Shown here piece after piece: positions 1 to 27,235 of a stretch of 27,235 bases of DNA. The stretch spans positions 1 through 27,235 of the IMG/VR virus record IMGVR_UViG_3300003702_000681; one strand, 5' to 3'. This DNA comes from a virus. Every line of letters begins with the position of its first letter. The first letter of the stretch is position 1. Below the pieces are notes generated by a model, which saw only the letters and a program-made list of their open reading frames with translations, did not search any database and had not been told where the DNA came from. The position numbers were made by a program, and so were the translations under genes.

Positions 1-869
1 CCACCAGACAAACATAAATTCTTAGGTTTATATTTTTCTATAAAAGGTGTCAACATGCCTTTTACAACATCTTCAGTTTCTTTTTGTAATGCAGCTGCTA
101 TATCAAATTTATTTTGTTCTGATTTTTCAGCTTCTTCAATCAAAAAATCAATATCAACTGGACCCCAATCATCTCCTGTTCTAAGATCAGATAAATTTTT
201 GAAGTGTGATATATATTTATTTGAATCACCCAAAGCAGCCATTCCCATCACTGTACCTGCCTGATCTCCCATTTGGTCTCTCCAAGTTCCAAGACCAAAT
301 ATTTTTCTTGTACAATTTGTCCAATAAAATCCAATATTAACTTTACCACGACCAATCATTTTTATAAGATCTATTTTATTGTCCGTACCATACCAAAAAG
401 TAGTACACGTTATGTACCCATCTGCAGCTGGGGGACCTGATTCCGGAACTGTTCCTGGCGCCACATCAATATGTAATTTATTATGTAAAGATTCGTCTAT
501 ATTATCTATACCACTACCATCAATAGTCATTATCAATGCTTCATTAAAATTACTTGTAAAAAATGCATTAGCTGCGTGAGATTGGTGGTGTCCGACTATA
601 TACAGTTTTCCGCCATTTTTTTCAATTATACTCTGACATTTATTAAACGAATTCATATAACCGTTATCAACCATACCACCAGTTCTATGAGTTGTCATGT
701 GTTTTATATCACCAATATTTTTCTCATTATCTAAAAAAAACTGAATAGAATTCGATACAGAATTTTTTCTTCTATTAAATCGTTCAAGTTCATTGTGTAT
801 AACTGGAACTCCGTTATCTAATATACTGTAAGCAGAATCGTGACCACTATGAAATCCAACTATTTTCAT
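1..869 (-). CDS. O-carbamoyltransferase, NodU/CmcH/TobZ family (N-terminal part, cut by window edge)
   Basis: Open frame from an ATG at 869 that runs off the left edge after 289 codons; family members are usually 500-600 residues, so about half is present. The start reads MKIVGFHSGHDSAY, the typical opening of the Kae1-like domain. Residues 93-104 (GHHQSHAANAFF) followed by IDGSG near 117 give the H-x3-H and Asp pattern expected of the metal site, and GTVMGMAALG and LCLSGG further on match family motifs. Family enzymes move a carbamoyl group from carbamoyl phosphate to a hydroxyl of a sugar or natural product, by way of a carbamoyl-adenylate. The ATG overlaps the stop of the upstream methyltransferase (ATGA), so the two are translationally coupled. 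Placed after the phosphonate genes, it probably decorates the same glycan. The acceptor cannot be read from the sequence. The C-terminal YrdC-like domain lies outside the window. Confidence 0.85.
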   Translation of the reverse strand, partial: MKIVGFHSGHDSAYSILDNGVPVIHNELERFNRRKNSVSNSIQFFLDNEKNIGDIKHMTTHRTGGMVDNGYMNSFNKCQSIIEKNGGKLYIVGHHQSHAANAFFTSNFNEALIMTIDGSGIDNIDESLHNKLHIDVAPGTVPESGPPAADGYITCTTFWYGTDNKIDLIKMIGRGKVNIGFYWTNCTRKIFGLGTWRDQMGDQAGTVMGMAALGDSNKYISHFKNLSDLRTGDDWGPVDIDFLIEEAEKSEQNKFDIAAALQKETEDVVKGMLTPFIEKYKPKNLCLSG

Positions 870-1570
870 TTTAACTCCATAAATGATAACAAAGTTGGCC
901 AATCATATCTCTGTCCCTTTGGATTAGTATATGACTCAACACCAATTTTTGTTATACAACTTTTTATTTTATTTCTAATACCATCTACAGTTCCTTTTGA
1001 TAAATAAGAAGTTTCTAATACATTCATATTTTTATTCTCTAAACTATCAAGCAAATCCGTTGTTAAAACATCACCATCTTCTATTACTTTATATCCATAT
1101 AATGTATTCCACTGACCACTACAAGTATGTAAGTCTTCAATTACATAATATCCTCCGGATTTAACTGCAAAAAATAATATTCCTAAAGAAGTTTGTTGTT
1201 GTTTCATCGTATGTCCACCATCATCAATTATGATATCAAAATCATTCCCATATTCCAACAAAAAGTTATTAAGATCCTGTACATTTGATTGATCTCCTTT
1301 AAACATAACCGACCTATCTAAATTTGGATTTCCTTCTTGTAATCTATGAAATTCTTCAACCCCAAATTCAAAAATATCAAATCCATATATAGTAGCATTA
1401 GGAAAATACTCTAACCACATACGGTGAGATCTACCAGTTTCTACACCAATCTCTAACACTTTAGTTACATCGTTTCGTATATTTGCAAATAAATTTTCAT
1501 AGTGTGGTATGTAACCCAATTCAAGAGTATCCACATCATACTTTATTGATAAACTCTCTAAACTTTCCAT
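866..1570 (-). CDS. Class I SAM-dependent methyltransferase, MycE/macrocin O-methyltransferase-like
   Basis: 234 residues. The SAM-binding motif VLEIGVETGR lies at residues 38-47, an acidic strand end (YGFDI) near 61-66, and DIIIDDGGH at 112-120, followed by a GGYYVIEDLHT stretch. The DDGGH plus IEDLHT pattern resembles metal-dependent sugar O-methyltransferases such as MycE and related macrolide-sugar or rhamnosyl methyltransferases. The likely role is O-methylation of a sugar or of the phosphonate hydroxyl; which one is inference. The gene starts one base after the reductase stop and ends overlapping the carbamoyltransferase start, so it belongs to the phosphonate operon. There is no signal peptide or membrane segment, so it should be cytoplasmic. 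Family assignment is fairly secure, the substrate is unknown. Confidence 0.8.
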   Translation of the reverse strand: MESLESLSIKYDVDTLELGYIPHYENLFANIRNDVTKVLEIGVETGRSHRMWLEYFPNATIYGFDIFEFGVEEFHRLQEGNPNLDRSVMFKGDQSNVQDLNNFLLEYGNDFDIIIDDGGHTMKQQQTSLGILFFAVKSGGYYVIEDLHTCSGQWNTLYGYKVIEDGDVLTTDLLDSLENKNMNVLETSYLSKGTVDGIRNKIKSCITKIGVESYTNPKGQRYDWPTLLSFMELK

Positions 1571-1571
1571 T

Positions 1572-2336
1572 TTATTTTAAAACCTTTTGTAATATCTCTT
1601 TAGATATAAATATCTTAAATTCGTTTATCTTATCATATTTTAATGCTTCGTCTATAATAAAATCAATATCTACATCTAACTCAAGATTAAAATCTTCAAT
1701 TATATCACTTACATCATAATCAATAAACTTTAAAATCTTTGGTAAAAAATAACCAAGCGCCATCCCATGAGATACTCCATAATAACCAGTTAATGGATAT
1801 GACAATGAATGTAATAAATTAGTCCCTGTTATTTCTATTGCATTTCCAGCTGTATGTCCCGCCTTTATCAAATCAAAATTATGTTTCTTATTTCTCAATA
1901 GTTCTAAAGCCTCATTACAATACTCAATACTTTTTTCTGTTGCTTTCTTTGAATGTAAACTGTCTAAACAATGACTAACTACATCATAAGTAGTTTCCAC
2001 AACCATCTCATGTGGCAAACTTTCTACAAATCCCCCATGAAATGTAACTCCATTAGGTTTCTGTCTTTTTAAACTACATTTCTTAGCACCATCCCAATAC
2101 ACAGACCAAGAAGTTGCAGATGAACCAGCCGCAGTAGTTGGATAGCAATCAATTGGATTCTTTGATAATATTTTTGCAGTATCTACTACAGCGCCACCAC
2201 CAATTGCCACAACCGATTCCTCAGTTCCTACCTCATCCAAAATACTAATATCTGGTGCTGAAGAAACTACTCTTACTCTATCAAATCCATCTAAAAAATT
2301 CTTTGTAGAATTAGAACATACCAAAAGGGAACTCAA
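1572..2336 (-). CDS. Iron-type alcohol dehydrogenase, probable phosphonoacetaldehyde reductase
   Basis: 254 residues, against about 370-390 for usual iron-alcohol dehydrogenases; the N-terminal dinucleotide domain is shortened. The NAD(P) loop GGGAVVDTAK is at residues 46-55 and PTTAAGSSATSW at 66-77. All four expected metal ligands can be placed: Asp118 and His122 (TTYDVVSHCLDS), His176 (NLLHSLSYP) and His190 (GVSHGMALGY). Start codon is TTG at 2336, supported by a strong AAAGGAG five bases upstream and by a TTGA overlap with the decarboxylase stop. Immediately after PEP mutase and phosphonopyruvate decarboxylase, the expected job is reduction of phosphonoacetaldehyde to 2-hydroxyethylphosphonate, as known for PhpC-like enzymes. 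The substrate comes from context; the family comes from sequence. No aminotransferase is seen, so 2-aminoethylphosphonate is the less likely product. Confidence 0.85.
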   Translation of the reverse strand: MSSLLVCSNSTKNFLDGFDRVRVVSSAPDISILDEVGTEESVVAIGGGAVVDTAKILSKNPIDCYPTTAAGSSATSWSVYWDGAKKCSLKRQKPNGVTFHGGFVESLPHEMVVETTYDVVSHCLDSLHSKKATEKSIEYCNEALELLRNKKHNFDLIKAGHTAGNAIEITGTNLLHSLSYPLTGYYGVSHGMALGYFLPKILKFIDYDVSDIIEDFNLELDVDIDFIIDEALKYDKINEFKIFISKEILQKVLK

Positions 2337-2788
2337 AATAACTCCTTTATTTGATTAGTGTTCTGTATACAGTTCAGTCCCACTCTACCTTCTTTACCAT
2401 CGTTAGTAATTTTTATAATTTCAATAATTCCATGATAAGATTCTTCTAGCAGCGAACATTTAAATTGGCCTACTGATTCATGGCATCCATTATCCAAAAC
2501 ATATACATAAAAATTTTTCAAATCCTCATCTCTAATTGTATGAGTTATACCTAAGTGCATCAATAATGAAGCATCTCCACTTAATACAACTATATCCTTA
2601 TCAGTATTCGATGCCATTCCCAACCCAATACAAGGAGCTAATCCCATACTGCCCTGCATATAAAATATATTTTTATTATTTGGGTATTCATTATAAACTG
2701 CTCTTGATATGTAACCTGTACTAGTTATATAAACAACATCTTTATGTCTATTAAATATTCTATTTATAGCTTCTTTTCTACTAAACAT
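2333..2788 (-). CDS. Phosphonopyruvate decarboxylase, C-terminal (ThDP pyrophosphate-binding) subunit
   Basis: 151 residues from an ATG at 2788, preceded by GGGGTG about eight bases upstream; a longer frame reaches 2827 but its first 13 residues do not look like the family. The ATG overlaps the tail of the alpha-subunit gene, so the two are coupled. The region GSMGLAPCIGLGMA (46-59), GDASLLMHLG (71-80) and LDNGCHESVGQF (98-109) matches the C-terminal half of phosphonopyruvate decarboxylases, which carry GDG...NN for Mg-ThDP and an HxSVGGQ motif. Here GDG reads GDA and NN reads DN, both mild departures. With its partner it would convert phosphonopyruvate to phosphonoacetaldehyde and CO2, the irreversible step that drives PEP mutase forward. 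Sulfopyruvate decarboxylase (ComE-like) is the alternative, but the neighbouring PEP mutase favours phosphonopyruvate. Confidence 0.85.
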   Translation of the reverse strand: MFSRKEAINRIFNRHKDVVYITSTGYISRAVYNEYPNNKNIFYMQGSMGLAPCIGLGMASNTDKDIVVLSGDASLLMHLGITHTIRDEDLKNFYVYVLDNGCHESVGQFKCSLLEESYHGIIEIIKITNDGKEGRVGLNCIQNTNQIKELF

Positions 2789-3167
2789 TATTATCACCCC
2801 GTACAATAATATAGTTAGTGTATCCAATCAATTTTAATAAATCATCATCTGCTTCACCCATAACTTTATGTTGTGGTAAAGTATGTCTATGTCCAATTAC
2901 CAAAAGTGGATGTATATCATATGGTATACATAAACTTGTTAATGGATTAATTATATTACCTAGACCAGAATTTTGTAAATAAACACAACTTTTCTTACCA
3001 ACCAACCCAGCACCAACTGCTATCCCAATTGCTTGTCCTTCATTAGTTGCTACAATATGTTTATAATCAGATTTTATTATATCATTAATAAACATTTTCA
3101 ATCCACTATCTGGAACTCCAGTAAAAAAATTATAACCAACATCAATTAAATTTTGAAACTTAACCAT
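2781..3167 (-). CDS. Phosphonopyruvate decarboxylase, N-terminal (ThDP pyrimidine-binding) subunit
   Basis: 128 residues. FFTGVPDSGLK (14-24), ATNEGQAIGIAVGAGL (40-55) and LQNSGLGNIINPLTSL (64-79) are the hallmarks of the N-terminal half of phosphonopyruvate and sulfopyruvate decarboxylases. Glu43 in TNEG is the residue expected to activate ThDP. PQHKVMG (98-104) recalls the DEPQH...G segment of phosphonopyruvate decarboxylases. The bacterial enzyme is normally one chain of roughly 370-400 residues; here the two halves are separate, overlapping genes, as in archaeal ComD/ComE, and total only about 279 residues. The start ATG lies just inside the distance expected after the PEP mutase stop. 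Both halves look intact, so I read this as a true two-subunit enzyme and not as a broken gene. Confidence 0.85.
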   Translation of the reverse strand: MVKFQNLIDVGYNFFTGVPDSGLKMFINDIIKSDYKHIVATNEGQAIGIAVGAGLVGKKSCVYLQNSGLGNIINPLTSLCIPYDIHPLLVIGHRHTLPQHKVMGEADDDLLKLIGYTNYIIVRGDNNV

Positions 3168-4455
3168 TCGGTATCAACTCCAGCACTTCACTGATTGGTA
3201 AACATTTTTCATTTGATTCATACGACCTTTTATTTTTTAAAATTGACTTAGCTGTATTAACCATAGCTGGATAAGAACTTCTTAACAGTTGATTTGCATA
3301 AATAACTACATTTATACCAGCATCTATCAATTCTTTTTCTGTAACTTTATTATAAGTAGATGGTACAACTATCAAAGGAACTCTTTTTTTAAATGTCTTA
3401 TACGCCTTACAAAAAGACATAATTTCATTTGGCTCTTTACTTTTACTATGTATCATAATTCCATCAACTCCACTGTCAATGTAGGAATACGCTCTATCTA
3501 ATGCATCAACTAATCCTTTACACAAAATTAAACTTTCTATTCTGGCAATAATCATAAATTCTTTCGTTACCAAAGATTTTTTACCTTCTGATATTTTGCG
3601 ACTAAATTCCTCTACTCGATCCTGTAATTGATTTGATGTGTCTTCAAATAAAGAATTTCTTTTAATTCCAATTTTGTCTTCTATTATTACCGCTGATACC
3701 CCAATCCTTTCTAAACTTTTAATCATAAATTTAAAATGTTCGACCATACCACCATTATCTAAATCAACAATTATTGGTTTAGTAGTAACATCAAATATTT
3801 CACCCAAAGTTTGATTTACTGTTGTTATATCTACATACTGATTATCTGGCTTTCCTTTTGATGTCGCGTGTGTTAGACTACTTAACCACATACCATCAAA
3901 TTCATCATTACCTACTTTAGTTTTTTCTACTATTAGTCCAGTAAGTCCATTATGTGCTTCTAATATTCTCACAATTGGTTTAGACTCTATTAGACGTTTT
4001 AACATCTTCAGTCTAATGTCCGGAGTTGTTCCAATTTCTTTCAAATGTTCATGTAATTTAGTAGATGAAACACCTTTTGTATAAGGAACATCTATAACTT
4101 TGCCACCCCACTCTTTTAATTTATCAATTACTTTCAATCTAACTTGGCTTTGAACACCACTCTTCCAATCATCTCCATGAACAACATAATCAGGTTTTAG
4201 CTTTTCAATATTAGGAATATAATCCAATGTTATTTGAGGTATAACCTCATTAACTCCCACTATATTTTCCACAACCGTTTTTCTTTCTTCATAACTGAGA
4301 ACAGGTAACCTTTTATAACTCGCTATAGCAGAATCTGTTAATAATCCTACCACTACTTCTCCATACTTTTTAGCTTCTTTTATTATATTTAAGTGTCCAT
4401 GATGTATTAAATCAGCACACATTCCAATATAAACTTTTTTTGATGTATCACTCAA
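3160..4455 (-). CDS. Cytidylyltransferase-phosphoenolpyruvate mutase fusion
   Basis: 431 residues, two domains. Residues 1 to about 140 are a nucleotidyltransferase of the cytidylyltransferase type: DLIHHGH (15-21, HxGH), HGDDW (93-97) and VSSTKL (129-134). Residues about 150-431 are PEP mutase of the isocitrate lyase superfamily: EAHNGLTG (166-173), MWLSSL (189-194), VDLDNGG (230-236) and EDKIGIKRNS (259-268), which fits the PEP mutase signature EDK-x5-NS exactly. PEP mutase makes the C-P bond, turning PEP into phosphonopyruvate; the cytidylyltransferase half probably activates the final phosphonate as a CMP ester for transfer. Such fusions are known in bacterial phosphonate clusters. Start is TTG at 4455, because HxGH leaves little room for a later start; GGAAG lies nine bases upstream. 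The gene overlaps the stop of the upstream phosphatase-like gene by eight bases. Confidence 0.93.
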   Translation of the reverse strand: MSDTSKKVYIGMCADLIHHGHLNIIKEAKKYGEVVVGLLTDSAIASYKRLPVLSYEERKTVVENIVGVNEVIPQITLDYIPNIEKLKPDYVVHGDDWKSGVQSQVRLKVIDKLKEWGGKVIDVPYTKGVSSTKLHEHLKEIGTTPDIRLKMLKRLIESKPIVRILEAHNGLTGLIVEKTKVGNDEFDGMWLSSLTHATSKGKPDNQYVDITTVNQTLGEIFDVTTKPIIVDLDNGGMVEHFKFMIKSLERIGVSAVIIEDKIGIKRNSLFEDTSNQLQDRVEEFSRKISEGKKSLVTKEFMIIARIESLILCKGLVDALDRAYSYIDSGVDGIMIHSKSKEPNEIMSFCKAYKTFKKRVPLIVVPSTYNKVTEKELIDAGINVVIYANQLLRSSYPAMVNTAKSILKNKRSYESNEKCLPISEVLELIPNG

Positions 4456-5608
4456 AATACCACTTCCAAATTCCAGACCTAAGATAATTCAACAATTCTG
4501 TATCTGTTTCGATAGTCTCATAAAATTTATTTTTATTATCATACATAATAGTTCTTGTTTTCTCATTCGAATGGTGACCCTTTGTCGCATCAGGAGAATG
4601 ATGCGCAAATTGAACAAATCTATGATCATCTAAACATCGGATTGCAGAAACTGTTGTTCCATGATTAGGATCAACATCGCCCCTTCCATCTTCAGCAACA
4701 TAAATTCTATTTTTATCAACTTCATCTAAAACATCATTAGATAATCTATCAGTTTTTAACTGACCTAAAATTCCTCTGTTATGTATCCTATTTAAAACCG
4801 TATTTTTAAAATCAACAGCTGCTATCTTATTTTTAGTCACTTTTTTATTAGTAATATTATCAGTAACACTAACCCATGCTAACCATGAGTTGGGAGGAGA
4901 CATTAACGTATCAACGCCTTCAGCATGGCCATGATCAGCAAACAACCAAAATAAAGAATTTTCTTCTTCAAAATTTATATCATCGATGATATCAACAAAA
5001 AGATCTACTACTTCATTACGTTCTAAATTTATACGTTTGCCCTTATAATTAATTGACTTTCCTTTTTCAGCATCATGATAATGATTGTATTTTAAAAATA
5101 TAAAATTATTTTCATCAGCAGGAAGATTTTGCATCACTTTAAGAAAAGTTTCTTCATCGTTTGGGCTATACTTATGAAATTTCATCTGTTTCTTTCTTCC
5201 ACAAATATCATCTGGTACAAGAAAAAAACCATCGGGAAGGTATTGTCCCCCCAAACCTGGTGGATGATAATGCTTCTCCTTAATACACTCATGTAAACCC
5301 AAATCACCCCTAGTTAATGGCATTGCATGAATGTGAATATTCCAGTTGTCAGGCAAACTGTAGAAAACTTGTTCTTTATCCCACGCCAGTTTTTGTGAGC
5401 TAGTTAGCTGATTGAATGTGTGCGAATGTCCTATGCCACCTGGACCAGCTATTCCAGTTGGCGTTAACCCAGAAAACATTGAAACAACCGTTGGAACGGT
5501 AGAACTATTAGTAATATAATCAGAATAATGTAAATTTTTACGTTCAAATAATTTTTCTATTCTTTTGCTCTGTGGAACTGTATCAAATAATATACAATAA
5601 ATTTTCAT
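4448..5608 (-). CDS. Alkaline-phosphatase-superfamily enzyme (sulfatase/phosphotransferase fold), threonine at nucleophile position
   Basis: 386 residues without membrane segments. An N-terminal ILFDTVP places a metal-ligand Asp at residue 9. NSSTVPTVVSMFSGLTPTG (34-52) aligns with the sulfatase nucleophile segment, with Thr40 where sulfatases have Cys or Ser. WLFADHGHAEG lies in the middle of the chain and matches the SDHGE metal motif. Thr is the nucleophile in phosphoethanolamine and phosphoglycerol transferases and in nucleotide pyrophosphatases, so a transferase or phospho-/phosphonoester hydrolase is more likely than a sulfatase. It sits directly upstream of PEP mutase (8-base overlap) and starts at TAATG with the preceding glycosyltransferase, so it joins the glycan and phosphonate blocks. 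A role in putting phosphonate on, or taking it off, the glycan is inference. No signal peptide is visible, so it should act in the cytoplasm. Confidence 0.72.
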   Translation of the reverse strand: MKIYCILFDTVPQSKRIEKLFERKNLHYSDYITNSSTVPTVVSMFSGLTPTGIAGPGGIGHSHTFNQLTSSQKLAWDKEQVFYSLPDNWNIHIHAMPLTRGDLGLHECIKEKHYHPPGLGGQYLPDGFFLVPDDICGRKKQMKFHKYSPNDEETFLKVMQNLPADENNFIFLKYNHYHDAEKGKSINYKGKRINLERNEVVDLFVDIIDDINFEEENSLFWLFADHGHAEGVDTLMSPPNSWLAWVSVTDNITNKKVTKNKIAAVDFKNTVLNRIHNRGILGQLKTDRLSNDVLDEVDKNRIYVAEDGRGDVDPNHGTTVSAIRCLDDHRFVQFAHHSPDATKGHHSNEKTRTIMYDNKNKFYETIETDTELLNYLRSGIWKWYFE

Positions 5609-6369
5609 TATATCCTTCTCTCCAAATAATAATCTTGAACATTATCATGACCAACATGTAAAATTATTTCATTTCCACATCCTATATGACCACTACCGAC
5701 ACCAAACTGTTTTGGAGAAGCATATGGATAAACACCCGTATTCCAAGCAGCTCTACTTAATTGTAGTGGTCCTCTTTTAGGATTTGTTTCCATTAATCTT
5801 TGAAATTCTTTTAGCCACACTCTACCTCTCTCATCATTTGTACGAAGTCCTATCCACCATAAATCATAAGTTAACAAGTTTCCATTAGTTTCATCCTCTC
5901 CAATATGATAATCACCATCGTTTCCACGAGTATAAATACCATCAACTCTTACCATTTGTCTTTCATTTTGTGGACAACAAATTCCAAACTTATCTATTAT
6001 AGGTAATAAAGTTCGTACTTCATCAGATACAAACATTAAATCAGAATCCATCGATATTGCAATATCTGCTTCAGAATTAAGTAATCCCTGAGCTTGGTAG
6101 TAATCACAACAATGATAGCCCCACTTTAATTTTCCACTTCCTTCTCTATAAGATTTATCAAAAGGTGTATCATCAGAATCAACCACTCTAACCTCTATAT
6201 CATATCCATCATCTATAGATGGATCATCACTATAACAAATTATCTTAGCTTCTGGAAAATATTTTTTAACTTGAGAATATGTTGGATCTAATCTTCCTAT
6301 ATCATCAACCCACTTTTGATTTGCTGCTGACCTATCACCAAACTCTGCGAAAATTATTTCTAAACTCAC
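5608..6369 (-). CDS. GT-A-like glycosyltransferase
   Basis: 253 residues. A Rossmann-like start (EIIFAEFG), a mid-chain KLKWGYHCCDYY helix and ISMDSDLMF at 105-113 (DxD at 108-110) fit a nucleotide-sugar-binding GT-A domain. The C-terminal part has paired Trp and Asn motifs (NTGVYPYASPKQFG) and a final HVGHDN. Start is GTG at 6369, supported by AAAGGAGTTATT directly upstream, the same leader seen before the reductase gene. It overlaps its neighbours by a few bases on both sides. I do not recognise a specific family or sugar; the DxD strand and the position between heptosyltransferase-like and phosphatase-like genes are the basis for the call. Confidence 0.6.
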   Translation of the reverse strand: MSLEIIFAEFGDRSAANQKWVDDIGRLDPTYSQVKKYFPEAKIICYSDDPSIDDGYDIEVRVVDSDDTPFDKSYREGSGKLKWGYHCCDYYQAQGLLNSEADIAISMDSDLMFVSDEVRTLLPIIDKFGICCPQNERQMVRVDGIYTRGNDGDYHIGEDETNGNLLTYDLWWIGLRTNDERGRVWLKEFQRLMETNPKRGPLQLSRAAWNTGVYPYASPKQFGVGSGHIGCGNEIILHVGHDNVQDYYLERRI

Positions 6370-7499
6370 AATAACTCCTTTATATTTTTATATACTTCAT
6401 CAGCCAATATCAAATGCATACATTTACCATCATGATTAGAATCCTCATATGGGCATGGAAACTGGTCGTAACAGTTCAAACAATCTAATTCTTCACGCAC
6501 TAACTTTTTTCCAAGTCCAAAAAGATTTACTTCTTGATGTGGTGTTGGACCAAAAAAACTTACTATCTTCTTTTCTAATGCTATAGCAATATGTAAAGCA
6601 ACTGTATCACCAGTAACCACCACATCAGATAAATCTATTAAATAACAAAATTGTTCTATATCATATTTACTAGTCGTATCAATTACATTTAAAGAATTAA
6701 ACTCCTTCCAAAGATTATTATTTCTCAAAAGTTCTGGATTCGATCCAGCTAATATTACTTTATTATTTGTCTCTTCTAATAAATATTCTATTAATTTTTT
6801 AAATCCATCGTAAGTCCATTTTTTATGTGGATAAACTGGACCGCAGCCAGTGTTCAAAACTATTACATTATCTTCATTTTGAATATCATGTTTCTTATAA
6901 AATTCTTCTTTAAATTTATCAGAAGCATCTTTATCTAAGTTTATAATTAATTTTTCATTATCATATTTAATCCCAGCTATAGAAAATATTATTTCTTGAT
7001 AATTTAATTTATTTTCAGTTTTAGCTCCCCAATTATCTAAGCACATATTATAATGATACTTTGCATCATCATTCAAAGGTATAACATGACCCTCCGGATG
7101 TAAACCGTAACCCCTCTTATCATCAGAATTAAATAACGTCATCATCGAAGTTGCTTTAGGATCTTTATCTAAGTTTATAATAATATCAAATTGTTCAAAC
7201 TGTAATCTCCTAACTACTTCTGAACTATACTCCAATATCCTATCTACAAATGAATTTCCATCCATAAAATATTTTGCAGCACTTATAGTCAACCAAGTTA
7301 ACTGAGAATTAGGATATTGTTTTTTTATTCCTTCTGCTAATGGTATTGCTCTAACCACATCTCCCAAAGCATCTAATTTTATTAAAAGAATTCTCTCATT
7401 AAATGGATTATGGTGTTCACATATAGGACAATTCCAAGATCTATCTATCCAATAATATTTACAAGGTCTATCTCCTTTAAAATGTCTACAAGTTTTCAT
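6366..7499 (-). CDS. GT9-family heptosyltransferase-like glycosyltransferase with cysteine-rich ends
   Basis: 377 residues. ILLIKLDALGDVVRAIPL (37-54) is the classic N-terminal motif of ADP-heptose:LPS heptosyltransferases, and VVVTGDTVALHIAIALEKK with FFGPTP near residues 295-320 is the nucleotide-binding motif of the C-terminal domain. Before the GT9 fold is a short segment with Cys4, Cys13, Cys24 and Cys27 (CPIC); near the end is CLNCYDQFPC...CMH. Paired Cys clusters of this kind occur in a bacterial subgroup of GT9 and may bind a metal. It directly follows the HldD-like epimerase (14-base overlap), so donor synthesis and transfer are adjacent. Heptose is the expected sugar from family knowledge; the acceptor is unknown. 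No transmembrane segment is seen, so it should act at the inner face of the membrane. Confidence 0.85.
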   Translation of the reverse strand: MKTCRHFKGDRPCKYYWIDRSWNCPICEHHNPFNERILLIKLDALGDVVRAIPLAEGIKKQYPNSQLTWLTISAAKYFMDGNSFVDRILEYSSEVVRRLQFEQFDIIINLDKDPKATSMMTLFNSDDKRGYGLHPEGHVIPLNDDAKYHYNMCLDNWGAKTENKLNYQEIIFSIAGIKYDNEKLIINLDKDASDKFKEEFYKKHDIQNEDNVIVLNTGCGPVYPHKKWTYDGFKKLIEYLLEETNNKVILAGSNPELLRNNNLWKEFNSLNVIDTTSKYDIEQFCYLIDLSDVVVTGDTVALHIAIALEKKIVSFFGPTPHQEVNLFGLGKKLVREELDCLNCYDQFPCPYEDSNHDGKCMHLILADEVYKNIKELL

Positions 7500-8292
7500 T
7501 TAAATAACTCTTATATTTTTTAATACCATCTTCCAAACTATATTTTGGCTTCCAACCTCTCATAAAATTTTTCTTATTAGCTTCTGTATAAAACTGGTAT
7601 CCTTTAGGGATATCAATCTTATCTCTATATTCATATTTTATATTCATTAGATTTAACATATCTTCAAATGAACGTTTCTTCGATGTTCCTACTTCATAAA
7701 CTCCTTTCTTAATATTATTAAACACAGCATAAAGTGTAGCATCTACAACATCATCGATATAAACAAAATCTCTTTTTGGGTTTTTTGGAAATAATTTAAA
7801 TTCACCTTTTTGATATGCTTGATAAGCAACTGAAGCCATTTTACCTTTATGTTCTTCTCCTGGCCCATAGACGTTAAAATATCTAAGAGCAACAAAATTA
7901 CTAACTTTCGCCATACCATAATTCTCTGTAATATATTTTGACCAACCATAAATGTTAGATGGCATTCCACTATCTCCTGTATTAGCAGCAGATGAAGAAT
8001 ATACAACTTTTTTATCAAAAGATTCTGCGTAATCAAATAACTCTCTACTAAATTCATAATTATATTTCAACATCTCATTACAATCTTTCAACATTGTATC
8101 TGAAATGGCACCTATATGAAGTATTACATCACAATCTATTACAGCCCTACCTAAACGAGTTGGCCAAAACTGATCCGTTATATAATCCTTTTCTATACAA
8201 CAAAGTGAAATTATATTATCATATTTTTCAAGCAAAGTTTTATGTACGTTTTTTCCAATAAATCCGTTAAAGCCTGTTAATAATATTCTCAT
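7486..8292 (-). CDS. NAD-dependent sugar-nucleotide epimerase, HldD-like (ADP-heptose 6-epimerase family)
   Basis: 268 residues, somewhat shorter than HldD (about 310). A short-chain dehydrogenase fold: GFNGFIG (7-13) binds NAD, SSSAAN near 99-104 supplies the catalytic Ser, and YGWSK (115-119) the Tyr-x3-Lys pair. RYFNVYGPGEEHKGKMASV (137-155) is very close to the segment typical of ADP-L-glycero-D-manno-heptose 6-epimerase, and RDFVYIDDVVD follows. Family knowledge makes ADP-heptose the most likely substrate, and a GT9 heptosyltransferase-like gene comes next. Other NDP-sugar epimerases share much of this motif set, and no other heptose genes (isomerase, kinase/adenylyltransferase) are in the window, so a host pool of ADP-heptose would be needed. 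Confidence 0.82.
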   Translation of the reverse strand: MRILLTGFNGFIGKNVHKTLLEKYDNIISLCCIEKDYITDQFWPTRLGRAVIDCDVILHIGAISDTMLKDCNEMLKYNYEFSRELFDYAESFDKKVVYSSSAANTGDSGMPSNIYGWSKYITENYGMAKVSNFVALRYFNVYGPGEEHKGKMASVAYQAYQKGEFKLFPKNPKRDFVYIDDVVDATLYAVFNNIKKGVYEVGTSKKRSFEDMLNLMNIKYEYRDKIDIPKGYQFYTEANKKNFMRGWKPKYSLEDGIKKYKSYLNENL

Positions 8293-9098
8293 TTTTCGTA
8301 TAGCTCCTCATAAATTCTTTTCATCCAATAAGCTCTGTCTCTTCCAAGTTCATTTTGTGGAATAGCATTAAACTGATACACCCATCCTGAATTATAGAGA
8401 TTTGTCAAATCATCCTTCCACCAACAATTTCTTGTCAAATAAAAAAGATTCTTTCTAGCCATATCCATTATACCGAATTCTTTTGGCAATAAATTTAATT
8501 CAACTCCAAATTCTTTTCGTAAACAATTCATTATAGATATATCACTGCCAGTAAGTAACACATCATAAGATCTAATAATCTCTTCCTTATTTTTGTCATA
8601 GAAATCAAAAACTTTATCAAAAAAATCTTTATGTTTTTTATTAATTATCACAAAACCTGTTTGGAAAAATTCAAAGGTTGGTATACAAAACTCCTTATCA
8701 AAAAATAATTTAGAATAACCATTTATAGCCCTATTTACCCATTCATAGTCTCCATCAGTAAGAACGCTACTAAATTTATAATCTGTCATTTCAAAAAAGT
8801 TAGGACAGTTGGGATGAACCATTGAATCAGCATCGACACATAAAACTTGATCGTATTCTACATTATTATACTCCAATATATCAAGAACCTTCCACCTTTG
8901 CCAAGTTATTAACATTTCTGATTCTGAACAAAGTAAATCAGACATAACATACAATTCACAACTATTCTTATCACACCAATATTTCCAAGATTTAACCCCA
9001 TACTCATACCCCTGATGTCTATTAGAGTGCCCAATACTAGATTTACCAGTTAAATCTTTTTCTCTCTTTATATAAGGTATAAAAACTATATTTTTCAT
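8289..9098 (-). CDS. GT-A-like glycosyltransferase
   Basis: 269 residues. NIVFIPYIKR starts a Rossmann-type strand; TWQRWKVLDIL (65-75) followed by YDQVLCVDADSMVHP (82-96) gives a helix-strand-DxD arrangement typical of GT-A enzymes such as GT8-like proteins (DAD at 89-91). FFQTGFVIINKKHKDFF in the middle corresponds to the acceptor-side strand often seen after DxD. Start ATG at 9098 overlaps the preceding gene's stop (ATGA). The donor sugar is not readable. The gene lies in a run of glycosyltransferases and has no transmembrane segment. Confidence 0.68.
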   Translation of the reverse strand: MKNIVFIPYIKREKDLTGKSSIGHSNRHQGYEYGVKSWKYWCDKNSCELYVMSDLLCSESEMLITWQRWKVLDILEYNNVEYDQVLCVDADSMVHPNCPNFFEMTDYKFSSVLTDGDYEWVNRAINGYSKLFFDKEFCIPTFEFFQTGFVIINKKHKDFFDKVFDFYDKNKEEIIRSYDVLLTGSDISIMNCLRKEFGVELNLLPKEFGIMDMARKNLFYLTRNCWWKDDLTNLYNSGWVYQFNAIPQNELGRDRAYWMKRIYEELYEK

Positions 9099-9784
9099 TT
9101 CTTGCCTATATGTGCATCGGTATTTCTGTAAAAATATTTATTATCTCTAGAATCACCATCCATATAATTAAATTTTAAATTGTTCTTCCATGCTATATAA
9201 TTAAAACTCAATTGGTCTCTCTTACTATTATATTTTATTTCTGTCCACCAATCTTCCATAGTTTCAATACAATCCTTTTCATTATGCCTTCTTAAAATTA
9301 CCATTCCCGTAATTAATCCATTATTTTGTGGAAATCCAACCATACTATATCTTTCCATTTGTTGTTTTATAGTATTAGGATTGTCTTTGTAATTCAAAAT
9401 ACCTCGTTCAGGTGTAATTTGCATATTTTTTTCTCCTAACTGAAATATAGTTTCTGCCTCTTTATATGCACAATCTCTTGAATCCAATAGATTATTTTTA
9501 TGACTAAAAAATACAACATTTGCATCACTCAAATACTTTTCAATCAATTCATTAACATCACCCCTTACAGACATATTACCATCTACAAAGATACTATATT
9601 CATAATTTTGAAAGTATCTATGTGGCAAAACTTTAAACTTTTTAGCATTTCTATTATTATCAGAATATAAAGGAATTGCATTTTTTTCCGTAAAACATTT
9701 CCAATCCCAACCATCAGACAGAATTTGATTTTTAACTTCGTCATATCCACCAAAAATTGATGTATAAACTACACCCTTTGGCAT
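9095..9784 (-). CDS. DUF616/TOD1-type glycosyltransferase-like protein
   Basis: 229 residues. VVYTSIFGGYDEV (5-17), KVLPHRYFQNYEYSIFVDGN (51-70) and a later FFSHKNN...RDCAYKEAE stretch match the DUF616 family, in which an opening 'YTxIFGGYD', a K-x-x-PH block and a DGN strand recur. Proteins of this family are thought to be GT-A-like glycosyltransferases (PF04765, the TOD1/MUCI70 group in plants); many bacterial and phage members are uncharacterised. The DGN in place of DxD is normal for the family. The start ATG at 9784 lies 16 bases inside the end of the upstream fusion gene. Family call is good; substrate unknown. Confidence 0.72.
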   Translation of the reverse strand: MPKGVVYTSIFGGYDEVKNQILSDGWDWKCFTEKNAIPLYSDNNRNAKKFKVLPHRYFQNYEYSIFVDGNMSVRGDVNELIEKYLSDANVVFFSHKNNLLDSRDCAYKEAETIFQLGEKNMQITPERGILNYKDNPNTIKQQMERYSMVGFPQNNGLITGMVILRRHNEKDCIETMEDWWTEIKYNSKRDQLSFNYIAWKNNLKFNYMDGDSRDNKYFYRNTDAHIGKK

Positions 9785-11202
9785 ATTATACCTTCATAAT
9801 CTTTTAATATTTTATTTTGTGTAGTTGGATAAAAAGTACCTTTTGGATGTCCTATTTTTATAAGAACTTTAAAAATTTTAGCTTCTATATATTCATCAAT
9901 TGCTTTTTTAACTTCAGGAAATAACCCATAATCATCAAAAATAAATATAGCCTCCTTATCAGAACATTCAAATGAATTTTCTATATCACTTTTAACATGA
10001 ATATAGTCATGTACGCAATCTATAAAAACCATATCAACCATTTCAAAATTCCATTGTTGTTGATAAACATCCATAACAACATATTCGACATTATCTCTAT
10101 TAACTAATTGTTTAGATTGTTCATGTCTTTCAGGCAAATTATCAATAGCAATAACCTTACCAAACAAATTACTTAAAACTTTAGTACTGTGGCCGAGAGA
10201 AGAACCAACTTCTAATACCTTCATATTTCTATAAGCCTCTGTATCAAAGAAGTCTATAAAATCAGCTTTAAACTTTAAACTTGTTGTAGTTTTAGATTCT
10301 GTTTTATCTGGCAAACCTTCTAACATTTTTCTCTTTATATCATCAGTAAAATAATTTTCTCCTCTAACAAAGTTATGAGCCATTGGAAATTGTCTTTGTG
10401 TTGTATAAACATCTGAATATCTCGTTATCATTTGAGTTGTTCCACATTGACTGCCAACATTATATTTCGCTTTCGACTTAATATACAATTGAATCCTAAT
10501 TGACATATGTCTCATATCTAAAGCTTTATCAATCCAATTAAATGAAGTTTGTTCTATAGGTTTTTCAATCCAATAAAAATGTTTTAATGTTGGATCAATA
10601 ATATCACATATTATCTTATCCATAGTATAATCATATCTATCTGAAATAAGTAGAGCACCATACTCACCGTCTGTATACCTATTTATAATTCTATCACCTA
10701 ACTCCTTTTCTTCATCACTGAAATATATTTCAGGAGTAGAATCTTTATACTCCCCTTCTTCAAATTGCCAAAACTTTAACATTTGTTCTAAAAGTGGAAC
10801 ATCAGGATTAGATTTATCATAGATTCTATAATGATCATGAAAAACTTCTCCATCAATCTCATCTACGAAATCATTTACATATGGATTATTATCAAAAACA
10901 TTATTTACATTTTGATACGGGTTAGACCAACTAGACCATTGATTAGTATTACCAAATAATTTATTTAACAACTTTGCTGATGGTACATAAACTTCACAGT
11001 TTGGATATTTCTGTTTTAAAAGTCTCGGCATAGCTGACATTATACCCCAATCGCCTATACCATGACAAGTTCTCATAACAGTAAAACCTTGATTATCAAG
11101 ATATTCATCTGGTATTCTAAGACCCTTAGATATATCGAATCCTAAATTTTCAACTTCGCCTGTATTGTAAAGATTATTATCTAAAACCCTTAAAAATAAC
11201 AT
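9769..11202 (-). CDS. Two-domain protein: GT9-like N-terminus fused to a class I methyltransferase
   Basis: About 477 residues from an ATG at 11202. An in-frame GTG sits one codon earlier, but GGAGG is only two bases from it and five from the ATG, so I prefer the ATG. TVMRTCHGIGDWGIMSAMPR, about 45-65 residues in, resembles the opening of GT9 glycosyltransferases, where a Gly-Asp loop precedes a helix; NVGSQCGTTQMITRYSDV near residue 250 would be the equivalent of their nucleotide motif. From about residue 325 a SAM methyltransferase follows: VLEVGSSLGHST, VIAIDNLPERH, VVMDVYQQ and MVFIDCVHDYIHV. The C-terminal domain resembles methyltransferases acting on sugars. I infer that it adds and methylates, or caps, a sugar. 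The first domain is the less certain of the two. Confidence 0.7.
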   Translation of the reverse strand: MLFLRVLDNNLYNTGEVENLGFDISKGLRIPDEYLDNQGFTVMRTCHGIGDWGIMSAMPRLLKQKYPNCEVYVPSAKLLNKLFGNTNQWSSWSNPYQNVNNVFDNNPYVNDFVDEIDGEVFHDHYRIYDKSNPDVPLLEQMLKFWQFEEGEYKDSTPEIYFSDEEKELGDRIINRYTDGEYGALLISDRYDYTMDKIICDIIDPTLKHFYWIEKPIEQTSFNWIDKALDMRHMSIRIQLYIKSKAKYNVGSQCGTTQMITRYSDVYTTQRQFPMAHNFVRGENYFTDDIKRKMLEGLPDKTESKTTTSLKFKADFIDFFDTEAYRNMKVLEVGSSLGHSTKVLSNLFGKVIAIDNLPERHEQSKQLVNRDNVEYVVMDVYQQQWNFEMVDMVFIDCVHDYIHVKSDIENSFECSDKEAIFIFDDYGLFPEVKKAIDEYIEAKIFKVLIKIGHPKGTFYPTTQNKILKDYEGIICQRV

Positions 11203-11867
11203 CACCCCCTCCGCAATAAATCTTTACTAAAGTTGTCCATATAAAATTTATTTTGCTGTTCTTGCTTTTCCTTTGTTTTAGGATGATAAAGACTCATCTC
11301 TTCATGAGGTGGCAAATGAGCATAAGTTTTACAACCATCTATAAACTCATGTAAGGGTCTTACCCACCTTATATTTTCATCATTACGAAATACACGTGCT
11401 TGATAATCTGGATAATTTACCCAACCTTTTTCATCAATTCTCCAACCCCATCTCTGTACGTCCTCGTCTGTAAATCCTTCAACTACATTTACTCTTGGTA
11501 TCCAAATTAAATCCACATCATTTACTTCCAAGATTGTCTTTAAATTGAGTAACAAATTTTCATGTGGATATTCATCTGCATCTATATGAAATATATAATC
11601 TCCAATAGAATTTTCTATAACCGAATTTTTTTGAGCCGCAAAATCTTTATTAAGTTTTCTTTGATATATTTTCATTGGTTTATAAGGACCTTCTGAATGT
11701 CCGTATTGAGCAAGCCAACTATCCAATACAAACCTTACACCATCATCTTCACCATCAACACAAATAACTATTTCATCTTCCTCATCTGTTTTGTGAATTA
11801 ACATATCTAATAACCTACTTAGTTCATCATCCTCATTGTGGACTGTGATACCATAACTAATTTTCAT
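11202..11867 (-). CDS. GT2-like glycosyltransferase (GT-A fold)
   Basis: 221 residues. ISYGITVHNEDDELSRLL (3-20) is the usual GT2 start, EIVICVDGEDDG (32-43) the first acidic strand, and DFAAQKNSVIENSIGDYIF then HIDADEYP (94-101) the second strand with DxD at 96-98. ARVFRNDENIRWVRPLHEF near residues 165-185 matches the 'R-x-F-R...W...HE' block seen in waaE/KdtX-like family 2 enzymes. It probably transfers one sugar from an NDP-sugar in the cytoplasm; no membrane segment. The start overlaps the preceding gene (ATGA) and the stop forms TGATG with the next. Confidence 0.85.
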   Translation of the reverse strand: MKISYGITVHNEDDELSRLLDMLIHKTDEEDEIVICVDGEDDGVRFVLDSWLAQYGHSEGPYKPMKIYQRKLNKDFAAQKNSVIENSIGDYIFHIDADEYPHENLLLNLKTILEVNDVDLIWIPRVNVVEGFTDEDVQRWGWRIDEKGWVNYPDYQARVFRNDENIRWVRPLHEFIDGCKTYAHLPPHEEMSLYHPKTKEKQEQQNKFYMDNFSKDLLRRG

Positions 11868-12310
11868 TTAGCAGCCTCTTTAAGTATTCTCCTCGGTATA
11901 CTTTTTAAATCATCTAACATAACAATTGGTGACTCTCTCCTCATTTTTTTATAGTCGTAAGTTCGATATAAATCGTTTTTGTCAGAAACTAATAACTTCA
12001 CAGTACTGGCTAATTTTCTTCTTTTTGGATCTAATTTTCTACCATCAAAACTAACTTTGTATATTTCATTGTCTTCATCTACTAACACTAATCTACCCAA
12101 CTGTTTCAAAACTGTAACCATATTTGGTAAAGCCCTTTTTTCTTGAGTTTCCAATTGTAACCCACTCATGAGTTCAACTTTAGAATTGTCTACCTTTGTA
12201 ATACTATATTTTGGACTTATAACTAAAACTGTTCTTTTCTTCTTATTATATTTAAACGATATAATATCCCCACTAGTAACTTCATTCCAACTATAACGTA
12301 ATTTAGCCAT
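11864..12310 (-). CDS. Conserved-looking phage protein of unknown function
   Basis: 148 residues, basic. The N-terminal part (WNEVTSGDIISFKYNKKKRT then VLVISPKY, about residues 8-35) looks like a small beta-barrel or SH3/KOW-like strand pattern with an invariant-looking Gly-Asp; the remainder is rich in Lys and Arg. I recall proteins starting with a similar 'GDIISFKY...VLVISP' segment in marine T4-like phages, but cannot confirm this without a search. It overlaps both neighbours by 4-8 bases and lies between a zinc-ribbon protein and glycosyltransferases. No function is proposed. Confidence 0.65.
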   Translation of the reverse strand: MAKLRYSWNEVTSGDIISFKYNKKKRTVLVISPKYSITKVDNSKVELMSGLQLETQEKRALPNMVTVLKQLGRLVLVDEDNEIYKVSFDGRKLDPKRRKLASTVKLLVSDKNDLYRTYDYKKMRRESPIVMLDDLKSIPRRILKEAAK

Positions 12311-12758
12311 TGTCTTTTATAATCCCCATAGCTATACAAGCATCAGTAAACTCAAACTGTCCAAACTTTTCAGCACTTTCTACTGCTAATCTTCTTTCAT
12401 GATCTTCATAATCACCTTGCTCATCTTTTGGAATATCCACAACTTTAGCATAATACCAATACCAATCAGTTAGCACACCATCGGGATATATAATTCCCTT
12501 TTCTCCCATGTTTACTACAGATGGAAACCAAACAAGACCTCTGTCATCATCTATAACTTTCAAATCATTCATAAGTTGAGTATTATTTTCAGTTGACTTT
12601 TCTAAATGTTCACTATCTAAAGCAAAATGAGAATTTGTTGTCATACCACATTGAAAACACATATATGATTCAAATGGGTTACCATCTACTTCCGTTTTTT
12701 CTACAAAACAGTTATCATGTAATCCCCGACAAAGTGGACACTGTGTTTTTTGTTCCAT
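12303..12758 (-). CDS. Zinc-ribbon phage protein of unknown function
   Basis: 151 residues. Cys7, Cys10 (CPLC) and Cys34, Cys37 (CFQC) form a zinc ribbon at the N-terminus. The middle, DDDRGLVWFPSVVNMGEKG (about 71-89) followed by IIYPDG and a Trp/Tyr-rich strand, is compact and probably globular; the C-terminus is an acidic helix. Similar small proteins with a 'CPxC...CFxCG' ribbon and a 'WFP...KG.I.PDG' segment occur, as far as I recall, in marine T4-like phages, frequently without assigned function. It starts one base from the stop of the upstream glycosyltransferase. Transcription factor or virion roles are both possible. Confidence 0.68.
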   Translation of the reverse strand: MEQKTQCPLCRGLHDNCFVEKTEVDGNPFESYMCFQCGMTTNSHFALDSEHLEKSTENNTQLMNDLKVIDDDRGLVWFPSVVNMGEKGIIYPDGVLTDWYWYYAKVVDIPKDEQGDYEDHERRLAVESAEKFGQFEFTDACIAMGIIKDNG

Positions 12759-12759
12759 A

Positions 12760-14094
12760 TTAAACCTTCTTTAACTTAGGTAAATTTATTTTTTTAGATT
12801 TATCACTGCCTACTTTTTTAAGTTTTGGTAATTTTAAATTTACTGCTTGTGGCTGCTCTTCAAATTTAGGTAAATAACTATCTAATATTTTTTCAAAAAT
12901 TTGTGTCATTTTATTCATAGAAAAATTTGCTCTGTTAAATATACCTAATTTCTTAGAACCCAAAGAATACTTTCTATATTTTTTATATATATCAACCATT
13001 ACTTGAGAAGCATATTGATAATTTATAGTAAACCAATGTGCTTCATCAACATACATTTCTTCAGGAAAAGATGATTTTGATACTTTTGTCATAGTGCCAG
13101 GCAAAAGAACTGCATTATTTTTATTTAAAAAATCTTTATGTCCACTCCAATCAGAAGCAATAATAGGTTTTTCAGATAAACTAGCCTCCAATAACGGTCT
13201 TCCAAACCCCTCTCCATGAGTAAAAGTAATATGTACTTTCACTTTAGGATGATTATATAACTCATTCATCTCTTCATCTGTCATATCACCATGTAAAAAA
13301 TAAATATTTGGAAGTTTGCCACTAACAGTCGTTTTTATATCTTCTATCTTCTCTTTTATCTCATTCCTATCAATAATAGAAAAAGTAGCACCGCTAGTTT
13401 TCATTAAAAGAGCTACTGAATTTGATTTATTTTTAAATGTTTCCAAAAAAGTTTTTACCAACATACCCGCATCTTTTCTATCATCCCCTAAACCACCTTG
13501 TAGCCAGTGACCAGAATAAAGAAATAAAAATTTTTCTGGTATTTTATCCATCTCATCAACAAATTCTTTAGAAAAGTTTTTTGTCTTCTTATAAATTTCT
13601 GTATCAGCACCTTCAAAAAGAACTTCCATTGGTTTTTGTAATTTTACCTCTCCAACTTTTTGTTCTGTATTTTCATCCATTTTTTCATATGTAACAGATT
13701 CAAATATCTGTTTTACAAATTTAGATGGAACTATATTCATATCCATTCTATTAAGACCTTCAATCCATTCAGGTTTTGGAGCAGTATTTTCAATACCAGC
13801 AGTAATTCCAATATTATACTTAGCCAAAGGAGAAAATTCATTTGGTACACTGATTTGTATATGTACATCGGGTTGTTTTGGAAGATTATTTTCTTTTAAA
13901 ATTCTATCCAAAATTATTTTATCTTTTGGATTTTTTTCATTCAAAGCATTCATTGGAGTATTACCCCATCTTAAAGAATTTATATGAATATCAAATTTAT
14001 CCATATTAACAAGTGCTCTAACTAAATCTCTACTATGAGAACCATATCCACTTCGTGTAGCAACTGGTCCTGTAATTAACATTAACGGTCTCAT
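12760..14094 (-). CDS. GT-B glycosyltransferase, GT4-like, with lysine-rich repeat tail
   Basis: 444 residues. The N-terminus has TGPVATRSGYGSHSRDL (8-24), a GT4-like glycine-rich acceptor loop. FLFLYSGHWLQGG about halfway opens the second Rossmann domain, and HGEGFGRPLLEASLSEKPI in the last third carries the E-x7-E motif that binds the nucleotide-sugar. The last 25 or so residues hold two copies of LPKLKKV, separated by a short Gly/Ser/Lys linker. This basic tail is outside the catalytic fold and could bind membrane, nucleic acid or a partner. The stop is separated by one base from the following zinc-ribbon gene. Sugar and acceptor unknown. Confidence 0.85.
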   Translation of the reverse strand: MRPLMLITGPVATRSGYGSHSRDLVRALVNMDKFDIHINSLRWGNTPMNALNEKNPKDKIILDRILKENNLPKQPDVHIQISVPNEFSPLAKYNIGITAGIENTAPKPEWIEGLNRMDMNIVPSKFVKQIFESVTYEKMDENTEQKVGEVKLQKPMEVLFEGADTEIYKKTKNFSKEFVDEMDKIPEKFLFLYSGHWLQGGLGDDRKDAGMLVKTFLETFKNKSNSVALLMKTSGATFSIIDRNEIKEKIEDIKTTVSGKLPNIYFLHGDMTDEEMNELYNHPKVKVHITFTHGEGFGRPLLEASLSEKPIIASDWSGHKDFLNKNNAVLLPGTMTKVSKSSFPEEMYVDEAHWFTINYQYASQVMVDIYKKYRKYSLGSKKLGIFNRANFSMNKMTQIFEKILDSYLPKFEEQPQAVNLKLPKLKKVGSDKSKKINLPKLKKV

Positions 14095-14102
14095 TCTATC
14101 CT

Positions 14103-15500
14103 CTATGCTTTAAATATTGTATAACGTTTTCGTGGCATCCACTTTTCAAAAGCAGTATCCATATGATCTATAAAGTTTTGACACATAGCTTTAGCAGACA
14201 TCATAGCTTCATCTCCCATTACAAATTCATGACCTTTCATACCACATTCCTTACGTTTCTCTGATCCCATATCATACCACTCTTTAAGAGCATCAGCAAA
14301 ATCTTCAAATTTAGGTCTGTCATCAAAAATATATGGAGTTGGTATTGAACCTTGTAAACTTCTATTAGAAGGCCAAACTGGTTTTACCCATTCACCCCAA
14401 GTTAAATCTTCATTATCTTTCCACTTCTTTGCTTCGTGTAATGAATGTATCCAACTATAATCATCAACAGTAAGAAATTTACCTTTATATTCAAATCCAC
14501 ATTGATCTTGCATACCACCGGTAACATTTACTGATATCGGTGTCGCACACATTAATGATTCACAAGTGCCAAGACCAAACCCCTCATTAGATGCCATATT
14601 AATTGTTACATCAGCTATATTGTAAAAAAAACACAATTCTCTATCTTCTAATTTTTTGTGTGAAAATATAACATCATAATCTGGACAACAATTTCTTACA
14701 ACCTCTGGCAAATCTGTACCGTTTTCATCACGCGGTTGAGTGTGCATTATAAGAGCACACTTATCGGCCTTCTCTTTAGGTAACATATCACAAAATGTTT
14801 TATATGCCATTATAACATCCCCAGGTAACTTACGGCGAATATTTCTGTTATTCCAAAATACTATAAAATCATAATTCTTACCTTCAGTCATATTTCTTTT
14901 AAAATTTAATAAATCTCCCCATTCTTTAACATCAAGTTCATTAATGGGATAATAGTTTTCTTCATTAATACCGTGTGGAATATAAGTATTATCCCAATCA
15001 TTAGTTGGTCTAATCCTGCGAACATTATTAACAATATTAACAGTTTGTTTAGATATATTCATAATCAAATCACAAGACTCATAAAATGGTTCATTCCACA
15101 TTGGATAAGGTAAATCATCCCATATATTATAATAAAATATAGGTATGTTTTGTCTAAGCTCATGTTCCATCTGATATAAAAATCCCCAAAATCGAGGATC
15201 TGTATAATGAAGAATTGCATCCACTCCCATTTCCATATTAATTACAGCTCTTAATAAATCAGTATTACCATAACCACTTATAGGATAAATTTTAAGATAA
15301 GCATCTTTAACTCCAGTTTGCTTCCTCATTGCTTCATTCATATCTACAATTTTACCATCATCAGGATGTCTAATAGCACCACCAATTTGTACCCAATCGT
15401 AATGTTGTAACGTACCCAATACAAATTCACGAGACATAGTTCCTACTCCAGATGACATTCTTAGATCATCCGACATTAATAAAATTTTCTTTTTATTCAT
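14103..15500 (-). CDS. GT-B glycosyltransferase, GT4-like
   Basis: 465 residues. ILLMSDDLRMSSGVGTMSRE (6-25) matches the GT4 N-terminal loop. FIVFWNNRNIRRKLPGDVI near residues 215-235 marks the start of the second domain with its conserved basic residues, and NEGFGLGTCESLMCATPISV near 305-325 contains the E-x7-E nucleotide-sugar motif. Trp-rich stretches (WDDLPYPMWNEPFY) are unusual and probably shape the acceptor pocket. It is the first gene of the glycan block in the direction of transcription and its start lies inside the end of a 48-residue reading frame. The next gene is a second GT4-like enzyme, eight bases away, so the two probably add successive sugars. Confidence 0.85.
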   Translation of the reverse strand: MNKKKILLMSDDLRMSSGVGTMSREFVLGTLQHYDWVQIGGAIRHPDDGKIVDMNEAMRKQTGVKDAYLKIYPISGYGNTDLLRAVINMEMGVDAILHYTDPRFWGFLYQMEHELRQNIPIFYYNIWDDLPYPMWNEPFYESCDLIMNISKQTVNIVNNVRRIRPTNDWDNTYIPHGINEENYYPINELDVKEWGDLLNFKRNMTEGKNYDFIVFWNNRNIRRKLPGDVIMAYKTFCDMLPKEKADKCALIMHTQPRDENGTDLPEVVRNCCPDYDVIFSHKKLEDRELCFFYNIADVTINMASNEGFGLGTCESLMCATPISVNVTGGMQDQCGFEYKGKFLTVDDYSWIHSLHEAKKWKDNEDLTWGEWVKPVWPSNRSLQGSIPTPYIFDDRPKFEDFADALKEWYDMGSEKRKECGMKGHEFVMGDEAMMSAKAMCQNFIDHMDTAFEKWMPRKRYTIFKA

Positions 15501-15639
15501 TTAACAATTTCTTTGACCCTTCTTCTTTTGGTTCATACTTTTTTAGATGTACTTCTATATTTTCTAAACGTTCTTCCATCTTAACTAAAGTATTATGAAT
15601 TGCATCAAGTATTTTCAAAACTGCAACACTATTTGTCAT
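15493..15639 (-). CDS. Small coiled-coil protein, 48 residues
   Basis: A short frame that begins MTNSVAVLKILDAIHNTLVK and ends KKLLNE. The ATG at 15639 overlaps the stop of the preceding small gene (TAATG), and the frame ends eight bases inside the next glycosyltransferase gene, the same junction style as its neighbours. Without it there would be a 138-base gap in an otherwise gapless array. Heptad spacing of Leu/Ile/Val through the middle (EERLENIEVHL) predicts one amphipathic helix or coiled coil. The charged C-terminus is Lys/Glu-rich. Function unknown; a small subunit or a regulator of its neighbours is possible. Confidence 0.6.
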   Translation of the reverse strand: MTNSVAVLKILDAIHNTLVKMEERLENIEVHLKKYEPKEEGSKKLLNE

Positions 15640-15827
15640 TATAATCTACTCCCACTTGGTTTTAAATTTTTCCATTCATGAATTTGTGTTTTAAATTTAT
15701 TATCTAATAAATATAAATCCATTGAACGATTTACCAATTTTTGTAATGTAAAGTTATCATCTAAATTAGATACTTTGAATTTTTTATATAAATTATCCAA
15801 TAACTTTACAGATGTCAATTTTAACAT
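15639..15827 (-). CDS. Small conserved-looking phage protein, 62 residues
   Basis: Begins MLKLTSVKLLDNLYKKFK and continues through FTLQKLVNRSMDLYLLD to KPSGSRL. It resembles a family of 60-80 residue proteins that I recall from marine T4-like phages, with a 'KLTSVKxLDxLYKxFK' start, a 'TLQKLVNR' helix and an 'SGS' end; this memory needs a search to confirm. The two-helix layout is compatible with a ribbon-helix-helix-like DNA-binding fold, but there is no direct proof. GGAG lies about 12 bases before the ATG; an earlier ATG is closed by a stop after three codons and was rejected. The 39-base AT-rich gap upstream separates it from the SLOG gene. Confidence 0.68.
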   Translation of the reverse strand: MLKLTSVKLLDNLYKKFKVSNLDDNFTLQKLVNRSMDLYLLDNKFKTQIHEWKNLKPSGSRL

Positions 15828-15866
15828 AACATTTTATCTCCAATATATATGTATATAAATATAAAA

Positions 15867-16268
15867 CTAATTTATTATAACATATTTTTTATCTTTTTTC
15901 TCAGCTTCTTTTAAAGCACTATTAGTTCCTTTAGACGTAATTCCTTTTGGTACAAAGGCAACTACTGCATCTGAATATTCTGCTATTTGTTTATTTCTAG
16001 TATGATAATGCCAAACAGCATATGGTTTACCATAATTATAACTTTCTAAAATGCAATGTTGATTATATTGATAATGAGCGGGCGGAAATTCTGAATACTT
16101 GGTGTCAAACTCCAAAGCATACTTTTTAGCATATCCATCAGCACCCTGTTTTTGTCCGCCGCTTACAATCTCTAATTCATCACCATATTTATCTTTTAGT
16201 TTAAAAATAAACTCTTGTATTCGCCTTTTATTTGTATATTTCCTACTTCCTACTATTGCTACTTTCAT
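15867..16268 (-). CDS. SLOG-fold (YspA/DUF2493-like) protein
   Basis: 133 residues from an ATG at 16268, chosen because AGAGGAA lies six bases upstream and the fold starts here (MKVAIVGSRKY); a longer frame to 16337 adds 23 residues that run through the upstream gene. VAIVGSRKYT (2-11), EIVSGGQKQGADGYAKKYA (33-51) and a late DAVVAFVPKG strand match the SLOG superfamily, whose Rossmann pocket binds nucleotides or nucleotide-derived signals (DprA, LOG and YspA relatives). In phages such proteins are usually unassigned; sensing or hydrolysing a nucleotide signal, or handling a modified nucleotide, would both suit the replication block. It overlaps the preceding gene by 26 bases. Confidence 0.8.
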   Translation of the reverse strand: MKVAIVGSRKYTNKRRIQEFIFKLKDKYGDELEIVSGGQKQGADGYAKKYALEFDTKYSEFPPAHYQYNQHCILESYNYGKPYAVWHYHTRNKQIAEYSDAVVAFVPKGITSKGTNSALKEAEKKDKKYVIIN

Positions 16269-16677
16269 AATCGTTCCTCTTTTGCCTTTTAGGTGGTTTA
16301 TCTGATGTACAAAATTTAGCACATCTATGAAATTCATCTAAACCCTTTAATATTTGTACTTCACTATTATAAATATATTCAAATCTAACTCTATCCAATT
16401 TTCCAGCGTTATCATTATCAACAATATTAAACCACACAAAATCACCTGGTTTTAAATTATTACCAACTCTTATATTAGTTTTAAAATGTAAACTAGACTC
16501 ATACTCTAATAAAAACTTCTTTAAATCCTTTGTAGAAACAGTACCATCTTTGTACCACAAACGTAAATAAAAAACTATTGAATCAGCACTAATTACTGAT
16601 AATTTATCTATAACATCTTTTTCATATGGCTTATTTAAAAAATGGAATAAATTCATTCTAACATTTACTTTCATCAT
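16243..16677 (-). CDS. Hypothetical protein, 144 residues
   Basis: I do not recognise this protein. It begins MMKVNVRMNLFHFL and a second ATG immediately follows the first. The middle has a predicted strand-rich part, NLKPGDFVWFNIVDND (about residues 75-90), where a Gly-Asp-Phe-Val-Trp run resembles a small beta barrel. The C-terminus is strongly basic and probably disordered (KPPKRQKRNDYESSNSRK). The ATG overlaps the nuclease stop (TAATG), and the end overlaps the SLOG gene by 26 bases. The tight junctions argue that it is a real gene of the operon. A nucleic-acid-binding role is suggested only by the basic tail. Confidence 0.6.
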   Translation of the reverse strand: MMKVNVRMNLFHFLNKPYEKDVIDKLSVISADSIVFYLRLWYKDGTVSTKDLKKFLLEYESSLHFKTNIRVGNNLKPGDFVWFNIVDNDNAGKLDRVRFEYIYNSEVQILKGLDEFHRCAKFCTSDKPPKRQKRNDYESSNSRK

Positions 16678-17552
16678 TATTTAACTCCCGCATCACAATA
16701 CTCTGTCTGATTAAAATCGCAAAATCTACAGTTCTTTTTAGATGCTTCCTTCTTATAAATATATTCAGTATTATATTCTCCATCAGAATTAAAACATTCT
16801 GTCATAAACTCATCTAATCTTTTGACTACCTGATTAATTGATGGTTTTCCATTTGCAGGCACAAACTTTTGAACTCTCTTCTGTGGATAATCTGTATTCT
16901 CCCACAATTTTCTTTTAACTATAAAAAACTCTACTTCAATTTTTTCTATGGGGTGGTTATATTGTTTAGCATAAAATTGCTTATATAGTAGTAACTGATC
17001 ACTTTTTAATTTATCAGCCTTCATATATTTATTCCAACCCATAGTAGAAGTCTTTATATCATATATCTTGATTACATTTCTAACTGTATCTTTGATAACA
17101 ACATCCAAATATCCAACAAACTTTATATTATTTGGCATATTATAATCAAGAGGAACTTCTATACCAACCAACTCATAACCTTTCTTACTAAAATATTGAG
17201 CTCTCTTCTTTCGTAAAAAATTAAGTATCTCTACTCCTTGTGTATAAAACTCAACCATATCTCTCTCGGTACAAAACTCCTCTCCACCATTTTCTTTAAG
17301 AGCTTCCTCAAAATTCCGTTTCATTCTAGTTCGTAACATATCTTCTAATGGAAGTTGTTCTGCTAACTTAGCAGTATCATTATACATTACAGTTAAAAAT
17401 GCCTGAATGACTTCATGCATAGATTTACCAAAGAGAGTATAAATACTTTCTTTGAACTCTCTCTTACCATCTATATATGCAGTCTTCCATCGGTGTGGAC
17501 ATTGTGCCCACATTGAATATTGACTGTAGGATATATTTTTCACTTGCCCCAC
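16677..17552 (-). CDS. PD-(D/E)XK nuclease with Fe-S cysteines (RecB/AddB/Cas4-like)
   Basis: 291 residues. SYSQYSMWAQCPHRW with Cys18 opens the fold. GKSMHEVIQAF holds His46; GYLDVV places Asp150; YDIKTST gives Asp165 and Lys167 of the nuclease motif, and a later Gln-containing QLLLYKQFYAKQY helix is typical of RecB nucleases. CRFCDFNQTEYC at the end supplies Cys275, Cys278 and Cys286. One N-terminal and three C-terminal cysteines are the 4Fe-4S arrangement of AddB, Cas4 and related exonucleases. All catalytic positions are present. The likely task is single-strand or end processing during phage recombination-dependent replication or host DNA degradation. The GTG at 17552 has only a weak ribosome site and a second GTG occurs three codons on, so the exact start is uncertain. 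Confidence 0.85.
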   Translation of the reverse strand: MGQVKNISYSQYSMWAQCPHRWKTAYIDGKREFKESIYTLFGKSMHEVIQAFLTVMYNDTAKLAEQLPLEDMLRTRMKRNFEEALKENGGEEFCTERDMVEFYTQGVEILNFLRKKRAQYFSKKGYELVGIEVPLDYNMPNNIKFVGYLDVVIKDTVRNVIKIYDIKTSTMGWNKYMKADKLKSDQLLLYKQFYAKQYNHPIEKIEVEFFIVKRKLWENTDYPQKRVQKFVPANGKPSINQVVKRLDEFMTECFNSDGEYNTEYIYKKEASKKNCRFCDFNQTEYCDAGVK

Positions 17553-17935
17553 TTACCATTCTTTACAATCGTTGCCATAATTCCATAATTAGATACATCA
17601 AGAAATGCATCTTCTATTGGTTCACCATTTACTGCTGCTTCCTTACCACCCATCAATAAGGTTTTCAATCTTTGAATTTTATCATTCATTCTAAACCATA
17701 ACCCCGTTAGTGATAATTTAACTTCTTCAGGTGTTTGTAATTGTGTACCAACTGAAATATTACCTGGACCATAATCATGTTGTTTATACAAAAATAATTC
17801 ATATTGTTCTCGTTGTAATCTACGAAACTCTGCAGTCATCTGGGGCCAATCTTCTTCCATTTGTTGAGTAATAGATTTTACTTTAGTAGATTCATAATCT
17901 ACTTTTGTTTTTGATTCTTTTATTGCTTTCTTCAT
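17540..17935 (-). CDS. Nucleotide-modification-associated domain protein (DUF1599-like)
   Basis: 131 residues. HDYGPGNIS (53-61) followed by a GLWFRMNDKIQRLKTLL helix and DAFLDVSNYGIMATIV near the end match the pattern of the DUF1599 family (nucleotide modification associated domain 1): a Tyr-Gly loop, an Asp-Lys-x2-Arg-Leu helix and a final Asp-x3-Tyr helix. Members are all-helical, related in outline to MazG/dUTPase-type nucleotide hydrolases, and several sit in phage gene sets for modified DNA bases. It lies directly after a Mom-like gene (ATGA overlap), which fits that context. The N-terminal 30 residues are charged and probably disordered. Actual activity is unknown. Confidence 0.75.
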   Translation of the reverse strand: MKKAIKESKTKVDYESTKVKSITQQMEEDWPQMTAEFRRLQREQYELFLYKQHDYGPGNISVGTQLQTPEEVKLSLTGLWFRMNDKIQRLKTLLMGGKEAAVNGEPIEDAFLDVSNYGIMATIVKNGKWGK

Positions 17936-18555
17936 TTTAGTCTCTTTATTTGTCTTTTAATTTTTTTATTAAGATAGTATACATAAATATATTTAGGTTT
18001 TCTGTTCTTAAAAAATATATTTTTATCCCCAGCATTATATCTTCTTTTTAATTCTCTACCATATGGTCTTTTATCTTGATTTAAAGACCTAGTGTGATAT
18101 TCTTTACCATCCACCATCAACACTCTTGCAGGAGATGTTTCTCCTAAATACTCAAAATTTGTAGCTTTATATATTATTCCTGTATGACCATAATGTTGAT
18201 CAGCAAATGAAACCACAACCTCTACATCAGTATTTTGTTTTAACCACCTCAAAGTTTTTCCAATGAAATAGCTTTCTGTATTCTTTGGCGTATCATCTAT
18301 ACAAACTAATCTCCTTAACTCCGTACACCTATCAGGATTAATTGGATTATATTTTTTAGCAGTATGCGGCATTGATGGCATAGCATATAACATAGCACCT
18401 ATCATTTTGGGTAATCCAAAATTACCCTCTGTATATAAACCGAAATGGTGGTAAGATTGAATGCCATTTATATTGTGTGAATAATGATATTTCTCTATAA
18501 AACTGGTAACTGCTTTCCGGTTTATGTACTCAACTGTGAAGTTGGTTACACTCAT
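17932..18555 (-). CDS. Mom-like DNA-modification protein, copy 2
   Basis: 207 residues. FIEKYHYSHN (19-28), TELRRLVCID (79-88) and VVVSFADQHYGHTGIIYKAT then NFEYLGE (about 113-140) line up with phage Mu Mom, a GNAT-fold enzyme that converts adenine in DNA to N6-carbamoylmethyladenine-type products. The same three blocks occur in the larger Mom-like protein at 20772-21536, but the two are clearly diverged, so they are not a recent duplication. The C-terminus is very basic (KKIKRQIKRLK), in keeping with DNA binding. The gene overlaps its neighbours by four bases each way. Mom-family membership is inferred from motif order; the base and chemistry modified here are unknown. Confidence 0.75.
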   Translation of the reverse strand: MSVTNFTVEYINRKAVTSFIEKYHYSHNINGIQSYHHFGLYTEGNFGLPKMIGAMLYAMPSMPHTAKKYNPINPDRCTELRRLVCIDDTPKNTESYFIGKTLRWLKQNTDVEVVVSFADQHYGHTGIIYKATNFEYLGETSPARVLMVDGKEYHTRSLNQDKRPYGRELKRRYNAGDKNIFFKNRKPKYIYVYYLNKKIKRQIKRLK

Positions 18556-19001
18556 AAGCCAATCTTACGAATCTCCTCAACTGTTCTACCATACTTTATT
18601 AAAATATCAGTAAGTTCAGCTTGACCCCCATGTGATAACTCATACATGTCTACAGCATCTGATGCTTCACGCAAACTAATCTGTAAATGTTTAGCTACTA
18701 TTTCATAAACCCATTTTGGATACTTCATCTCTTTATCTCCTTTAATATATTTTAACCATTGTCTTTTCTTTGGTAAAATATCTGTATAAACTTTATATAA
18801 TTCTTTTGGTTTTAATGGATATTTCTGTACTTCATTTACAAGTTCTATCCACTCCATTTTCATTGAAAGAAAACGATTAACCATATAATTTGACCACGAC
18901 TTTTTATCTTCATCTGAAATATCATCCCAATAATTAGAACGCTGTTGAGATGTTATAGCATTTATATGATCAAATAAATTCTTCCTTTTAATCTTCGCCA
19001 T
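18552..19001 (-). CDS. Probable clamp-loader small subunit, gp62-like
   Basis: 149 residues from an ATG at 19001 (MAKIKRKNLFDHINAIT); the frame is open up to 19040 but the extra 13 residues lie inside the preceding gene. NLFDHINAIT, then SWSNYMVNRFLSM (about 36-48), ELVNEVQ and LPKKRQWLKYIKG follow the order seen in gp62 proteins of marine T4-like phages, where 'NRxLS', a helix with 'N', and a 'P-x-K-R-x-W/F' segment recur. T4 gp62 is 187 residues. It would form the clamp loader with the gp44-like ATPase encoded at 19846-20784 and load the sliding clamp. Position in the replisome operon supports the call. Sequence similarity in this family is low, so the assignment is moderate. Confidence 0.65.
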   Translation of the reverse strand: MAKIKRKNLFDHINAITSQQRSNYWDDISDEDKKSWSNYMVNRFLSMKMEWIELVNEVQKYPLKPKELYKVYTDILPKKRQWLKYIKGDKEMKYPKWVYEIVAKHLQISLREASDAVDMYELSHGGQAELTDILIKYGRTVEEIRKIGL

Positions 19002-19233
19002 CTTGCTTAAACTTATCTGGCACTTTCCCACAATTACCACAACTGTATACCTGAATTGGTATTAGTGCTTCTTGACCCGTAGGTGAAACTATTGGTGAAA
19101 GTCTTTTTATAAAAAATGCTGAGATAAAAACAGAATTGTTACAATCCTCACATTTCATAGTTTCAGCATCTTTCAAATCTACTTGTATTTGAGTTTGTTC
19201 TTTTGGTAACGGTTTTCTTGGTTTCATATTCAT
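18988..19233 (-). CDS. Small zinc-ribbon phage protein, 81 residues
   Basis: Cys28 and Cys31 (MKCEDC) and Cys65 and Cys68 (CGNCG) form a complete zinc ribbon, with a central ISAFFIKRLSPIVSPTGQEA strand region between them. I recall close relatives with 'SPTGQE' between the two knuckles next to clamp-loader genes in marine T4-like phages, with no assigned role. A strong GGAG stands upstream of the ATG at 19233. Its stop overlaps the gp62-like start by 14 bases, so translation is coupled. Possible roles are transcription or replication accessory factor; nothing in the sequence decides. Confidence 0.72.
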   Translation of the reverse strand: MNMKPRKPLPKEQTQIQVDLKDAETMKCEDCNNSVFISAFFIKRLSPIVSPTGQEALIPIQVYSCGNCGKVPDKFKQDGED

Positions 19234-19243
19234 CTTATTACTC

Positions 19244-19849
19244 CTATATAATATCGTCTACTAACCCATACTCTAAACATACTTTCGCATTCCACATCAA
19301 ATCATGTTTCAATATTTCATCTATTTTTTTCATTGGAACTTTTGTGTATTCTTTATATACACTTTTAATTGTTTCCATCATTAGATCAAGATTCTGTTTT
19401 TCATCTTCAAACTCTGAATACTTTCCCCAAAAATTTGAAGATAATTGATGAATTAACATATAAGAATTTCTACTCATATATCTTTTATTACCTACTACTG
19501 AAAGAAATGTTGCCGCACTCGCACAGAATCCATCTACATATGTTTCAACTGGAACTTTACATCTCAATATTGTATCCATAGATGAAATACCTGCGGTGAT
19601 TGATCCACCTCCTGAATTTATCAATACTTTAAGTATGGGTGGGTTTATATCTAAATTATTTCCAAGAGTCAAACTTTTAGATTCTAACTCACCTATCTTT
19701 TTATTCAATTCTGCTGCACTTTCTCTATTTACATTAGCATAATAATAAATTTTATTTTCATGAACTGCTATATGTTTCTCAGTCACCGCATTCTGTGCAT
19801 TTTTCTTTTCAGGGGCTTTCTTTACACCCCAATACTTTTCATCTATCAT
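19244..19849 (-). CDS. ClpP-like serine protease
   Basis: 201 residues, the usual ClpP length. LINSGGGSITAG (76-87) is the oxyanion/substrate strand, DGFCASAATFL (106-116) carries the nucleophile Ser111, MLIHQLSS (131-138) the catalytic His134, and HDLMWNAKVCLEYGLVDDII (182-201) the Asp183 and the closing 'EYGLVD' typical of ClpP. The catalytic triad is therefore complete. No partner ATPase is visible here. Phage ClpP-like proteins can be head-maturation proteases or act with host ClpX/A; placement between the two clamp-loader genes, away from any head genes, favours neither. It overlaps the clamp-loader ATPase stop by four bases (ATGA) and precedes the zinc-ribbon gene by ten. Confidence 0.88.
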   Translation of the reverse strand: MIDEKYWGVKKAPEKKNAQNAVTEKHIAVHENKIYYYANVNRESAAELNKKIGELESKSLTLGNNLDINPPILKVLINSGGGSITAGISSMDTILRCKVPVETYVDGFCASAATFLSVVGNKRYMSRNSYMLIHQLSSNFWGKYSEFEDEKQNLDLMMETIKSVYKEYTKVPMKKIDEILKHDLMWNAKVCLEYGLVDDII

Positions 19850-20784
19850 TTTATGACTCCTAATAATTCTATTAACATAGCCATAGAATTAATCTCTTTA
19901 TCAACCACCTGAGCATCTGACAATTGATACTTAGCTATAGTTAAAATACTTTCTGCTACATGTCCTTTACCATAACTATCAACTTCATCATAGAGTAAAC
20001 GAAACAAATCAGCAAAGTCTGATATCTTATTATCAGCTAACATCTTTCTAATAGTAACAAAAGCATCTTTTTTACTTTGTGTCTTTAACACATTTACTAA
20101 CTGAGAACAAAACACATTTATATTTAAATCAATAGCAACCAAATTATCTTGTTCAATCGATAACTTACCATCAACTACCTGCCGTTGAGCAAAATTAATA
20201 ATCCTACGAATATCAGGATACCCACCATTAACTAACGTAGCTACATCATCAATCTGAAAATCTACTCCCTCTTCATGCAGTATGTCATATAAATGTGATG
20301 CGACTTCCTTTCTTGATGGTGGAACTATTTGAAATGGTTGACAACGACTTTGTATTGGATCAACAATTCTCTCTACATAGTTACAAGTCAATATAAACCT
20401 AGTGTGTTTAGAAAAAGTCTCCATAAGGTTGCGTAAAGCGGCTTGTGCGTTAGGTGTAATGTAATCGCACTCATCCAATATGATAACCTTCATATCTTTA
20501 AATCCAATAGTGGAAGCAAAACTGCGAACCTTATTACGAACTGTATCTACGCTATTCTCATCAGAAGCATTAATATACAGATGATCACATTCTATATTAT
20601 TAACCAATAACTTTGCAAGAGTGGTCTTACCCGTACCAGCCCTTCCATAAAAAAGAAGATGTGGTAAGTCTCCACTCTCAAGGTATCTAGATACTTTACT
20701 TTTTAGATGCTCATTTCCAATATAAGTATCTAACGTCATAGGGCGGTACTTTTCAACCCATAAAGTGTGTTCTAATTTTTCCAT
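19846..20784 (-). CDS. Clamp-loader AAA+ ATPase, gp44/RFC small-subunit-like
   Basis: 312 residues (T4 gp44 is 319). LWVEKYRPMTLDTYIGNE (8-25) is the RFC box at the N-terminus; GRAGTGKTT (47-55) is Walker A; VIILDECDYIT near residue 100 is Walker B; LTCNYVERI is sensor 1 and IQSRCQPF the SRC arginine-finger motif. GGYPDIRRIINFAQ near 190 is sensor 2. The C-terminal collar domain follows. It uses ATP to open the sliding clamp and place it on primed DNA, normally as a tetramer with one small subunit. The start lies 13 bases inside the end of the Mom-like gene 1. Confidence 0.94.
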   Translation of the reverse strand: MEKLEHTLWVEKYRPMTLDTYIGNEHLKSKVSRYLESGDLPHLLFYGRAGTGKTTLAKLLVNNIECDHLYINASDENSVDTVRNKVRSFASTIGFKDMKVIILDECDYITPNAQAALRNLMETFSKHTRFILTCNYVERIVDPIQSRCQPFQIVPPSRKEVASHLYDILHEEGVDFQIDDVATLVNGGYPDIRRIINFAQRQVVDGKLSIEQDNLVAIDLNINVFCSQLVNVLKTQSKKDAFVTIRKMLADNKISDFADLFRLLYDEVDSYGKGHVAESILTIAKYQLSDAQVVDKEINSMAMLIELLGVIK

Positions 20785-21536
20785 TTATCGTTATCTACCT
20801 CTATTTTTCTAATTTCAATATCATGTTTATAGTTTTTAGGATACTTCATTTCAGGATGTTTCATAACACTGCGAAATTTCCTAATCTCTTTTTTATTACC
20901 CAAAAAGTAGATGTATCTATGTTTGCTAGCTTCTTTCTTTAACCAAAATGTATGACCAATCTGTTTCGGCAACTTTTTAGGGTCAGCTGAACCAAATTTA
21001 GAATATACACTTCTACTGTGCATCCATTCCCCATTCTCTGACAATCTCAAAGAATAAGTAGGCGCCAATTGAAAATCTCCACATCCTTGATATATCCAAT
21101 TTGTTGCTTGATAAATAGCTCCATCATGATTTTGTTCAGGATCAGCATACGATACCAAAACCTTTATTTTTGGAGCGTTTTCCTTTAACCATTTAAACGA
21201 TAATGATATTGCCAATGATTCTATATTTTTTCCATAACCATCATATATAAACAATCTAGTTAACTCTAAAAGGTTCTTAGTTTTTAAAATATCTTCTGAA
21301 AAAATAGAACCTAAAACTCTTCTCCCGACAGGAAATCCATAACAAGCAACACCTATCAACTTCTCTTCAGGTTCCACAAAGAATTTATGCTCATCATCAG
21401 TTTGATAAAAAATTCCAAGCGGATACCTACAAGAAGATAATCTACCACTATAATGATTCTTTTCTATTATTTCCCTAGCCAATGGTTTATAGATTGGTCT
21501 AATAGAAACTCTAGACTTATCTACATACGATTCCAT
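20772..21536 (-). CDS. Mom-like DNA-modification protein, copy 1
   Basis: 254 residues. IIEKNHYSGR (23-32), LLELTRLFIYD (near 90-100), VLVSYADPEQNHDGAIYQAT followed by NWIYQG (about 125-152), and a late HRYIYFLG strand match the motif order of phage Mu Mom and related GNAT-fold DNA modification enzymes. The VSYAD-x4-HDGAIYQATN block is the best preserved and is shared with the copy at 17932-18555. Mom proteins alter adenine N6 and so block restriction enzymes. The gene sits between the clamp and clamp-loader genes, with its ATG directly behind the clamp stop (TAGATG), so it is made early together with the replisome. Exact modification unknown. Confidence 0.78.
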   Translation of the reverse strand: MESYVDKSRVSIRPIYKPLAREIIEKNHYSGRLSSCRYPLGIFYQTDDEHKFFVEPEEKLIGVACYGFPVGRRVLGSIFSEDILKTKNLLELTRLFIYDGYGKNIESLAISLSFKWLKENAPKIKVLVSYADPEQNHDGAIYQATNWIYQGCGDFQLAPTYSLRLSENGEWMHSRSVYSKFGSADPKKLPKQIGHTFWLKKEASKHRYIYFLGNKKEIRKFRSVMKHPEMKYPKNYKHDIEIRKIEVDNDKWKN

Positions 21537-22253
21537 CTATACATCTTGTTCAGCAACAAGATAGTAAGTAGCATCATACTCATCAATCTTAAAATTGATA
21601 CGGGCCAAACCTTGTGAACTTACTTCCAATGTAGCACTTTCACATTCTTTATTAGCTACCAACACATCTCTAAATAAATTAGCATTAAAAGATATATTAT
21701 CAACAACTTCATAGGATTCTGTTTTGACTGGCAAAGTAACACGATTAGTGTTAATTTCAGCATACCCAATCACAACCTTTACACCATCATCATTTGTCAA
21801 TACTGTAAAGTTATCTGTATCAGCCAAAGCACCTTTACCAGCAACAAATTTAGTCATAAAAGACTTATCAACTTTTATCTTAATCTCAAAATCAGGTACA
21901 GATTTTAAATTAGGTGGTGTACCGATAACAGACAAATCTGACAACATATAATTTACATTAGAAGTACTATCAGATATCTTTAAAGATACTACCTTATCTC
22001 CTACTTTTGTCAAATTCATAATAATATCATCAGACATAACAGAAAGCAATTTTACTAATTGTTCTGTATTATATACGCCCAACACAGCATCTTCAAATTT
22101 CCAATTCTTCATTGTCAATTCACCAAGAAGATTTTTATCACCTGTAATAAAGCGTGTGGAAAGCATATCCCCATCACTTTTAATTACAACCGAAGGACAA
22201 TTTCCTCCAAGATAATATTTATCAATGAACCTATTTAATGAATGTTTATTCAT
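21537..22253 (-). CDS. DNA polymerase sliding clamp, gp45-like
   Basis: 238 residues against 228 in T4. The start MNKHSLNRFIDKYYL, the alternating strand pattern, the LSDLSVIGTPPNLKSVPDFE linker (about 104-123) between the two similar halves and the end ATYYLVAEQDV agree with trimeric T4-type clamps. Clamps lack catalytic residues, so recognition rests on this layout and on position directly after the polymerase and before the loader ATPase. AAGGAG nine bases upstream supports the ATG at 22253; an ATG in between is closed by a stop after three codons. A hairpin in the 59-base gap upstream may influence expression. Confidence 0.85.
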   Translation of the reverse strand: MNKHSLNRFIDKYYLGGNCPSVVIKSDGDMLSTRFITGDKNLLGELTMKNWKFEDAVLGVYNTEQLVKLLSVMSDDIIMNLTKVGDKVVSLKISDSTSNVNYMLSDLSVIGTPPNLKSVPDFEIKIKVDKSFMTKFVAGKGALADTDNFTVLTNDDGVKVVIGYAEINTNRVTLPVKTESYEVVDNISFNANLFRDVLVANKECESATLEVSSQGLARINFKIDEYDATYYLVAEQDV

Positions 22254-22274
22254 ATAACCATTCTCCTTATGTTA

Positions 22275-22302
22275 AGTGGTATATACATATATATCTACCA
22301 CT
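22275..22302 (-). promoter_or_regulatory. Hairpin between the polymerase and clamp genes
   Basis: The 59-base gap between the polymerase stop and the clamp ribosome site holds an inverted repeat: seven base pairs (AGTGGTA/TACCACT), one mismatch, three further A-T pairs and a six-base loop. There is no T run after it on the minus strand, so it is a poor terminator. It lies directly before the clamp AAGGAG, where a translational control element or RNA-processing site would be placed. Role is not established; the AT-rich inner stem could arise by chance, the outer GC-containing arm is less likely to. Confidence 0.4.
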
Positions 22303-22312
22303 GTTTCTAAAA

Positions 22313-24799
22313 TCAAAAAAATCTTTCTATGGATGTATTTTTATTTACTGGCTCATCCCATTTCAATGTTTCATAAAACATCATGATTTTTTTCTTAAGC
22401 ATTTGAGCATACATCTTTTTATAATCTATATACTTCTTAATAAATTCTATTATTTGAGGTGGATCTTCATATCCCTTATAACCACAAGACTCTAAACCCA
22501 ACTCATTTTGTCTTAAATAAACCCACTTAATTTTTTCCGATGAAGTAATCTGTTCATACTTTCTACTTAAACCGAAGTAATCAATCAAATCGTTGTATGT
22601 TATAGAAGCTTTAACATGTGCTGGTGAACCTTTTGCAAAATTAGTAAACTTACCCACCTTCCCATTAGAATACTTCTTCAAATTTTTCACACCTGTCGGT
22701 ATAGCAATTCTATCAAAATCCACCAGCTTCATGGACTCTTTAAAATTTATAATTCTTTCATCTATCTTATCCTTTGGTACAGTAGCTAGTATATCTTCTA
22801 ATACACTTTTTAATAATTCACCCATAGCTTTAGGAAAATTACTACGAACCAAGTCCAGACCCTTAACATGCAATTTATTTACCTTAACCCCATTGTCATT
22901 TATAATCTTCAAACCATACCGTTTCTTCACAATGAATAAACCAGACTTAGCTATCAACTCCTGCTTTATCTCAAACCTATGTTTATCTAAATTTAAGAAC
23001 TTCTTAGCAAAGTAATCATAAGACTTATTTAGAAACACCTGCATCTCATCAGCTACATCTAATATTACTTTACTCATCATTGTCTCAGTAAATGTTGTAT
23101 TTGGAAATCGTTTTTCAATTAATGGAAGAGCTGAATAAAAAACCGAATCTGTATCTATGTAAATACAATAATCTTTATCATCACCAAGCTGTTTATTATA
23201 AAAATAATTTCCCATTTTCTTAGTAAACTTAATCAATTCTTGACCTGTAAGTGTGGTAGCCTCAGCATTATCCAAATCATAAAACCTAAATACTGGCAAA
23301 CCCAATACACCATAGAGAGAATTTAGAATAACTTTCTGTGTCAGCTGCCTGCTCTTAAAATATATATACTTATCATTATCTCCAGCATCACCAAACTTCT
23401 TCATCAGTTTCCTATACTCTACACGAGTATCAAACCATTTTGCCAATAAAGCTGGAATTAAACCTTGTTTATCACTACGATAGAGAACTCCATTAGAAGA
23501 TACCGAAACCTCATTCTTATCAAAGAAGTCCTTTAATTCTGTTTCTGTGAGTTTCCCTTTTTCTTTTCCGTTGGATTCAAGAGTATAAGTTTTTGACGTG
23601 CCCCTTAAAAACTCCTCAGCATTCCAACCAACAAGTTTTCCAATTTTTGTTTCGGGTGATATATTCAATGACATAATAACAGATGGATACATAGAAGTAA
23701 TATCTAGATCAAATACCCAATCGTGCTTCCCTCTTTGTGGTGTTTGTACATAAGCACCAGTAAATTTACTTTCTTTTTTAAATCTTGGTGGTTTATTCGG
23801 CGCTATCACTCCCAAATTCTTTAAATATACTAATATAGCACCTTCCAAATATCGAGACGAAAAATAAATATCCTCATAAGGTACATGTCCTACGTGACAC
23901 ACACCACGGGCCATATCAATAAAATCTAATTTATCATGCATCTTCTTTACAAGTCTAACGTCATGGATATTATATTCTACAAATTTATTTATATCATTCT
24001 CATATAAATCATTAAGTGTTCCGCTATACTTAACCTTATTTTCTCCTAACTCATGTTCAGCAACAGCATCCAATCGATAAGAAGATAACTGCGTATAAGT
24101 GAATAATTTATATAATGAAAAGTAATCCAAACAACTAACCCCACCAAACATATATCTCTTACGGTGTTTATTCCATTGAACTTCTTGAATTGGTGATAAC
24201 ATATCAGCAATATTACTACCAAGAACCTTACAAGCTCTATTATATAAATACGGCATGTCAAATACATCTATATTCCAACCTGTAATTATTGTAGGTTTAA
24301 ACTCTAAATACTTTACAAGGAATCTCTGTAATAATGAATACTCATCTTCAAAACTCTCTATAATACAATTACCTTTTGATTGTAATGTCAACTTCTTTTT
24401 CTCATCCAATACAAACGCATAATAAATATCATCATCAGAATTATAAACAGCAATAGATGTTATACGATTATCAGCTTCAGTAGGATTTGGAAATCCTTTG
24501 GTAACTTCTACCTCAATATCAATTATCATTATTTTATGGTTAGCTGATAGTTCTTCTGAATCCGCATATTGGTCTACCAACATACGAGTTTCAGGTGAAA
24601 CATCTGATTCAAAGAGATTAGGCGTATCTATATCAAACTTAAATACTTTTTTAAGTTTGTCACCATACAAAGATACATAAGTGCCAGCTCTACTTTTTAC
24701 ATAAGCATAACGTTTATATGGAATACAATAATAACCCTTTTTATCATCCCATATATGAACTCTATTTTTACGACTCTCATAATAAATATTTTGATACAA
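22313..24799 (-). CDS. Family B DNA polymerase, T4 gp43-like
   Basis: 828 residues (T4 gp43 is 898). Proofreading domain: Exo I MIIDIEVEV with Asp94 and Glu96, Exo II GWNIDVFDMPYLY, Exo III YNIHDVRLV. Polymerase domain: motif A DLDITSMYPSVI, motif B KVILNSLYGVLG and motif C YIDTDSVF, all with intact catalytic residues. The extreme C-terminus SIERFF looks like a clamp-binding peptide, as at the end of gp43. It replicates the phage genome together with the clamp and loader encoded just downstream. Start is TTG at 24799, preceded by AAGAGG at good spacing; there is no ATG that would keep the N-terminal strands. The gene follows the terminator of the receptor gene and so needs its own promoter in the 75-base gap, which I cannot identify. 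Confidence 0.97.
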   Translation of the reverse strand: MYQNIYYESRKNRVHIWDDKKGYYCIPYKRYAYVKSRAGTYVSLYGDKLKKVFKFDIDTPNLFESDVSPETRMLVDQYADSEELSANHKIMIIDIEVEVTKGFPNPTEADNRITSIAVYNSDDDIYYAFVLDEKKKLTLQSKGNCIIESFEDEYSLLQRFLVKYLEFKPTIITGWNIDVFDMPYLYNRACKVLGSNIADMLSPIQEVQWNKHRKRYMFGGVSCLDYFSLYKLFTYTQLSSYRLDAVAEHELGENKVKYSGTLNDLYENDINKFVEYNIHDVRLVKKMHDKLDFIDMARGVCHVGHVPYEDIYFSSRYLEGAILVYLKNLGVIAPNKPPRFKKESKFTGAYVQTPQRGKHDWVFDLDITSMYPSVIMSLNISPETKIGKLVGWNAEEFLRGTSKTYTLESNGKEKGKLTETELKDFFDKNEVSVSSNGVLYRSDKQGLIPALLAKWFDTRVEYRKLMKKFGDAGDNDKYIYFKSRQLTQKVILNSLYGVLGLPVFRFYDLDNAEATTLTGQELIKFTKKMGNYFYNKQLGDDKDYCIYIDTDSVFYSALPLIEKRFPNTTFTETMMSKVILDVADEMQVFLNKSYDYFAKKFLNLDKHRFEIKQELIAKSGLFIVKKRYGLKIINDNGVKVNKLHVKGLDLVRSNFPKAMGELLKSVLEDILATVPKDKIDERIINFKESMKLVDFDRIAIPTGVKNLKKYSNGKVGKFTNFAKGSPAHVKASITYNDLIDYFGLSRKYEQITSSEKIKWVYLRQNELGLESCGYKGYEDPPQIIEFIKKYIDYKKMYAQMLKKKIMMFYETLKWDEPVNKNTSIERFF

Positions 24800-24831
24800 A
24801 ATAACCTCTTTACTATAAATATCTCTATTTT

Positions 24832-24863
24832 TTAGAAAAGTGGGGGATATATTTCAATCCCCC
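24832..24863 (-). terminator. Rho-independent terminator after the TonB-dependent receptor gene
   Basis: On the minus strand the receptor TAA is followed after eleven bases by GGGGGAT, an eight-base loop and ATCCCCC, a perfect seven-pair stem that is strongly GC-rich in an AT-rich setting. ACTTTTCT follows, giving a modest U tract. It lies between the receptor and the DNA polymerase gene, so the two would be separate transcription units. In the plus direction the arm is followed by no T run, which gives it a minus-strand orientation. Confidence 0.75.
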
Positions 24864-24874
24864 GAACTTAACTT

Positions 24875-27235
24875 TTAGAAACTAACTGCAATACCAACAT
24901 TGAAATATCTTGGTGTTCCAAGAAATACTTCTGCGTTGTTAGCTGCGTGAACTTTATCCCCGTAACTGTTGTATTGACTGTGATCTACTGCATCTTGAAC
25001 ATATGTTGCGTCTGTCGCATTAAACACATGAGCGAATGCGGTTAAATCATACCCACCAATAGAAGGTAAAGCATATGAAGCATGGAGATCCACTTTGGAA
25101 TATCCAGGTGCTTGCCATACTTGTTCTCTGTCTGCATCTGCGTCTGAACCATCGTACTCTCTTGCGCCAGGACTCCAATCAGAATAATTATCATCATACT
25201 GATTGTATACTGCCTGTAATTTAAGACCACTTATCGGAGTAAGTGTACCAACAAGAGCGAATGAAGTTTGAGGCATATCACCGACAAACAAACCATCAAG
25301 TGCGTAAGAATACGGAGTGGTCGTTTGTCCAATGACTTGACCATCTTCGTTAAACTCATCTTCTTGATAATTTCCATCTGCATCACCATTAAACTTCCAA
25401 CTTCCAAGACTTACTATAGCATCTAACCTAAGTAAATCAAGTACTTGTGTGGAAGCTTCAACTTCAACACCTTGGTGTTTCTGATTTATCCCCGAAAGGA
25501 AAATAACATCAGTATCACCACTTGAACCTTGTCCGCTTGTTACAGATTTGGTAAGGTTTCTATCTTGCCAATCTGTACTATAAGCACTAACTTTAACTGC
25601 TACTTTATCTACACTAAAATTAACACCAGCTTCTGAACTGATGAATCTTTCGTTTGCAGGATCTGAAGCAACTGTACCATCAAAGTAAATCACATTATCC
25701 ATAATAGGTGGCTTTTCAACAATCCCGAAGTTACCGAAAACACTAATGTTATCAGCAACATCATACATTGCTCCACCTTTCCATTGTAAAGTAGAAATAG
25801 GATCAGCTGTGATCTTTTCATCTGCTACAGTAAAATGGTCTTGGTATGAATATGCAATTTTAGATAATCCTACCATTCCATAAGCAGAAAGTGGACCTGA
25901 AGCATAAGCTCCTTGAACAAATCCGCCTAACCAATCAACGGTAGTTTCATTGTGATAAGCGATTATATCACCTAACTCAACTCTTTTACCATCGGCTGCG
26001 TTATCATCAGCATAATCCATATAGTAATCACCGCCCATTAGATCACGGACTTCACGTGCATGTTCTATACCAGCAGTTCTCCAATCTAAACCAACTTGTA
26101 ATTTAAGTTCATCACTCAAATCATAATTCAATTTAGAAATAAAACCAAGTGTATTCTGACGATTAATACTATTCCTCAAAATACCAACTGATTGGTTATT
26201 TCCATCACCATGTGTTCTTGTGATAACTCTTTTGTCTACATAGACTGTATCATCATCACCCGAATTCATAGCTATAAGAGCATTCCAATCACGAGTCCAG
26301 GGACTACGACCATAATAAAATTTATAGTCATCATCACCTAAGTTACCATCAGCATCCATTGTAGGGATTCTACCATAAGTACCTGTACCACCACCTGAAC
26401 CACCACTCCAATACAATACTGAACTCAGTCTCATATCATCGCTAATGGTTAAGAAATGGTTAAGGTTTACCAATGGTTTATGAAAGAAGTTTTCTCTTTC
26501 ATTAAGGTAATTAGGATCGTGTCTAGCAACCGTTTTTGCACCATACATATACCAGTATTGTTTACCTGTATATGATGGATCAACTGGTGACCAGTTTTGG
26601 TTGAACTTATGTCCTACATCTACAAACTGACCATCTTCACCAAGTGCTTCAGTATCATACCCATCTACACTCTCAGCAAATTCGGCATCGTATGCACCGA
26701 TATTCTGTTTGTATAAATTCTGACCATGACGCTGTGGAGCACCAATTGCGTATAATTCAAATCGGTTATCCTTATTCAGTGCGTAACTTGCACCAAAGTA
26801 ATATGCCCATGCATCCGTCCATGTTTTGTCAATGACACCATCACCTGTTTTTCTTACAATAGTACCACTCAAGGCAAATTTATCACCTATCATACCACTA
26901 TTGTAGTTTACAGTGGATTTTATGAATCCACCTGCCCCAACTTCTTGTTTAATCTTACCGCCTTTTTCATGACGAGTAGGATCAGTTATGATGTTCATAG
27001 TTCCACCAATGGAAGGAGTAGCTAAGTTAACAGCACTTAAACCGCGCTGCATCTGAATGGAATGTGCAGCGTCTGCTACACCATCCCAGTTAGACCAATA
27101 GACCCAACCGTTTTCCATATCGTTTTGTGGGACTCCGTTAATCATAACGGCTACATTTCGTTGGTTAAACCCACGAACATTGATACGAGCATCACCCGCA
27201 CCACCACCTTGTTGCGTTGCATACACACTTGGTGT
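24875..27235 (-). CDS. TonB-dependent outer-membrane receptor (N-terminus cut by window edge)
   Basis: The frame is open to the right edge (codons for Thr-Pro-Ser precede the first in-frame GTG), so about 786 C-terminal residues are present and the signal peptide and TonB box are missing. The visible start is mid-plug: TPSVYATQQGG, GDARINVRGFNQRNVAVMIN, GVPQNDMENGWVYWSNWDG and IGGTMNIITD are plug-domain motifs of TonB-dependent receptors. The remainder is a long series of alternating strands and charged loops, as in the 22-strand barrel, and the last residues YFNVGIAVSF end in Phe, the outer-membrane insertion signal. It would import a scarce nutrient, such as a metal chelate or glycan, using TonB energy. 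G+C is clearly higher than in the phage genes. Substrate unknown. Confidence 0.9.
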   Translation of the reverse strand, partial: TPSVYATQQGGGAGDARINVRGFNQRNVAVMINGVPQNDMENGWVYWSNWDGVADAAHSIQMQRGLSAVNLATPSIGGTMNIITDPTRHEKGGKIKQEVGAGGFIKSTVNYNSGMIGDKFALSGTIVRKTGDGVIDKTWTDAWAYYFGASYALNKDNRFELYAIGAPQRHGQNLYKQNIGAYDAEFAESVDGYDTEALGEDGQFVDVGHKFNQNWSPVDPSYTGKQYWYMYGAKTVARHDPNYLNERENFFHKPLVNLNHFLTISDDMRLSSVLYWSGGSGGGTGTYGRIPTMDADGNLGDDDYKFYYGRSPWTRDWNALIAMNSGDDDTVYVDKRVITRTHGDGNNQSVGILRNSINRQNTLGFISKLNYDLSDELKLQVGLDWRTAGIEHAREVRDLMGGDYYMDYADDNAADGKRVELGDIIAYHNETTVDWLGGFVQGAYASGPLSAYGMVGLSKIAYSYQDHFTVADEKITADPISTLQWKGGAMYDVADNISVFGNFGIVEKPPIMDNVIYFDGTVASDPANERFISSEAGVNFSVDKVAVKVSAYSTDWQDRNLTKSVTSGQGSSGDTDVIFLSGINQKHQGVEVEASTQVLDLLRLDAIVSLGSWKFNGDADGNYQEDEFNEDGQVIGQTTTPYSYALDGLFVGDMPQTSFALVGTLTPISGLKLQAVYNQYDDNYSDWSPGAREYDGSDADADREQVWQAPGYSKVDLHASYALPSIGGYDLTAFAHVFNATDATYVQDAVDHSQYNSYGDKVHAANNAEVFLGTPRYFNVGIAVSF

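Follow-up and report, generated by a model that had tools for sequence, protein, structure and literature searches.

A marine T4-like phage carries, within its replisome operon, two genes for Mom-family GNAT proteins, here called MomA and MomB, which belong to two old lineages and are each intact at the active site. We consider it likely that both proteins modify bases of the phage's own DNA as a protection against restriction and other DNA-recognising defences, the modified position being probably the N6 of adenine and the targets of the two enzymes most likely different. The window analysed, i.e. the whole stretch of DNA under study, is a linear fragment of 27,235 bases from IMG/VR (virus record IMGVR_UViG_3300003702_000681), and the closest isolate by its family B DNA polymerase (PolB) is Microcystis phage Mel-JY01, at 46.5% identity.

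The operon is compact and lies entirely on the minus strand. It begins with a gp43-like PolB (22313..24799; phrog_262, 7e-186) and a gp45-like sliding clamp (21537..22253; phrog_223, 2.3e-11), followed by MomA (254 aa; 20772..21536), the gp44/RFC-like AAA+ large subunit of the clamp loader (19846..20784; phrog_168, 1.8e-81), a ClpP-like protease (19244..19849; PF00574, 1e-27), a small CxxC..CxxC protein of 81 aa (18988..19233) whose placement between gp44 and gp62 is conserved among relatives, the gp62-like small subunit of the clamp loader (18552..19040; phrog_225, 1.2e-14), MomB (207 aa; 17932..18555), a DUF1599 protein (131 aa; 17540..17935) and a PD-(D/E)XK exonuclease (16677..17552; PF12705, 2.7e-18). 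Short gaps occur after PolB and after ClpP. Elsewhere neighbouring genes touch or share bases: the overlap is 4 nt for gp44/ClpP, gp62/MomB and MomB/DUF1599, and 13 nt for MomA/gp44 and DUF1599/exonuclease. These coordinates make co-transcription and translational coupling likely. The sequence-only reading had placed both mom genes and the DUF1599 gene in the replisome operon, and this arrangement was confirmed. A scan with the late-promoter motif TATAAATA returned 11 matches against 8.2 expected, and a sigma-70 promoter scan gave matches below chance. The ClpP-like protease is present in some relatives and missing from others; a PfkB-family kinase (e.g. L087:5346-6110) was found between gp44 and the CxxC gene at 24 loci, the place being taken elsewhere by the ClpP-like protease or by nothing. 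After the operon, window positions 866-15500 hold a long series of predicted glycosyltransferase, sugar-nucleotide and methyltransferase-like genes, two of the glycosyltransferase-like genes being conserved throughout the lineage.

Both ORFs, read earlier as Mom-like, match the Mom family over nearly their full length. The Pfam Mom profile (PF25680) matched residues 5-204 of MomB (3e-45) and 11-234 of MomA (1.2e-43), with scores for the two proteins of 154.8 and 149.6 bits against a cut-off of 27.1 and coverage of positions 1-194 and 3-202 of the 202-position profile, and PHROG 1384, annotated as 'Mom-like DNA modification protein', matched MomB at 1.5e-55 and MomA at 1.1e-46. The proteins are about 30% identical to each other (32% over the aligned part) and have in common the motif blocks recognised by the sequence-only reading (ELTRL/ELRRL and VSYAD-H-GAIYQATN/VSFAD-H-GIIYKATN), together with NIESLAI/NTESYFI, an N-terminal HYS and a C-terminal histidine. 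When profiles built from relatives were compared with the PDB, the only convincing molecule was phage Mu Mom (8BV8; 3.3e-29 for MomA, 3.4e-30 for MomB), an entry entitled 'phage Mu protein Mom inactive mutant S124A'. The AlphaFold2 models were confident (pLDDT 87.4 for MomA and 87.7 for MomB) and predicted a GNAT core in both proteins; Foldseek again placed 8BV8 first in the PDB (E 3.3e-14 and TM by query 0.62 for MomA; E 2.8e-13 and TM 0.73 for MomB), followed for both models by ordinary GNAT acetyltransferases.

When MomA and MomB were aligned with 15 Moms from isolates, the position altered in the inactive-mutant structure, Mu S124, corresponded to S107 in MomA and S95 in MomB, and this serine was identical in every row. 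At least 95% identity over all rows was found in 19 columns, of which MomA and MomB match all 19 and Mu Mom 17; Mu R154 is replaced by histidine in both MomA and MomB, and Mu Q214 by lysine. The conserved active-site residues also include H28/H24, Y29/Y25, R94/R82 and D132/D119 (MomA/MomB). The likeness to Mu Mom extends over the full-length family match, the GNAT fold and the active-site columns including S124. Since all of these columns are intact, neither protein can be regarded as a degenerate second subunit.

A phylogeny of 89 representatives, built by a quick method and containing some long branches (Mu, Melnitz-2), resolved two deep clades, a separation that the sequence-only reading had named as a point to check; the deepest joins of this tree are unsure on account of the quick method and the long branches. 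The A clade (SH-aLRT 96) comprises MomA, the Mom of Polaribacter phage P12002L (45.8% identical to MomA) and many uncultured T4-like contigs, and the B clade (SH-aLRT 97) comprises MomB together with isolate Moms of ICP1, S-SSM7, Corynebacterium phage Darwin and Enterococcus, Geobacillus, Klebsiella and Vibrio phages. Among the latter, the Moms of ICP1, S-SSM7, Efquatrovirus and Darwin are 39-44% identical to MomB over the full length. The split between A and B lies far above the tips, and the tree rules out a recent tandem duplication of mom. A third type, C, lies within the A clade at 43-48% identity to A and, in several relatives, maps well away from the operon. Two adjoining mom genes were found in a further lineage of large contigs, one grouping with C and the other nearer to the A of the operon.

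Both mom genes are under strong purifying selection, the median dN/dS being 0.068 for MomA and 0.096 for MomB, similar to the values of PolB (0.072) and the clamp (0.065), and 11 alignment columns carry one fixed residue in the A group and another in the B group. These observations bear on the possibility that the second Mom is redundant or raises dosage, adding the same modification at overlapping targets. The fold and active-site residues common to the two proteins would suit such a role, but neither the depth of the divergence, nor the clade-specific columns, nor selection of this strength on both genes would be expected from it, and we regard it as unlikely. The age and divergence of the proteins, the selection on them and their joint retention instead suggest that MomA and MomB most likely differ in target.

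Joint retention was seen throughout the relatives collected. All 20 Mom-positive viral records of at least 50 kb contained two or more Moms, eleven of them with an A-clade protein and B (several also with C) and nine with a C and A pair; the sample was recruited through similarity to A or B and so gives no measure of genotype frequency. Shorter records with a single Mom are fragments, often ending where the second would be. Relatives sought through PolB instead had no Mom in any of the six newly searched records of at least 50 kb. Among isolates, Mel-JY01 has none, and ICP1, S-SSM7 and P12002L have one each, in contrast to the two of the window phage; P12002L is a smaller phage and its Mom adjoins a DNA methylase. 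No second Mom place per record was found among 50,697 isolate records (one place in 235 of 235 and in 312 of 312 for the respective queries), a search that a very distant copy could escape.

The finding of A and B together in a single operon across about 60 contigs, and the two or more copies in every long Mom-positive record, are also what would be expected if MomA and MomB formed one heteromeric enzyme, for instance a DNA-binding subunit with a catalytic one. Against this stand the near-invariant active-site columns, complete in both proteins, the single Moms of isolates, the sister lineage that pairs A with C types and has no B, and the variable gene positions. The places of A and B are unchanged in the close relatives of the window, but B is found upstream of the TonB gene or PolB at four loci (L030, L060, L062, L172), an A type after DUF1599 at L105-L112, and A outside the operon at L164. 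That both genes persist through this reshuffling speaks for a need for both, and against an enzyme that requires production from adjacent genes; we therefore hold a heteromer to be quite improbable and keep to two separate enzymes.

The best contextual evidence for MomA acting on DNA is provided by the slot between the sliding clamp and gp44, where DNA methyltransferases replace Mom in the same operon. The slot holds MomA at 81 loci, a TSPPY-type methyltransferase at 10, a putative glycosyltransferase at 9, a DruA-family protein at 8 and nothing at 41, these loci overlapping so that the tallies do not represent independent genomes. The TSPPY-type protein, a putative DNA methyltransferase of about 400 residues (408 aa), takes the place of MomA in Mom-less sisters (L238:4183-5406, L193:3440-4666), and its match to the Pfam N6/N4 DNA methylase is below threshold (2e-5). 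At L193 the PolB is 83% identical to that of the window, yet the methyltransferase replaces MomA. The nine slots with a glycosyltransferase-like protein indicate that the slot need not serve DNA modification only. GNAT folds serve many substrates, and one or both Moms could in principle act on host DNA, RNA or protein and not protect the phage DNA; this is highly improbable, given that Mu Mom is by far the best GNAT match for both proteins and that a DNA methyltransferase is swapped in at the MomA slot.

The DruA-family slot protein (L150:13400-14608 and relatives; PF14236, 1.4e-17; PADLOC DruA, 7e-16) takes its name from a bacterial defence system and is here located inside a phage replisome operon. 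A protein of about 200 aa directly after MomB at about nine loci (L012:1948-2544, L014:6558-7172, L036:5882-6487, L071:10620-11213) bridges the two families, with a PHROG Mom match at 9e-7 and a Pfam DruA match just below the cut-off (3.4e-6); in hhalign it matched MomB at E 3.9e-8 and DruA-like phage proteins at E 3.8e-7. Druantia DruA may, from these profile matches, be a distant Mom-type GNAT.

The DUF1599 protein had been read as part of the modification system, a claim that did not hold. Its match to nucleotide-modification-associated domain 1 (PF07659) is short, covering 42 residues (82-123) at 29.2 bits against a cut-off of 25 (1.2e-6), and the gene follows gp62 in relatives with or without Mom, many of them Mom-less, including Mel-JY01, whose homologue is 48.5% identical. 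DUF1599 as a partner of Mom is ruled out by these occurrences; the gene belongs to the operon and not to the Mom pair. Phages of the crAss-like Bacteroides group contain distant relatives of the protein. Mel-JY01 has the order PolB-clamp-gp44-Zn-gp62-DUF1599 in common with the window phage and differs in having no Mom; between its DUF1599 and exonuclease genes it carries a C5-cytosine methyltransferase and an S-adenosylmethionine synthase. The 81-aa CxxC protein was considered as an analogue of Com, which is unsupported, the same gp44-gp62 place being occupied by it in Mom-less phages; no Com was recognised in the window.

Phage Mu has a single mom, which is a late gene and follows com, as opposed to the two mom genes in the replisome operon of the window phage. 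The mom gene of Mu is tightly controlled, and metal (iron) and acetyl-CoA binding or chemistry have been reported or proposed for its protein; the conserved candidate residues suggest, by analogy, that the same chemistry could apply to MomA and MomB. The product of Mu Mom has been described as N6-(1-acetamido)-adenine (PMC10286901), and the authors of a jumbo-phage study treat Mom as a GNAT acyltransferase acting on N6 of adenine (PMC7824862).

What we infer for the phage, namely a DNA substrate, adenine chemistry, different target contexts, a protective purpose and joint expression with the replisome, would operate as follows. Two complete Mom-type GNAT enzymes, catalytically intact as judged by their active-site columns, would each transfer a group to a base, by analogy with Mu probably adenine at N6, in particular contexts of the phage DNA while infection proceeds, and would thereby defeat host restriction enzymes and other defences that recognise DNA. 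If the target sequences differ, the pair would cover sites that a single enzyme leaves bare. With their genes inside the replisome operon, the enzymes would be available as DNA is synthesised, in contrast to the late mom of Mu, and the position of the genes is consistent with modification coupled to replication, as proposed in the sequence-only reading; no clamp-binding peptide was recognised by eye in MomA or MomB.

That relatives have two or three Moms, or a methyltransferase where MomA would stand, suggests that the phage DNA is protected in layers. A fuller version, in which two or three Moms with different motifs or chemistries write on one genome and the genes next to the clamp are exchangeable cassettes, with DNA methyltransferases or DruA-like GNAT proteins as the alternatives, is offered tentatively, and we lean somewhat against it. 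By retaining two or three old types of Mom, for the most part inside the replisome operon, this widespread marine lineage would indicate that momylation can be combinatorial and early, as against the single, late and tightly controlled Mom of Mu. Such deep, co-retained sets tied to that operon may not have been reported before, within our thin coverage of the literature. MomA and MomB constitute natural pairs for asking what sets the target choice of Mom, and the methyltransferase swap marks the junction of clamp and clamp loader as a place to seek new DNA-modifying enzymes.

The window edge carries a gene for a TonB-dependent receptor (24875-27226, minus strand), which in dozens of related contigs has ribonucleotide reductase on one side and PolB on the other; this repeated placement rules out an assembly chimera and indicates that the receptor is phage-borne. 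All phage copies of the receptor, together with three MAG contigs, group in a single supported clade that is nested within receptors of Marinimicrobia (Fidelibacterota), with identities of up to 78%. This nesting points to Marinimicrobia as hosts, and the phage probably infects a member of that phylum. To our knowledge few phages of Marinimicrobia are known, which adds to the value of the apparent host.

Follow-up and report, generated by a model that had tools for sequence, protein, structure and literature searches.

Marine phages that we assign to a T4-like lineage carry a gene for a TonB-dependent receptor (TBDR), which usually lies in their replication module. Our tentative reading, to which we give slightly less than an even chance, is that this TBDR is an old, Marinimicrobia-derived transporter of nucleotide-type nutrients feeding phage dNTP synthesis, kept as a pseudoknot-TBDR-terminator cassette. 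According to this proposal, the phage lineage would have acquired the gene long ago, most simply once, from a Marinimicrobia (SAR406) host, and would have retained it with its leader and terminator, usually between the genes for the ribonucleotide reductase NrdJ and the DNA polymerase. In an infected cell, the TBDR would be exported to the outer membrane and, powered by the TonB-ExbBD system of the host, would take up nucleotides, nucleosides or pieces of nucleic acid. Host phosphatases and kinases would then turn these into precursors of the dNTPs from which phage DNA is made.

The TBDR gene adjoins a T4-like DNA polymerase gene

The window, that is the whole stretch of DNA analysed, is a 27,235-b IMG/VR virus record (IMGVR_UViG_3300003702_000681). 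A frame still open at the window end (24875 to 27235, minus strand) encodes the C-terminal 786 aa of a TBDR and corresponds to residues 145-930 of a homologue of about 930 residues in full (L001). The Plug domain (PF07715) was detected in this truncated piece with a Pfam E-value of 4.7e-8 (33.9 bits vs a gathering threshold of 23.9), and full-length homologues reached 49-56 bits. As the sequence-only reading had it, the gene is next to a phage polymerase: 75 bp separate it from a T4-like family B DNA polymerase gene downstream (22313 to 24799, minus strand; PF00136, E 2.7e-37; phrog_262, E 7e-186; also supported by synteny). The same strand carries genes for a sliding clamp, or DNA polymerase processivity factor (21537 to 22253; phrog_223, E 2.3e-11), and for the large (19846 to 20784; phrog_168, E 1.8e-81) and small (18552 to 19040; phrog_225, E 1.2e-14) subunits of the clamp loader. 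Downstream of the TBDR gene, a terminator-like hairpin, GGGGGAT...ATCCCCC, is followed by the T-rich tail ACTTTTCT (24842 to 24863, minus strand). Its stem shows a compensatory change in two relatives (L006 and L082), which bears out the earlier suggestion that the gene ends with its own terminator; 59 of 98 relatives passed a strict hairpin plus T-tract rule.

Scanning IMG/VR with the TBDR yielded at least 318 stretches encoding relatives, and one intact copy per record was present in 26 of 29 viral records. At 119 viral loci, the gene has this T4-like polymerase gene downstream of it, and it is lacking from 18 related polymerase loci with more than 3.5 kb of upstream DNA; some of the contigs counted overlap or are near-identical, so that loci do not equal independent species. 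Directly upstream of the TBDR gene, 88 of 101 testable loci encode NrdJ, whose gene ends 55-117 bp before it and whose product scored above the NCBIfam cut-off for adenosylcobalamin-dependent ribonucleoside-triphosphate reductase (RTPR) in 5/5 cases tested. NrdJ is also found upstream of the polymerase at all 18 TBDR-less loci, indicating that the reductase is independent of the TBDR; the NrdJ-polymerase arrangement at these loci is an empty site. The same cassette was found at other positions in five loci (L002, L004, L010, L011 and L025). No Gp23 capsid gene was seen within the 27-kb window itself, and four TBDR-containing records encode one (G002, G062, G011 and G017). Judged from the replication genes of the window and Gp23 in the records of its relatives, the phage lineage is T4-like.

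The phage TBDR has a conserved plug, putative TonB-box region and loops

The full gene of the relatives encodes a signal peptide, a CarboxypepD-like domain, a plug and a barrel, for a total of about 905-945 aa. By inspection, the signal peptide and a C-terminal aromatic residue are present in the 98 full-length proteins, and F930 is invariant in a 40-sequence phage alignment. An AlphaFold2 model of L001 built from 82 phage and bacterial alignment rows reached a pLDDT of 85.3 and a pTM of 0.81; an earlier model with 40 phage rows alone had a pLDDT of 55, the bacterial rows having raised the quality. The model confidently predicts a TBDT fold with a barrel enclosing the plug. Foldseek matched it to Fiu (E 3.7e-38), and a VIA comparison gave Z scores of 38.1 to Fiu and 37.2 to BtuB, the latter with an rmsd of 2.7 over 535 residues. 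These fold searches did not discriminate the ligand, as BtuB was tied with siderophore receptors.

TBDRs are classic phage receptors, and FhuA-pb5 structures were also found among the fold matches of the model. The phage could flood the cell surface with its own receptor allele, which would hide or displace the host receptor that competing phages use, or would soak up their tail proteins. The swapping of TBDR alleles between phages (see below) would suit such superinfection exclusion, as would a secreted TonB domain in some records that could compete for TonB boxes. However, a decoy does not need an intact, energised plug, and the putative TonB-box region (residues 104-118) is highly conserved (0.88 in phage vs 0.84 in host copies), as is the plug (0.93 vs 0.91). 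The barrel loops of the phage TBDRs are nearly as conserved as the strands, so the signature of an arms race is absent, and a median dN/dS of about 0.12 indicates strong purifying selection. Since the plug, the loops and the putative TonB-box region show the same degree of conservation in phage and host copies, transport fits better than a decoy, which we consider unlikely, also in view of the location of the gene inside the replication module.

The secreted TonB domain is a stand-alone TonB C-terminal-domain protein with a signal peptide, encoded by 5 of 46 records in three distinct versions (for instance L525:926-1252 and L526:1112-1489). This small protein is a possible competitor of the host TonB and shows that some TBDR-containing phages touch the TonB system in a second way. 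Being found in no more than these five records, it was rejected as a general phage TonB partner for the TBDR.

Chromosomal homologues lie near nucleotide-processing genes

We looked at the genes surrounding the chromosomal homologues of the phage TBDR. The commonest family, with 13 of 128 immediate neighbours, was the nucleotide pyrophosphatase/phosphodiesterase PF01663, whose genes lie on the same strand and downstream of the TBDR gene in several phyla, at about one high-scoring full-length copy per genome. Deoxynucleoside kinase (dNK) genes were found near four Marinimicrobia homologues (L167, L175, L183 and L226) and near L203, e(P4)-like acid phosphatase genes near L201, L203 and L237, and S1/P1 nuclease genes near L161 and L177. 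At L203, the dNK, acid phosphatase and TBDR genes all point in one direction, and L201 has the acid phosphatase, TBDR and pyrophosphatase genes together. In total, nucleotide-processing genes gave 26 matches in 658 kb of flanking DNA vs none in 715 kb of same-genome control DNA (p 5e-9), a p-value that is post hoc because the query families were picked from those flanks after the neighbours had been seen. The neighbours concern mostly distant homologues (45-50% identity), and about 25 of 80 loci, a minority, have them. We discarded the DeoC-family neighbours of L191 and L195, which on visual inspection resemble class I aldolases. In the phages themselves, we found no pyrophosphatase and no convincing dNK. 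From the chromosomal neighbours and the reductase/polymerase locus of the phages, we infer that the ligand is of the nucleotide type.

A general nutrient transporter with no link to nucleotides, carrying an iron chelate, a saccharide or some other organic compound, would agree with a fold from which the ligand of a TBDR is not readable and whose best matches include siderophore receptors; moreover, increased carbohydrate uptake was the role proposed for the SusC-like TBDR of the marine megaphage Mar_Mega_1 (PMC9723777). Yet the phage TBDRs scored 51-65 bits with the SusC/RagA model TIGR04056, vs a curated cut-off of 368, and in the families most often found next to the chromosomal homologues it is nucleotide-processing genes that recur, not SusD or iron genes. 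Such a general role appears unlikely.

A vitamin B12 receptor feeding the adenosylcobalamin-dependent reductase encoded next door is less probable again. The direct adjacency in 88 of the 101 loci and the closeness of the fold to BtuB (Z 37), tied as it is with siderophore receptors, speak for it, but the same reductase is kept in all 18 TBDR-less relatives and no cobalamin riboswitch was found near the chromosomal homologues. Of 16 Marinimicrobia genomes with homologues, 13 have their single cobalamin riboswitch at a different TBDR-like gene, less than 26% identical to the homologues and in the N-terminal part alone. This divergent riboswitch-adjacent gene (L264-L276) is a candidate B12 receptor of Marinimicrobia.

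The TBDR gene is an old acquisition, probably from Marinimicrobia

The sequence-only reading had seen foreign DNA in the high G+C content of the TBDR gene. The contrast with the polymerase gene exists (39.3% vs 31.1%), but the 22-27% attributed to phage genes was too low, 28-34% being measured. At synonymous sites, the two genes match, with a third-position G+C of 0.239 vs 0.242 and a four-fold-site G+C of 0.150 vs 0.160. The excess thus falls on codon positions 1 and 2 and stems from amino-acid make-up, not from foreign DNA. Since the synonymous sites are fully phage-like and the phage copies constitute one old group of about 60-91% identity, the gene is not recent. An auxiliary uptake gene is hence the best supported of the three readings offered at first, without the recent acquisition attached to it. 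The other two, a false assembly join and a prophage/host boundary at about 24800-24870, have the raised total G+C and nothing else in their favor and are practically out of the question, given the phage-like synonymous composition, the same gene order at 119 viral loci, the junction found again in other contigs (L006 and L082, with a 77-bp gap) and the relatives, where phage genes flank the junction left and right, NrdJ and other phage replication genes being on the far side.

The proposed use of the receptor phylogeny to name the host pointed to a probable one. The phage TBDRs form a single group with strong support, nested within the chromosomal TBDRs of Marinimicrobia (Neomarinimicrobiota/Fidelibacterota), where the best cellular identity is 76-77%; homologues in other phyla are 45-50% identical. 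Going by this gene phylogeny, the host of these phages is most likely Marinimicrobia (SAR406). Searching 245 genomes of the phylum for the phage polymerase returned two distant matches (36% and 33% identity), hence no direct host link. The homology between the phage TBDRs and the Marinimicrobia/FCB chromosomal family is full-length, with up to 77% identity in Marinimicrobia. In contrast to the phage copies, which adjoin phage replication genes and have a pseudoknot leader, the chromosomal ones adjoin SRAP, dNK or pyrophosphatase genes and have no such leader.

One TBDR from a Marinimicrobia MAG (L170:986-3733) nests inside the phage group, and because of it strict monophyly of the phage TBDRs was rejected (AU test, p-AU 1e-6). 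This sequence, located on a 4.3-kb MAG contig, is likely to represent a return of the gene from phage to host. On it, the start of a second receptor lies in tandem behind the TBDR gene. Between phages, TBDR and polymerase distances were correlated with an r of 0.46 and clear swaps were seen: L018 and L100 differ by 4% in the polymerase and by 29% in the TBDR. Phages exchange TBDR sequence separately from the polymerase, which is also compatible with host-range-linked selection.

A pseudoknot precedes the phage TBDR genes

The window ends inside the TBDR gene, before the leader region, and the leader is known from its relatives. All 98 complete phage TBDR leaders contain, between NrdJ and the TBDR gene, an H-type pseudoknot of consensus ACAGG-CAGNN-GACRCA-CCUGU-NNAAAAA-UGYGUC, located shortly before the Shine-Dalgarno sequence and the start codon. 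In 60 distinct sequences, 97.3% of the pair cells are standard pairs and 6 of 11 pairs show changes on both sides; 48 double-change cells were counted vs 10.3 after shuffling, and 0 of 500 shuffles reached as high a number. Pairing in shifted registers fails. Exact-pattern scans of IMG/VR found the pseudoknot in at least 188 stretches, and 263 of its 272 exact occurrences precede a TBDR gene, the other nine running off the contig while showing a TBDR start. It was absent before other phage genes in 34 loci scanned, from host TBDR leaders and, with up to 3 mismatches allowed, from 20 Marinimicrobia genomes.

No credible Rfam match to the leader was found for L001 and seven other loci. The PreQ1-I riboswitch (RF00522) and other small H-type pseudoknots share the fold of about 34 nt, the A-rich linker and the position in the 5' leader; RF00522 reached at best 13 bits in L001, vs a gathering threshold of 39, and did not match the seven other loci. 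The conserved bases of PreQ1-I are presumably different from those of the phage pseudoknot. In the translational operator of the T4 gene 32 mRNA, a pseudoknot and then an unstructured A-rich stretch precede the Shine-Dalgarno sequence. The TBDR leader resembles it, being a pseudoknot with an A-rich stretch before the Shine-Dalgarno sequence in a T4-like phage, but differs in that, across the 34 loci, the TBDR gene is the one phage gene with this structure in front of it. Most likely, the pseudoknot would tune TBDR expression as a ligand- or protein-responsive element. A stronger version, in which phage-run nucleotide scavenging at the outer membrane would be gated by a new, phage-only class of pseudoknot sensing the imported metabolite, the infected cell thus bringing in DNA building blocks under phage control, is doubtful.

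Other genes in these phages

The replication module of the window also holds two Mom-like DNA-modification genes (20772 to 21536 and 17932 to 18555, minus strand; PF25680, E 1e-43 and 3e-45). At the other end of the window (3 to 6369, minus strand), phosphonate biosynthesis genes lie beside many glycosyltransferase-like genes: a PEP mutase fused to a cytidylyltransferase (3160 to 4455), a phosphonopyruvate-decarboxylase-like TPP enzyme split over two frames (2781 to 3167 and 2333 to 2827), an iron-type alcohol dehydrogenase (1572 to 2336) and a carbamoyltransferase (3 to 902), all on the minus strand. Among the relatives, L010 encodes a tmRNA (68 bits) and a tRNA (12969-13388 and 10567-10640), and L018, from a TBDR-containing T4-like phage, has a manA RNA motif (63 bits; 808-1010). 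By eye, NrdJ of L042 (2024-9503) contains intein or homing-endonuclease-like insertions, and QueD/QueE/QueC/FolE-like and IMP-dehydrogenase-like genes occur in the flanks of L009 and L010 and of L004 and L011.

Relation to known systems and significance

Phage-encoded TBDRs are a known kind, since a putative SusC-like TBDR was reported in the marine megaphage Mar_Mega_1 and in LR745206 and, like the present one, is phage-encoded and was proposed as an auxiliary metabolic gene (PMC9723777). At the level of description, at which the two can be compared, Mar_Mega_1 is a megaphage with a SusC-type receptor, whereas the present phages are T4-like with contigs of about 130 kb; the part of that report considered here describes neither a replication-module locus nor a leader RNA (PMC9723777). 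Prevotella Lak megaphages likewise encode a TBDR-type plug region, with 24-25% identity over about 170 residues. The literature searched, mostly without subscription papers and preprints, held no description of TBDRs in Marinimicrobia or in T4-like phages. Within it, the T4-like TBDR lineage, its locus in the replication module, its Marinimicrobia origin, the pseudoknot and the link to nucleotides appear undescribed.

For a TBDR family that is conserved in several FCB phyla, the analysis proposes a class of candidate ligands. It also probably links T4-like phages to a host phylum not yet in culture, and it yields a new covarying RNA that, at about 34 nt, can be synthesised and assayed directly with ligands. 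It is established that phages enhance metabolism within the cell, and a conserved phage importer of the outer membrane encoded in the replication module would extend this control to nutrient uptake. If our reading is true, infected Marinimicrobia, which are abundant in the dark, low-oxygen ocean, would take up nutrients on phage command.
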